Source of the DNA: Theocolax elegans
Taxonomy: Eukaryota > Arthropoda > Insecta > Hymenoptera > Cerocephalidae
Assembly (NCBI GenBank): GCA_026168455.1
Contig: CM047426.1
Span: forward strand, 65,087,238 to 65,151,237
DNA: 64,000 bases
Direction: 5' to 3'
Shown: positions 1-64,000 of the stretch, one piece after another
Position numbering within the stretch: the first letter of the stretch is position 1
Layout: every line of letters starts with the position of its first letter
The notes under the pieces: generated by a model
What the model was told of the DNA's origin: nothing
What the model saw: the letters and a program-made list of their open reading frames with translations, nothing else
Database searches by the model: none
Made by a program: the position numbers and the translations under genes

Positions 1-268
1 CGGCACGTTTAGACGTGGTGTTTATTCCTTGCGTTATTTCTTCGAGTTCATTATCATCTGTAACTGGCGTACTTTGAGATTGCACCTCTTGTTTTGACTC
101 TAACTCGGCATTAGATAAGTCCAAAGGTGGATTTACAAGGCTAGGCATAATCGACCGATTTTTCAATGGTATAGGCGGTTCACACATATCCTCCACGATT
201 GATTCAACAGAAATCTCTGACGTACTCGGTTCTGCATGCTCCGTATTTTTATTAAGTTCTCTTTATTT
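1..268 (-). pseudogene. downstream pol fragment of gypsy-like element
   Basis: Read on the minus strand, this stretch stays open for about 80 codons to the window edge. It is acidic and rich in Ser, Pro and Glu, with no motif I recognise. It follows the RNase H remnant directly, where a gypsy pol would normally continue to integrase. It is therefore either a linker of that polyprotein or sequence brought next to it by deletion. Whether integrase follows cannot be seen, because the element leaves the window here. Confidence 0.4.
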
Positions 269-1877
269 TCATTTTGTTTTCTGTATCCGAGTCTTTTTGC
301 GATAGTGCTGGCATCCAAAGCAGCTTGTCCTTGTATTATGTCGGTAGATAATGAACAGGTGCACTCTTTGATCTTTTCTTCCTCTCGTAGCGATTACTGC
401 TAAACATTCCTTTTCAGTAGTTGAATAATTTGTTTCATGTTTATTTAAAGAGCGTGACATACGCTATTAGATATTCTTCCCCTGGTTCACCTTGACTTGA
501 GACAGCCCCAATTGCTATATCTGACGCAACTGTGGTCAGAATGAAAGGTTTTTCCAAATTTGCACATATGAGTGCAGGAGGTTCACATAACGCTTGTTTT
601 AACGTGTCAAAGGCAGACTTTTGAGTATCGCTCCATTCAAATTTCTTTCCCTTTTGCAGAAGTGCATTTAAAGGTTTAGCCTTTAAAGAAAAATCTTTTG
701 TAAATTCCTGTAGTAACTGGCTAATCCTAGGAAAGACCGTACATTAGTTATTGTTTTAGGAACTGAGAAATTCATTACACAGAAAGTCTTCTTTTTGTCT
801 GGTTCCACTCCAAATTCGCTAATTTTATGACATAAATAATTTACTTCAGATGTTAGAAATTCACACTTATCTGTTTGTAGTCTAAGGCCTGCAGCAGACA
901 GTCTCTCAAATACTTCAAGTAATTTTCCTTTATGTTCTTCCAATGTAAGGGCGAAAATAATATCATCTAAGTATACGAAGATTTCCACACCTTGTAATTC
1001 CATCATTATATAATCCATTAGTCGTTGAAAATCTGGTGAAAACCATTAGCCATATCAAGAACACTGAAGTATTTAAAAGTAGTCATGGTTTCTAAAATTT
1101 CGCCAATACTGGGTAATGAGTAAGCGTCGTCTATTGTTTTTTGATTTAACTTTCGATAATCAATAACTATACGGTAACGTCCGGTTCCGTCCTTTTCACT
1201 TTTCTTCGGAACTATCCATAAAGGAGAATTCCAAGGTGAAGATGAAGGTTGTATTACGCCGTCTTCCAATAATTTATTTATTTGTTTACAAACCTCTTAA
1301 TGTAACATGGGTGGGTACCTATATTGTTTTACATTGACAGGTATGTTATATGTAGTATTTATATGGTGTTTGACATAGGAAGTTGTAGATGGTTTATCCG
1401 TTTCAAGTTGGAACAGATAAGGATATTTTTTTATTATTTCCATTATTTGGCTCTTTTCTTGTTCCGTGTGATGTGGACGTGACAATTTTTCCATTAGTAT
1501 TTTTAACCTGCCTGCTAGATTTAAAGGATCACATACTTTTTCTATTCCCGAATGGAAAAAGTCTTCAGAGTCTCCCACATCGAAAGGTGTCAATTCTTGT
1601 AGAACTATCTCAATTTCCACTGGTTCAGTTTGAGTATTTATTGCCATGGTGTAACATATTCCCTTATTATTATTGACAGCAGCTTCTCTGATAAATACAC
1701 TAGGAACTGTAGGAACAAACTTCATATAAGCATCACCTTCTTTAGAATCTTTTATGACAGGTATTTTAATAAGTACACGAATACGAGCTGGCAGAGTAAA
1801 AATTTTATTTTCGTTTATTTTAAAACCATTACTGTTAAAAGATTTACATATTTTTTCTTTTTCATTTATGTTAGGCG
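269..1877 (-). pseudogene. gypsy-type reverse transcriptase and RNase H, broken
   Basis: Minus-strand remnant of a Ty3/gypsy pol. From 1877 down to 1297 comes the protease-RT linker and the start of RT, ending in a typical RQYRYPP-like motif. At 1269-1018 are the RT fingers/palm with the VPKK and YRKLN motifs. At 1018-683 is the palm with the catalytic YLDD box, followed by the RSFLGLASYYR thumb motif. At about 680-269 is RNase H, with an NYSTTEKECLAVIA signature. The segment normally lying between the two RT blocks (about 20-30 residues) is missing at 1018. Frameshifts also fall near 1915, 1290, 680 and 460. The family copies RNA to DNA for retrotransposition; this copy cannot make a continuous enzyme. 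Confidence 0.88.
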
Positions 1878-2184
1878 CTATTGGTTTTGGAAGGGGTAGA
1901 TCTTTAAGTTGAACAAATTCCTTAATCTGGTGTTATTAATAGAAAATCCTCTCTCCTCATCACTTTCTGTTATATTTTTATTTACAAAGAAAATTGGATC
2001 TATAGGTCTATTTGCTGTTACAAGAGTTCTTAGACCAAAATCTACTTTTACCTTTTCATTATTCAAAAATGGTTCTCCTAGAATTGCATCGTGATTAAAA
2101 GGCGATTCATCTGGCAATATATGAAATACATGTTTTGTACCAAGTATATCCATATCTATAGAAACTAAACTTTTAAGGGCATGG
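1878..2184 (-). pseudogene. C-terminal half of gypsy-type aspartic protease
   Basis: The minus-strand ORF starting at 2153 reads like the second half of a retroviral-type aspartic protease: a hydrophobic strand, then DAILGEPFL, which matches the ILG(R/K)DFL flap-end motif of gypsy proteases. The N-terminal half with the active site lies about 650 bp upstream on the minus strand (2860-3080). The gene is therefore split by AT-rich DNA. A frameshift near 1915 separates it from the RT part. Confidence 0.7.
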
Positions 2185-2860
2185 TCGAAAATTTAAAAAA
2201 AAATCAATTTATTTTTATTTTATAAACAAGTTCTAAATGTTACGTAGCATGTGCGTAAATAATGTTTAATATTATAAAACTTATGTGTCTACCTAATTTC
2301 AGCATTAGATAATCTTCAGTTAATGCAATAAGTCATGTATCTTAAACTTTTAAGCTAAATAATTCAAAAACTATTTTTTATACCTTTAAAACATTCCTTG
2401 CAGGATAATTTTTATTGTAGGCTCCTGAAATATTGCACACATCTTGAGGTACGTATGAATTATAAAGTTACACAGCCTTTTTTGTTTAAAATTAAATGTG
2501 ACATTTTTATTACTATTTTTTTAATGAAAAATCTGACATTTTTTAAGCAATTATTTAAACTAATTAGGTTTATCGAGCCAGAAAGTGCATTTTTCTAGAT
2601 AAATCTTATTCGCTGTGTAAAGTTTACGCTCTTATATGTATAATTTTTCCATCGGAGTCCTTTGATAACTTTTATCCTGCAAGGAGTTTTTTTTAATTTG
2701 TAACTGTTTTAGACCTATTTTGTTAAATATTTTAATAGTTTACATAATTTGGATGTTAGTAATCATCAATAAAGAATTTTTTTATAATATATTTGATAAA
2801 GATGACATTTCACATAATATTTTATAAAAATTACAAAAATATTTTTCTAACCATACTCTA
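2185..2860. repeat. AT-rich insert splitting the protease, with inverted repeats
   Basis: About 650 bp of AT-rich, noncoding DNA separates the two protease halves. Inside it, a 14-bp perfect inverted repeat, TCCTTGCAGGATAA at 2395-2408 and its complement at 2672-2685, delimits about 290 bp. That is the size and form of a small non-autonomous DNA element (MITE). I see no convincing target-site duplication next to the repeats. The outer limits of the insert are approximate. Confidence 0.45.
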
Positions 2861-3080
2861 TCCTTAATAGACTGAGAGGATATACCTGTTACAACCACAG
2901 TATCACGAAAGTTTACTTGTGTATCAGGTTTTAATATCTCTCGTCTGACCGCATTTATATTTGCACCAGAATTCAACACAAATAAACCTTCGCCTTGAAT
3001 TAAACAGTCTGTTTTTAATCGGACGACTGGTCCGGTGTTGTTTCCGGCGTGGTAAACTTTTGTACTTGTAGAAATTGTAC
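2782..3080 (-). pseudogene. N-terminal half of gypsy-type aspartic protease
   Basis: Directly after gag, in the -1 frame relative to it, the minus strand carries the start of an aspartic protease. The active-site motif reads LNSGANINA, where the family has D(T/S)GA, so the catalytic Asp is Asn. The reading frame runs on to about 2860 and then enters unrelated AT-rich sequence. The gag/-1/protease arrangement is usual for gypsy elements. The Asp-to-Asn change and the interruption both mean no active protease. Confidence 0.7.
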
Positions 3081-4436
3081 TTAAGCGCGTTGATTTTGAT
3101 AGTTGCTCGCCGCTGCGCTCTGGCGACGAGCACTTTCGTAGTTTAAATGCTCCTTCGCACTGGGTAAAGCTTGTACCTTTTCTGCGTGACGCGCTTTGGT
3201 CTGATTACTATTATCATCTGGTCCAAGGAAATGTGGTACTGGCATGTGTTTTGAATTTATAGATGGAGTACGCGGATAATAATTTTGAAAATAGTTAGAT
3301 GGTGGCATAAAGTAAGGTATAGGTGGACTTTGGTAATATGAGTATGGATTATAAATGGGAGGTATTGGCATATAATTATGTTGATATGGTTGTGGAAATG
3401 CCATTTGTTGCTCATACTCAGGTTTATATTGATAATTATAATTGTGATGTCCATAGGGAGAAAGAGGTCTATGATTTGGTTTTTTCAAAATACTGACTGG
3501 CTGTCCATGGTACTGTTGTGACTGAGCGTTACTGTTTGATTGAGTAGCGTAAATTAATTGCGGTGGAATTTGTACCTTACCATTTTTTCGTAATATGTGT
3601 ACGAGGGAACTCTGTGTCATTGTTATTATATTGATATGATATTCCTTGACGGTTATAGCTATTACTATCGTGATTATCATTTCTATACGGGGAAGCGTTA
3701 CGCCCGTATTTACATCAGGGTTAGCATGAGGCGAATTGCTTTGCATATAACGTATGTGTAAATGGTCTTGAGACGCACTTACGTGATATTTGTCTAGTTT
3801 AACTGCTGTTTCAAGAGCCGCATCGAGTGTTGCTGGGGCGGCTATGGCTAGACTAGCTCTCCATTCATCCGGTAACCGTCGAATAAAAACGTCCAATGCT
3901 AATACTTCTAATTGTGGTTTTTGATTTGTTTCCAAGTTTTTTCCTTCCAATGCATCCCGTACAGCAGCTTGAGCTGAACTTACTAAAGACGCTAGTCGTC
4001 CATGAAAATCCCGCACTCTTCCATTATTCCTCATGTAAGTATTCATTATATTTTGTACATAATAACCATAAGATTTTGTTGGTGCAAAGTGTGCCTTTAA
4101 ACGATCCTTTAATGCGTCTATATTTGCGAATGTGCGATTCGATATTGATTCTTGTGTTTTTCCCTTCAGTTTTGCTATTACGCTTCTCAAAAATAAATTT
4201 TCATGTACAGGTGGAATTAACTGTCTCCCATTTTCTACGTCTTGTATGAAGTCTTTTAATGGTATACTATTTCCATCAAAATATGGAATATGTACAGTTG
4301 CTGCCTGTAAAGTAAAACTTGTAGCTAAAGATGCTAATGTGTCTGTTGATGTATTTAAATGATCCATTATCTGTCGTGTACGATCAGCATCAAAATCTGC
4401 TAGTCTTTGTGGTTCTGGTGCTGTTGGATTAGCCAT
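3081..4436 (-). CDS. gag: gypsy/errantivirus-like gag polyprotein, decayed
   Basis: A 451-residue ORF on the minus strand starts at an ATG at 4436. The N-terminal 250 residues resemble the capsid region of insect gypsy/errantivirus-type Gag, with a YFDGNSIPLKDFI motif near residue 50 and an RRLPDEWR motif near residue 190. The C-terminal part is rich in Asn, Gln, Tyr and Pro and has no zinc knuckle, as is common in this lineage. About residues 245-285 (3700-3580) look shifted out of frame: an Asn-rich sequence that fits the rest better lies in another frame there, suggesting two compensating indels. Gag packages the element RNA. The ORF stays open, but the element is dead because pol is broken. 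Confidence 0.8.
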   Translation of the reverse strand: MANPTAPEPQRLADFDADRTRQIMDHLNTSTDTLASLATSFTLQAATVHIPYFDGNSIPLKDFIQDVENGRQLIPPVHENLFLRSVIAKLKGKTQESISNRTFANIDALKDRLKAHFAPTKSYGYYVQNIMNTYMRNNGRVRDFHGRLASLVSSAQAAVRDALEGKNLETNQKPQLEVLALDVFIRRLPDEWRASLAIAAPATLDAALETAVKLDKYHVSASQDHLHIRYMQSNSPHANPDVNTGVTLPRIEMIITIVIAITVKEYHINIITMTQSSLVHILRKNGKVQIPPQLIYATQSNSNAQSQQYHGQPVSILKKPNHRPLSPYGHHNYNYQYKPEYEQQMAFPQPYQHNYMPIPPIYNPYSYYQSPPIPYFMPPSNYFQNYYPRTPSINSKHMPVPHFLGPDDNSNQTKARHAEKVQALPSAKEHLNYESARRQSAAASNYQNQRA

Positions 4437-4714
4437 TATTGATGAAAATATGGTAAATTTAAGTTATACAAAAATATCTTGGATGTAACGTGATATACAT
4501 GACCAACATCAAGCGTGACTCTGAAAGCATAACCTACCAAGCGTTATGCGTTACATATGCTGTTGTATTCAACTCTAAAAATATTTATTGTTACAGCGTT
4601 ATCCGTACACTTTACTATATTGTCACGATATAAACCGTAACTCATTACATTAAAATATGTGTGACATAATTTATTAATAACGCTAACATCAAGGTAAGGA
4701 AACAACTAACGAGT
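4437..4714 (-). other. leader between LTR and gag of the minus-strand gypsy-like element
   Basis: Noncoding AT-rich DNA between the gag start and the primer-binding-like site. It has the position and size of a short 5' untranslated leader on the minus strand. I see no ORF or clear repeat in it. Confidence 0.4.
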
Positions 4715-4732
4715 CCCCACAAGCGATGCCAA
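4715..4732 (-). promoter_or_regulatory. primer binding site-like sequence
   Basis: On the minus strand, TTGGCATCGCTTGTGGGG follows a possible LTR end (CATAACA) by one base. A TGG-starting 18-mer next to an LTR end is where gypsy elements bind the 3' end of a tRNA primer. I did not identify the tRNA. Confidence 0.5.
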
Positions 4733-4733
4733 T

Positions 4734-5579
4734 TGTTATGATCCAACTCTTGAAGTCGGTGTCAGCAGGTATGTTTGCAAAACAATATATTTTTGTTTTT
4801 GCAGAAGACCAAGACCAAGATACCGTATGCGGCTCCTGAGTCTTTCTGTTAACTTTTACCTACCTTACGTTACTCCTAGCGTTATGTTTGGTTATTACTT
4901 TTTTTTTGTTAGAGGTTAAAAATAAATTTAATATAATTTTATTTTATTTTATTTTTTCTTTATTATTTTATTTTAAAGTTTCTTATTTTATACAATTTTG
5001 TTTTATTCTATACTTAACATTAAAATTTATGAGATACTTAATTTTTACACGACTATGTCGTGGCGAGAAGGTTGTTTTTTCTAAAATAAGTTCTTACTAT
5101 TATTCCAAACCGAAGGTCGCTGGGTTTGATAACAACGGGCGTTATTTTTGGGCGGGGTCCTCGTTCAAAATTTGGTCACGCTGGTGATTCCTACAGCGGG
5201 TCCCTGTTGATTATTAATCTACTATCGTCGGGGGTCCTCGACGGAGATCGTTGCTGGTGTTTCTGTGGGTATACTTCTTTATTTTACAAGATTTAGTGCT
5301 TCTTCTGAATTGGGGTTTCTATGCCCAAATACACACGTCTCATAAGCAAGGTTTGCACGCTCACGTCACTGTCGGGTTCTCTAGGCCCGAAGTCGGCACG
5401 ATGCAAAAGTCGAATCTGAGGAGTGCCGTCGTTGTGTGCATTTAAATAAACTTTTCCTGTAACACTTTTTGGTAGAGATATGATTGATCTAACCAATTAA
5501 CGTTGAGCGCGTATTAAGTGGTACATTAGAATTTTGCAATAACGCTGTTTCAGCATTATCGTGATTTCGGTTACTGACA
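4734..5579 (-). mobile_element. probable LTR of the minus-strand gypsy-like element
   Basis: On the minus strand this segment would start TGTCAGTAAC and end CATAACA, giving TG...CA termini and a length of about 846 bp. It abuts the primer-binding-like site and gag. The inner end is better supported than the outer end, which I placed at the best TG. No second copy of this LTR is in the window, so neither boundary can be confirmed. The ORFs inside it look spurious. Confidence 0.42.
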
Positions 5580-5756
5580 TCGTTTTCGTGATATTAAATG
5601 CGAAAGCGTTGGTAATACTCGGATATATAGATGTTCTAAAAATGAAAAATTATTATTATATTTAAATATATGTAACATTATATATGGATGTCTTATGGGA
5701 CATCACAAACGTACCCAAAACGGGTAAACACCTAGGTCAGATAATAGGTGACTAAG

Positions 5757-6530
5757 CCGTACAAATTGTAAATCGCACCTAATTTTGAGAACCGATTGGA
5801 AATACCCTGTAGAAAATAGAAAAAAAAATTGAGGTGTTAAAAATAATTTGACTGAGAGTTATTCCACCATAATAAAGGGAAATTTTTCAATTTTTAAAAA
5901 AAATGCTATTTTCAGATCCATTTATCTCAAAATCTATTGATTTTTTGAAAAAACATTAAATACAACTTGTATTCAAAATAATCTTTAGAACTTATCTACC
6001 CTGGTCACAATTCATAGTTTTAAAATCTCGAAAAGATAAGACACCCGGATTGGCGCTGATTAGATTATTGGCCAAGACCGCTGGTGAAAATTATGCCTCA
6101 TAACCTCAAAAAATCACTAATTTTCATGTATTTTAAGGCATAACTTTCACCAGCGGTCTTGGCCAATAATCTAACCATTGCCATTCGAAACCTCTTAAGA
6201 AATGTGATCTTTTGAGCGGTGTTAAATCAAAATCGATTGTGGCGTGGTCGTCTTTTTTAATAATCAATATTTCTGGGTGTCCTATCTGTTCGAGATTTTA
6301 AAATTAAGAATTGTAACCCGGATAGATAAGTTCTAAAGATTATTTTGAACAAAAGTTGTATGTAATGTTTTAAAAAAAAAACCAATAGATTTTGAGATAA
6401 ATGGATCTGGAAATAGTATTTTTTTAACTCTCAGTCAAATTATTATTATCACCTAAAAATTTTTTTCTATTTTCTGAAAGATATTTCCAGCCTGTTCTCA
6501 AAATTTGGTGCAATTCAAAATTTTCATCAT
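5757..6530. repeat. foldback (long inverted-repeat) element
   Basis: Two arms of about 300-380 bp face each other. The innermost 38 bp (6061-6098 against 6136-6173) are almost perfectly complementary, with one mismatch, around a 37-bp loop. The outer arms also pair but with many differences, for example GATCCATTTATCTCAAAATC near 5920 against its complement near 6395. The right arm has about 90 extra bases (6175-6270). It looks like a foldback MITE or an old hairpin insertion. It has no coding capacity. Weaker complementarity may continue out to about 5640 and 6600. Confidence 0.7.
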
Positions 6531-6595
6531 TCCACTTGACGTGATATAGCCACCATATATTGTAACGAATCAATGAAATATTTGATTATATTACA

Positions 6596-6614
6596 TGGCG
6601 CCCAACGTGCATGG
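6596..6614 (+). promoter_or_regulatory. primer binding site of plus-strand gag element
   Basis: TGGCGCCCAACGTGCATGG follows TTACA, a plausible LTR end. TGGCGCCCAACGTG is a widespread type of retroelement primer binding site. It marks the start of the internal region of the element whose gag begins at 7585. The matching LTR lies to the left and is confused with the foldback repeat, so I do not call its outer limit. Confidence 0.6.
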
Positions 6615-7584
6615 TGATTAGCGTTACGCGTATTATTAATAATTAATAGTCTTAGAATTTAATTTCTAATATTTAAAATTTTTCAATTTAGTCGATATAC
6701 GAGTTAAATTAAGAGATCTTATTTCGAGCATTTCGAGAGCGAGCGAGCGCATTGTTTACGTTTCGCGGTGATTCGCGGTGTTTACGCTTCAAATAATATT
6801 CGAATATTGTAACTTCTATACATTTCGAAAATATTCTTTTGAATCTTATATTATTTGAATTTTAAATCGATTTTTCTTTTCGTTTTAATTTTAGCGTATT
6901 GCGAATTTAATTATTTCGTGTTTTTTTATTATTTATTTGTTTATTTAAATAGTTATTAGCGACTCCGCGGAAAATAAAATTATTGTTTTTTTTAATAATT
7001 TTTCGTAAGCTGTATAATCGCAATTTAGGTTGATTTAGTCTATTTCGCGTGCGTGCGTGTAAGTGTGTGTGTGATATAAGCGGTAAATATAAGTATTGTA
7101 GCGTATCGCGGTACATGTAGGTATGTGTATGTAAGCGTGTGCGCAAATAAAGTAACTTAATTTATTTTTTTAAATTTAAATTTAATTTAAATTTTTTATT
7201 GTTATTATAAAGTATTAAAATAATTTTTATAGCGTTTCTTCGCAATTTAAAATTTTGTTTTTTTTTAAATAATTATTATCTTTAAACAATTTGTTTTAAT
7301 TTCTTTCAAATTTCTTTGTATATTAAATTTGCTAATTCAATTTAATTCTATTTTTTTTTGTAAACAATCGGAAAATTTATTTTAACAAGTTGCAGATTTG
7401 TGAGATTTTGTTTTTTTTTTACAAATTAGTTGTTTTTAATATTAAATTTAAGCGAATTTGCGTATAATTTAATAACGATTTGCAATTATTTTGTAATTTG
7501 TTCGATAAATTTTTTTTAATTGTGAGAATTTATTTTGTCAATAAGGCCTAAAATTTAAATTTTATTTAATTTTTATAATTCAAA
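6615..7584 (+). other. AT-rich leader of the plus-strand gag element
   Basis: About 970 bp of AT-rich DNA with long T and A runs, lying between the primer binding site and the gag ATG. No ORF in it looks real. Its place fits an untranslated leader; I see no repeat structure. Confidence 0.5.
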
Positions 7585-9762
7585 ATGGCGTGTATGAACG
7601 AGTGTGATTTCGATCGAACGTACGGAGTCGAGATCCAAGGATGGATTTTGAATCTAACAAGCGATCAATTCGATTCTGTACTTGATCAGCTAGAATTGAC
7701 GCGTGACGTATATAGGTGCTTACGCGGCGATTATACAGCCGCGGATTTCGTCCAGTCAACTGGTGACGATGATTTAGTTTCGCGGACTCGTCGCGAACAA
7801 AGACTCTGCACCGTTTTGAAACATGCGAAATTTAGCGCAGAAGCGCAAGTACAGATTGCGCACAGACAATTTGAAAACCTTAATCAAGCGGATGAGAGCG
7901 GATTCTCTCCGCTTGCCAATAGTTCGAAGTCAAATGACAATCAACATGCCGATTCCGATGCGGAATCGCAACATAGCGAGGTTAACGCGGGAAATATCGT
8001 GGGAAACCTTGCGGTAAACGCGGCGGAAAACACCGCCGAAAATAATTTTATATCAAATTTTGAATTGACTTCGATAAAAACGCTTAACACAACTATACCG
8101 GTAAGACCAATTCCTACCATTTCGACCGCGATGATAACGACCGCTACTACAACTACGTACTCGACGACGCAAGCAGCGAGTACGCATTTACAATCAAGAA
8201 GTGCGATACCAAAAACGGTATTTTCTTCAAAAGAAAATAATAAAATAGATAATGATATCGTTTTATGTGCATTAGCTAATGGCGCAGTCTACAACGCTCC
8301 AAGGGGTTTAGCCCTGGAGTTTAGTAGAACGCAATCGCTTGCCTTCCAACAAGAGAAGGAGTTGAATTCTCTAAGGCAGCAATTAGCGGATTTTGCGACG
8401 AGTACGCAGCTTCCGACGCAAACGTCAATTGCGACGGAAAAGCAGCGGAAAAATCGCAAAAGTGTAAATTTTCAGGATACGTTTAATTTAAATTACTTTG
8501 AAGCTGATAAGTATCCGCAAGCACCTCAAGCGTCAACGCACACACAATCGGAAATTAATTCGGATCCACGTTTGAACGCAAACGCTCCGTGTTTTCCGAC
8601 TCTCACATTTAGCGACATACGTCAGTATTCGTCTCAGCCAGTTCCTGCGGATTGGCATGAGTCTGAAAGGGGGGGGGCGAATGTGCCTGTAGTTACGAGT
8701 GATCAACTTCCGCAACTCTTGTCGAATAAGTCGACGAGAGCGCCTACACAGTCACATGACGTAGGTCGCACTGTTCGCCAGTGGAATATTAAGTTTTCCG
8801 GCGAAAAACACGAAAGCATCGAAGAATTTATTCAGCGCATAGAAGAATGTCGCAAGTTAGCGCATGTTTCCGACGCGGATTTACTGAATGCTTTCTCGGA
8901 TTTGTTAACTGTCGTAGCGCTACATTGGTATCGCCAATCACGGAAAGATTGGAATACTTGGGCTGATTTTTGCAATGCTGCTCGACGATGTTATGGCGTT
9001 GAGCAGAACTTTCAGCAGCTCTTAATGGCGGAAGCGCAAGCACGCAAGCAGGGTAGAGAAGAGCCTGTTCGTGATTACATTTTCAGCTTGTTAACCATAT
9101 TTAGCAGAATGAATGCGCCTCCGAGTACGCAGTTTCAGCTAGACATGTTGTATGCTAACATGTTGCCGTCTGTTCGGAAGTTAGTTACGAAAGAAAAGGT
9201 TACAAGCGTCGATAGGCTTGTGCAGCTAGCTCGTCAGGCGGAAGAGCTTATCGAGGAAGAGCGGAATTTTCCCGCGCCTCCACCGCCAGAAAAGAGCGTT
9301 CTGCCTTCTGTGGCTTATAAGCAGCCAGATGCCAGAGTTAAGAACGGCGGAAAATCTGCTAGCGATGATGCTACGGTAAAAGTAGCGAGTATTGCAAAAC
9401 CTATAATGGAAAATTTGGCCAAACTCTTAGAGAAGATGCTAGATGAGAGATTTAGCAAATATGCGAATTCTTTTGCGAATTTCGCCAATAAGAAAGGTCA
9501 AACCGCGCGTAATTTTCATAAACCAGGTACGCCGAAAGAAGCAAAGAATGTTTCTGGTAAGCCATCTGGCGTAATTAGTACCGAGAGGAAAGATGACGGT
9601 AAAAATAAATCATCCAATACTAATGGAAAATCCGCGCGTAGTCGCAACCGCGATAAGAAAGCAGGTCCCAAGGAGCGTGTGTACTGCTATCGCTACGGTT
9701 GGCCCGGGTATATCAAGACGGATTGTCCTGAGTGCTCGGGAAACGAGAAAAGGGGCGAATAA
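7585..9762 (+). CDS. gag: large retrotransposon Gag, copy 1 (725 residues)
   Basis: This 725-residue ORF has an ATG after the AT-rich leader (context aaaATGgcg). Residues 1-90 form an unfamiliar N-terminal domain. Residues 130-390 are low-complexity, rich in Ser, Thr, Asn and Ala. Residues 397-560 match the retrotransposon Gag core, with KFSGEKHESIEEFI, then LHWYRQSRKDWNTWADF, then an Arg/Lys-rich stretch. Residues 575-700 are basic. A zinc-knuckle remnant near residue 699 reads CYRYGWPGYIKTDC, so the second Cys and the His of CX2CX4HX4C are both Tyr. Gag would coat element RNA. No protease, RT or integrase follows. The gene is long for a gypsy Gag and is followed by noncoding tail rather than pol. 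Confidence 0.85.
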   Translation: MACMNECDFDRTYGVEIQGWILNLTSDQFDSVLDQLELTRDVYRCLRGDYTAADFVQSTGDDDLVSRTRREQRLCTVLKHAKFSAEAQVQIAHRQFENLNQADESGFSPLANSSKSNDNQHADSDAESQHSEVNAGNIVGNLAVNAAENTAENNFISNFELTSIKTLNTTIPVRPIPTISTAMITTATTTTYSTTQAASTHLQSRSAIPKTVFSSKENNKIDNDIVLCALANGAVYNAPRGLALEFSRTQSLAFQQEKELNSLRQQLADFATSTQLPTQTSIATEKQRKNRKSVNFQDTFNLNYFEADKYPQAPQASTHTQSEINSDPRLNANAPCFPTLTFSDIRQYSSQPVPADWHESERGGANVPVVTSDQLPQLLSNKSTRAPTQSHDVGRTVRQWNIKFSGEKHESIEEFIQRIEECRKLAHVSDADLLNAFSDLLTVVALHWYRQSRKDWNTWADFCNAARRCYGVEQNFQQLLMAEAQARKQGREEPVRDYIFSLLTIFSRMNAPPSTQFQLDMLYANMLPSVRKLVTKEKVTSVDRLVQLARQAEELIEEERNFPAPPPPEKSVLPSVAYKQPDARVKNGGKSASDDATVKVASIAKPIMENLAKLLEKMLDERFSKYANSFANFANKKGQTARNFHKPGTPKEAKNVSGKPSGVISTERKDDGKNKSSNTNGKSARSRNRDKKAGPKERVYCYRYGWPGYIKTDCPECSGNEKRGE

Positions 9763-11116
9763 ATAAGGTCCCTATCGCCCCAATTATTAGTGAGACCTCT
9801 GATGTGGATGAAATTCCATCAGTAATTGCGCAAACGGGGAAAATGCCCTCGCCTTTGCCTGTCGGAATTGACAGACAATCAGCGGAAAAACGTGTTTGCG
9901 ATTCTCGCGCTGGAACGCCAGTTGAGGAAGGAACTCTACAGTCTACTCGCTGGTGGCTGCAGATCGGAATCGGTGGATTCGAACGTGTCATCCTGGTGTT
10001 GTGCTGGTGACCCAGTGAACCGGTGATAGTTTATTCGGCGACGACGCAGCCCAGGAAGCTAAAGGAGAGTAGCGACCACGCAGACTTCGCACTGGTGAGG
10101 GAAAGATGATCAGCCAGCGTTGCTCACGCACTGTAAGATGACGAAAATTGTGAGTCTAGCGCTTCTCTTCTCTCTTTATTTATTCGCGTATCGACCTGCG
10201 ATCCCGCGTGCAGCGGCACGCGTGTATTATCTCTTTTCGACAATATACTCTTGTTTTTTTATTTTAAAGTAAACATCGTGTTTCTATTCTTATTGTTTGT
10301 TCTTTTATTTCGTTCGCGTTCGCTAAGTAAAGGATACCGCCGCCTCGGCCGTGTCTTATAGACAAAGTATTATTACTGAGCGGCTGGATCGCGTAGTGAG
10401 ACTATTGTTTTTAACGGTAGTCAGTTGTTATTATTTTATTATTATCATAAAAATAGCAAAACCGTTACAATATTATTCAGGCCAGTCAATTCGGACCAAA
10501 TCTTGCGGGGCCATGTCACCGATTTTATCGTCAATATTTTTATTAAAAGAATTTTAAAAAAAAAAGTGCCTAGCCAATCTTTAGATTCTTAAAAGCCTCG
10601 GCTTTCAGTTAGAATTTCACAAAGTTTTAATAAAAAATTGCAAAATTAGGCTATTTTAGGAGCTCTCCTAAGCTGCTTTTTAATATTTTTCAACAAACTC
10701 AACGTAGATGGGCAAATTCCGTCCTCTAAAGGTTAAGGTTTAAATGTATACAACAATGTGACAGCATACATTTATTTTCTTAATAGTATTTTTATGAAAA
10801 ATTCAGACACATTTACAAAAAAAGTCATATAATGTTTATAGGGTAACGTGGATCCCCCTGGAAGCTTAATCCATGAAAAATGGGCAATAATCAAAAATGT
10901 GCTAAAATGTCTACTTTGACTCTCTATAACTTAAAAATAATGGCCCCGAAAAAGTCTGAAAAAATTCAGGAACTACTGGACACTCTAAACTATTCCACCT
11001 TATAGCAATATTATTTTTTTTCTCTTCGATTTCACAGAGAACCACCATACATAGGAGACGACCAAAAAGTCGTCAAATATAGAACGAAACAGTAAGAACA
11101 CCCAAAAAACCTGACT
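9763..11116 (+). repeat. 3' tail of gag unit, copy 1
   Basis: About 1.35 kb after the gag stop, repeated at 11958-13300 with many small indels. It begins with a short GC-rich part that can be read in two frames but has no known motif. Next comes an LTR-like AT-rich stretch with a long T run, and then a conserved block (about 10560-11107) containing the hairpin GACGACcaaaaaGTCGTC. Part of that block (10915-11060) recurs in inverted form at 50820-50960. The tail ends abruptly by joining gag copy 2 at 11117. Confidence 0.6.
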
Positions 11117-11957
11117 GGCGTAGCGCTACATTGGTATCGCCAATCGCGGAAAGATTGGAATACTTGGGCTGATTTTTGCAATGCTGCTCGACGATGTTAT
11201 GGCGTTGAGCAGAACTTTCAGCAGCGCTTAATGGCGGAAGCGCAAGCACGCAAGCAGGGTAGAGAAGAGCCTGCTCGTGATTACATTTTCTGCTTGCTAA
11301 CCATATTTAGCAGAATGATGCGCCTCCGAGTACGCAGTTTCAGCTAGACATGTTGTATGCTAACATGTTGCCGTCTGTTCGGAAGTTAGTTCCGAAAGAA
11401 AAGGTTACAAGCGTCGATAGGCTTGTGCAGCTAGCTCGTCAGGCGGAAGAGCTTATCGAGGAAGAGCGGAATTTTCCCGCGCCTCCGCCGCCAGAAAAGA
11501 GCGTTCTGCCTTCTGTGGCTTATAAGCAGCCAGATGCCAGAGGTAAGAAGGGCGGAAAATCTGCTAGCGATGATGCTACGGTAAAAGTAGCGAGTATCGC
11601 AGAACCTAATGGAAAATTTGGCCAAACTCTTAGAGAAGATGCTAGATGAGAGATTTAGCAAATATGCGAATTCTTTTGCGAATTCCGCCAATAAGAAAGG
11701 TCAAACCGCGCGTAATTTCAAACCAGGTCGCCGAAAGGAGCAAAGAATGTTTCTGGTAAGCCATCTGGCGTAATTAGTACCGAGAGGAAGATGACGGTAA
11801 AAATAAATCATCCAATACTAATGGAAAATCCGCGCGTAGTCGCAACCGCGATAAGAAAGCAGGTCCCAAGGAGCGTGTGTACTGCTATCGCTGCGGTTGG
11901 CCCGGGTATATCAAGACGGATTGTCCTGAGTGCTCGGGAAACGAGAAAAGGGGCGAA
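11117..11957 (+). pseudogene. Gag fragment, copy 2, frameshifted
   Basis: This copy starts in mid-gag at the codon corresponding to 8912 in copy 1. It carries the capsid core, basic region and zinc knuckle, but several one-base indels break it (for example near 11310, 11610, 11725 and 11790). It keeps CYRCGWPGY at the knuckle, so the second Cys is intact here although the His is Tyr. The small-indel pattern could be natural decay or unpolished long-read sequence. Confidence 0.75.
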
Positions 11958-13328
11958 TAGATAAGGTCCCTATCGCCCCAATTATTAGTGAGACCTCTGA
12001 TGTGGATGAAATTCCATCAGTAATTGCGCAAACGGGAAAATGCCCTCGCTTTGCCTGTCGGAATTGACAGACAATCAGCGGAAAAAGGTGTTTGCGATTC
12101 TCGCGCTGGAACGCCAGTTGAGGAAGGAACTCTACAGTCTACTCGCTGGTGGCTGCAGATCGGAATCGGTGGATTCGAACGTGTCATCCTGGTGTTGTGC
12201 TGGTGACCCAGTGAACCGGTGATAGTTTATTCGGCGACGACGCAGCCCAGGAAGCTAAAGGAGAGTAGCGACCACGCAGACTTCGCCTGGTGATTTAATT
12301 AGCCATCGCGGCTCACGCACTGTAAGTGCCAGTTTTGTAGTCTCTCTTCTCTTTCTCTCTTTATTTATTTCGCGTATCGACCTGCGATCCCGCGTGCAGC
12401 GGCACGCGTGTATTATCTCTTTTCGACAATATACTCTTGTTTTTTTATTTTAAATTAAACATCGTGTTTCTATTCTTATGTTTGTTCTTTTATTTCGTTC
12501 GCGTTCGCTAAGTAAAGGATACCGCCGCCTCGGCCGTGTCTTATAGACACGTATTATTACTGAGCGGCTGATCGCGTAGTGCGACTATTGTTTTTAACGG
12601 TAGTCAGTTGTTATTATTTTATTATTATCATAAAAATAGCAAAACCGTTACAATATATTACAGGCCAGTCAATTCGGACAAATCTTGCGGGGCCATGTCA
12701 CCGATTTTATCGTCAATATTTTTATAAAAGAATTTTAAAAAAAAGTGCCTAGGCCAAATCTTTAGATTCTAAAAGCCTCGGCTTTCAGTTAGAATTTCAC
12801 AAAGTTTTAATAAAAATTGCCAAAATTAGGCTATTTTTAGGAAGCTCTCCTAAGCTTGCTTTTTAATATTTTTCAACAAACTCAACGTAGATGGGCAAAT
12901 TCCCGCCTCTAAGGTTAAGGTTTAAATGGATTACAACAATGTGACAGCATACATTTATTTCTTTAATAGTATTTTTAATGAAAAATTCAGACACATTTAC
13001 AAAAAAGTCATAATGTTTATAGTGTAAAGTGGATCCCCGGGAGCTATAATCCATGAAAAATGGGCATATATGCAAAAATGTGCTAAAATGTCTACTTTGA
13101 CTCTCTATAACTTAAAATAATGGCCCCGAAAAAGTCTGAAAAAATTCAGGAGAACTACTGGACACCTCTAAACATATTCCCACCAGTTATAGCATATTAT
13201 TTTTTTTATCTTCGATTTCACAGAGAACCACCATACATATGGAGACGACCAAAAAGTCGTCAAATATAGAACGAAACAGTAAGAACACCCAAAACTGACT
13301 GACGTCACAACGTATCACCACACACAGA
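11958..13328 (+). repeat. 3' tail of gag unit, copy 2
   Basis: This is a repeat of the copy 1 tail (9763-11116), with scattered single-base insertions and deletions, many in homopolymers. It ends in a short unique stretch (about 13300-13328) before gag copy 3 begins. No convincing ORF. Confidence 0.6.
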
Positions 13329-14817
13329 TATTCGTCTCAGCCAGTTCCTGCGGATTGGCATGAGTCTGGAAGGGGGGGAAATGTGCCTGTAGTTACGAGT
13401 GATCAACTTACGCAACTCTTGTCGAATAGTCGACGAGAGCGCCTACACAGTCACATGACGTAGGTCGCACTGTTCGCCAGTGGAATATTAAGTTTTCCGG
13501 CGAAAAACGCGAAAGCATCGAGAATTTATTCAGCGCATAGAAGAATGTCGCAAGTTAGCGCATATTTCCGACGCGGATTTACTGAATGCTTTCTCGGATT
13601 TGTTAACTGGCGTAGCGCTACATTGGTATCGCCAATCACGGAAAGATTGGAATACTTGGGCTGATTTTTGCAATGCTGCTCGACGATGTTATGGCGTTGA
13701 GCAGAACTTTCAGCAGCTCTTAATGGCGGAAGCGCAAGCACGCAAGCAGGGTAGAGAAGAGCCTGTTCGTGATTACATTTTCAGCTTGTTAACCATATTT
13801 AGCAGAATGAATGCGCCTCCGAGTACGCAGTTTCAGCTAGACATGTTGTATGCTAACATGTTGCCGTCTGTTCGGAAGTTAGTTACGAAAGAAAAGGTTA
13901 CAAGCGTCGATAGGCTTGTGCAGCTAGCTCGTCAGGCGGAAGAGCTTATCGAGGAAGAGCGGAATTTTCCCGCGCCTCCACCGCCAGAAAAGAGCGTTCT
14001 GCCTTCTGTGGCTTATAAGCAGCCAGATGCCAGAGTTAAGAACGGCGGAAAATCTGCTAGCGATGATGCTACGGTAAAAGTAGCGAGTATTGCAAAACCT
14101 ATAATGGAAAATTTGGCCAAACTCTTAGAGAAGATGCTAGATGAGAGATTTAGCAAATATGCGAATTCTTTTGCGAATTTCGCCAATAAGAAAGGTCAAA
14201 CCGCGCGTAATTTTCATAAACCAGGTACGCCGAAAGAAGCAAAGAATGTTTCTGGTAAGCCATCTGGCGTAATTAGTACCGAGAGGAAAGATGACGGTAA
14301 AAATAAATCATCCAATACTAATGGAAAATCCGCGCGTAGTCGCAACCGCGATAAGAAAGCAGGTCCCAAGGAGCGTGTGTACTGCTATCGCTACGGTTGG
14401 CCCGGGTATATCAAGACGGATTGTCCTGAGTGCTCGGGAAACGAGAAAAGGGGCGAATAAATAAGGTCCCTATCGCCCCAATTATTAGTGAGACCTCTGA
14501 TGTGGATGAAATTCCATCAGTAATTGCGCAAACGGGGAAAATGCCCTCGCCTTTGCCTGTCGGAATTGACAGACAATCAGCGGAAAAACGTGTTTGCGAT
14601 TCTCGCGCTGGAACGCCAGTTGAGGAAGGAACTCTACAGTCTACTCGCTGGTGGCTGCAGATCGGAATCGGTGGATTCGAACGTGTCATCCTGGTGTTGT
14701 GCTGGTGACCCAGTGAACCGGTGATAGTTTATTCGGCGACGACGCAGCCCAGGAAGCTAAAGGAGAGTAGCGACCACGCAGACTTCGCCATCTGGTGAGG
14801 GAAAGATGATCAGCCAG
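13329..14817 (+). pseudogene. Gag 3' part and short tail, copy 3
   Basis: This copy resumes at the position equivalent to 8625 of copy 1. The first 270 bp have several indels relative to copy 1. From 13600 to the stop at 14460 the reading frame is open (286 residues), and every position keeps a constant 4698-bp offset from copy 1, including the same Cys-to-Tyr change in the zinc knuckle. It contains the second half of the Gag core, the basic region and the knuckle, but no N-terminus. The copied tail stops at 14817, much earlier than in copies 1 and 2. Confidence 0.75.
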
Positions 14818-15912
14818 GTTTAGATGGAAGACTGACGAAATGGGACAGCCGCCTCACTACTGCCAGAAACTAATAAAACCCGATGTACACGTACTTTCGC
14901 CAGCATTCCACCGACTTCCGTGGTGACAAGAAGGCATCTCCAAGTCACAATATGCCCCTATGTAGATGACACATCTATATAAGTGATTTCGAAATATAGA
15001 AACTTCTATGTATCAAATGAATAAGCACACTGTTAAATAAAATTATTTTACATTTAAATTCCAACAAACGATTTAAATTTATTATCTCGGCATTTGGATT
15101 ATGTGTAAAGTAATTCAATGATCGTGATATGAGATGGACATGAAGGATTTGCTTGCCTGCGTCTTTCCTCATGAGCGTATCAGAATTACTTATTAAACTT
15201 TTCTACGCAATTCATTAATACAACTTTTGTTTCTTCAATGATCTTCCTCACCGAGATAAAGTTTCAGGCGTTAAATCTAAGATGAATTTATAAGAAATGA
15301 TTATAGATTAATTTCATATACACGAAATCAGTGGAATCGCGCGGATGTTTATTTTATTATGGCGGCTGTTCAGCGGTACGGTTGAACTTACCGTATTTAA
15401 GTAAACGTATTTTTCCCGCGTTGCAGTGGCGGTTACCTGTCCGCTCTATCAAATTTGTTAAGTGTTAGTCTGATAGTCTGGTTTCAGATAACAACCAGGC
15501 TCTATCAAATCTGAAATTGACCGCGAAATATATCGCGTCGAGCACTTGTCAATTAACAATATACGGGCTCTTAGGAACACGGAAGGAATCGTACGTGAAT
15601 TAAAATCCAATTACTTGTACACCGGATTGAATTTGTATTAATAAAATGGATTTATTGAAGTAAATATAAAGAAAAATAAAGAGCGAACAAAATATCTATA
15701 CGTCGCCGAGGTCTACGCTTTAAATTACAAGTCGGTAAGAGTCCGACTTGTAGTGAGAGGGGACAATATCGCGAACTAAAATAATATACATGGTAGACGG
15801 GAGTATAGCGCAATGAATAAACCATTTATTGTTATTGAACAAACGCGATCGCGTAAAGTGGTGCCACTTACTTCTGTTCTTAGCTGGAATCGAATAACGA
15901 TCAGCTGGCCGA

Positions 15913-15915
<3 letters not shown>
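14818..15915. other. unassigned intergenic sequence
   Basis: About 1.1 kb without a supportable gene. A perfect 10-bp inverted repeat with a 7-base loop (TACAAGTCGG at 15726-15735, partner at 15743-15752) could form a hairpin. A short direct repeat containing CTCTATCAAAT occurs near 15445 and 15503. I cannot assign this stretch to an element family. Confidence 0.4.

Positions 15916-15964
<49 letters not shown>
15916..15964. repeat. (CT)n microsatellite
   Basis: An uninterrupted CT dinucleotide run of 49 bp. It lies directly before the inferred 5' end of non-LTR element 1, matching the TC tracts that precede elements 3 and 4. Confidence 0.95.
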
Positions 15965-15965
<1 letters not shown>

Positions 15966-15975
15966 ACAGGTGAGT

Positions 15976-17560
15976 GTTCGTATTGTCTTCAAGTCACTGC
16001 TCTAATTTTTGGCTTCTAAACCATAGTTTCTTACTCCTCGGAGTGTCAGTATTACAGATAAGGGTCCTGAATACGGCTTTAAGCTTGTGCCTAAGTACGG
16101 GGTTTACTCCCGCACTAATTAAGCCGTAAGTGACTCTTTACTGGAAAAGCTCGATAGATTGCTGAGTCGTCGTGTTCCTGTGTATATGTACGAGTCTATC
16201 GATTAAGCGTGCATGGCACTATAGCAATACAGAATTCTGCATTTTTAAGCAAGTTTGTACCAAATACACATAGAGTTGTGCAGTGCTTAATTTTTAAGGT
16301 TATGCCTCAGTACTATTTTAATAAGTTGCGAACACGTGGCTATTGTTACCGTCAGTCGATAAATAAGGCTATATCGTATTGATATTATCGTAGTTACATC
16401 GTCAACTCAAGATGACGCCGCGTGATTTATTTGGTCGATAATTGTTTATTTTTACTCTGACTATTTGCGTATTGTCAATAAAATAACTCGGATATTTTTA
16501 AATTAGCGTCGCACTAGTTTGTATATTCAAATCTATCGTTACTCTGTAAACGTAAAGTGTATTTCTGAAATTTACGCATTTTGATTTGTGCTATACTGAT
16601 ATTTATCATAAGCGATACTGATATACATTTAGATCATTTATGAAATTTTTAGTTATTTACTCAGTGTATATATTGCAATATCTTTTTGTTATTATGTGTT
16701 ATATGATTTTACATTCATGTCGTTAGCATCCAAGTGGTAATTCCATTTGATTATTATTAATCAGTGTTTTTGATTGTTTTGTTATCAATTTTAACCTTAT
16801 TAATCGATACAACCTATACATTCTTTTTTATAACTTCCATTGCACTGTTAATTTTAAATCTTTAATTACAATTTTACAGAATATTGTGTCTATATTTCAT
16901 AAATGTCAAATTCAAAATCGGTCCTCTTTATTATCGGATCTTATTATACTACCTATTGACATTTAGTTTTATCTGTAGCTGTGCGTTTTATATACATATG
17001 CGTGTATGTGCATATGTGTTTTGTATACATGTATATGTCTGTATGCGCGCGTATTTCTTTTTACATTTTATGGTTATTATTGCTAATATATTTATTTCTA
17101 TAAACACAGTTCTAATCAGTAGTTACATATAGTCGTAAGTTTTTACATTTGAGGTCCTTAGTGACTTACTATCTCTTGTATTAGCTCTGTTGTATTGTTG
17201 TTTTTTCCTTCATTATTTCTGTAGTGCTTATAAAAACAGGAGAGAAGTAATAATCAGTATTAGATAATTAAGTCTGAGTGAACAATAATATGTATTTTTA
17301 TTCTTATTCCTATGATTATGTTATTATATCATACACATTACATTAAATGTTAGTGTAGCACCTTATTATGCTGTATTATTATATTATGATCAAGTGTTAG
17401 ATGTTAACTTAATTGGTGCTTTGTTTTATGATCTTTGATAGGCTAATTATACATTAGGCACAATTTTCGTTTGGCATTTAACCTGTATTTGATTTGATTT
17501 AAATTATTAACAGGGATTGGCGTTAATGATTATTTCATTAATATTTTTTGTTATAATTAA
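15976..17560 (+). other. inferred 5' leader of element 1
   Basis: AT-rich noncoding DNA. I see no ORF with recognisable content. It is assigned to element 1 only because the conserved-looking 5' start lies at 15965 and no other element boundary intervenes. It could equally be older intergenic DNA beside a 5'-truncated copy. Confidence 0.35.
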
Positions 17561-17815
17561 CGATACATTAGTAACTCGTTAATTGAAGTAAGTAATTTTT
17601 CCATTATTTAGTTAATGGATAATTTAAAGAAAAAATTACCCATTAACTAATTATTGATTAATGAAAATTAAAAATTACCCATTAATCATTTAATGGATAA
17701 TAGTAAAAAAATTAACCATTAACTGAGTAATGGTTAATGAAATGCAAAGAATACCCATTAACCGAGTAATGGTTAATCAAATGAAAAGATTACCCATTAA
17801 CCGAGTAATATTATA
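17561..17815. repeat. minisatellite with palindromic units
   Basis: Four to five imperfect units of about 50 bp, each built around a self-complementary core of the form ACCCATTAACCGAGTAATGG and its variants. Units differ by substitutions that often keep the two-fold symmetry (CCATTAAC/GTTAATGG). The array lies in the inferred leader of element 1, about 600 bp before ORF1. Confidence 0.75.
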
Positions 17816-17929
17816 TTTCTGATTATATTTCTTGCAGTTTCTTTAAATGGTCGATTATTTAATATATAAAATTAATTTTTAAGATGTTATGACATTTCTT
17901 ATTTTAAAGATATTATGATAATAATGAGT

Positions 17930-18050
17930 TTTTAAGGTATTTTGCGAATTGGTAAGGTATTCATGGCTTTTTAAGGTATTTCGCTTATTCTTATGGTATT
18001 TCAGGATTTCCACACCCTATTACGGGCTTTCTGAGGTCTTTCGCTTATTC
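17930..18050. repeat. short degenerate GGTATTT repeats
   Basis: Four to five copies of a motif like TTTAAGGTATTTCGCTTATTC, spaced 30-40 bp apart and degenerate. No coding content. Possibly part of the element 1 leader. Confidence 0.5.
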
Positions 18051-18397
18051 TTAAGGTTAAGTTTAATTTTCAGTTTAAACCTTTAAGTTTCTTTATAGAG
18101 TAATGTCAATTGAAAAACACGAAAAATATAGTTTCTATGTACCCTTGCTATGTATATATTATTATCAATATCTAAAATTATGCACTCTTTCAACTCTGAA
18201 CGATAGACCGACCTCTCCAACTAGTAGATCACAGAGTTTCGATAGATTTCGCAATATTGACAGCAATTGGAATTCTGATTCTGAGCATCTTTTAAGTCTA
18301 CCACTAGACATATCCACCACTAATAATATTTCTATTTCTGACGGTTACCATCTTACGGTCTACCTTGCCGATTATGGATCAAATTGATTGATCGAAA

Positions 18398-18810
18398 ATG
18401 TCTGATTCCGACAAATTGGCAATGATTTTTTCTAAGATGTCTCGGAATCACAGTGAAGTTACCAATCAACTTGATTCATTAAAATCACTTTTGGGCGATA
18501 ATGCCGCTCGTATGGATAAAATTGTGGCTCAGCTGGAGGAGTTGAAGTCAACATGTTCTTTGCCTTTGGGGTCAGAATTAAAGATATCAGGTATACCTGG
18601 AAATACGTCGTTATCTCCCAGGGATCTGGTTTTATCCATTTTGAGGTGTTTGAATTTATCCTGCTTCGAGAGTGATATTATCGAGATTCGCCAATTTTTA
18701 CCCAAACGCTCAGAATTAAACAAATCCGCTTCATCCCTTTCTGTTTAACCTAAGTTTTTGTCATATATTGTTAAATTTAATCGTTTGATGTTAAGGAACA
18801 TGTTCTGAAG
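18398..18810 (+). pseudogene. element 1 ORF1, N-terminal and RRM-like part
   Basis: A 116-residue ORF starts with MSDSDKLAM. It has an amphipathic, probably coiled-coil stretch (residues 15-50) and then an RRM-like start with the RNP2-type strand LKISGIP (about residue 62). The matching RNP1-like strand (YIVKF) lies past the stop at 18748, in line with a frameshift near 18785. Non-LTR ORF1 proteins of this layout bind element RNA as a chaperone. Translation would stop early, so it is scored as broken. Confidence 0.65.
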
Positions 18811-19485
18811 GTGAAGCGCGAATATGGGGATATCTTATATAGTAGTCTAGTCTCGAATCAAACTGAAATTATCTCTGATATAGGTCCGGTATTAAAAATG
18901 TATGACATGTTGCCACCAGCCCTGTATAGATTACTTCTTAAAACTAAACAGAAGGCTCGTAAGTTAAATTTTAAACATGTTTGGTCCAGAAATGGACTGA
19001 TATATGTTCGTCGAAATGATCATGCTGAAATCATTACTATTGGTACAATGCAAGATTTGAGCAAACTGCGACGGTTAGATGTACAAATAAATTCACACGC
19101 GAATTCTTCGGCGCATCATTCTGCATATCCACATCTAAGAGTAGCTCAGATTAATGTCAATTCTTTAAAAGAACATTTCAATGAAGTTAGGGATTTTATT
19201 GTGAATGAATCTATTGATATACTCTCTGTTTCTGAGACATGGCTTACTTCGAGACAGCCGACCTCTCTTTTTAGCATTAATGATTTCATTCTAATCAGGA
19301 ACGACAGAGATATCAAATCGGAAAAGGGAAAGAGAGATTTTGTTCAGGGAGGTGGAGAGGCATGTTATATTCGGAAATCTATACCATTCAAAATCCTATC
19401 CAAATCTGACAATACTGATATATCAATGCCAATGAATTTCTATTTCTCGAGATATCTCCATGTTCTAATCAGAAAATCCTGTTAA
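18811..19485 (+). CDS. element 1 ORF1 C-terminus fused in frame to endonuclease
   Basis: One open frame of 224 codons joins the C-terminal domain of ORF1 (MLPPALYRLL near residue 31, FKHVWSRNGLIYV near residue 54) to the start of the apurinic-like endonuclease. The endonuclease has RVAQINVNSL near residue 108 and the metal-binding SETWL near residue 140. In element 2 the same two parts are in frame but separated by TGA; here no stop is present. The frame is lost near 19460, before the YRRP motif. Confidence 0.7.
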   Translation: MKREYGDILYSSLVSNQTEIISDIGPVLKMYDMLPPALYRLLLKTKQKARKLNFKHVWSRNGLIYVRRNDHAEIITIGTMQDLSKLRRLDVQINSHANSSAHHSAYPHLRVAQINVNSLKEHFNEVRDFIVNESIDILSVSETWLTSRQPTSLFSINDFILIRNDRDIKSEKGKRDFVQGGGEACYIRKSIPFKILSKSDNTDISMPMNFYFSRYLHVLIRKSC

Positions 19486-19834
19486 TTTCTGTTTATCGAC
19501 GTCCTAAGGGCCATGTCTTGTCTAGTGTATTCCAGATGCTTAGTAATTATATTCATTTATATTATGTCATTTTGGCAGGCGATCTAAATTCATTTATTAT
19601 TCAATTTAAATTCAGTTATTATGCGTATCATCTTAGAGGCTTGATTGGTGATCTAAATTTGTATTTGATTCCATATGGTCCTACCCATCATCGTGACTTA
19701 TCTAATACGTGGCTGGATGTAATCATGGTTGATTTGGAAGACAAGGTTACAGCTTACTATAAGTCTCGGACCCCGTTTATTAACTGTCACGATTTCCTGA
19801 TTCTGGATTATAAGTTGGATTTGCCAGTTAAGCC
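19486..19834 (+). pseudogene. element 1 endonuclease, second part
   Basis: After the frameshift the endonuclease continues with VYRRPKG, AGDLNS (catalytic Asp and Asn), NTWLDV and CHDFLI (the final His-Asp pair, here NCHDF where element 2 has CGHDF). These are the core motifs of EEP-fold retrotransposon endonucleases, which nick target DNA to prime reverse transcription. The solo LTR interrupts the frame immediately after a Val-Lys-Pro stretch at 19834. Confidence 0.75.
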
Positions 19835-20931
19835 TGTGACGGAAATCGTCACACAATCTATTCACGACGAATAGAGTACTTAAATTCGCGAATTGTAAGT
19901 CGTCGGAGCCTTTCGTATGTCAAGGCCAACCGACGACACTTGTTTTCTTTTCTACGAGTGTACAATTACGCGCGCGACTATACGTAGGGATGGGAGCGCG
20001 AAAGAGTGTGTGAGTTTCCCCACTCCCATCCCTTTTTCGAGAAATTAGACGATCGCCTAATCAGTGCGTAATGATCCGTCGATCGGGACGGATTATTACA
20101 TTGTCTAGACGTTCCGTACTGCTCGTGAGTGCCGAGAGTGCGCCCCACCCCCTCCTGGATTAAGCTATGTGAACGGTTGTTCCGGAGCAGAGCTAGGTGC
20201 GGAGACCTGGGTGGACTGAACGCGTGTCCGTACAGTTTTGTGTGTGGGTTTGTGTGTGTGTGTGTGTGTGTAATCAAGGACGGGGTCGTGCGCGAGTGAT
20301 ACCACGAATCGCGACTCACTCGCCGCGGCAAGGGTCGCCTTCACCACCTCAACCACCGGTCGTCCCCTTGTCAAGGGGGTCGACCAGTCGCCGAGGATCG
20401 GCTGGGCCATCCCCGAGGAGCGTCACCGGTAAGTGACAATTTATGATCGTGACCCTCCCCCTCCCTTGTGTGTGTGTGTGTACCACGGGAGTGTGTTCGA
20501 GTACAACGGTACTTGAACAGCGGTTCCCGGGAGTGAAACCTGTCGCAGGCGAGGATCTCGATCCGGCAGGTTTCCCGGGACTTCCGCCCGCGCGAAATAA
20601 CTTTGTCGCGGCACACGGCCTGAATGGCCATTTTGTTAATTGGTTTATTTAAAATAAACATTTATTCATTTTTATTTTAATTAATTGTGTTTCCGTTATT
20701 TCTCCCCGCTCCCGCCGACATTCGTTAATTTTTATATCGGATCGAGGCAAGGAGGATCGCCCGAATCCTCCATACCGTACGTCCCAGCGAACTCGCGTTC
20801 CTGGCGACAGCCGCAGTTCGGATAACAAAAATAAATTAATTGTGTGCGCGGTATTGGGCAACGCGGCCTAACGGTTAATTTTAATTATTAATAATAATTA
20901 ATTATACCGGGTTCGCGAATACCACGTCACA
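19835..20931 (+). mobile_element. solo LTR, copy 1
   Basis: A 1097-bp LTR inserted in the endonuclease-RT linker of element 1. It begins TGTGACGgaaatCGTCACA and ends CGTCACA, and it is flanked by a 4-bp duplication AGCC (19831-19834 and 20932-20935). The element 1 reading frame resumes after it, so the host element is older. It is closely related to the LTRs at 47168-48206 and 60939-62008. It contains a splice-donor-like CCGGTAAGT at about 20427 and a TG-rich microsatellite near 20240. ORFs inside it are not credible genes. Confidence 0.93.
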
Positions 20932-20935
20932 AGCC

Positions 20936-23000
20936 TCCGTTGTCATTGTCTTCTTGTCGTTTTACTGGCTTTAATTCCCAACTATTTTCCGCTGCACTCC
21001 TATCATTCCTCAATGACAATGTTTTTCTGCATAATGATCAAATTAATGTAGATTCTTTTCTGGATATTTTTAGAGACAAAACCATCAATCTGCTTGATGT
21101 CCATGCCCCTGTAGTAAATCGCACATTGAAAAGGACGCCTGCCAAATGGTTCACAGAGGAACTTAGAGAGAAGTGTCGTATTCGTGATCGTTTATATAAA
21201 AAATCACGTAGACAAGGTAATAACGCATTACTTATCCAATATAAATCCTTACGTAAGCAATTAAAGTTAGAAATTAAAAAGGCACGTGATTTATATATCG
21301 TTAACACTCTGAATGATGCTTCTGACTCGGCCTCTTACTGGAAAGTATTACGTAACCATGGTCTGACAAAGCCTAAGACCGAGTCCCCCCTTTATTATTT
21401 CAATGCTGAGGAGCTCATCAAATACTACTCAACGATTGCATGTTGCCACCCACCTTGTTCTTCAGGCCAATTTGAAGAGATTCTACATCGTCCTTATCAC
21501 GACAATGCTACACTTTTCTCTTTCCAACATGTTGATGATAAATTGGTACTTGCAGCTATGAAAAGCTGTTTACCGAAGTCAAAAAGTCGAAGCTGTGATG
21601 GACTATCTCTTTCATTTTTTGCTGACATTTTCCACTCTACAGTATCATTTTTTGTCATCCTTTTCAATAGGTCTATCGATTCTGGATTATACCCTTCTCT
21701 CTGGAAGAAATCGGTGGTTATACCCTTATCGAAAATAAATGTATCCCAATCACTGGCTGATACTCGCTTGATTCTATTATTACTAATTAACTTGTTGACT
21801 ATTTAGAATCTACATTTTTGCTCTCACCTTTTCAATCAGGCTATCGTGGTGGCTATAGTACTCAGGCTGATTTATTAAAAACAAATGATGATATTCGCCT
21901 GGGATTTGAACAAGGTATGGTTACCCCTTATGGTATTGTTTGACATGAGCCGCGCCTTTGATACAATAAATCATACAATATTGTTATCTAGGCTTAAAGA
22001 GCTTAATTTCTCCCCGTTAGCTTTAAATTGGATATTTTCTTATCTATCCGGGCGTACTTAGGCAGTTAAATTTAGACAACTCACCCTCTTCGTTTCTACC
22101 AGTAACATCGGGTGTACCACAGGGACATACTCCGGGCCCTATAACCTTTTTGATCTACATTAACTCCATTATTAAGACTATTAGGTTCTCTAAATTTGTG
22201 TTATTTGCGGACGATTTGAATATCTACATTCAATGTAGACCTGCACAAATAAATGAGACTATTTGTAAGCTAAATGCTGGTATAGAATCGATAGTGGAAT
22301 GGGCGTCTGAAAATGGTTTGAGGGTTAATATCAGCAAAACAAAAGCTATTCTATTTCACTGCGCCTGAAAGATCTTGTTATTGCACCTATATTACTTTAG
22401 GGCAATCTAATTGCATTATTGGATTCTGTGAAGAGTCTTGGCGTGGTTTTGGCTAGAGATCTCATCTGGAACTTGCAAATTGCTCGTATCTCATCAAATG
22501 TTCATAGAGTTTTGTATCGCTTGCAATACAAAGGATATTGTTTGCCTCAGAAGGCTTGTATGTTGCTGGTGAGATTCTTGGTCGTTCCACATTTTGACTA
22601 CGCTTGTCTTGTTTATAACGATCTTCCATCATATTTGGAAACTAAACTTCAAATACTCTGTAACACCGCTGTACGATTTATTTACCATCTTAAACGTGAT
22701 GTAGCTCTTCAACCCTATTACGATCGTCTCGGTTGGTTGCCTCTATGGGTCTGTCGCAAATATTTTCTTGCTTGTTTTATGTACAAATTGGTCTCATCCC
22801 AAAGACCTAGTTACTTATTTGATGGTTTGACGTTTTCAGGTGAAGAGGGTAGATCTAAACGCTTGGATAATGTATTTGGTATACCGGTTGCTTGCAGGGA
22901 TTCATATAAAGCTTCCTTTACAGTATCTGCTATGGAACTTTGGAATGAGCTACCGGGGGCTGTCAGAGATAGTCTTAGTGAATCTAGCTTTAGATAATGA
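20936..23000 (+). pseudogene. element 1 reverse transcriptase, broken
   Basis: After the LTR, the linker and RT follow. At 20940-21806 come the linker and RT motifs up to TDTR. An apparent deletion and frameshift at about 21770-21810 removes the next motif. At 21810-22150 are SPFQSGY and the first catalytic Asp (LFDMSRAFD), in broken frame. At 22150-22368 is FADDLNIYIQ, with the catalytic DD pair. At 22419-22997 are the thumb and C-terminus (PHFDYACLVYNDLPSYL). No RNase H domain is visible. The enzyme type copies element RNA at the nicked target. At least four lesions make it inactive. Confidence 0.85.
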
Positions 23001-23519
23001 GTGTGCTCAGGTATCGTAGAAATATGTACGATTCTGTCATATAAATTTATTTGGATTTTTATCTTTTAACACTAGTATTATTGGCTTCTCTAAGAATTTA
23101 ATTCACTAATTGTTAGTCTCAAAATTTTATCCGTTAATTTACATTTACATTTATCATTACTTTTCACTCAGAGTGTTGCGTCCCTTGCGAGCTTATATTT
23201 CTTCTAGCTAATTCTAAATTTGTCACTAATTATTTCTACTCATTTTTATATTTATTGTGTATATACATAGCTATTCTTATGCTTTTATATGCGTATTGAA
23301 TTTGTTTGTACATTTGTTAAAACTTATAGCGTTGTTAAAGTACTTTATAGGCCTTTTAGTTTTAGTTTTGTATTATTTTTACCATTATTGTCAGAATAGA
23401 ATACTTTAGAATACTTTATGTAATACTATATTTTTAAGTCGAGAGTTTTATGAGTTTTATGTGATAAGTTTTATGTAAAATTTTGTTTGTATATACTAGC
23501 ATGTTGCATGTTAATTCTG
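23001..23519 (+). other. element 1 3' untranslated region
   Basis: AT-rich 3' UTR between the end of the RT frame and the terminal hairpin. It contains no ORF. Confidence 0.6.
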
Positions 23520-23569
23520 GTGCATACGGTTTTGCTAAACCTTGGCACAAATAAACAATGTTATCAATC
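23520..23569 (+). promoter_or_regulatory. element 1 3' terminal hairpin and tail
   Basis: Outer stem GTGC (23520-23523) with GCAC (23545-23548); inner stem GGTTT (23528-23532) with AAACC (23537-23541) around a TGCT loop. AAATAAA and ATCAATC follow, then (TC)n. The same two-stem design with different bases occurs at the 3' ends of elements 2 to 6. Confidence 0.75.
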
Positions 23570-23591
23570 TCTCTCTCTCTCTCTCTCTCTC
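23570..23591. repeat. (CT)n microsatellite 3' of element 1
   Basis: CT run directly joined to the ATCAATC tail of element 1; it continues briefly as CGCTCGCTCC. Confidence 0.9.
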
Positions 23592-23599
23592 GCTCGCTC

Positions 23600-23680
23600 C
23601 ATTGTGGTATAGGACGAGTGGTTCGTTCGCCTGTATACCGAGGTTGTGTAACTGCAGGTCGATTTCCGGCGGTACAACAC
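23600..23680 (+). other. tRNA-like (possibly SINE-derived) sequence
   Basis: It has an A-box-like GGACGAGTGGTTCG and, about 45 bp on, a B-box-like GGTCGATTTCC within a T-arm-like context. I cannot fold a full cloverleaf, so this is more likely a tRNA-derived remnant than a tRNA gene. The rest to 23880 is unassigned, ending in an 11-12 bp inverted repeat, AACGGTAAGGT/ACCTTACCGTT (23858-23886). Confidence 0.3.
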
Positions 23681-23897
23681 TCACGGCAAATGCAAGGTCG
23701 GCCTGCCGTTAAAATACACCCACGAACACCACGGCAAAACAAGCTAAAACACGGGATGCGGGGGGACAACACCTGTCGTGTATCAAGGCGGCTATATCTC
23801 TCTCGAGCTGATGCGAACATTACGACACTGTTTGCTCGTGTTGCTCGAATTCATCAAACGGTAAGGTAAGCAGTACCTTACCGTTACAATATATATA

Positions 23898-24668
23898 TAT
23901 GGCCCATTCCACGTCAACCAGGCCACTCCTACGTCCAAAAATTGAAGAGCTCAAGAAAAATGTTTGAGCGCTGAAAATGTTCGTATTCACGTACTCTTTC
24001 GAATACAACATGACGCATTAAAAAATTTCAAGATGGCGGCACCAATATGGCGGTAGAAGCCCGAAAAAAATCAAGAGTACCGATTAAAATACTTGTAAAA
24101 ATTAAAAAAACCAATCAAGTTAGACTGTTTTTGACTCAAATTGAAGCTACGATACACCCTTTAAAAAATCACATGGTCGGTTACGGAACCCAACATGGCT
24201 GATCCAATATGGCGGCTAATATGTCGATAAGGTAGACGAATTTTGAAAAATCAACCGACTTGGACTAAATGTGGTATATGGGGGTTCTTGTGGTTGCTGA
24301 TGACGAATGTAAAGTCAAATCTACACAACTCAAGATGGCTGATCCAATATGGTGGCTAATATGTCGATAAGGTAGACGAATTTTAAAAAATCAATCGATT
24401 TGGACCAAATTTGGTATATGGGGTTTTTTGTGGCTGATAATAACGAATTTAAAGTCCAATCGACATAATTGAAGATTGCTGATTTAATATGACAACTTGG
24501 TGTATGGAAAATCAACTCTTGCTTAAAGAATGCATGTGAGTACTTATTTTATAGGTTATCGAGGTCACTGAATTCAAATCTACTATCAGATTTCAATTTT
24601 TATAAAGCTCTCTGCGTCTAACAGGGTTGAGACTGTCATTGTTTTAAATTTACAATGCCCGCATTACT
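23898..24668. repeat. interspersed repeat, copy 1, with 140-bp tandem units
   Basis: Noncoding repeat with many GATGGCGG-type motifs. Its inverse complement is present at 50308-50810. An internal unit of about 140 bp, starting ATGGCTGATCC, begins at 24195 and 24335 and again in degraded form at 24475, so this copy is expanded relative to the other. T-rich runs follow to 24760. It lies downstream (in minus-strand sense) of the DDE-like gene at 24767-25945 and may belong to the same transposon. Confidence 0.6.
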
Positions 24669-24766
24669 TTTTTTATTTTTTTTATTTTTTATTTTTTTTA
24701 TTTTTTAAACATTTTTTTTTTACTTTTATAAATTTTTTGATCGTTTTTGTTTTCTTTAATTATATC

Positions 24767-25945
24767 TTAATACTGTATGATAGCATGTGGATTGTTTTCA
24801 GCTGAATATCTTTTTACATTTAATGTGGCATTTGAGCCAACGATAAATGCGTGTGAAATACTAATTTTTGTTACTGCTGGAGCATTGGTAAATCGTCTGG
24901 AGAGGAATCTCAAAGTTTTTTCGTGCTCCTGTCTAGTATAATATAATATTTTTATATTCGGAAATTTCTTTTTTTGACTCCATTCATAAAGAGAATTAAA
25001 TGTTAAAATGGCATCATTAGGTTTTGCCTGAAGACTCGCACGCGTATCTTCGCACTTGAACGTAGCACCTAAACCGTCACAGACACATTTGCCATGAGCG
25101 GTTGCGTGGCAATGCCACTCTGCTAAAATACCAAAATCATCATAATGTTTCACTAAATTACACATTTGGCTTCGATATTTGAAATGCTGCCTAGCACCGT
25201 CAGTAACATAAATTACTTTTTTAACTGTTGGACTAATTTTTTTTATTTCCGGTATGATCTTTTGCTGCACTAGGTAGACAGAAGCAGTGTCATGAGTCTT
25301 ACAGTTAGATAAAACAATAAAGCTACTATGCTTAATTTCATTTCCAGATTTATAATAACAAGACACTGGAACAACTGTGCACTGGTCATTATTGTAATGA
25401 AACGCTTGTGCGGCATTCTGCGCGATATATGCGTAGTTTTCTGCAAAATCTATTTGGACTAATACTTCGCCGTCTTTTAAATATTTTTTTCGTTCTGACA
25501 CGTAGTTACATTGATTTTTAGAAATAAAATGATGAGGTATGAATTCCTTTAAATGTTCAGTCAATATGGTAGCAAAATCTTCTGTATGAAGACATTCTTT
25601 CTTTATTGTGCATCTATCTGTTGTTTGCTATGTACTAAAAATTACATCACTTACACCTGCTGATTCAAGAATATTGGTTACATGATCCGAAAATTGTTGT
25701 AAATTTGGACAAAAGTTGCACTCATCTAAATAACAAGAAGGTTGTGGTTCCTTGCACAGTACAAATTGTAAACAGTCCTTGTAATCTTTTATTGGAGTAT
25801 CAAAATTTCTGGTAAGTTCTTTTAAATTTGAAACTTCAAGCATATTATTAAAATTTTCATGTATGGTGCATACACAAACACTATGTGTTCCTTTACCACC
25901 AGCAAGTACGCACCATTTTAGTCTGAGCTCAGCAAACTTACTCAA
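24767..25945 (-). pseudogene. DDE-like transposon-associated protein, one in-frame stop
   Basis: On the minus strand, two ORFs (25945-25628 and 25564-24767) are parts of one reading frame separated by a single TAG (25628-25630) and 21 readable codons. The N-terminal part has KWCVLAG, GTHSVCVCTIHENF and CNFCPNL, which look like metal-binding Cys/His motifs. The C-terminal part has QIDFAENYAY, VIYVTDGARQHFK and EWHCHATAHGKCVCDGLG. Spaced Asp residues in DFAENY, TDG and CDGLG suggest an RNase H-fold (DDE/DDD) core. I recall related, mostly uncharacterised arthropod proteins but cannot name the superfamily. The start is uncertain because a poly(T) run at 25951-25968 abuts the N-terminus. Confidence 0.6.
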
Positions 25946-26289
25946 ACTTTTTTTTTTTTTTTTTGTTATTTAACGTCGCTCTATTTATGCTGCCAGGGCT
26001 AATCAGCGACGGAGGTGAACGGTGTGTCTGTAAACAAAGCACATGTAGTTGAAACAGTGGTGCTTGTGTCCATCGGAAGATATCGTCGGTTACTGTAATT
26101 AGTCTAATAATTACAGTTTCCTGTCCTCCCGATGGAACCACCGCGATCCTCTTTACATCTTCGCGTCCCTAACGTTCCCTATAGTTCAGATGCCCGTGCC
26201 TCTTATGCACTGACAAGTGCACGAAACGCACGCGCACCTGAACTGGCGTCACATTATAGTGACACGCCGAGCCACTGAGTCGCGGTGTT
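25946..26289. other. unassigned sequence with hairpin
   Basis: A T18 run (A-run on minus) and about 300 bp of unassigned DNA. CCATCGG near 26070 pairs with CCGATGG near 26130, and ACTGTAATTA with TAATTACAGT inside it, forming a hairpin of about 65 bp. The ORFs here are not credible. This may be the edge of the DDE-like transposon or a small SINE with a poly(A) tail on the minus strand. Confidence 0.35.
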
Positions 26290-26561
26290 CGAAAAATGCA
26301 CATGAAAAAATTTTCAGAGGTACACATCTGGGATCGAACATCGGGATCGTCGATGCTGGCAATCTTTCATCGAAATCGATCAACATCTATGAAATGTTGC
26401 CACCTGCAGTCCATGTGCTTCATTTGTTAGCTAAAGCTAAGCTGAAGCCGCTTAAGTTTAAGCATGTTTGGGCGCGTGATGGAAGGATTTTTGTGAAAAA
26501 GGATGATGACTCTGATCGCATTGAGATTAATAATGAGGCTGATCTCGAGAAGTTATTATGA
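26290..26561 (+). CDS. element 2 ORF1 C-terminal domain, ending at TGA
   Basis: The C-terminal domain of ORF1 has MLPPAVHVLHLL and FKHVWARDGRIFVKK, clearly matching element 1. It ends with LEKLL and TGA at 26559-26561. The next codons stay in the same frame and lead into the endonuclease with no other stop, so the TGA is the only barrier between the two ORFs. The part before about 26290 (the frame is open from 26217) is probably foreign sequence. Confidence 0.6.
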
Positions 26562-27578
26562 CTCTGTCCAGCAACAGCCAAAAATTTGTGTAGGGCCCGT
26601 TCTACACTTAGATTGGCCCAGGTCAATGCGAATTCCTTGTTGACCCATCTTGCGGAACTGGAGTCGTTGGTTACGGTTGAGGAGGTTGATGTTCTTTCAG
26701 TTGCTGAGACATGGTGTTCACCCAATCGCACTAGTTCTATATATAACCTACCTAATTACACACTCATACGTAATGATCGTGGTCTAGCATCAGCCACTGG
26801 CAGACGTGATTTTATACAGGGTGGAGGGGTGGCTTGCTTTATTAAAAATGATATAATGTTCCGAGTCCTTGAAGCCCCCCAGATTGAGAACATAAATGAT
26901 ACTGAGTACTTGCTCTTGGAGTTATCACTTGACACTACAAAGATTTTGTTGGCTTCTGTTTATCGTCGGCCTAAGGGTCAAGTTCTTTCAAGATTTTTTA
27001 AGACACTTCAAGAGTACCTCCATTTGTATGATAATGTCATCATAGCCGGTGATCTGAATTCAAACTTCTTAGTTGCAGATTATTATAGCTCGCATTTAAT
27101 GAACCTGATCACTGAACATTCTCTCCATCTGGTGCCATTTAAGGCTACTCATCACACTGATGGCTCCGACACCTGGCTTGATGTCTTCATTACCGACTCA
27201 GATACTAAAGTGATTTCAACTAAGCAGTCATCTAGCCCCTTTATCTGTGGTCACGATTTTTTAATTATTGATTATCATATGCCTGCTAACCTTAAAACCC
27301 CTTGTGTTCGTACTGTCCGTGACTTCACCAAATTTAATCCGGCTGACTTCTCCAAATCTATCATGGACGATCTCAAGTTTATCCATGGACCGCATCCACT
27401 TACGGATGTAGATGCTTTGTTAGATTCCATCCGCAATTCCCTTATTGCTAATCTTGATAAATATGCGCCCTTTACTACTCGTATGGTTCGTCCTCGTCGG
27501 GCCCCATGGATGTCTCGCCTGCTTTTAGACAGACGGAAACAGCGCGACAAATTATATATATCAGCCAAACGTCTTTGA
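26562..27578 (+). CDS. element 2 endonuclease
   Basis: EEP-type endonuclease domain of ORF2. Motifs in order are RLAQVNANSL, VAETWC (metal-binding Glu), the conserved IQGGGVACFI, VYRRPKG, AGDLNSN, SDTWLDVFI and CGHDFLIID. It is followed by the linker region with basic residues. The frame is in line with ORF1 upstream. It ends at an in-frame TGA (27576-27578), after which the same frame continues into RT. All expected catalytic residues are present. It would nick target DNA for target-primed reverse transcription. Confidence 0.88.
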   Translation, partial: LCPATAKNLCRARSTLRLAQVNANSLLTHLAELESLVTVEEVDVLSVAETWCSPNRTSSIYNLPNYTLIRNDRGLASATGRRDFIQGGGVACFIKNDIMFRVLEAPQIENINDTEYLLLELSLDTTKILLASVYRRPKGQVLSRFFKTLQEYLHLYDNVIIAGDLNSNFLVADYYSSHLMNLITEHSLHLVPFKATHHTDGSDTWLDVFITDSDTKVISTKQSSSPFICGHDFLIIDYHMPANLKTPCVRTVRDFTKFNPADFSKSIMDDLKFIHGPHPLTDVDALLDSIRNSLIANLDKYAPFTTRMVRPRRAPWMSRLLLDRRKQRDKLYISAKRL

Positions 27579-29453
27579 GATGGCAACTTACTTCTGGAGT
27601 ATAAACGGCTACGTAGGAACTTGAAGCGAGATATTAAATTGGCCCGCGAGGCCTACTTTGAAGCGAAGTTACGGGCCAATTTAAATAATTCTGATTGCTG
27701 GCGCCTTTTGAGAAGGTTGGGACTTATTGGTGATTCCACCAATTCCCCTTTAAACTATTTTTCTATTAATGAGTTGTCTGAACATTACGTTTCGGTGACT
27801 AGGCGCCATCCACCATGTCATAGGCACCAGTTGGCTGAGATCTTGGGCAGCACTGTTGACTCTGGATATCCATCTTTTTCCTTTCGCCCTGTTACGTCAG
27901 ATGAAGTTACGAAAGCCTTTCATTTCTGCTTACCTAAGGCTAGGGGTCGTAGTTTGGACGGTTTGTCCTTGTATTATTTTAAGGATGTGATCCATATAAT
28001 TGCCCCAATTTTTACAATGTTATTTAATTCTTCTTTACAAAGCAGGACCTACCCCTCCTTATGGAAACGTGCTTTGATAATCCCGTTAAGCAAAATTTCT
28101 AAACCTCTTTCGCCAACTGATACTAGGCCAATAGCAAATCTTGCCCATTTTGCCAAGGTGTTTGATCGTCTGATTTCTCAGCAAATGGTGGATTTCCTTG
28201 AGGGTAATTGTATCTTGTCACCTTTTCAGTCGGGATTTCGCTCATCTTTTAGTACTCAAACTGCTCTGATCCGTATCACTGATGATATTCGACTGGCCAT
28301 TGACCAGGGCATGGTTACCTTTCTACTGCTGTTTGATTTCAAAAAAGCATTCGATACTATTGGCCACATTGAACTCTTGAAGGCTCTTAAATGTTTAAAT
28401 TTCGATAATGAAGCTATCGAATTGCTCCACTCTTACTTGAGTGGTCGTACTCAGGCGGTTGTTGGGAAGGATGGTATTCTTTCAGAGTTCCTCGACACTT
28501 TTACTGGAGTCATTCAGGGCTCTACCCCAGGTCCTGCCTTATTTTTGGCTTTTATTAATTCTATTATAAGCCGACTGCGTTTTACTAGAGGTATGCTATT
28601 CGCTGATGATCTCCAGCTGTCCATACATTGCCGACCAGCTGATTGTAATGCTTGTATCGAGAAATTGATAGCGGATGGTCATATGGTTTCTAGTTGGGCT
28701 CGAGAGCATGGCCTGGACCTTAACTTCACCAAGACTAAAGCCATATTAATTGGATCAGCCCAACAGTTGAGATTTATTGATCGAAACTCCTTGTCCCCGG
28801 TTATAGTTGATGGCCATGTGATTGACTTGGTAGATTCCGTACGTGACCTCGGGATACTTATCTGCAATAATTTACAGTGGAATGACCATATTTCCTCGGT
28901 GGCTTCAAGGGTCCATGGTGCTTTGCACAAATTGAGAAGCTGTGGCAATGTTCTTTCTATGCCATTGCGTAAACGATTGGTTGCTTCTTTAATCTTACCA
29001 TACTTTGATTATGGGTGCCTAGTCTACTGTGACCTTCCAGATTATTTAAATTTTAAGCTGCAGCGACTTCTCAATGTATGCGTTAGGTATATTTTTCGCT
29101 TAAGAAAAGATGCTAGGTTGGAGGACTTTTTTGTGAAGTTGGATTGGCTTACCGTGGACCAACGGCGTGACTATTTTATGGGAGTTTTGACTTACAAGAT
29201 TTTAACGACTGGAAGGTCTGAATATCTCCTTGAGTTACTCCCCCCACCTAGTGTTGAGGTCCGTCGGTCGGATCGCAATAGGCAGTCGTGCTTCGAGCGA
29301 CCTAATGCATTATCTAACACCTATAAGAAGTCGTTTACTTTGCAAGCCATGGATTTGTGGGACTCCTTACCGTCCGAATTGAGACTTCTCAGAAGTTTAA
29401 ACTCCTTTAAGTCTCGCCTTCACGACTACTTGTTTACCAGAGATAGAGTATAA
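27579..29453 (+). CDS. element 2 reverse transcriptase
   Basis: About 625 codons in the same frame as the endonuclease, separated by the single TGA at 27576. The RT motifs are complete: TDTRPIANL, SPFQSGFRSSFSTQTAL, LFDFKKAFDT (first catalytic Asp), GVIQGSTPGPALF, LFADDLQLSI (catalytic DD) and NFTKTKAI. Thumb and C-terminal regions (LPYFDYGCLVY, MDLWDSLPSEL) follow. No RNase H or CCHC is visible. One nonsense codon is the only lesion seen, so this insertion is young compared with element 1. Confidence 0.9.
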   Translation, partial: DGNLLLEYKRLRRNLKRDIKLAREAYFEAKLRANLNNSDCWRLLRRLGLIGDSTNSPLNYFSINELSEHYVSVTRRHPPCHRHQLAEILGSTVDSGYPSFSFRPVTSDEVTKAFHFCLPKARGRSLDGLSLYYFKDVIHIIAPIFTMLFNSSLQSRTYPSLWKRALIIPLSKISKPLSPTDTRPIANLAHFAKVFDRLISQQMVDFLEGNCILSPFQSGFRSSFSTQTALIRITDDIRLAIDQGMVTFLLLFDFKKAFDTIGHIELLKALKCLNFDNEAIELLHSYLSGRTQAVVGKDGILSEFLDTFTGVIQGSTPGPALFLAFINSIISRLRFTRGMLFADDLQLSIHCRPADCNACIEKLIADGHMVSSWAREHGLDLNFTKTKAILIGSAQQLRFIDRNSLSPVIVDGHVIDLVDSVRDLGILICNNLQWNDHISSVASRVHGALHKLRSCGNVLSMPLRKRLVASLILPYFDYGCLVYCDLPDYLNFKLQRLLNVCVRYIFRLRKDARLEDFFVKLDWLTVDQRRDYFMGVLTYKILTTGRSEYLLELLPPPSVEVRRSDRNRQSCFERPNALSNTYKKSFTLQAMDLWDSLPSELRLLRSLNSFKSRLHDYLFTRDRV

Positions 29454-29842
29454 TTAATTAATTAATAATTAATTAATTAATTGTTTGTTATTAGGTATAA
29501 ATAAGACTTGAACTCCAATTGTAATTTAACTGTAAATAACATGTATATTTTATATAAATTTGTACGACTGTAAACTGCGCCGTCCTTGGTACATTTCTAG
29601 ATTTAGTTTTAGCTATTAGATTTAGTTTTTACTAGCGTGATTGATAATTGAATGTCTAAGAAGCACGAATATTGTCGTCTTAATGTGCACATATCACCTT
29701 TATTGTCCGTAATTAGTCAATTTAATATTGTATTACTTTTGTTTTTACTAAAACTGTTGCGGTATTCTTTGTAAATTTCTTGTAATTTGCCTTAAGGATG
29801 ATCTATCCTAGGCAAAAATAAACTTATTTCAATCAATCAATC
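29454..29842 (+). promoter_or_regulatory. element 2 3' UTR with terminal hairpin
   Basis: A short AT-rich 3' UTR begins with a palindromic TTAATTAA run. It ends in a hairpin: outer GCCT (29789-29792) with AGGC (29810-29813), and inner AGGAT (29795-29799) with ATCCT (29805-29809). AAAATAAA and AATC x3 then abut TC-rich DNA. Confidence 0.75.
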
Positions 29843-31076
29843 TCTATCTCTTTATCCCTCATTCTCTCTCTTTATCTTACTCGCTTCCACTCTCGCACTC
29901 TATCACTATCTCTCTCATTCTCGCTCTCGCTCTCTATCTCCCATTCACTCTTTCTTATTCTCTCTCTCTTTCTCTCTATCTTCATACACTCTCTCTTATG
30001 CTCTCATTCTCTCTATCTTTCATGCTCTCTCTCTTATTCTCTCTCTCTTTCTCTCTATCTTTCACTCTCTCCCTCTTTCTCTCTATCTTTCACTCTCTCC
30101 CTCTTTCTCTCTATCTTTCATTCTCTGTATCTTAATCTCTTTCTCTTTCTCTCTATCTTTCATTCTCTCTCTCTCTCTATCTCTCCCTCTCTCCCTCCCT
30201 CTCTCTTTCTCCATCTATCATTCTGTCTCTATCTCTCCTCACATCTATCATTCTCACTCTCTATCTCTCTTACTTTCCATCTTATTCTTTCTCTCTTACT
30301 CTCTTTATCTCTCATTCTCTCTCTTTCTCTATCTCATTCTCTCTCACTCTATCTCTTTATCTCTCATTCTCTCTCTTTATCTATCTGATTCTCTCTCTCT
30401 ATCTCTTTATCTCTCACTCTCTCTTTATCTATCTCATTCTCTCTATCTCTTTATCTAACTCATTCTCTCTCTCTCTCCATCTCTTTATCTTACTCGCTCC
30501 CACTCTCGCACTCTATCACTCTCTCTCTCATTCTCGCTCTCGCTCTCTATCTCCCATTCACACTTTCTTATTCTCTCTCTCTTTCTCTCTATCTTCATTC
30601 ACTCTCTCTTATGCTCTCTCTTTATCTCTATCTTTCATTCTCTCTCCCTCTCTCTCTCCATCTATCATTATCTCCCTCTCTCTCTCCATCTATCATTCTC
30701 TCCCTCTCTCTCTCCATCTATCATTCTCTCTCTATCTCTCCTTCCATCTTCATTCTCTCTCTCTATCTCTCTTACTCTCTATCTTATTCTTTCTCTCTCA
30801 CTCTCTTTATCTCTCTTTCATTCACTCTCTCTTATTCTCTCTCTATTTCACTCTATTTTTCAATATCTATCTTTCATTCTCTCTCTCTTATTCTCTATCT
30901 CTTTCACTCTATCTTTCAATATCTATCTTTCACTCTCTCTCTTTTATTCTCTCTCTTTCTCTCTATCACACATTCTCTCTCTCTTTCCCCCTCACTCTGG
31001 CACTCATTCTCTCTCCCCCTCTCTCTATCGCTCATTCTCTCTCTCTCTCTCTCTCCCCCTCTCTCTCTCTCTCTCT
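29843..31076. repeat. 1.2-kb TC-rich satellite-like array
   Basis: Almost pure pyrimidine strand made of TCTC, TCTATC, TCATTC and TCTTTC units. Blocks of up to about 600 bp recur (for example the block starting TTATCTTACTCGC near 29870 and again near 30485), which indicates segmental duplication. ORFs here are low-complexity Ser/Leu translations and not genes. Confidence 0.95.
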
Positions 31077-31422
31077 GGTGGGTATACGGACGTTCTCAAA
31101 ATCTACTAACTCTTGTTTCGTGTTACTCGTGCTCACGTTTACTTCTACAAGTTTTCAGCCAGGAGGAGGGGTTCCCTGGAGTGGCGATTCTAATCTGATA
31201 TAATACCAGGTATTTTTTATCGCCCGGGAATCCTTATTTTCTCCTCCAAAAAGTTGGCCACTGGAAGAGGTTAGGTTGCCTTTTCGCACAAATTGGCGGT
31301 TCAGCGGCGGCGATTTCGCGCAGGAGATCAGCGCCTCTACTGGCTCTCACCTATATTAAGGGGTCGGCCGCGTTTACTTTTCCCTCAACTCTCAAGGCTC
31401 TTTTCAACGCTATCTTGGAAGG
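31077..31422 (+). other. element 3 5' leader
   Basis: Noncoding sequence between the CT array and the ORF1 start. Such leaders normally hold an internal promoter in non-LTR elements; I see no recognisable promoter motif. GGTGGGT at its first bases parallels GGTGAGT near the starts of elements 1 and 4. Confidence 0.5.
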
Positions 31423-32617
31423 ATGCAGCCAGCTACGCGCACCACCTGTTTCGTCTGCGGTAGAAGAATTATTAAAAAAGATCATGCGGAGGTATGTCCG
31501 GGATGTGGAAATCTCATCCTCACAAACTGTTTTATTGTTCTACCCGACTCGAGCGAACCGCGCTGTTGCCGACTCGCGAAGAAACCTGCGCTGTCCGTGT
31601 CGCATGAGGGGGCAGCACCTCCCGGGACGGTTTCTCCCCATGCTGAGCTCGCGCCAAGCGCCGCGCACACGACTACGACCCCCACCACGGGGACGGCTAA
31701 ACGCTTAGCCTCGCCCACTTCGCCGCCGTGTGCGCAGGTTGCTAAGTAACCTCGCGGCGCCGCGCCCACTGACAGCTGCTCCGGCCTACCCGCGCAACAG
31801 ACTGGTCCCGTCGACATGGCCGCTCTTTTCTCAGACTTCGCGAGCCGATTAGAGGCGACTCTTGAGCGCACGGTCTCACGCATCGAGTCTTCGGTCCAGG
31901 GATTGACCAGCGAGATCCGAGACCTCAACGCCCGGGTTTTTCAATTGGAGGCGGCGACCGAAGAGATATTCTCCCGCGTCTCGGACCGTCTGGGAGCGTT
32001 GGAAGCGGCGAATGAGTCAATCCGGGGCTTGATTGGGGACGTGCGTAGCAACAATTCGACTTCAGCGACACCGGCAATTTCATCCTCGTCGGACACCTGT
32101 GAACTCTTATTGGTTGGTGTCCCTGTAGACTCGGCTTCTTCGGACGGAGAGGTGGTGGACAAGGTCCTCAATGCCATTAACCTCCCTCGCGTATGCTCGC
32201 AAGTAGTCGATATTCGTCCCTGGCTTGTCCGGAACAGGCCAGGAAATCAAGATCCGAGACCAACGACATCGACAGCTCGTACTCCCAGTTTTAAGAGTAT
32301 TGTTTTCCGGGTTTCCTCCCCATCAACCAGGGACTTAGTCCTCGAAAGGGCACGCCTTCTCAAAGGCTTAACCACCGATTCGCTCTTTGGTTCGGGGGGG
32401 GAGCTCGTCAATTTTTATTCGTGCACTGTGGCCCAAGGAGCTGCACACTCTATTTAGTCAGGCATTGCGTCGTTCCGTGGTCCTAGGCTTTGCGAGACCT
32501 ATTATAAAGGACTACACGGTTTTTATGCGCAGAGTTAAGGGAGGGCAGCTTATCCCAATTTATTCTGAAGTAGGTTTAAATGAAATCGCGGTAAATAATT
32601 TTTCTCCTCCGAAATGA
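31423..32617 (+). pseudogene. element 3 ORF1: zinc finger, coiled coil, RRM-like
   Basis: The ORF starts MQPATRTTCFVCG. The N-terminus has a Cys-rich finger (CFVCG, CPGCG, NCF and CC). A Pro/Ser/Thr-rich linker follows. A predicted coiled coil lies around 31816-32050, and an RRM-like domain starts at CELLLVGVP, followed by a C-terminal domain with FIRALWPKE. There are two lesions: an in-frame TAA at 31747-31749, where element 4 has Gln, and a frameshift at a run of eight G near 32393. Comparison with element 4 supports both. The family role is RNA binding and chaperoning. Confidence 0.8.
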
Positions 32618-33705
32618 AGGTTGTCCGGCCAGGCGTCATTACATTCCCACAATTCCTTCTCCATTTTTCATGTTAATATAAAAGTTTGAAAACTCATTTT
32701 GCATCGATTGAATCATTAGTCCTTCCATCAAATCATGATATCATTGCCTTATCTGAAACCTTTCTCACGGAACATGATTCCTCCAACATGCTGGGCCTTC
32801 CTGACTACACCTTGCACAGACTTGATCGGGCTGGTAAGGAGGGGGGAGGGGTGGCGGCTTATTTCAGAAATAATCTTGATGTTAGGCTTTTGGCCCACTC
32901 CGACCCCGTCTTTTCCAACACTCCTGAATTTATGATTTTTCGCGTTAATAACAATACCGGCTCGTTGTTGTTTTGTGTGGTGTACAGGAGACCCGCAGCG
33001 GCCTACCCGTCTAAATTTTTTGATATTTTGACAAATTTTTTACATACTTGCGACCAGGTGGTCATCACCGGCGATTTTAATGTTAACATGTGCATTAAAG
33101 ATGGGGCGTCCGCCATGTTGGATTCTTACTTAAATTCATTAAACCTCTTCCTTATTAGATCTGACCCTACTCATCATACGCACTCATCTCATACATGGTT
33201 AGATCTATTTATTACACGTAATCCTACGCCAGCTTACTCTTATTCTAAGTCGGCAGTTCCCTTTGCAGCAGGACACGACTTTATTGTTCTTAATTTGGAG
33301 TTTGCCAAACCATTGCCGGCTGCGAAGAGAGTGTACTCGCGGAACCTGGTTCAGATCGATCCACCGGAGGCTGTTGCCCTTTTCACAAATATATTTTGTC
33401 ATCTTTCATCTATTCCTAGTACTTCCACTGTATTGTTCACGTCGTCAGCTTCTCATCCTTCATCGTCGTCGTCTGGCCGTTCCCCTCCTTATTATTTGTC
33501 TTTACAGGATAAGCAATTATCATCATCTTCATCTTTTACTCCCATCAGCATTCTACTTTCAAACCTCGTCACAGCCATCCTTCATACTTTTGATTCTCTC
33601 GCTCCCGCTAAGCTCATCACCATTAAAAACGTCAACAAATCCTGGATTACGCCACTCATTAAACAAAGAATTAAGTCTCGCAATATGGCGTTTAGAGATT
33701 CTTGA
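32618..33705 (+). pseudogene. element 3 endonuclease
   Basis: After the ORF1 TGA (32615-32617), the same frame continues to SIFHVNI, the first endonuclease strand. A one-base insertion near 32680 then shifts it. From 32686 the frame is open: LSETFL (metal-binding Glu), GKEGGGVAAYF, VYRRPAAAYP, TGDFNVN, SHTWLDLFI and AAGHDFIVLN. A Ser-rich linker follows, with HPSSSSSG. The frame ends at TGA 33703-33705, inside the NMAFRDS stretch, and continues shifted. Catalytic motifs are intact although the ORF is broken. Confidence 0.82.
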
Positions 33706-35660
33706 CCACTGGCCTGAGCTCGGACTATCAATGCTACAAGGAACTGCGTAATCTTGTTAGAAATAACATAGATTCCAGTAAATTTCTGCATTTTAATAGT
33801 AAGATAGAATCTGCTTCTAACTCGTCTGGCTTGTGGAAAGAGCTCAGGAACATGGGTCTCACGTCTAAATCATCTCAATCACCTCTCAACATTTTTTCAC
33901 TTGATCAGCTCAATATCCATTATGCATCTGTTTCTTACTGACCCCTTCCTTTCTCATTTGATCAACTTCAGTCCCTCATCTCGGCAACAGACATCCTGCC
34001 CTTGTCCTATCCGTCTATTTCATTTAACTTCGTCCCTATCACCTCACAGAAAGTACTTTCTATTATATCTAGGGCCACCTCCAAGGCTACGGGACATGAT
34101 GGTATTTCGGTTCCGATGCTGAAACTCTTAGCTGCTCAATTGGCGCCTTGTTTGGCCGATCTATTTAATTTATCACTCTCTACCGGAACCTTCCCTAAGC
34201 CTGGGTCCAGGTCTCTGCTTTTCCCGTTAGCAAAGTCGAACAAGGTAATCTCGCCGTCTGACACTAGGCCCATCGCAAAGCTCTGTGAAGTCTCTAAAAT
34301 TCTTGAAAAGATAGTTCACGAACAATTTACAGAGTACCTTAACTGCAATAATCTAATTATTGAGAGGCAAGCAGGCTTCCGCCGGGGGCATAGTACTCAG
34401 ACGGCTTTAATCGGGGTCCTGGATGATATTAGGAGAGCCATAGACAAGCGTAAGATCACCATTCTTGTTTTGTTCGACTTTTCAAAAGCCTTTGATTCGG
34501 TTCCACATGACTTGTTAATTCACAAATTACGCTCCCTGGGTTGCTCGGATACGGTGGTTACCTGGTTTTTCCACTATCTGGTAGGTCGCTCCCAAGCGGT
34601 AGTGGATGAGCTGGGGAGGAGCTCGGCCTGGCTTGACACGTCTAGGGGGGTTCCTCAGGGCAGTGTCCTGGGTCCATTGTTATTCTCTATTTTTATAAAT
34701 GATCTTCCACGTGTTTAAAGTCATTCAGATCACATGATCTTTGCAGATGACACCCAGATCTATCACTCGTTTTACCCAACCGAACTCGCTCAAGGTGTAC
34801 AGAGAATATCGGAGGATGCAAATGCGGTTAACGACTGGGCGAGGTCGAATGGGCTGAATTTAAATGTAGGGAAAACGAAGGTGATGGTTTTGGGTAGTCA
34901 GGCTTATATTTCGCGCATTGACCTGGACTCTGCCCCGAGGGTTACAATAGGGAATAGTTTTCTTGAGTATGAGACGGAAGTCAAGTCTCTAGGCGTTTGG
35001 ATTTCGCCTACCCTGGATTGGTCTCGCCAGGTCGCGTCAGTGTCACAAAGGGTTCACGGAGTTCTTCACTCCTTAAGATTTTTTAAGCGAGCGCTCTCAC
35101 GTAGAAACAGGAAGAGGCTGGTCGAGGCTTTAATCTTCCCGCATTTTGATTACGCTTGCGCGGTTTTTCATGACCTGGATGCTACCAGGAACTTAAAGCT
35201 ACAAAGGCTATTAAATGCGTGTGTCCGTTTTGTTTGGGGAGGGATTCCGTGGCGGGAGCATGTTACGCCTTACCGTCTTAAGCTGGGGTGGCTGTCGGTC
35301 GAGCTTAGGCGATCCTACTTCATTGCCACTTCCGCTTATAACATCATCTCTCATAATTCCCCCTCTTACATAGCTCGCCATTTCACCATTCGAGACGCGT
35401 CCTTTCCTTCCCGCTCTTCCTCACGTCTCCCTCCCTCGTCCCTTTTTTATCCTCCCCTTAGAACGGAAGCCCTGAACAACTCCTTTATCATCACTGCCTA
35501 TCGCCTCATCAATCACCTTCCGTTCACTAATTTCGACCCTCTCCTCTTCAGTTCATTTAAAACATCCTTATCATCATACCTTTCTGAGCTCGACCGACAG
35601 GCTTGGGAGGGGAGGGTTAGGTGTGAGGGGTTAAGCTGCCCTTCCCTGCCGGAGGTTTAA
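33702..35660 (+). pseudogene. element 3 reverse transcriptase, nonsense codons
   Basis: One reading frame with two nonsense codons: TGA at 33939-33941 and TAA at 34716-34718, where element 4 has Leu. The RT motifs are SDTRPIAKLCEVSKILE, RQAGFRRGHSTQTAL, LFDFSKAFDSVPHD, GVPQGSVLGPLLFSIFINDLP and MIFADDTQIYHSF. A C-terminal region with FPHFDYACAVFHDL follows. No RNase H is seen. The stop at 34716 falls just before the catalytic FADD box, so no active RT can be made. Confidence 0.88.
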
Positions 35661-36092
35661 TGTATGTTTAGTGTTATTTATTGTTAATTTATTTTTTCTT
35701 GCGTTATATGTATCATTTTATGAATTGTTATTGTTTAACTATTGTATTTCTGTCGTTGTATTTTAATTTACTGCGTTTATTGTATCATTGGGTTTTTTAT
35801 AAATTGGTTACTTGGCTTTTTCCTTTTGGCGCTGCGTATTTTTATTTTTATTATGTTTTTATTGTTATTTCTTACTATCGTTAATTATTTTATTGTTATA
35901 TTTTATTTTTGTATATATTTTTATTTATACTTTGATATTTTTATATTTTTATACTCTTATTTTTATTTTTATCTTTATTGACTTAGGATTGTATTATCAG
36001 TATTATTAATGTGCGCAGTTATTTTCCAAAGTGTATACGGGGTCTTACCCCTCAATACCCAATAAATAAATCAAATCAAATCAAATCAAATC
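35661..36092 (+). promoter_or_regulatory. element 3 3' UTR with terminal hairpin
   Basis: T-rich 3' UTR. Terminal hairpin: outer GTAT (36033-36036) with ATAC (36055-36058); inner GGGGT (36039-36043) with ACCCC (36047-36051) around a CTT loop. AATAAATAAATC and AAATC repeats follow and join directly to TCTCTC. Confidence 0.75.
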
Positions 36093-36300
36093 TCTCTCTC
36101 CATTTATCATTCTCTCTTGCTTATTCTCATTCTCTCTCTCTCTCTCTCTTTATCTCTCATTCTCACTCATTATCTATCTGATTCTCTCTCTATTTCTATC
36201 TCTTTATCTCTCATTCTCTCTCTTTATCTATCTCATTCTCTCCCTCTCAATCTCTTACCCATTCTCTCTCTGTCTCCCTAACTCTCCCTCTCTCCCCTTT
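36093..36300. repeat. TC-rich array 3' of element 3
   Basis: Pyrimidine-strand array of TCTC/TCATTC units, like the one at 29843-31076. It changes to the opposite (GA) strand after the fragment at 36301. Confidence 0.95.
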
Positions 36301-36411
36301 AAATTTAAATTTATCAATCGGGAACTGAGTAGTGCTGCTGATGCCAAATCAAAATGGCGCATTTTAAAAAGCTACGGCATTTCAGGTCGCGTGAGGCCTT
36401 CTCCTTCCGAG
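36301..36411 (+). pseudogene. scrap of a related element ORF2 (EN-RT linker)
   Basis: 37 codons without a stop read like the EN-RT linker of element 4 (a basic start, a Leu-Ser-Ser-Ala motif, Trp-Arg-Ile-Leu-Lys, then Gly-Ile-Ser and Pro-Ser-Pro). It is therefore a fragment of another member of this group, with neither end of the element present. It lies exactly where the array changes from TC to GA, so it was left by a rearrangement or an abortive insertion. Confidence 0.6.
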
Positions 36412-36909
36412 AGAGAGACAGTGAGAGGAAGAGATAGGAATACAGATAGATAGAGAGAATGAGAGATAGAGAGAGGGAGAGAGAGAAAATGAAATGAAGA
36501 TAGAGATTGAAAGATAGAAAGCAAGGGAGAGAATGATAGATGTAGAGAAAGAGAGAGAATAAGAGAGAGTGAATGAAAGATAGAGAGAACGAAAGGGAGA
36601 AGAAGAGTGAATGGGGATAGAGAGCGAGAGCGAGAATGAGAGAGAGAGAGAGAGAGTGAGTGATAGAGTGCGAGATAGAGAGGGAGTGCGAGAGTGAGAG
36701 TGAGTAATAATGAGGGACTGTGAGGGGGAGAGAGTAAGGAAGAATGAGGGAGTGTGAGGGAGAGTGAGGGGGAGAGAGAGAGCGAGTTAGGGAGACAGAG
36801 AGAGAGTGAGGGAGAGAGATAGAGAATGTGTAAGAGATTGAGATGGAGAGAATGATATAGATAAAGATAGAGAAAAAGACATAGAGAGAAAGAGAGACAA
36901 TGAGAGATG

Positions 36910-36961
<52 letters not shown>

Positions 36962-37868
36962 ATGAGAGATAGAGAGGGAGAGAATGAGAGATAGAGAGAT
37001 AGAGAGAGAGAATGAGAGATAGAGATAGAGAGATAGAGAGAGAGAATGAGAGATAGAGAAGGGAGATAATGAGAGAGTGAGAATGAGACATAGAGTGAGA
37101 GAAAGAAAGAGAGAAAGAGAGATAGAGAAAGAGAGATAGAGAAAGAGAGAAAGAGAGATAGAGAAAGAGAGAAAGAGAGATAGAGAAAGTGAGAGAGTGA
37201 AAGTGAGAGAGAAATAGAGAGAGACAGAATGAGAGATAGAGAGAAAGAGAGATAGAGAGAAAGAGAGATAGAGAGAGAGAGAAATAGAGAGAGACAGAAT
37301 GAGAGATAGAGAGAAAGAGAGATAGAGAGAGAGAGAAATAGAGAGAGACAGAATGAGAGATAGAGGGAAAGAGAGATAGAGAGAGAGACAGAATGAGAGA
37401 GAGACAGAAATAGAGAGAGAGTGAGAGATAAATTGAGAGTTAGAGAGAGAGAGAGAATGAGAGGTAGAGAGTGAGAGAGAATGAGAAGTAGAGAGAGAGA
37501 AAGAGAATGAGAGGTAGAGAGTGAGAGAGAATGAGAAGTAGAGAGAGAGAGAGAGAATGAGAGGTAGAGAGTGAGAGAGAATGAGAAGTAGAGAGAGAGA
37601 GAGAGAGAATGAGAGGTAGAGAGTGAGAGAGAATGAGAGGTAGAGAGTGAGAGAGAATGAGAAGTAGAGAGAGAGAGAGAGAATGAGAGGTAGAGAGTGA
37701 GAGAGAATGAGAGAGAGTGTGGGACTGCGAGAGTGACAGTGAGTAATAATGAGGGACTATGAGAGGGAGAGAGTGAATATGAATGAGGGTTTGTGAGGGA
37801 GCGTGTGGGAGAGGTTGAGAGAGTGAGAGAATGAGAGAGAGAATGAGAGATAGAGAGAGAGAGAGAGA
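36412..37868. repeat. 1.46-kb GA-rich satellite-like array
   Basis: Purine-strand counterpart of the TC arrays, with units such as GAGA, GATAGA, GAATGA and GAAGTAGA. Near 37200-37400 a roughly 60-bp unit repeats about three times, and at 37440-37720 a roughly 40-60 bp unit repeats several times. ORFs on the minus strand here are low-complexity artefacts. Confidence 0.95.
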
Positions 37869-38295
37869 GATTGATTGATTGATGTATTTATTGGGCCAAT
37901 TATAGGGTAGAACCGCATAGGCACTAAAGCGAACTGATACATAGAGTAAAACTTTTTTAAAACTAGATAATAATATAAAATTGCATAACAAAAATATAAA
38001 ATAAACCCATGACAGAGTAAAGAATTAAAATAACAAAATAAAATATATGTACAATTGATTAATAGATTAATAAATTAAAACTTAAAAATAAATAACAAAA
38101 TAGTTAAATAATAAAATAGTTAGCGTTCGCATATCATCCGCAATATAAAAAAAAAAGAATATATATAATGAATACAATGAATAAATAAATAAATAGTAAC
38201 AAAAATGACGTATAATGACGCAATGAAATACAGAAGAAATGACAGATGAAATAACACAGCAATGCTGATTAAACTTAAACTTATATATCCAGGTG
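37869..38295 (-). mobile_element. non-LTR element 5, 5'-truncated 3' UTR fragment
   Basis: About 425 bp, minus strand. It begins in GA array and ends with a hairpin-like stretch, CAATAAATACATC and AATC units, then TC on its own strand. GTGCCTATGCGGTTCTACCC resembles the element 4 terminus (GTGCCTACGGGGTCTC). Pairing is weaker than in the others (GCC/GGC outer, GGT/ACC inner). No coding sequence. Confidence 0.75.
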
Positions 38296-38362
38296 ATAGA
38301 GAGAATTAGAGGTAGAGAGAGAGAGAGAGTGAGAGAGAGAGAGAGAGAGTGAGAGAATGAGA
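38296..38362. repeat. GA-rich array between elements 5 and 6
   Basis: GA-rich stretch of about 65 bp separating two 5'-truncated minus-strand elements. Confidence 0.9.
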
Positions 38363-39074
38363 GATCGATTGATAACTATATTTATTTGCGCCAAAGTTGA
38401 TACAACCGGATGGCTCTAATCATATAAAATAGAACATATAAAATAATTTAGACAACTAAAGAAGAATTAATATAACCGATAATACATATGTAAAATAATA
38501 ATTCACGTTAAATTAAGAATAAAATAATCTACGTCGCAAGCATTGGACATAAAATCGGATAAGTCGCTATCGATCCTCATGGAGAAATTTTTATAATACA
38601 TTTTAAAAATATTTACATTAGAGCACTCTCTTATTCTAGATATGATATTATCCCACGTTTCCATTGCTAAATAAATAAACGAAGTTTTACACGCAAGATT
38701 CTTAACATTAGGTAGGTTAAAAACAGTATTTACTCGTTTGGATCTACGCAATTCAATGCCAACAAAAGCCAGCTTATCGATAAATATTGAGGTGTTTGGG
38801 TGGCCAACAATTTATACATAAAAGACCAAGGAAATATTTCCGTCGAACATTTAATGGAAGCCAGTATAGCTGATCATAGAAAGGCTGCAATGCTACCTCA
38901 CGTTTTAGATGAAAAATAAATCTAACAACGGTATTACACATGCGTTGAACTTTAATATTAAGATAAGATGGAAGATCTAAAAATATGGGACATGCATAGT
39001 CAAAGTGAGGAATAATTAAAGCATTAGCCAGCAAAATTCGAGCACGCACAGGGAGACAACTGCCTTTGTAACGT
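38363..39074 (-). mobile_element. non-LTR element 6, 5'-truncated
   Basis: About 710 bp on the minus strand, with GA array on both sides. Its coding remnant is the RT C-terminus (39049-38774, then 38751-38503 after a frameshift). It has PHFDYACPIFLDLPSYL and FHLKREVALQPFYDQLYWLP, closest to element 1. Its 3' end has outer GCCA/TGGC and inner GTTG/CAAC stems, CAAATAAA, then TTATCAATCGATC and TC on its own strand. The 5' truncation point abuts TC directly. Confidence 0.85.

Positions 39075-39105
<31 letters not shown>
39075..39105. repeat. (GA)n between elements 6 and 4
   Basis: A short GA run linking the 5' end of truncated element 6 to the 3' tail of element 4. Confidence 0.9.
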
Positions 39106-39110
<5 letters not shown>

Positions 39111-39533
39111 ATTGATTGATTGATTGATAAAATTTATTTGGCCTTGGGGTTGAGACCCCGTAGGCACTAAAAATAAAATACAGTCTGATTTGTTATACCA
39201 TATAAACAATATAAATAATATGAAAAATATGAAAAATATAAAAATGTAAAAAAAAATATAATAATATAAAAATATAAAAATATAAAAAACAACAATAAAA
39301 CGTATAAAATAAAACAATAATAACAATAATTACAGAATATATACAAAATTTTAGATTAACGCTTAATAAGGCATGTATTGCGCATTCGCTCAGTAGCAAT
39401 ATACAAAATAATAAATACTTAGTAGCTATATACAGAGTAATAAATAAATAGTACACGTACATAAAAATTATTGCACATCATGCGTCGAAAATTAATCTAT
39501 ATATGTGTATACGCAGAATTACATTGACAAGTT
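39106..39533 (-). promoter_or_regulatory. element 4 3' UTR with terminal hairpin
   Basis: On the minus strand, outer GCCT pairs with AGGC and inner GGGGT with ACCCC around a CTCA loop (about 39140-39165). CCAAATAAA, TTTTATC and AATC repeats follow. The inner stem bases match element 3, but the outer stem differs (GTAT/ATAC there). Confidence 0.78.
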
Positions 39534-41474
39534 TTAATCTAAATCGAAATCGAGGTGAGGGATCTGAGGAGGTGCTAAGCCCTCATTTTGCACTCTATTT
39601 TCCCAGGCAGTTTTGTCAAGTCCAAACAGATGATTAAATAGTGTATTTTTGAAATGGCTGATGGATGAGGTGTCGAATGAAAATGCAGGAAGTTCGTTAA
39701 TGATTTTAGATGCAGTGATGGCAAATGACTTATTCATAGCCTCAGTACGAGGGGGAAGATAATGCAGCGATTTTGGTGGATGACGAGAAGAGGTGCGAGG
39801 GTTATGATGAAGCGTATTTAATTTTATGAAATGATTAGCCAGGTAAATAGGTGAATTATGAGCAATGATGCCGTATGCAAGTGAACCAATGAGGTATGAG
39901 CGTCTGGACTCAACTGATAACCACCTGAGACTTAACCTATAAGGAGTTACATGTTCTCTCCTTTCTATGTCCCCCCACACGAATCGGATACAAGCATTCA
40001 GTAGCCTTTGAAGCTTCAGATTTCTGGTCTGATCAACATCATTAAACACCGCACACGCATAGTCAAGATGCGGAAAAACTAGTGTTTCAACCAGCTTTTT
40101 CCTAAGGCCTCGAGATAACGACTTTTTATAATATCGCAATGAATGCAAAACCCCATGTACACGACTCGAGATGGTTAACACCTGTTTTGACCAGTCTAGA
40201 GTGGGAGAGATCATGACCCCAAGCGATTTAACCTCACATTCATAATTCAAGAAATCCGCTCCCAATCCTACCTTCGGGGCAGTGTTCAAGTCGATACGCG
40301 ATAAAAAGGCCTGACTACCCAGAATCATAACCTTCGTTTTTTTTACATTTAGTTTTAATCCGTTCGTGTGAGCCCATAGGGCTACCGCATTGGCATCCTG
40401 TGTGATGCGTTGTACCCCTGCTTCCAATTCTGACGGAAAAAACGAATGGTAGACCTGGGCGTCATCGGCAAACAGCATACAATCGCTGTATGAAAGAACT
40501 TTAGGTAGATCATTAATATAGATGGAAAAGAGTATTGGGCCTAGAACACTGCCCTGAGGCACCCCCGCATTTATCTCAAGCCAGTCCGATAACACACCCG
40601 TCTCACTCTCCACTGCATGCATACGACCTACTAGATATCGATAGAACCAATTTAATACATTGTCTGAGCAGCCAATCTCACACAATTTTTGCATGAGCCT
40701 GCCATGAGGCACAGTATCAAATGCCTTTGAGAAGTCAAACAGGATGAGAATCGTGATCTTCCTACCATCAATGGCTCTCCTAACGTCATCTAGGACACCC
40801 AGGAGGGCTGTCTGAGTGCTATGCCCTCTGCGAAAACCGGCCTGTCTGTCAACAAGAATATGATTTTTCTCCAGATATTCAGACAATTGATTATGTATAA
40901 GTCTCTCCAAGATTTTCGAGAGCTCGCAAAGCTTCGCAATTGGTCTTGTATCTGAGCACGATTCTACCCTGCCCGACTTCGCCAGCGGAAATAGTGATAC
41001 CCTTTTCCAACTCTCCGGAAAATAACCAACTGAGAGCATGCTATTGAAGAGGTCAACAAGTTGCATTGTTAATTGAGGCTCTAATAACTTAATCATTTCA
41101 ACAGATATGCCATCAATTCCCACTGCCCTCGAGGACGCTCCCCGAATTGCACACTGAACTTCTCTTGCGGTTATGGCAGAGAAATGAAAAGAGGGAGATG
41201 ACGGTGATGTGGGACATGAATTGCATGTTATATTTGAGAATGAATGTATGGAGAGGGGTTGAATATGATTTGAAACTGCGGCGTAGTGATAATTTAGCTG
41301 TTGAGGTGTGAATAATTTGAGTGGTGATGGATTAGACTTAGAGCTGAGGCCCATGTTTTTTAGGCACTTCCACGACTTCTTCGGGTCTTTCGCGCTACTA
41401 AGTTTCTTTGCCAGAAAGTGGAACTTACATGAGTTAATAGTATTCGAGACCTTATTTCTAAGACCCCTGTACAC
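39534..41474 (-). CDS. element 4 reverse transcriptase, open
   Basis: A 646-codon open frame. The N-terminal 80 residues are linker. The RT core has SDTRPIAKLCELSKILE, RQAGFRRGHSTQTALLG, LFDFSKAFDTVPH (catalytic Asp), GVPQGSVLGPILFSIYINDLP and LFADDAQVYHSF (catalytic DD), then a thumb with NVKKTKVMILGSQ and FPHLDYACAVFND. The C-terminal 130 residues have no RNase H or clear zinc knuckle. The frame is in truth the 3' part of ORF2; the true protein would begin in the endonuclease, lost by a frameshift near 41500. Confidence 0.9.
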   Translation of the reverse strand: MYRGLRNKVSNTINSCKFHFLAKKLSSAKDPKKSWKCLKNMGLSSKSNPSPLKLFTPQQLNYHYAAVSNHIQPLSIHSFSNITCNSCPTSPSSPSFHFSAITAREVQCAIRGASSRAVGIDGISVEMIKLLEPQLTMQLVDLFNSMLSVGYFPESWKRVSLFPLAKSGRVESCSDTRPIAKLCELSKILERLIHNQLSEYLEKNHILVDRQAGFRRGHSTQTALLGVLDDVRRAIDGRKITILILFDFSKAFDTVPHGRLMQKLCEIGCSDNVLNWFYRYLVGRMHAVESETGVLSDWLEINAGVPQGSVLGPILFSIYINDLPKVLSYSDCMLFADDAQVYHSFFPSELEAGVQRITQDANAVALWAHTNGLKLNVKKTKVMILGSQAFLSRIDLNTAPKVGLGADFLNYECEVKSLGVMISPTLDWSKQVLTISSRVHGVLHSLRYYKKSLSRGLRKKLVETLVFPHLDYACAVFNDVDQTRNLKLQRLLNACIRFVWGDIERREHVTPYRLSLRWLSVESRRSYLIGSLAYGIIAHNSPIYLANHFIKLNTLHHNPRTSSRHPPKSLHYLPPRTEAMNKSFAITASKIINELPAFSFDTSSISHFKNTLFNHLFGLDKTAWENRVQNEGLAPPQIPHLDFDLD

Positions 41475-42581
41475 TGCATAATCGTCAACGGAACCTGTAG
41501 CACGAAATGTATTAAAAGCTGCATTTCTGACTTAATGCTTTCTTTGATTTCCCGAGAAATCCAAGGTTTGTGGCTTGATTTGATAGAGTGAAAAGTTATA
41601 GGTGCTAGCAGGTCAAAAGTAGATAAAATTGACTTACATATAAATGATAATGAGGATGAAATAGTGCTATGAATATTATTAGACGAATGAACTTGACGTA
41701 AATGCGGACTAGGTTGATGATTATGTGGAGACATATCCACGAATACGGACTGGTCAGGCCAAGGATGAGTGAATGATTGCGATAAGGAAGAGGAGGTTAT
41801 GTATGATTCGAATGTAGTTGCAAGATTATGAAGGTTGATCCCCTCCAAATTTCGTTTTCCAAGTACCTTCACTTGAGGCTGCTCATTATCAATCCGAAGA
41901 ATAATACTAATGGCATCATGTCCAGCTGCGAAAGGAGCCGACGTCTTAATATATTCATGCTCTGGTACTGGTTCACGGATAAGGAAGAGATCCAACCATG
42001 TGTGTGATGGCCCACCCGACGTCATCGCGTGATGCGTTGGCTCTGACTGGATGAGTAAACCTATCTGACATGGTACTAGCAGAATTCATGTCAATGTTAA
42101 AATCCCCAGTGTCCATGACATATTTGTATCGTGGTAGTATGTCCGACAGGACCTCAAAAAACTCTGTGGGGTAAGCGGCCGAAGGCCTACGGTAAACAAT
42201 TGCTAAAACCATTGAAACTGATTTGCCCGTCAAACATAGTACCAGATATTCCGGAGCATTCGAAAAGATAGGTTCAGAATGCGCAATAATCCTTACCCCA
42301 AAACCCTCACGTACGTAGGCCGCAACACCTCCCCCCTCCTTACCCTCACGATCCAATCGATATAATGTATAACCCGGTATTTTAATAATCTCTGAGGAAT
42401 CGTGACTTGTAAGGAAGGTTTCGGTAATCGCGATGACATCATGAGAGGCTGGATGAACTAATGCTTCGATAGATGGAAAGTGTGTTATTAGGCGATTTAT
42501 ATTGGAGTGAAAAATGGAGAGTGACTTTGATGATTTTGATGATTTTGATGATTTTGATGGTTTGGCCCGACCAGCCCCATC
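41360..42581 (-). pseudogene. element 4 endonuclease, two frameshifts
   Basis: Immediately after the ORF1 TGA (42582-42584), the same frame continues through a Lys/Ser repeat and SIFHSNINRL into the endonuclease. ITETFL, GKEGGGVAAYV, VYRRPSAAYP and TGDFNIDMNS are present. Near 42060 a frameshift, with about 25 bp missing relative to element 3, moves the rest (SHTWLDLFLI, AAGHDAISI) to another frame (42025-41360). A second shift near 41500 leads to the RT frame. The last His-Asp motif reads GHDAI rather than GHDFI. Confidence 0.82.
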
Positions 42582-43838
42582 TCACTTGTTATGAGTTGGA
42601 GAGAGAGGAAAAAAGTTTATAAACTCAGCTTCCGAACTTACACGCTTCAAAGGTCCATCCCTCACCTCTCGCATAAAAACTACTAAATCTAAAACTATGG
42701 GCCTCGCATAGCCCAGCTCTCTTGATTTACGTATGGCTGCCTGCCATAACTCAAAAACGGGCTTCGGCCAAAGAGGCCTAACAAATAGTGAATTAACTCC
42801 ACCTTCGCCGAAAATATCCCGTGCCTTACGTCCCTTCAGGAGTCGAGCCTTCTCTATAACCGCATCTCTGGACGTTACAGATGACATTTTTACTACTATG
42901 CCTCGAGTGAGTAACGGAGTCGCTGGAGAACCCGCCGAGTTAGATTTTAACCGCGGAGTCCAAGGGCGGAGGTCAATTACTTGACTGTTCAGCTTTGGCA
43001 GTTTCAGCACATCAAATACATTTATTAGCAGTTCACTTTCAGTCTTCTTAGAATCCTTGGGCAACCCGGTAATGAGCAGTTCGCATGTGTCCTTTGATGG
43101 AGGTTGTGACACTGTAATTGCGTCCTTACTACTCATTTCCAAGTTACTAACCCGGTTTCCTAGATTGCCCATGCGCGCATCAAAAGCCGTGAACTTTGCC
43201 TCAAATTCTTCCTCAATAACACTGACCTTCGCTTTCAGATCTTTGATTTCAGTTTTCACCTCAACAACCTTGCCCTCGACCCGATTTACAACTTCCAGAA
43301 CTGATCTCAAATCGCTTTGCAGGCTTTCTCGCAAACTCCGGGAAAATACTTCCAACCACGGCGGTGGATCGGCCGCCATTGGAACGGAGTCGCTTTTCGA
43401 GTCGTGTGCCGCCTGATTGGGCACAGTGGGCGGAGCGCCGCGAGGTTGCTTCGCAACCTGCGATGTTGATGGCGACGGAGGCGAGGCAACACGCTTAGCG
43501 TAAGAGGTGGTAAAAGTAGGCGTGGTCGCCGACGCGGCACTGTCGGTCGCGCTAGTCTGGCGCGGTAACCCGGGCGGTGGCGCCCTCATGTCGTTTGAAG
43601 CTGCAACTAACGTTTTCGATCGCGTTTTCGCGAGGACACAGCAGCGCCGCTCGGACGAGTCCGGCACGACCTCAAAGCAATTCGTATGGGCAATGTTACT
43701 ACAAAGATTACAGACCTCTGTGTAGTCCTTGCGCGTCAGTCGTGCTCCGCAAACAAAACAGCCTCGCGGTGTTGCCATATTTGCACAGTGAGTTTCGCAG
43801 CGTTGGTGTAGACTCCGTGTGTCAAATTTACCGCCCAA
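42582..43838 (-). CDS. element 4 ORF1: zinc finger, coiled coil, RRM-like, CTD
   Basis: An intact 418-residue ORF. Residues 25-70 form a Cys/His-rich finger (CFVCG, CNLCS, HTNCF and RRCCVL), PHD/zinc-ribbon-like. Residues 75-165 are Pro/Ser/Thr-rich. Residues 170-265 are a long heptad-rich coiled coil. From 275 an RRM-like fold runs from CELLITGLP to GIVVKMSS. Residues 345-410 form a C-terminal domain with FVRPLWPKP. The coiled-coil/RRM/CTD order parallels ORF1p of L1-type elements, which forms trimers and coats RNA. An alternative Met at residue 21 precedes the finger. It ends in TGA, in frame with ORF2. Confidence 0.88.
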   Translation of the reverse strand: MGGKFDTRSLHQRCETHCANMATPRGCFVCGARLTRKDYTEVCNLCSNIAHTNCFEVVPDSSERRCCVLAKTRSKTLVAASNDMRAPPPGLPRQTSATDSAASATTPTFTTSYAKRVASPPSPSTSQVAKQPRGAPPTVPNQAAHDSKSDSVPMAADPPPWLEVFSRSLRESLQSDLRSVLEVVNRVEGKVVEVKTEIKDLKAKVSVIEEEFEAKFTAFDARMGNLGNRVSNLEMSSKDAITVSQPPSKDTCELLITGLPKDSKKTESELLINVFDVLKLPKLNSQVIDLRPWTPRLKSNSAGSPATPLLTRGIVVKMSSVTSRDAVIEKARLLKGRKARDIFGEGGVNSLFVRPLWPKPVFELWQAAIRKSRELGYARPIVLDLVVFMREVRDGPLKRVSSEAEFINFFPLSPTHNK

Positions 43839-44067
43839 TCTTTGCCGCTCGCAAATTCCTCCAGCTAACCTCCAAGATTATGCGAATTAATTTTGTAAAA
43901 TTGCGGACAACTGCCTACAGTAAAGATGCATCTAATTTAATAGGTACGAACTGTAGACAGCGTACGTCCAATTTGCCTTGCACTGAAAACTCGAGTTGGT
44001 CGCGTGAGTACAACAATCATAAAAACAATACAGAGAAGTAAACAGGTGTCTTAGTACTCACCGCGCC
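43839..44067 (-). other. element 4 5' leader
   Basis: A 229-bp untranslated region between the GA array and the ORF1 ATG. GGTGAGT (44056-44062, minus) lies five bases inside the element. I see no ORF or defined promoter box. Confidence 0.5.
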
Positions 44068-44530
44068 AGAGAGAGAGAGAGTATGAGACATAGAGACAGA
44101 GAACGAGAGGTACAGAGCGAGTAAGAATGAGGGAGAGAGAATGAGAGAGAGAGAGAGTGAGAGAGAGAGAATGAGAGAGAGTATGAGAGATAGTGACAGA
44201 GAACGAGAGGTACAGAGCGAGTAAGAATGAGGGAGAGTGAAGGAGTGCGAGAGTGAGAATGAGTAAGAATGAGAGTCTGTGTGAGGGAGAGAGAGAGAGA
44301 GAATGAGAGATAGAGAGAATGAGAGATAGGGAGAGAATGAGAGATAGAGAGAATGAGAGATGGAGAGAATGAGACATGGAGAGAATGAGAGATGGAGAGA
44401 ATGAGAGATGGAGAGAATGAGAGATGGAGAGAATGAGAGATAGAGAGAATGAGAGATGGAGAGAATGAGAGAATGAGGGATAGAGAGAATGAGAGATAGA
44501 GAGAAAACGAAAGTTAGTGTAATAGAGTGC
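44068..44530. repeat. GA-rich array 5' of element 4
   Basis: Purine array with repeated GAGAATGAGAGATG-type units. Minus-strand ORFs are low-complexity. Confidence 0.95.
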
Positions 44531-44539
44531 GAGAGTAAG

Positions 44540-44570
44540 TGCTAGGTCCCGGTTCAAATCCGGGCTGAAG
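44540..44570 (+). other. isolated tRNA-like T arm
   Basis: CCCGG TTCAAAT CCGGG makes a perfect five-base-pair T arm with a canonical seven-base loop, directly beside the GA array. No acceptor, D or anticodon arm can be fitted upstream, because that side is GA repeat. It is therefore a remnant of a tRNA or a tRNA-derived SINE. Confidence 0.45.
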
Positions 44571-45452
44571 CTGTTTTCATTGAAATTTCGAAAATGTCTG
44601 AAGAGTTGAATTTTATTTTTCATACAAGAAATTATAAGAATATTGCATTTTTCAAGGTTTTCTCGGTGACATGTTGTTATAGTAACTTGAAGCTTTGTAA
44701 AATGATAGATAATTACATAACGGAGGGCAACTAACTCCTGTTTTTGCGTAAATTTGTTTTTATTAATTGTTATAAGTAAATTAGTTGTTTTTTCGTCTGC
44801 TATTTTCTGGTGCGAAATTTGTATTTGTAATTGAGTATGATACCCACTTGAACAAGTTATCAATCGACATCAGAAGGTTTAAAACGTGTAATGAACGAAA
44901 AATTGCTGAAATGAGTTTTTGGTATGACATCTTACCTGATATATGATCTGAGATCTCCATTGAGATTTTTTAATGGGGATATATATATATATATATATAT
45001 ATATAAGTAAACAATATATCAAAAATTGTAAAAACAAATCGTTATTTCTATTTGAACTTCTAATATTTGTCATCCTAGTACATGTGATATTTTAAATTCT
45101 AATTGGAATGTTAGAATTAATAATTTATTAATATGAATCGATCTATTACGAATTATATAAAGTTTATCAGGTATTAATGTAAATAATAATATTAGATTTA
45201 ATTATTGGGAGTAACAAAAATTGTTAATGTTATAAATAGTAAAAATGATCATTCTTCTATTAATTATTACGGATTTATCCCAACAAATTATATAATTGTA
45301 ATATTTATTTAATTACTAGTACTATAAATTATTTTACTAAATAGTTTTTAAAAAGTAATTTTTTGAATATTACATTACATGTAATTTAGTGGTAAAGAAT
45401 TATTATGTTAACAATACTATTTAACTTGCGAGCGAAGCGAGCATCTTGGCTA
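44571..45452. other. AT-rich intergenic DNA
   Basis: About 900 bp of AT-rich DNA without a gene. It holds an (AT)n run at about 44980-45004. A direct repeat GCGAGC-GAA-GCGAGC at 45428-45442 lies just before the inverted-repeat arm; TTGGCTAG follows it. Confidence 0.5.
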
Positions 45453-45758
45453 GTATCATTTAAATCGACAGACGCTTTTTTTGTTTGCATTTTTGTATTT
45501 TCAAAAGGCACCAAAACATGACTTTTTTAAACTGTACCTGCATCACTATTTAATTACGCGCGTGAGTATGCAATCAAAAGGACACTATTATGCGCATATG
45601 TCTACTTAGCTTATATAAGCCACAAAAATTCATTCATAAATGTGCGAATTTATTTTTTAGCAAAGATTATTTTTATAATTAAAATTTACTATTATGCTAT
45701 TGCAGTAATCGTTATTGTTAAGAATGTAATACAATTTTATCATGTAATGAAAACGACT

Positions 45759-45793
<35 letters not shown>

Positions 45794-46297
45794 CATCGTA
45801 CAAACCAAATGAATCCGCACTTGATTGGGCGATGCTTAATTAATATTAAAAATAATATAATTAGTGAAAAATAAGAAAAATCTTTTATATTTGATTCATA
45901 CAAACCAATTCTCCTGTGTAATATTCTCACTTACCTAACTAATAAACGTAATATAGTACTTAATGCTGCATGCTTTTAAAAATATCTTAGTAGAAACCTA
46001 TTGTAGAATAATTTACATTTTTATGTATAAAATAATTCTGCATCAATGCATGGACAAAATAGTTTTTTTTTAAAGTATAACATATGATATTTCAAATATA
46101 TAACGTTATTTTAATTTGATATCAGTTGCTTAATTTTTTTGCCAATATATACTATAAAAATAAATAAAAATATTTAATAATTATATTTTAATCTAGATGC
46201 AGACGAAACAGATCAGTCGGAAGAGATGGTAGAGAGGTACGCAATGCGACACATTTCCGGCTTAAAATTTGTAATTTATAAGATTAAATAAAAAAAT
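45453..46297. repeat. inverted repeat A, left arm
   Basis: 845 bp whose inverse complement lies at 47020-49785 (interrupted there by an LTR and a nested foldback). Noncoding and AT-rich, with an (AT)n run at 45762-45790. Similarity is high (TAATTACGCGCGTGAGTAT and GGCACCAAAACATGACTTTT are nearly unchanged), so the duplication is not ancient. Confidence 0.85.
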
Positions 46298-46414
46298 TAA
46301 CGTAAGCTATTTATGCAACATTAAATCATTTAAATAAACAATATTATAATATTGTATTGATTATTAATCTTACTCTTCGGCAAAAATAATCTAAACTATT
46401 TCAATTTTTTTTGA

Positions 46415-46795
46415 GTCAGTGTCAGCGCGCCAGGGTGTCATTGTGCCAGGGCCGCTAGAAAGGTCTGTTCGCGCGAGTTTGGGAGGAGGTCTGTCGCGAC
46501 AAGAAGGCTTTCCAACTTGACTAAATTTACGCACTAAATTCAAATTTGTGCACTGGTTAAGCAAATTTCTTTTGTCTGTGTTTATATCATAAAATCGCAT
46601 GAGAGAAAATTCATGTTACTAGATGTACCTTGATTTAAATACTAATTTTATATATTATGTAATTATGCAGTAGCTAAGTAAATAATTCATAAAGAAATTA
46701 TGAAATTATTAACGTGTTGAAAATAATGATTGCGTTAAGCTACATTTACATGGAATGATTCATATATACGTATATATATTTATATATTTATATAT
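46415..46795. repeat. inverted repeat B, left arm
   Basis: About 380 bp, inversely repeated at 49905-50290. It contains GTCAGCGCGCCAGGGTGTCA and a stretch beginning AGACCTTTCTAGCGGCCC on the other strand. Noncoding. A and B occur in the same left-to-right order on both sides, so the whole is not a simple palindrome. Confidence 0.8.
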
Positions 46796-46823
46796 TTATA
46801 TATTTATATAATTGTGTGGAAAC

Positions 46824-46973
46824 ATGAATGTAACGAATAAATACTGGAGAAAAATAGAGGATAGGATTTGTAAGTTATGTAATAAAGATTTAGGCACACT
46901 TAAACATATTTTGGAAGATTGCGAAAATACCAAGGATTTTATGGAAGAGTTACCAGGAGATAAATATAACTGA
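46824..46973 (+). pseudogene. C-terminal zinc-knuckle scrap of a non-LTR retrotransposon
   Basis: 49 codons ending in TGA, with YWRKIEDRICKLCNKDLGT then HILEDCENTK. The pattern CX2CX8HX4C is the C-terminal CCHC-type motif found after the RT of many non-LTR elements. It is isolated between two inverted-repeat arms, without the rest of an RT. It belongs to a family different from elements 1-6, which lack this motif. Confidence 0.6.
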
Positions 46974-47019
46974 GTCGAAATGATAACAAAAAAAAACACC
47001 AAAAATTAAAGAATTTTTT

Positions 47020-47167
47020 TATTTAATCTTATAAATTATAAATTTTAAGCCTGAAATGTGTCGCATTGCGTACCTCTCTACCATCTCTTCCGACTGATCT
47101 GTTTCGTCTGCATCTAGATTAAAATATAATTATTAAATATTTTTATTTATTTTTATAGTATATATTG
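47020..47167. repeat. inverted repeat A, right arm, first part
   Basis: Inverse complement of about 46160-46297. It is cut at ATTG (47164-47167) by the solo LTR and continues after the second ATTG at 48207. Confidence 0.85.
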
Positions 47168-48206
47168 TGTGACGTGGTATTCGCGTACCCGATTCAATTA
47201 ATTAATTAATGAAATTAATAAAAAAACCGTTGGGCCGCGTTGCCCAATACCGCGCACACAATTATTTTTTTTATTCATCCGAACTGCGGGCTGTCGCCAG
47301 GAACGCGAGTTCGCTGAGACGATCGGTGTGGAGGATTCGGGCAATCCTCCTTGCCTCGACACGATTACTTTAAATTAATAGGATGTCGGCGGGAGCGGGG
47401 AGAACAATAAAAGCACACAGAATTTAAAATAAAAATAAAAGATGCATTTATTTCATCTGATTTAACATTTGGCCATCCAGGCCGTATGCCGCGACAATGT
47501 TACTTCGCGCGGGCGGAAATATCGGGAGCCAACCGGATCGAGATCCTCGCCTGCGGTTGACTCTTCCGATCTCCGCTATTCGGGTACCGGTGTACCCGAA
47601 TACACTCCCGATGTACACACTCTCATACACTCGGGGGGAAGGGGGGAACGCACGGTAATAAACACAAACTTACCGGAGTGCGCCCCGTGGATGGCCCAGC
47701 TGATCCGTGTCCCTTTGTCCTCCTGGGCAACGGAGGACGACGTCGGCTGCGGTGGTGGAAGGCGGCCCTGTGCCGCGGCGAGTGCCTCGCGTACCGCGTC
47801 CGCACTCACTCACAACTTCCCGTCCTTGCTCACGCTCACCAAATCACTCGCGGCTCACTCACGAGGATAGTCCGGGTGACCGATGGCTTCCTTACGCCTC
47901 ACGCGCCTTGTCAGCCAGAAAAACACTCTCTCGATCTACCGGTTTAGTTTGTCCGCCTCGAACGGCGGATCGGGACATACTAACTAGGTATCTCCTAATT
48001 TTCGGAAAAAGGGATGAGAGTGGGGAACACACACACACTCGCGCTCTCATCCCTACGTACCATTGCGCGCGTAATTGTACACTTCGATCGACGTAAACAA
48101 ATGTCGTCGGTTGGCCTTGACATACCAAAGGCTCCGACGACTTACATTTAACAGGATTTAAATGCTTCGTTTGCCGCGAAAAGATTGTGTGACGATTTCC
48201 GTCACA
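47168..48206 (-). mobile_element. solo LTR, copy 2
   Basis: A 1039-bp LTR on the minus strand, inserted in arm A with a 4-bp duplication ATTG (47164-47167 and 48207-48210). On its own strand it begins TGTGACGgaaatCGTCACA and ends CGTCACA, as in copies 1 and 3. It keeps the splice-donor-like CCGGTAAGT (GT at 47672-47673 on minus). Overlapping ORFs inside it are on both strands and are not conserved as genes. Confidence 0.93.
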
Positions 48207-48484
48207 ATTGGCAAAAAAAAAATTAAGCAGCTGATATCGAATTAAAATAACGTTATATATTTGAAATATCATATGTTATACTTTTAAAACAAACTATTTT
48301 GTTCATGCATTGATGCAGAATTATTTTATACATAAAAATGTAAATTATTCTACAATAGGTTTCTACTAAGATATTTTTAAAAGCATGCAGCATTAAGTAC
48401 TATATTACGTTTATTATTTAGGTAAGTAAGAATATTACACAGGAGAATTGGTTTGTATGAATCAAATATAAAAGATTATTAAAA
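48207..48484. repeat. inverted repeat A, right arm, second part
   Basis: Inverse complement of about 45890-46160. It is interrupted at about 48485 by the nested foldback and resumes at about 49350. Confidence 0.85.
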
Positions 48485-49349
48485 ATATAATTTTTCTCGC
48501 CCAGGCAAAAGTTTTTAAATTATTATAGAATTTTGTCGGTCTTGCTGAGCTAACATCTAACGACTCTAAGAACTCCAAGTTACTCGCTCGAAAAGGCACG
48601 GCAATTAGCCGCGTATCATTCCCGAGGACAACATTATGAAAGCCACAAGCCGCCAGACATAAACCAAAAGAAGAAGCAAATAAAATACTAAGTTATAAAA
48701 TTGAAAATATTTTAATAAGAAAGAAAGAAATTTTAAGTCTATGTGTTTCGTCTTGGGACCGTCTGCCAGAACTCATCAGTGGGGTGCAGACGGTCCCTGC
48801 CCCAGACACACAAGACAATATTATTGAATTAAAATAATGATAAACTTAAAATTTTGGTATCGTCAGAACGAATGAACGGAGCCTATATAAGTACACATAA
48901 GGTGAAAAATCTTATTGTGGATGGAAAAGTGCCCCCTAACGTCAGAGTATGTACTATGGACATAATTTTAAACCAAAGTCCTGTTATAATAAAAAATATA
49001 ATTTTTCTCGACCAGGCAAAAGTTTTTAAATTATTATAGAATTTTGTCGGTCTTGCTGAGCTAACGTCTAACGACTCTAAGAACTCCAAGTTGCTCGCTC
49101 GAAAAGGTCCCAAGACGAAACACATAGACTTAAAATTTCTTTCTTTCTTATTAAAATATTTTCAATTTTATAACTTAGTATTTTATTTGCTTCTTCTTTT
49201 GGTTTATGTCTGGCGGCTTGTGGCCTTCATAATGTTGTCCTCGGGACTGATACGCGGCGAATTGTCGTGCCTTTTCGAGCGAGCTACTTGGAGTTCTTAG
49301 AATCGTTAGACGTTAGTTCAGCAAGACCGACAAAATTCTATAATAATTT
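48485..49349. repeat. nested foldback insertion with a direct duplication
   Basis: This 865-bp insert in arm A contains three copies of a segment of about 110 bp that includes AATTTTGTCGGTCTTGCTGA. Two are direct (48485-48596 and 48996-49107), and the third is inverted at the right end (about 49240-49349). A longer inverse pairing joins about 48600-48770 with about 49105-49245. Near 48755 GGGACCGTCTGC and GCAGACGGTCCC form a perfect hairpin. The small ORF at 48854-49039 has no recognisable motif. It looks like a foldback element with internal rearrangement. Confidence 0.7.
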
Positions 49350-49785
49350 ATAAAAGATTCTTCTTATTTTTCATTAATTATATTATTTTTATTATTAATT
49401 AAGCATTTCCCAATCAAGTGCGGATTCATTTGGTTAGTATGATGATTATATATGTATGTATGTGTATATATATATATTGAATCGTTTTCATTACATGATA
49501 AAATTGTATTACATTCTTAACAATAACGATTACTGCAATAGCATAATAGTAAATTTTAATTATAAAAATAATCTTTGCTAAAAAATAAATTCACACATTT
49601 ATGAATGAATTTTTGTGGCTTATATAAGCTAAGTAGACATATGCGCATAATAGTGTCCTTTTGATTGTATACTCACGCGCGTAATTAAATAGTGATGCAC
49701 GTACAGTTTAAAAAAGTCATGTTTTGGTGCCTTTTGAAAATACAAAAATGCAAACAAAAAATGCGTGTGTCGTTTTAAATGATAT
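49350..49785. repeat. inverted repeat A, right arm, third part
   Basis: Inverse complement of about 45453-45890, including a shortened (AT)n run near 49450. Confidence 0.85.
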
Positions 49786-49904
49786 ACTTAATATTAATGC
49801 AGTTACTTGATAAGATTTAAAGTTTATATTTATTATTTCTTGCTATAAAGACACGATTTATTACAATGTAAAATTATGCATATTTTAATATAATAATTGA
49901 TATA

Positions 49905-50290
49905 ATATATAAAATATATAAATATATGTACGTATATATGAATCATTCCATGTAAATGTAGCTTAACGCAATCATTATTTTCAATACGTTAATAATTTCA
50001 TAATTTCCTTATGATTTATTTACTTAGCTACTGCATAATTACATAATATATAAAATTAGTATTTAAATCAAGGTACATCTAGTAACATGAATTTTCTCTC
50101 ATGCGATTTTATGATATAAACACAGACAAAAGAAATTTGCTTAACCAGCGCACAAATTTGAATTTAGTGCGTAAATTTAGTCAAGTTGGAAAGCCTTCTT
50201 GTCGCGACAGACCTCCTCCCAAACTCGCGCGAACAGACCTTTCTAGCGGCCCTGGCACAATGACACCCTGGCGCGCTGACAATGACTCTA
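49905..50290. repeat. inverted repeat B, right arm
   Basis: Inverse complement of 46415-46795. The small ORF at 50101-50322 is the same sequence as the minus ORF at 46391-46600. That shows the repeat but is not evidence of a protein. Confidence 0.8.
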
Positions 50291-50307
50291 CAAAATCATC
50301 CGTCATT

Positions 50308-50810
50308 ATGCGAGCATTATAAATTTAAAATAATGACAGTCTCCACCCTGTTAAACGCACAGACCTTTATAAAAATTATGTCGATCTGATTTTATATTCA
50401 TTATCAGCAATCAAAAAAACCCTCATATACCACATTTGGTCCAAGTCGGTTGATTTTTCAAAATTCGTCTATCTTATCGACATATTAGCCGCCATATTGG
50501 ATCGGCCATGTTGGGTTTCCGTAACCGACCATGTGATTTTTTAAAGGGGGTATCGTAGCTACAATTTGAGTCAAAAACAGTCCAACTTGATTGGTTTTTT
50601 TAATTTTTACAAGCATTTTAATCGGTACTCTTGATTTTTTCGGGTTTCTACCGCCATATTGGTGCCGCTATCTTGAAATTTTTTAATGCGACGTGTTGTA
50701 TTCGAAAGAGTACATGAATACGAACATTTTCAGCGCTCAAACATTTTTCTTGAGCTCTTCAATTTTTGGTCGTAGGGGTGGCCCGGTTGACGTGAAATGG
50801 GCCATATATA
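50308..50810. repeat. interspersed repeat, copy 2 (inverse of 23898-24668)
   Basis: Noncoding repeat with CGCCATATTGG motifs, in inverse orientation to the copy at 23898-24668. It lacks the 140-bp tandem expansion seen there. Confidence 0.75.
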
Positions 50811-50819
50811 TATATATAT

Positions 50820-50960
50820 ATATATGGGTGGTTCTCTGTGACATCGAAGATGAAAAAAATAAATATTGCTATAACTGTGGGAATATGTTTTAGAGGTATC
50901 CAGTAGTTCTCCTGAATTTTTTCAGATTTTTTCTGGGCCATTATTTTAAGTTACTATATA
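50820..50960. repeat. fragment shared with the gag-unit tails
   Basis: Inverse complement of about 10915-11060 and 13090-13240, with GGTGGTTCTCTGTG and CAGTAGTTCTCCTGAA in common. It follows an (AT)n run at 50801-50824 and is followed by (AT)-rich runs to 51013. Confidence 0.75.
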
Positions 50961-51018
50961 TATATATAGTGTAATTCACATATATATATATATATAGTTA
51001 ATATATATATAGTGTAAT

Positions 51019-51168
51019 TCACGTAGTACAAAATAAAATAAGAAAAATTACTGCAAATAATATTAGTTCTTTCATCATCAATTTTTTTGTTGGAATAAGG
51101 GCTCTGCCTCCTAAACCTCCGGCGGGGGCTTTACTTCCTACACCTTCACCTTCCCTTCTGTTACTCAT
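51019..51168 (-). CDS. short ORF, possible tail-anchored 49-residue protein
   Basis: 49 codons on the minus strand. The first 32 residues are Gly/Arg/Lys-rich and polar (starting MSNRREGEG). Residues 34-47 are strongly hydrophobic (LILFAVIFLILF), and the protein ends CTT. The layout is that of a tiny tail-anchored membrane protein. I do not recognise the family, and a chance ORF or a piece of an exon is quite possible. Base composition of its 5' half is less AT-rich than the flanks, which is why I list it. Confidence 0.25.
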   Translation of the reverse strand: MSNRREGEGVGSKAPAGGLGGRALIPTKKLMMKELILFAVIFLILFCTT

Positions 51169-51728
51169 AATTAACATTTATTATTTACGGTACCGTATAT
51201 TAAATTCAATTTTTACAATTTTTTTGTTTTTGTACCACATTTCACGCTAAACTTTACATAAAACTCCATCTCATGCACTAGTAACGAAAGGTACTATTAT
51301 ATTTTTGGCACATGTTAAATAATTGACACAAAAGACTGTACTAAAAATTAATAGAAAATAATTTATTATTATTTTAGCGTCGTTCCTTTTTATGCTCATA
51401 ACTCGGTGTTAAAAAACGACAGAGGTTATATGATGTCTGTGGAAAAAACACTTGTTGAAAATACATTTCCAGCGGTGCTTGTATCAATCAGCAAACACAG
51501 AGACTTGCTAACCAAGCCATCGCAGACATTTATATTATTATTTATTTATATGTTTTTTTGTAAGCAGATGTCAAACACCAATTTTAGATTTGAATTTTCT
51601 TTGCTTAATTTTCGGATTTTTATGTACAAGCGAAATCGTAATCAATTTAGTTTAAATTAATTATTAATTACTAATTATCGTATCCTTTAAGCATGGAAAA
51701 TCTAATACGGTAATTTTCTTTATTTCAG

Positions 51729-51977
51729 ATTCAAGAGGCCGTATTAAATCGGTGGGTGAACGATGCTGGACGTATGGACCGACGTACTTTGACTCTTATA
51801 ATTTTAGCTCATGCAGCTGATGTTCTTGAAAATGCATTTGCACCTTTATCTGACGATGACTATGAAGTGGCAATGCGTCGAGTTAGGACACTCTTAGACC
51901 TTGATTTTGAAGCCGAATCTACGAAAGCCAATGCAAATCCCGTTGTTTGGGCTGTATTTGCAGCATTTACCAAGTAA
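51729..51977 (+). CDS. probable last exon of a host gene
   Basis: A typical acceptor (TTCTTTATTTCAG, ending at 51728) opens into an 82-codon frame ending in TAA at 51975-51977. The predicted part begins IQEAVLNRWVNDAG. It is mostly helical and acidic, with LTLIILAHAADVLENAF and DDDYEVAMRRVRTLLDLDFEAE, and ends AVFAAFTK. Codon use and the absence of repeat similarity differ from the surroundings. I do not recognise the protein. An open stretch at about 51376-51560, also after an acceptor-like TTTTAG, could be an earlier exon, but I find no convincing donor. Confidence 0.5.
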   Translation: MQEAVLNRWVNDAGRMDRRTLTLIILAHAADVLENAFAPLSDDDYEVAMRRVRTLLDLDFEAESTKANANPVVWAVFAAFTK

Positions 51978-52765
51978 CTACTGCATCACAAATGTCACTG
52001 CAATAGGATTTACCATTGTCAAATTTACTTTTGGAATATTATTGTTTAAAAATCAAATTAGAAGGGCTTCATGATTTCTTATTACTACACGAAGTTCTAC
52101 TAAAAAATAATAGTAAAAACTTTAATTTTATATTATAAAGAAAAATAATATTTCGTAAATGATTATGGCAAGAGAAGATTGACGCAGTAAATACGAAAGA
52201 TTCAGACCGACCTATTGTTCTTGTTATTTATGTCTGTATTCTTGACAATACTAGCTTATAAATATTCGAGAACATTATGGTTTTGAACAGTATCTTTCAT
52301 TATACTAAAGAAAATTACACAAGTAGATGCAAATATAAATGAAATATCAGTTTACAGCTAAAACGTTTTATAAAATTTGAAAACATCAGTTATTAGATTA
52401 AATATATTGCAGCACAAGTTGAAACCGACTTTAATTAATGTATATTGATAATTACCTTTTATTTAAGCGTTAATTTAGTTTTAGCATCAAATTGATTTTA
52501 GATTAAATCATAATAAGAAGATTTGTATTAAAAAGTAATATTCTTTATTAAAAGTTTTAAAAAAGAATTACTACGTACGATTTTGTAAATTCAATTTTTG
52601 AGAAACTCAAATGTCTTCTCATATTTTAATTAAGATTGATAATAATTATTGTGAAGAGTTACATATGATTTTAATGTTAAAAAATATATAAAGCCTTATG
52701 CTTATTTTGAATAATTTGTAACAATTGCAAATTTAATGTAAAATAAAAAGTATCAGTTTTTAATC
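51978..52765 (+). other. putative 3' UTR of the host exon
   Basis: AT-rich sequence after the TAA at 51975. AATAAA at 52742-52747 is a plausible polyadenylation signal. No ORF or repeat similarity seen. Confidence 0.35.
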
Positions 52766-55387
52766 TCTTTCCAAAGCAACCTGAACAATGAATTCAGTTA
52801 AATGTTTATCACATTTATTTTAATTTAATACAAAGATAATTGTATAATAAATACGTTAGAAAATGAACATTATATCAATTATTAATAATGATGGCATTTA
52901 ATAATAATAGTCATACTAAGAACGGGAGTACATGACCACTGGGAAACGGATCTTATTCAAACTTTGGTATATGTTTTGTAATGTAGAAACATGAAGAAAG
53001 CCAAGTTATTACTTGATATTGGCCATTTTGACGAAAGTTATTCGACATCTAATAATGATTTCAATAAAAATTACTCCCAAGTGAATCGCTTATAACCCCG
53101 AAACAAATAGAGATAGGCACTCAAACCAGAAACCAGAAGAAAGTTGAGTTCAAGTAGTATATTATTTGAAGAAAGAAGCTTAAATTGCTCAATTCGGAGC
53201 AAAGTTATGAAGAAACTAAGAAATTGAAGAAATTTGAACCAAAACTTAATATGAAAAATTTATTGTTTCTTTTAGCCTAAAATTCTTCAATTATTTTAAT
53301 ATACAATTACTTTCCAATAAGATTTTCAGCAAAAATACATTAAAAAAAAAATTTTTCTTAAAGTAAAATCTTAATATTTTAAATATATTTTAGCTGATAA
53401 TCGGTAATAACATGCTATTATTTTATCTAAGCGAAAAGTAATTGTTCATTATTTTTAAAACATCTTATAATGTATTTTATTGAATTGGGAAGGAATAGTT
53501 TAAAAAAGGAAGGACAGTAGAAAATGTTAATTAAAACTAAAAACTTATCAAACTATATATTTTTTGTTAAAAAAATATGTGCTTAATACATATTAAATTT
53601 CAATTAATTAGTAAAAAAAAATTTAATTCGCAGCGGGTTTGAACTTCGAGCTCTCAATTCGCCACTGCATGTGTTGCAGGGGTGTGCGAGCATTAGCGCT
53701 CACGACCACAGAAACAAATTACATAAATTAAAAAATTATATTTAAGTTGTGCCGCCCCCCCCCCCACCGCTAGGAGCTAGGATGAATATATTGTGCTATA
53801 CAATAGGCTTTACCACGAGTAGCCAATCACAGCGCAAGGAGGTGGAGTAAATAAGACATTGTTAGATACATCTTATAGATGAGTTTACGGTGCCTGGAAT
53901 CGTTCTGCAAATCGACGCTAGCGTCGCCTAGCTCTTGGGGATCTGGCATTCTATACAGGTCTATTTTCGTTGGTAAGAGGCTGTAATGCAGATACTATTT
54001 GCCTTTTTGTGATACACAGAAAAGATGGAGTTGCATGTTCCAAAAATGCATGTTATCTCCATTTTTTCATTATTAATAATATTTAAATAATATAAAGTTA
54101 AGTATTAGTAGTTATTAGATATTGTATTTTTATTTAAAACAGATTAAAATGTATAAAAGAAAATATAAAAATTTGTTAATTTAAATAACATGCAAAGACA
54201 AAAAAAATGCATTTAGTTATTAAATACAAATAAAAATTAAGGTATTCTAAATTGACCTTAATTATCTCTTTGAAACAAATTCTATATCTCTAAATAATAT
54301 AGTTATAATGCAAAACTTATATTTATTACATTGTCTTATTTAACTAGACGTTATTTTAATATACAATTAGAGATAATTATTATTAACTTACGATACTAAT
54401 TTTGTAAAGATAATATTAAAATATAATAAGTTCCGAAAAACTAAAACGCATACTTATTTATCTATAAGAATTTACATCATAACAATGTATTATTTTTAAC
54501 AAAGTTATTATCATTGTGCTTCCTCGTAAAAGAAACTTTGAAATAGTAAAAAAATTTTATTCGCTAAAATTATGCTAGAAGTATGTTTCAACACGTCTAG
54601 AGTCCAAACCATGTGTTTTAAGAAAATGTCCGTATGTATGTGTGTGTATGTTTGTACGTATACCAACATGTACCTGAAATTAGTCGGTCAGTATCGCTGT
54701 GCTTGGTCATGAAGTTTTCTTTTAAATTAGGAAATTTAGGAAAAACGTTTGTTTTTAAATCTGTAGATTTACTTTTGTTTTAAAGACAATTTCTTTTTTA
54801 ATTATTTAGAGATATAGATATTTATTTTTAATTTGGCAATGTGCCATTCATAGAGAATAAAAAACTTTGCTCTTATTATAAGTTTTCAAAATATCTATTA
54901 GTTTTCAAGTTATTAAGGAAAGAAGATTTTTATTCAGGAAGAAATGATGAAACTAATCAGTCGAAAGTGCTGAAAAAATCATGGTGGTAGAACTGATAGT
55001 GGCTATATAATGTAAAAATTTTAAGTAATTCTATCCACTGCTTTTCAATACAAAAAAACGAAAAAAATGGCGTTTTGTATTACTAACGCTTTCAGGCGTA
55101 GACACTTTCACTCCACTTGAATTTTTGGGAAAAGACTTTATGGTTACAACAATCTATATATTTTTGGGTTAAAAATATTTATAATAGCAAAGTAATGGAG
55201 CATTATAAATTTTTTAATGAAATTTTTGATTGCTCATATCTTAAAAACTAATCCGTCAAAATAGTGAAAAAAAATCATAGTACTATAATATAATAAGAAC
55301 TATTTTCTGAACAAATTTCAGACCATTTCATTGAGTGTGCGACGCTACTTTTCGTCGGGAAAAATCTATTTGGATTAAATTATAACC
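52766..55387. other. AT-rich intergenic DNA
   Basis: 2.6 kb without a supportable gene. It includes a C13 homopolymer near 53757, a GC-richer patch at 53880-53970, and TG/TA-rich microsatellite at 54630-54680. No element family recognised apart from the tRNA-like piece at 53638-53712. Confidence 0.5.
53638..53712 (-). other. degenerate tRNA-like sequence
   Basis: On the minus strand, GAGC/GCTC can form a D arm and CTGC/GCAG an anticodon arm with a seven-base loop (AACACAT). TTCAAAC is a T-loop-like heptamer. The T stem does not pair and no acceptor stem is evident. It is most likely a tRNA-derived SINE remnant or a tRNA pseudogene. Confidence 0.3.
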
Positions 55388-57265
55388 CGGCGGAGGTTTC
55401 GTCGTAGCGACGTTGAAAATGGCTAGATATCGCCGATTTATATTTAATTGGGCGCCTGGCGATATTTAACTAATAATGAAATAACTACTTTACAATACTA
55501 ATCGGCAACCCGGCAAATCTCCACCTCGACTCCTCGTCACAGAGGGAATCCCGACGGCTGACCACCTCAGAACCGGCGGCTTTTAGAGTAAAGGGAAATA
55601 TGAAATAACACTCACGAATTCAATAATAATCACAGCTAACATTTATTCAAGAATTCAATAGCAATTATAATTTCCGGCACCGACACAATAGTGAACGCGA
55701 TTCGCGACCGGCTCACACACGCGCACACAATCACTCAATTTCCGTCCGTCCGGCAATTGATAAAATTATACTATTTAAATATTAATAATAATTCGGCCGC
55801 CCGTCGGGCTAACCGTAAATATTACTCGCCTAATTACTCTTCAACTCCAACCAACTCGACTCACACCTCGACTAACAACTCTATCTCAACTCAACTCTAC
55901 TCTACTCAACTCTACTCTACAAAACTTCGACCAAAAATGGCTACTCCGCCTCAACAATACGACTCTACCAAAAACACGACTATCTCCTCGGACGATCGGG
56001 TAGCGAATCTTCGAGACCGGCTTCTTCACCCGGCTCGCGGCGTGGCTTGATCCCCAAAATTAAGAATTTTCCTCCCCACCCTATCGCTATCCTGCTCTAT
56101 CTTACTCTATTCCTTATCTACCGGCGTTGATTAGGGTGGTTGATTGCGTGATCGATACGCGTAGTCAGCCTTGATGTTATTTCCGTCAAGGCCGATTATC
56201 CAATAATAGTGGTTTACGTCATCACCAACCTGTTCATTATTGGGTCGATCACGCAACCAATCATTTCCGACACTCGGAAGGCGCGCATTACAAATAATTA
56301 ACTACCATATCGGTAACCCAGTCGGTGCTGCCGCCCCGTGCCTACCGGCTATGTAATTAATGCTAACTATTCCGACACACTCATACAATAATTAAAATTT
56401 TACTTCAACAACTATTTATAACTATATACAGATTATACATTATTACAAAACGCCCCCAAACTCTACCGACGGATCTCCATATTTTTCTTTCATTAACTAA
56501 CGACGCAATGTAATTAAAATAATTAATGAAGCTAATATACGTGTGCGCGCTATATACTATAGTATACACCAACACATAGGTGTGCGCGTACCGTATATAT
56601 CTGTATATGTATATTCTATTGTGCCGCGGTATACCTTCGCACGTATACATTAGGTATACCGCGACTCCTACTCTACTCGCGCGCGCAACACTCTCGCTCC
56701 TCGAGTGATTTCCCCCTTCCCCGCGCACCACGCCTAGTGCCGCACGAGCGTCGCCGTCGGTGCCGCGTTCCCCGGTATACGGGTGTAAGGTGGGGGAGCA
56801 CCCTGGCTCTCCCGACTAGTTGTACGTAGTTCGGGCGTGCGCGCACCCATGCGCCATCTCAGCCGTCGTGGTCTGCTGAGCACGTGTGACGGTTGAGGTT
56901 AGGACGCCGCCTAACCTCCCGTCTTGTTAACATCAGCATCGGATTCGCCAGGTATCGTGAGACGACCTGGGCTCGGTCCTTGACTCACGATACCTCTCGG
57001 CCGTGGTCTGGGTCGTAGTCCGCGTACTACCGTCGGGTATCGGTCGCGTCGTTCGTCGGCTCCGTCGCTAAAACATACCCATACCGTGGGTATCAATATT
57101 CGCTTTAAAACTGCATCGGTGCACTTCGGTCCGCCAGCGAGGGATTCGCTACCTGCGACACGATCGCGAGCTATTATAAAGTAAAAATTATGCATGCACA
57201 TGACTTGTAAATACAAGCCATGTGCATGTAATTGTGCGTTGTATATTTTACAACGTCACAAGTGT
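55388..57265 (-). other. GC-richer block, possible LTR or unclassified element
   Basis: This block is clearly richer in G+C than the 2.6 kb before it. On the minus strand its right end would begin TGTGACGTTGTAAAA, an LTR-like start. An AATAAA lies in CTTGAATAAATGTTAG near 55650, an arrangement that would suit an LTR polyadenylation site. I could not find the other terminus or a target duplication. A hairpin pairs GGTTGATTGCGTGATCGA (about 56132) with its near-complement at about 56252. The ORFs (55691-56050, 56405-56731, 56911-57216) are low-complexity or motif-free and not supported. Confidence 0.3.
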
Positions 57266-57358
57266 TTCTGGGGAAATCTAGAAATGTTGATTTTGAAAAA
57301 TCTTTATTCGTGATAAAACATGCTCGAAGAATAATTTTAATTAATTATTAAGTAATTA

Positions 57359-58440
57359 TTAGGTAATTTTTTTTTCCGCAGTGTAGTAATCAATTTTATT
57401 TTTTAACTTTTTGTCTTTTGCATCTACAATTTTTTCATATATCCATTTTCTAGCTTTCGGCATATCGTACTCTGAAAAATTAATATACGTACTGTTGCAT
57501 ATTATATATGCCCATATGCAAACGTGAATGCCACAATTCAAGCTTAAACCGTTTTCTGTAGTCGCCTGGTATGGAACGTCTTTTGGACTGAACAATGTCC
57601 AATCGTTCCAATTAATTTGCGGAATATTTGCACGTTCAAAAACGGTTTGAATATAACTGCAAAGTTTTTGTTTCACTTGCAGTGACAGTTGTCCATGCAT
57701 TGAGTCTATGTAAATAATTTGCTTTGTCAAAAAAACAACTATCACTAAAGACCAATGGTAATCTCCACCTTTTAGCAATAACCAAATTCCATAAGACCAT
57801 GCCTTTACTTTCTGAGCCCATTTATAAAATCCCGTACTTACAGAATTTTCGATCAAACTTGTAAAATAGTGTAGATCAAATATAAGAGGCTCACGATCGT
57901 TATTTTCATAATAACATATATGCAAAAAGGAATTAATTATGTTATCATCAATAGGTGTGTTGAGTGCTAATGTTTTTAACGATTCTGGATTTATCAGAAA
58001 ACCTGAAATGTAGAATCTCATGTTTGTATCTTCGTGTGAGAAATTAAGGTCGACGTTTGCCCAGGGTAAAGTATCGTATTTTACATTTTTCATTACATTG
58101 TTTTTATTTTGTGCAACAATCAGATCAGTGTTTAAGTTTGCACGTTTACTTTTTTGCTGGTACATCTCTTTTTTTTCTCGCCATTCTTCAACAGTTTTTG
58201 GAAAATTCTGAAATCCACAGTATAATACTTCTGTTACTTTTCTTCTGCTCCATCCTTCACAGTATAAATCATAATCTTTATCCTTTTCTTCATGATCAAC
58301 ACTTTCAGCATTATATTCATTTATTATATTTTCAGTGAAATTTTCACTGTTTTCACTCCTGAAAGATTTATTTTTGTTTTCTAACTCTACAAATTCTTCG
58401 ATTTTTTTACTGGCTTTAATCCACTCTACTCTTTTTCTTT
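57359..58440 (-). pseudogene. Ulp1/C48-type cysteine protease of a DNA transposon
   Basis: The open frame at 58165-57359 (268 codons) carries a Ulp1-like triad. The His is in GDYHWSLVIV (near residue 136), the Asp in IIYIDSMHG (near residue 152) and the Cys in LNCGIHVC (near residue 212). These are the SUMO-protease (peptidase C48) signatures. About 90 more codons of the same frame lie upstream to 58430 (CEGWSRRKV, VEEWREKKEMY), so the real protein is longer and joins the transposase ORF by a one-base frameshift near 58435. C48 domains are known in several transposon groups, where their role is unclear. The catalytic residues look intact. Confidence 0.75.
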
Positions 58441-58727
58441 TAATTCAAATTAGCAATTTTTGTTTTATTAACAGAAGTTGCTAAAATTTTCTGTGTAGTA
58501 TTTTTTACATTTGCCTGACTCTCTTCAATTTTACTATTTCTTTTTATTTTATTTTTCTTTATCTTCTTAGTACTTAAGTCACTAATACTATTGAAAATAC
58601 CCCACTCGAGCATTTCTTTTTCAATTTTAGTTAACTTTTGGTTCTCTTGCAAATCGGTATCACTCACTTGATTTTCTTGTATATCTATATTTGAGATGGG
58701 TCTTAAATTTTCATCGGATTCTCTTAG
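58440..58727 (-). pseudogene. charged linker between transposase and protease
   Basis: In the same frame as the transposase and separated from it only by TAA at 58728-58730. Lys/Glu/Asn-rich, with a nuclear-localisation-like KKIKKNKIKRNSK. It ends at TAA 58440-58442, where a frameshift leads to the protease. Probably part of one polyprotein in the intact element. Confidence 0.55.
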
Positions 58728-59680
58728 TTACTTCAAAATGTCATTGCTTTTTTGTCTACTTGTTCTGCAATCATACTGCCTTTGAAGCAATCGATTCGAG
58801 ATATTTGCTTTCAAAATATCAATTGCTCTCGGTATAACTTGTCGCATGGTGCCATCAAAAACAAATTCTTTAATGATTTTGTTCCAACTTTCAACGCAAG
58901 CGTTGGAATTGCGCCTAATGCCATAATTTTGTATTTTTATACCGGACCACAGCGGATAATATGGCAGTAAATCATTAAGGAGATACGATGTAAAATCTGG
59001 TATGTACAGGCTATTTTTTACATCTGTTGTGTTTACCGATTTTATTATTCGTTGGCACTTTGTAAAGAAATCTTGATAAAACTTCGATTTTTCACGTTTT
59101 GTGGTTTTAAAACTGAAGTTATTATCAAGAATATTGTCATCTTCCAAGTCGACATCCTCATGTAATAAATTGTTTGAGAGATCAAGAGTTTTCGCATCTT
59201 TTAATTTACTTAGATAAATTTCGTAATTGGAAGTTTGATTTTCAAAACCAAATAATTGCACAATGATACTGAACAAAGTTTTTGCATGTTCATAGTCTGC
59301 GTCATGCAGTATTAATGCAATTGAAGTCCTTAAAAGAATTTGGATATCTTCAGTCTTTGTCATTCTTTTTATTCTTTTAATTGCGGCCTTAATTAAGTGA
59401 CTGGAACAAACATGTATTCCTGTTAAAGGACAGCAATCGCATTCCGGATGTTTCAGTTCGAAAAAAATTTGATCTAAGTAAATTTGTAGATCCATGTTGT
59501 TGAAAGCTTTACACGAAGCTTGAATCATTGCTTTACTGAAATCAGTCTCAATTATATCAACTACTGGCCATTTATTAGGAGAATAGTTTTTTAACGCCTC
59601 TACTTGAATGTCTAACGATGCATGAATATTCCTAGCACTATGCTCCGTAGTAATAAATTCTAAAACTGCCGTAGGTGGAC
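58728..59680 (-). pseudogene. DDE transposase, central and C-terminal part
   Basis: The minus-strand frame runs from about 59680 to the TAA at 58728. PPTAVLEFITTEHSA lies first, then VVDIIETDFSKAM, the likely second catalytic Asp. A Cys/His cluster CDCCPLTGIHVCSSHLIKAA follows, and then NACVESWNKIIKE, the likely catalytic Glu. The order Asp, C/H cluster, helix and Glu resembles Mutator-like (MULE) and KDZ-type transposases; I cannot choose between them. The first catalytic Asp lies in the next piece (59689-59949). Such enzymes cut and join transposon ends. Confidence 0.65.
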
Positions 59681-59949
59681 GTCATTCATCAGCGGGTAAC
59701 ACAAGACTGTAATAAAAAAACTCTTGTGTCAGTATCAGGAGCTTGTGCAAAAATAGAACCTGTAGCATCAAAATGCAAACAGAGAAAAACGTGCTTTGCT
59801 GCATTTAACCATTCCAACAATTGTTTTTCCATAAAAAGAGTAACTGAAAAAGCAGGATATATTGAGTACCCTTGAATAAATCCAGATATGTAGGTACCAA
59901 TTAATTCTGGATCATTGTCATATTTATTTTTTAATTTGCATATAAACAA
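59681..59949 (-). pseudogene. DDE transposase, piece with first catalytic Asp
   Basis: 86 codons with CLHFDATGSIFAQ, where the Asp of DATG is the likely first catalytic residue. A frameshift near 59720 and a TGA close to 59692 separate it from the next block. The preceding 130 bp (59950-60083) are also readable in shifted frames (SKNDKTVLDSGNRNYAPSK), showing further indels. Confidence 0.65.
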
Positions 59950-60083
59950 ATGAAAGTCAGAATCAAGATCATATTTCTTTGTATTTTAACTTCATATCTT
60001 TTGCAAAATCATTTTAGATGGTGCGTAATTTCTGTTACCGCTATCCAGAACAGTTTTATCATTTTTAGATAGCAGTTCTCCAA

Positions 60084-60918
60084 CTAAAATGAAGGATATT
60101 TATGCTCTAATTCTTTAGCATAAGAATCGCGCACAGCACCTTTGATATGACGACGTTGCACATCATCGACAGAGTGATTGTACATACCGGTTGTATGAAC
60201 AAAAACTACATAATCACGTATCTCTGTTATGTTATCTTCTATAACAAGCTTGTATTTGCAACAATTTAGCATTTTATATTCTGCCAATGCAATAAAAGGT
60301 GTAAATTTAATGTTTCTTTTATTACCGTACTTCAATTCGTGGTATTTAAATCTAAGTACGCATTTATTGTTAAAAGATTGAAAATATTTATTTATCTCGT
60401 CTGTCCAACCATTTAAAAAATGTTTTGCATTTTTAGACCAATATTTTTGAAAAAATTCAGCTGGAACTGTAAAAGAATTTTGCGCGTTAGAGGTTTCTTT
60501 GCTGTATTGAAACTTTTCATCACTAATATTCAAATCATTATTAATATCATGAAAAGAATCGCTTGAAAGTGTATTTTCCGAAACGTTAAGTTTCTTTTTA
60601 CTACACTGCAACAATTCGTTCTTAGCAAATATTTCGTTAGATAACGATTCTTCTGGAAAACCATGGTTAATGGTAGTTTCAATTTGTAAATTGTCAAAAT
60701 TTTCTGAATACCTTTTTAAAGATTTTGCTTTCTCAAAACTGTTTCCTGTTTCTTTTAACATTTAAAAATAATGTCAACGGTTGTACGCTAAGACCGAGTT
60801 TCTGTCGAATTACTTCTCATACAGGATCAGTACGCGGTAAAATACAATTATTTTGATCAAAAATATTTACGTGAGGATTTTCACTCAAAAAATTTAAAAC
60901 AGTATCTCTGTAAGACAT
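60084..60918 (-). pseudogene. DDE transposase, N-terminal part
   Basis: The likely start is ATG at 60916-60918 (MSYRDTVLNFLSENPHVN), followed by a TGA at about 60817-60819 and a frameshift. From 60761 a 225-codon frame continues with an acidic linker, then a probable DNA-binding region with FKYHELKYGNKRNIKF, MLNCCKYKL, VFVHTTGMYNH and RRHIKGAVRDSYA, which resembles a C2H2/WRKY-like zinc domain preceding transposase. The LTR at 60939 lies only 20 bp upstream, so the promoter and left end of this transposon have been cut off or displaced. Confidence 0.55.
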
Positions 60919-60938
60919 TGTATCACTATAATATGTAT

Positions 60939-62008
60939 TGTGACGGAAATCGTCACACAATCTATTCACGACGAATAGAGTACTTAAATTCGTGAATTGT
61001 AAGTCGTCGGAGCCTTTCGTATGTCAAGGCCAACCGTCGACACTTGTTTACTTCTCTACGAGTGTACAATTACGCGCGCGACAATACGTAGGGATGGGAG
61101 CGCGAAAGAGTGTGTGAGTTTCCCCACTCCTATCCCTTTTTCGGGAAATTAGGCGATCGCCTAATTAGTGTGTAATGATCCGTCGACCAAGACGGATCAT
61201 TGTTTTGACATGATTCCGTACTGCTCGTGAGTGCCGAGAGTGCGCCCCACCCCCCTCCTGCATTAAGCTCTGTGAACGGTTGTTCCGGAGCAGAGCTAGG
61301 TGCGGAGACCCGGGTGGGCTGAACGCGTGTTCTGTGCTTGTGAGTGTGTGTAACCAAGGACGGGGTCGTGCGCGAGTGATACCGCGGATCGCGACTCGCT
61401 CGCCGCGGCAAGGGCCGCCTTCACCACCTCAACCACCGGTCGTCCTCTTGTCAAGGAGGTCGACCAGTCGCCGAGGATCGGCTGGGCCATCCCCGAGGAG
61501 CGTCACCGGTAAGTGCTATTTATTATCGTGACCCTCCCCCCTCCCTTGTGTGTGTGTGTACCACGGGAGTGTGTTCGAGTACAGCAGTACTCGAACAGCG
61601 GTTCCTGGGAGCGAAACCTGTCGCAGGCGAGGATCTCGATCCGACAGGTTTCCCGGGACTTCCGCCCGCGCGTGTTCTGTATTGTCGCGGCACACGGCCT
61701 GGATGGCCAATTGTTAACATATTAAAATAAATGTTTCATTCTTATTATTTTAATTGAGTGAGTGTAATTATTATTTCTCCCCGCTCCCGCTGACATCCTC
61801 TATTAATTTAAACTATCGTGTCGAGGCAAGGAGGATTGCCCGAATCCTCCATACCGTATGTCCCAGCGAACTCGCGTTCCTGGCGACAGCCCGCAGTTCG
61901 ATGAATAAATAAATAATTGTGTGCGCGGTATTGGGCAACGCGGCCCAACGGTTTTTGTTAATTTCATTAATTAATTAACTGAATCGGGTACGCGAATACC
62001 ACGTCACA
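60939..62008 (+). mobile_element. 5' LTR, copy 3, of an LTR retrotransposon
   Basis: A 1070-bp LTR beginning TGTGACGgaaatCGTCACA and ending CGTCACA, closely similar to the solo LTRs at 19835 and 47168 (inverted). Unlike those, it is followed by a primer binding site and an internal region, so it is the 5' LTR of an element that leaves the window. CCGGTAAGT (GT at 61509-61510) is conserved in all three copies. The other flank of the insertion is outside the window, so a target duplication cannot be checked. Confidence 0.92.
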
Positions 62009-62010
62009 AA

Positions 62011-62028
62011 TGGCGACCGTGACAGGAC
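62011..62028 (+). promoter_or_regulatory. primer binding site after 5' LTR
   Basis: TGGCGACCGTGACAGGAC begins two bases after the LTR end. Position and the TGG start fit a tRNA primer binding site for minus-strand synthesis. Confidence 0.75.
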
Positions 62029-64000
62029 GTTCGGTTTAGTCCTTACCGATATTAAATTTTAAATTAAAAGTAAAATTTGTCGGCCATCTTTTCGCGCGCG
62101 AGCAGTGTCGCGGCGAAACGTGAGCGGGTTGAGTTTTGAGAGAGAGAGAGAGAGAGAGAGTGTATTACGAGTTAAAGAGTTAGAGTGAGAGAGAGAGAGC
62201 GCGAGAGACGGCGTGTGAGACGCGTCTCTATACCGGAGTATTCCCCCTCTTGCTCGGGGAGAGGTATACACCGGTATATCGAGAGAGAGTTCGCGCGCGA
62301 CCGTGTTTAGCCGGAAGCGCCCGATCTCACCGAGATCGGTCTCTCTCGATCGCAAGCTTGACGGGAGATCTTTGCTAGCTTGTATGGGAGCAGCAAAGTA
62401 GGGAGCGAGTAGCTTGCGCCGCGGATCGCGGGCAGCGAGAATCCCCCCCGAATAGCGCAAAGGAAAGACTTCGCGAGAGCCGACCATCATCGGCTCTCTC
62501 CGATTGCGCCCGCGAGTGGGAGTGAGAGAGAGAATCCCTAGTCGCGGGGAATCGGAGTAGGTGCTAGGCGGGCAATAGGTGTGTGAGTGAGAGAGATAGC
62601 GCGATCGCCTAGCCCCTTCGCGTGTATAAGTCTTCGCAGCTGGTTTCGCCGATAGAAAACACTGCGGCGAATTATTTTTATTTTGCTTTAATAAAATAAA
62701 TTCGTTCCCGCGCGGGATTTATTTGAGATTTATGGTGTGAGAGTGTTTTCAAATAGATCCTTTCGGGAGAGGTAGTTGCCCCACCCCTCCTCCCTTTTAA
62801 GAAAAATTTTTAACAATTTTAATTTTCTTTTATACGGGACGCGGCTAAACAATTATTGTTGTTTTTTTTTTAGTTCGAGAGCGAAATTTTTGTTGCTTTC
62901 TCCCCTCCCTGACATATATTATATGGTAGTTATAATTTAATAATTGTGATTATTATTTATTATTATTTATTTATATAATATATGTATAAATCTTTGTGTA
63001 TATAAAATATATTTTGCAACTATTGTTAATTATTTAGACTTGTTTGCAAGTTAATCAGCCGCAAAGTTACAATAGTTGTAATATTAATTATTTAAACTCG
63101 TGTGTGAGTAAAATAATTAAAATTATTTTTATTGCAATTATCTGACAGTGATTACTTGATTTAATATTTTGTATTTATTAAGTATTACTGTTCACGATAT
63201 TTGTAACATATTTTTGTAAATTTTTGAGTGTGAGAAAATTTTTTTTTATAACTCGTGTTAATTGTTTAGACTTTTTGCAAGTTAAACAATTAATGTTAAG
63301 TATCTTTGTGTGATTGTTCCGCAAAGATACCAGAGTTATAATATATAATTATTTAGACTCGAGAGTGAGTTAAATAATTGAATTTTTTTTGCATGTATTT
63401 TAATGATCGGCATATAACCTAATATTTCGTATTCGTTATTTGCCGTGAAATTTTAATACATGTAAAAAACTTTCTTTTCTCTTAATGTGTGTTTAAATTA
63501 TATCTCCACACATTTTTACCAATTATTTAGACTTGTTTGTTAGTTAAATAATTGGTTATAATTTTTTTAGTGTGTTTGAGTAAAATAATTCGGTGTATAA
63601 ATTTAATTGTTTAGACTTGTTAGCGAGTTAAATAATTAAATTTTCATTTCCTTTTCGTTCAATTTATTTAAAAAAAAGGGAAATATAAATTATTTCAACT
63701 TGTTAGCAACTTAAATTATTTATTTAGTCCTTTTTAGGATAAAATAAATATATTTCGTTGAAAAATTGTCGTTTGGGACGACAATTAGTGAAATAATTAT
63801 TTTTGTTGCAAACCATACGGGATTTACAACATTTCGTAAATACTCCTATTGTTGAAATAATTTAATTAAATTTGTGTTTGTAGTGTAGTGTAAATTATAA
63901 AGGAAATTTTTTTTGTTGTTTTGGGCTTGGAAAAGCAAAATAAAAAAATAGTGTCTTGGTGTGTGTGAATCACAAGACACTGTATTTATTTTTATATTTA
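62029..64000 (+). other. long leader of the LTR retrotransposon
   Basis: 2 kb of internal region with no credible ORF; the gag must start beyond the window. The first 600 bp are GC-rich with GA runs (62135-62160, 62180-62205, 62525-62600), and the rest is AT-rich. The region 63026-63720 carries seven variants of one hairpin (listed separately). Confidence 0.7.
63026..63720 (+). repeat. seven related stem-loops in the leader
   Basis: Imperfect palindromes of the form AATTATTTAGACTTG, a short loop, then the complementary arm CGAGTTAAATAATT, at 63026-63054, 63086-63118, 63258-63293, 63347-63379, 63519-63555, 63603-63639 and 63688-63720. Most have one unpaired G (TTAG|ACT). Some lie within larger pairings, such as GCAACTATTGTT near 63017 with AACAATAGTTG-like bases near 63070. 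Arms vary together (ACTCG/TGAGT, ACTTG/CAAGT), which suggests the stem matters. Confidence 0.75.

What the first reader, a model, noticed from the sequence alone, without database searches (positions are those of the whole stretch)
29831..44067. Non-LTR retrotransposons joined to (TC)n microsatellite in fixed orientation
All six 3' ends (elements 1-6, at 23569, 29842, 36092 plus; 37869, 38363, 39106 minus) pass directly from an ATC/AATC/AAATC tail into TC repeats, with TC always on the sense strand. Both full-length copies 3 and 4 also start at TC, as do truncated 5 and 6 and probably 1. Elements of several subgroups share this, so it is unlikely to be chance. Known precedents are R1-clade families specific to other simple repeats and telomere-specific SART/TRAS; a TC-specific EN/RT lineage of this CR1/Jockey-like type would be notable. 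That the endonuclease prefers TC is inference.
Basis: partly seen in the sequence, partly recalled or inferred. Interest (0 to 1): 0.9.

Follow-up and report, generated by a model that had tools for sequence, protein, structure and literature searches.

The report
LINE retrotransposons that target TC repeats
An insect genome, probably a wasp's, carries several families of LINE-type jumping genes that insert, nearly always in one orientation, into runs of the two-letter repeat TC; such choosiness is known in other groups of jumping genes, but we found no report of it in this one.

Summary
All six 3' ends in the window pass from an ATC-type tail into sense-strand TC. Elsewhere in the 658 Mb genome I read 119 element ends, chosen from capped hit lists: 39 of 40 5' ends (el3, el4 families) and 71 of 79 3' ends (el2-el5) have a TC run of at least 6 within 50 bp, none a GA run (sampled background 1.7%). 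AATAAA + AATC + (TC)6 occurs 1107 times, against 22 for the reversed pattern and 25 for the opposite orientation. All 15 complete el3 copies paired from the lists have TC on both sides. For one, 12 of 12 fetched paralogous empty sites carry CT/TC at the insertion point, so TC came first. Two clades share the habit. Best reading: APE-endonuclease LINEs, CR1/Jockey-like, that target TC tracts by target-primed reverse transcription from the GA strand. Target choice is shown by anatomy; endonuclease preference and priming are inferred. el5 copies are mostly one amplified composite and add little. Microsatellite-specific LINEs are known in other clades: a new variant of a known kind.

The parts
18781..23567 (+). 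Element 1 (degenerate; start approximate; EN part about 19015-19868, RT part 20910-23021, about 1 kb apart); 3' end joins TC
   Evidence: tblastn map; sequence
23568..23599 (+). TC tract at 3' end of element 1
26442..29840 (+). Element 2: APE endonuclease and RT, tail TTCAATCAATCAATC; start is that of the homology, true 5' end not located
29841..31076 (+). TC-rich array: 3' flank of element 2 and 5' flank of element 3
31077..36090 (+). Element 3, full length about 5.0 kb: ORF1, EN, RT, (AAATC)n tail
   Evidence: copies
36091..36301 (+). TC-rich array at 3' end of element 3
36302..36412 (+). Short fragment resembling an RT-ORF piece of a related element, between two oppositely oriented TC arrays (by eye)
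36413..37870 (-). TC-rich array (sense on minus strand) at 3' end of element 6
37871..38300 (-). Element 6, 5'-truncated (start approximate), tail (AATC)n
38301..38364 (-). TC tract between elements 5 and 6
38365..39076 (-). Element 5, 5'-truncated RT end; elsewhere mostly part of an amplified el5-TC-el6 composite
39077..39107 (-). Pure TC tract between elements 4 and 5
39108..44067 (-). Element 4, full length about 4.96 kb: ORF1, EN, RT, (AATC)n tail
   Evidence: copies
44069..44505 (-). TC-rich array, 5' flank of element 4

Best explanation
Elements 1-6 are APE-endonuclease non-LTR retrotransposons, CR1/Jockey-like, of at least two clades, that insert into pre-existing TC (sense strand) tracts in one orientation. 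Shown by anatomy: TC on both sides of full-length el3 copies and at the 5' ends of el4, fixed orientation, and TC at paralogous empty sites of one el3 insertion. Inferred: the endonuclease nicks the GA strand inside a (GA)n/(TC)n tract; the 3'-OH of that strand, ending in GAGA, pairs with the UC that ends the tails I read (AATC, AAATC, ATTC, AATCGATC) and primes reverse transcription, so that the strand nicked sets the orientation. New insertions also land in the TC beside earlier elements, which builds head-to-tail runs such as the window's.
For: TC run of at least 8 in the adjoining 50 bp at el3 5' ends 20 of 20 and el4 5' ends 19 of 20; TC run of at least 6 at 3' ends: el2 16/19, el3 18/20, el4 17/20, el5 20/20; GA run of at least 6: 0 of 119; background 1.7% (6 or more) and 0.34% (8 or more). 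All 15 complete el3 copies that could be paired from the two capped lists pass into TC at both ends, some 3' tracts being only 6-7 nt. Genome counts 1107 against 22 (pattern reversed) and 25 (opposite orientation, of which 18 are one repeated sequence). Two el3 copies (L054, L067; 90% and 96% identical to the query) sit in the TC tract of one host repeat, and an el4 copy (L164) has a flank that looks the same by eye. EN model, mean pLDDT 91.8, matches LINE-1 and TRAS1 endonucleases.
Against: Eight of 79 3' ends fall below the 6-nt run: three join plainly non-TC DNA (L087 el4; L096, L101 el2) and five have shorter or broken runs (L071, L073, L084, L094, L100). The el4 copy on C647 has a short CT run at its 5' end but none at its 3' end (L152, L087), so a few CT units may belong to the RNA. 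The sampled copy L031 has no TC at its 5' end. TC 5' flanks were not tested for the el1/el2 clade. Empty sites were shown for one insertion only, as paralogues (79-90% identical), not alleles, and one of the 12 has only CTCT. Copies came from lists of best matches, not a random draw. No biochemical test.
Confidence: 0.88

Rival explanations
1. Microsatellite seeding: the element makes the TC repeat, by reverse-transcriptase slippage at its 3' end and later expansion, as reported for RTE elements of Lepidoptera.
For: For el1, el2 and L031 TC is shown only at the 3' side; 3' tracts can be long; precedent PMC2887409 (passages read).
Against: TC abuts 39 of 40 full-length 5' ends of el3 and el4; 12 of 12 fetched paralogous empty sites of one insertion carry CT/TC; copies of el3 and el4 share host tracts.
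Confidence: 0.06
2. The TC tracts are part of the element itself (5' and 3' UTR) and are copied in with each insertion.
For: Nearly every full-length 5' end read has about 8 nt or more of CT just before the conserved start; the C647 copy has CT at its 5' end without TC at its 3' end (L152, L087).
Against: The pyrimidine tract abutting el3 5' ends varies from 12 to at least 150 nt and is often interrupted satellite; empty sites have TC.
Confidence: 0.04
3. No target choice: insertion is random and copies survive only in TC-rich DNA, or the copies are segmental duplicates.
For: el5-TC-el6 is a duplicated composite (16 of 20 el5 3' flanks in one cluster); the listed places, all on C1 up to 53.5 Mb, include only 3 below 26 Mb.
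Against: Junctions are exact, orientation is one-sided, and flanks are mostly different: 17, 18, 19 and 17 clusters for 20 el3 5', 20 el3 3', 19 el2 3' and 20 el4 3' ends.
Confidence: 0.02

Closest known systems
Kibi and Koshi (Tx1-type LINEs of fish; Kojima and Fujiwara 2004: only its title seen in reference lists; names seen; clade and targets recalled)
   Same: As recalled, APE-endonuclease LINEs inserted into (TC)n (Kibi) or (TTC)n (Koshi): the same target
   Different: Another clade and host group; the present elements group with hymenopteran, jockey-like proteins
R1-clade Waldo and the telomere-specific TRAS and SART (targets recalled; TRAS1 EN seen as a fold match)
   Same: APE endonuclease choosing a simple repeat, fixed orientation
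   Different: Another clade and other repeats (AC-type, TTAGG)
Togen and HERO families (PMC4640811, passages)
   Same: Insert into microsatellites; Togen into (TG)n
   Different: Restriction-like endonuclease, not APE
RTE elements that generate microsatellites in Lepidoptera (PMC2887409, passages)
   Same: 3' end of a LINE directly beside a simple repeat
   Different: There the element makes the repeat; here TC is at empty sites too
CR1/L2 lineages with PHD-type ORF1 (PMC4120745, passages)
   Same: el3/el4 ORF1 starts with a Cys-rich, zinc-finger-like stretch followed by coiled-coil-like sequence (by eye; Pfam zinc-finger hits are below cut-off)
   Different: No target-specific CR1/L2 member is named in the passages read

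Membership tests
APE-type non-LTR retrotransposon | Exo/endonuclease/phosphatase domain upstream of a reverse transcriptase | tested here: met
   EN above cut-off in el2, el3 and (barely) el4; RVT_1 above cut-off in el2 and el4, below it in the one el3 ORF tested; EN fold matches LINE-1 and TRAS1 EN
APE-type non-LTR retrotransposon | Short-repeat 3' tail and 5'-truncated copies | tested here: met
   Tails (AATC)n/(AAATC)n; truncated el5 and el6
CR1/L2/Jockey superfamily | RT grouping with named CR1, L2 or Jockey references | tested here: inconclusive
   Tree groups them with hymenopteran proteins, one homologue is named jockey-like by NCBI; no named clade references were in the tree
Target-specific LINE | Nearly all insertions in one target sequence | tested here: met
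   110 of 119 ends read with a TC run of at least 6; without el5, 90 of 99
Target-specific LINE | Fixed orientation relative to the target | tested here: met
   GA run at 0 of 119 ends; 1107 against 25 genome-wide
Target-specific LINE | Target present before insertion (empty site) | tested here: met
   One insertion only; 12 of 12 fetched paralogous empty sites, of 38 listed
Target-specific LINE | Endonuclease cleaves the target sequence in vitro | not testable with these tools
   Needs protein
R1 clade (Waldo, TRAS, SART) | RT groups with the R1 clade | not tested
   No R1 reference sequence was used
Tx1 clade (Kibi, Koshi) | RT groups with the Tx1 clade | not tested
   No Tx1 reference sequence was used

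The most novel reading that the evidence does not exclude
TC targeting is the ancestral habit of a whole radiation of CR1/Jockey-like LINEs in Hymenoptera (the el1/el2 and el3/el4/L031 clades; el4 and el2 RT ORFs are 34% identical). The tract is both landing site (GA-strand primer pairing with UC-ended tails) and ready-made promoter beside a precise 5' end (TGGTGGGTA, TGGCGCGGTGAGTA), and the TC left beside each insertion serves the next.
Probability: 0.3. Interest if true: 0.75.

Novelty: new variant of a known kind. Interest (0 to 1): 0.62.

Why it matters
Strict target choice among APE LINEs is known, as recalled, from a few clades such as R1 and Tx1. A dinucleotide-specific lineage of CR1/Jockey-like type, with many tail types and about a thousand strict junctions in one genome, gives a natural system for asking how an APE endonuclease and an RNA tail together read a short repeat. 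It also explains head-to-tail LINE clusters in TC satellite, and could be a source of targeted-insertion enzymes with a dispersed target.

Tried and rejected
Spaced sampling for background. Relatives with DNA from other species: viral contigs gave nothing and phage records only remote RT matches. PDB sequence search of the el2 EN: no hit at E 0.01. Target-site duplications: in 5 of 15 complete el3 pairs both flanks share a motif of 19-40 nt with an interruption (matched mean 14.7 against 10.1 for mismatched pairs), suggestive, but not resolvable inside TC. Telomere idea dropped: the window is mid-chromosome (C2:65.1 of 100.7 Mb), and four contig starts, one half N, showed only short TC tracts. 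The second empty-site query (L054/L055) did not complete. Segmental duplication is accepted for most el5/el6 copies, rejected as the general cause for el2-el4.

Papers: passages read of PMC4640811, PMC2887409, PMC4120745, PMC10632776, PMC2684134, PMC4746887 and PMC3747384; all others only as listings, among them PMC3124438 (shrimp fosmids), which matched several terms and was not opened. No TC-specific CR1/Jockey LINE showed in the listings of nine searches; Kojima and Fujiwara 2004 did not come up as a held paper, and Repbase was not searched.
Full report
What was checked. The window (C2:65087238-65151237 of a 658 Mb, 1277-contig assembly) holds six non-LTR elements beside TC tracts. A hymenopteran is likely, not proven.

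What the elements are. el2 has EN (PF03372, PF14529) and RT (PF00078); el3 has EN, and RT only below cut-off in the ORF tested; el4 has RT, and EN just above cut-off. The el2 EN folds with high confidence (mean pLDDT 91.8); its best PDB matches are LINE-1 ORF2p/EN, with TRAS1 EN close behind. In an RT tree of 41 rows el3, el4 and the sampled copy L031 group together (100/97); el2 groups with a Phymastichus protein (99/94) and el1, weakly (85/58), with a Nasonia one, in another clade. So at least two clades share the habit. The label CR1/Jockey-like rests on similarity, an NCBI name and recall, since no named clade references were in the tree.

Background. 26 loci were read (20 spaced over C1 and C3, 2 beside the window, 4 contig starts; 237,500 bases): 10 TC tracts of 12 bp or more. 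Of 19,581 random 50-bp windows from them 1.7% had a sense TC run of 6 or more and 0.34% of 8 or more. The sample held one element of this group by tblastn; its 3' end runs into TC, its 5' flank does not.

Copies elsewhere. Genome searches score only the best candidates, so these are lists of best matches: 40 rows for the el2 3' end, 43 for el4 3', 40 for el3 5', 40 for el3 3', 40 for el5 3', 40 for el4 5'. Dropped before choosing: the window's own copy in each; one internal match for el3 5'; four rows for el4 3' that lack the 3' end or are small fragments. The el3 rows pair into 15 complete copies of 4.76-5.04 kb. No el1 or el6 copies were sought.

Results. TC run of 6 or more (8 or more) in the adjoining 50 bp: el3 5' 20/20 (20), el4 5' 19/20 (19), el3 3' 18/20 (15), el2 3' 16/19 (15), el4 3' 17/20 (14), el5 3' 20/20 (20). 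GA run of 6 or more: 0 of 119. All 15 complete el3 copies pass into TC at both ends, though some 3' tracts are only 6-7 nt. Of the eight 3' ends below the threshold, L087, L096 and L101 are plainly non-TC; L071, L073, L084, L094 and L100 start with shorter or broken TC. Flanks fall into 17, 18, 19 and 17 clusters for el3 5', el3 3', el2 3' and el4 3', but only 5 for el5, because 16 of 20 el5 copies share one downstream el6: that composite was amplified as a unit. Without el5, 51 of 59 3' ends have the run. A binomial comparison with the background gives about 1e-95 for each end, an order of magnitude only, since copies are not fully independent.

Genome-wide counts. AATAAA, up to 25 bases, AATC, (TC)6 occurs 1107 times against 22 for the pattern read backwards; a few places count twice because AATAAATAAATC offers two starts. 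The opposite orientation, made more permissive (two free bases, five GA), occurs 25 times, and 18 of these are one repeated sequence without an ATC-repeat tail. The tails listed are diverse, which points to many families. The listed places (the list is cut off, all on C1 up to 53.5 Mb) include only 3 below 26 Mb, although TC 20-mers are common in the first megabase of C1: the elements are clustered.

Was TC there first? Flanks of the el3 copy at C5:5428113-5433138, joined as the empty site, match 38 other listed places across the junction (40 rows of 1258 candidates; three pairs about 9.4 kb apart suggest LTRs of a host element). Twelve were fetched; all show CT/TC at the insertion point, longest pure run 4 to 20 nt. 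These are paralogues at 80-90% identity, not alleles. Two el3 copies (L054, L067; 90% and 96% identical to the query, so probably separate insertions) have the same host repeat as 5' flank, and an el4 copy (L164) has a flank that looks the same by eye. By eye at least seven of 20 el4 5' flanks (L150, L153, L154, L155, L158, L159, L166) are the tail-plus-repeat end of another element, giving head-to-tail runs like the window's.

How it likely works. The tails I read end in TC and meet sense TC. The simplest mechanism is target-primed reverse transcription from a nick in the GA strand, the GA-ended primer pairing with the UC of the RNA tail; this would explain the fixed orientation and why several tail types work. 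It is inferred. A weaker thought is that the TC tract beside the precise 5' ends (TGGTGGGTA, TGGCGCGGTGAGTA) supplies promoter elements; nothing here tests it. The C647 el4 copy, with CT at its 5' end and no TC at its 3' end (L152, L087), leaves room for a few CT units being part of the RNA.

Known or new. Microsatellite-specific LINEs exist: Togen (TG)n and some HERO families (passages of PMC4640811) and, recalled, Tx1-type Kibi (TC)n and Koshi, R1-type Waldo, R4-type Dong. So the target is not new; the clade that uses it appears to be. No TC-specific CR1/Jockey-type lineage showed in the listings of nine literature searches, but most subscription papers and Repbase were out of reach. RTE elements of Lepidoptera show the opposite causation, element makes microsatellite (PMC2887409, passages), against which the empty sites and 5' flanks speak here.

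Noticed in passing
window 38365-39076 and copies: el5 is a near-identical (97-98% among listed copies) high-copy 5'-truncated unit, mostly in an el5-TC-el6 composite; two copies at C2:63170106 and C2:63170849 lie 743 bp apart in the same orientation.
   Followed up: partly
window 45454-50295: Six overlapping or nested inverted repeats (arms 443, 384, 265, 249, 156 and 85 nt, 95-99% complementary), a palindromic block of unknown kind.
   Followed up: partly
window 44510-44605 and 23600-23700: tRNA-like stretches (B-box-like) abut TC tracts, perhaps tRNA-derived SINEs; by eye only, ARAGORN finds no tRNA gene.
   Followed up: no
L057 and L069: A small hairpin repeat (ATGGCATGC..GCATGCCAT-like) with TC beside it has el3 on one side in one place and on the other side in another.
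   Followed up: partly
window 57362-58444 (-): ORF with an Ulp1-type Peptidase_C48 domain, perhaps of another mobile element.
   Followed up: no
C1, places listed: Tail-TC junctions are almost absent from the first 26 Mb of C1 and dense from 26 to 53 Mb (list cut off there).
   Followed up: partly
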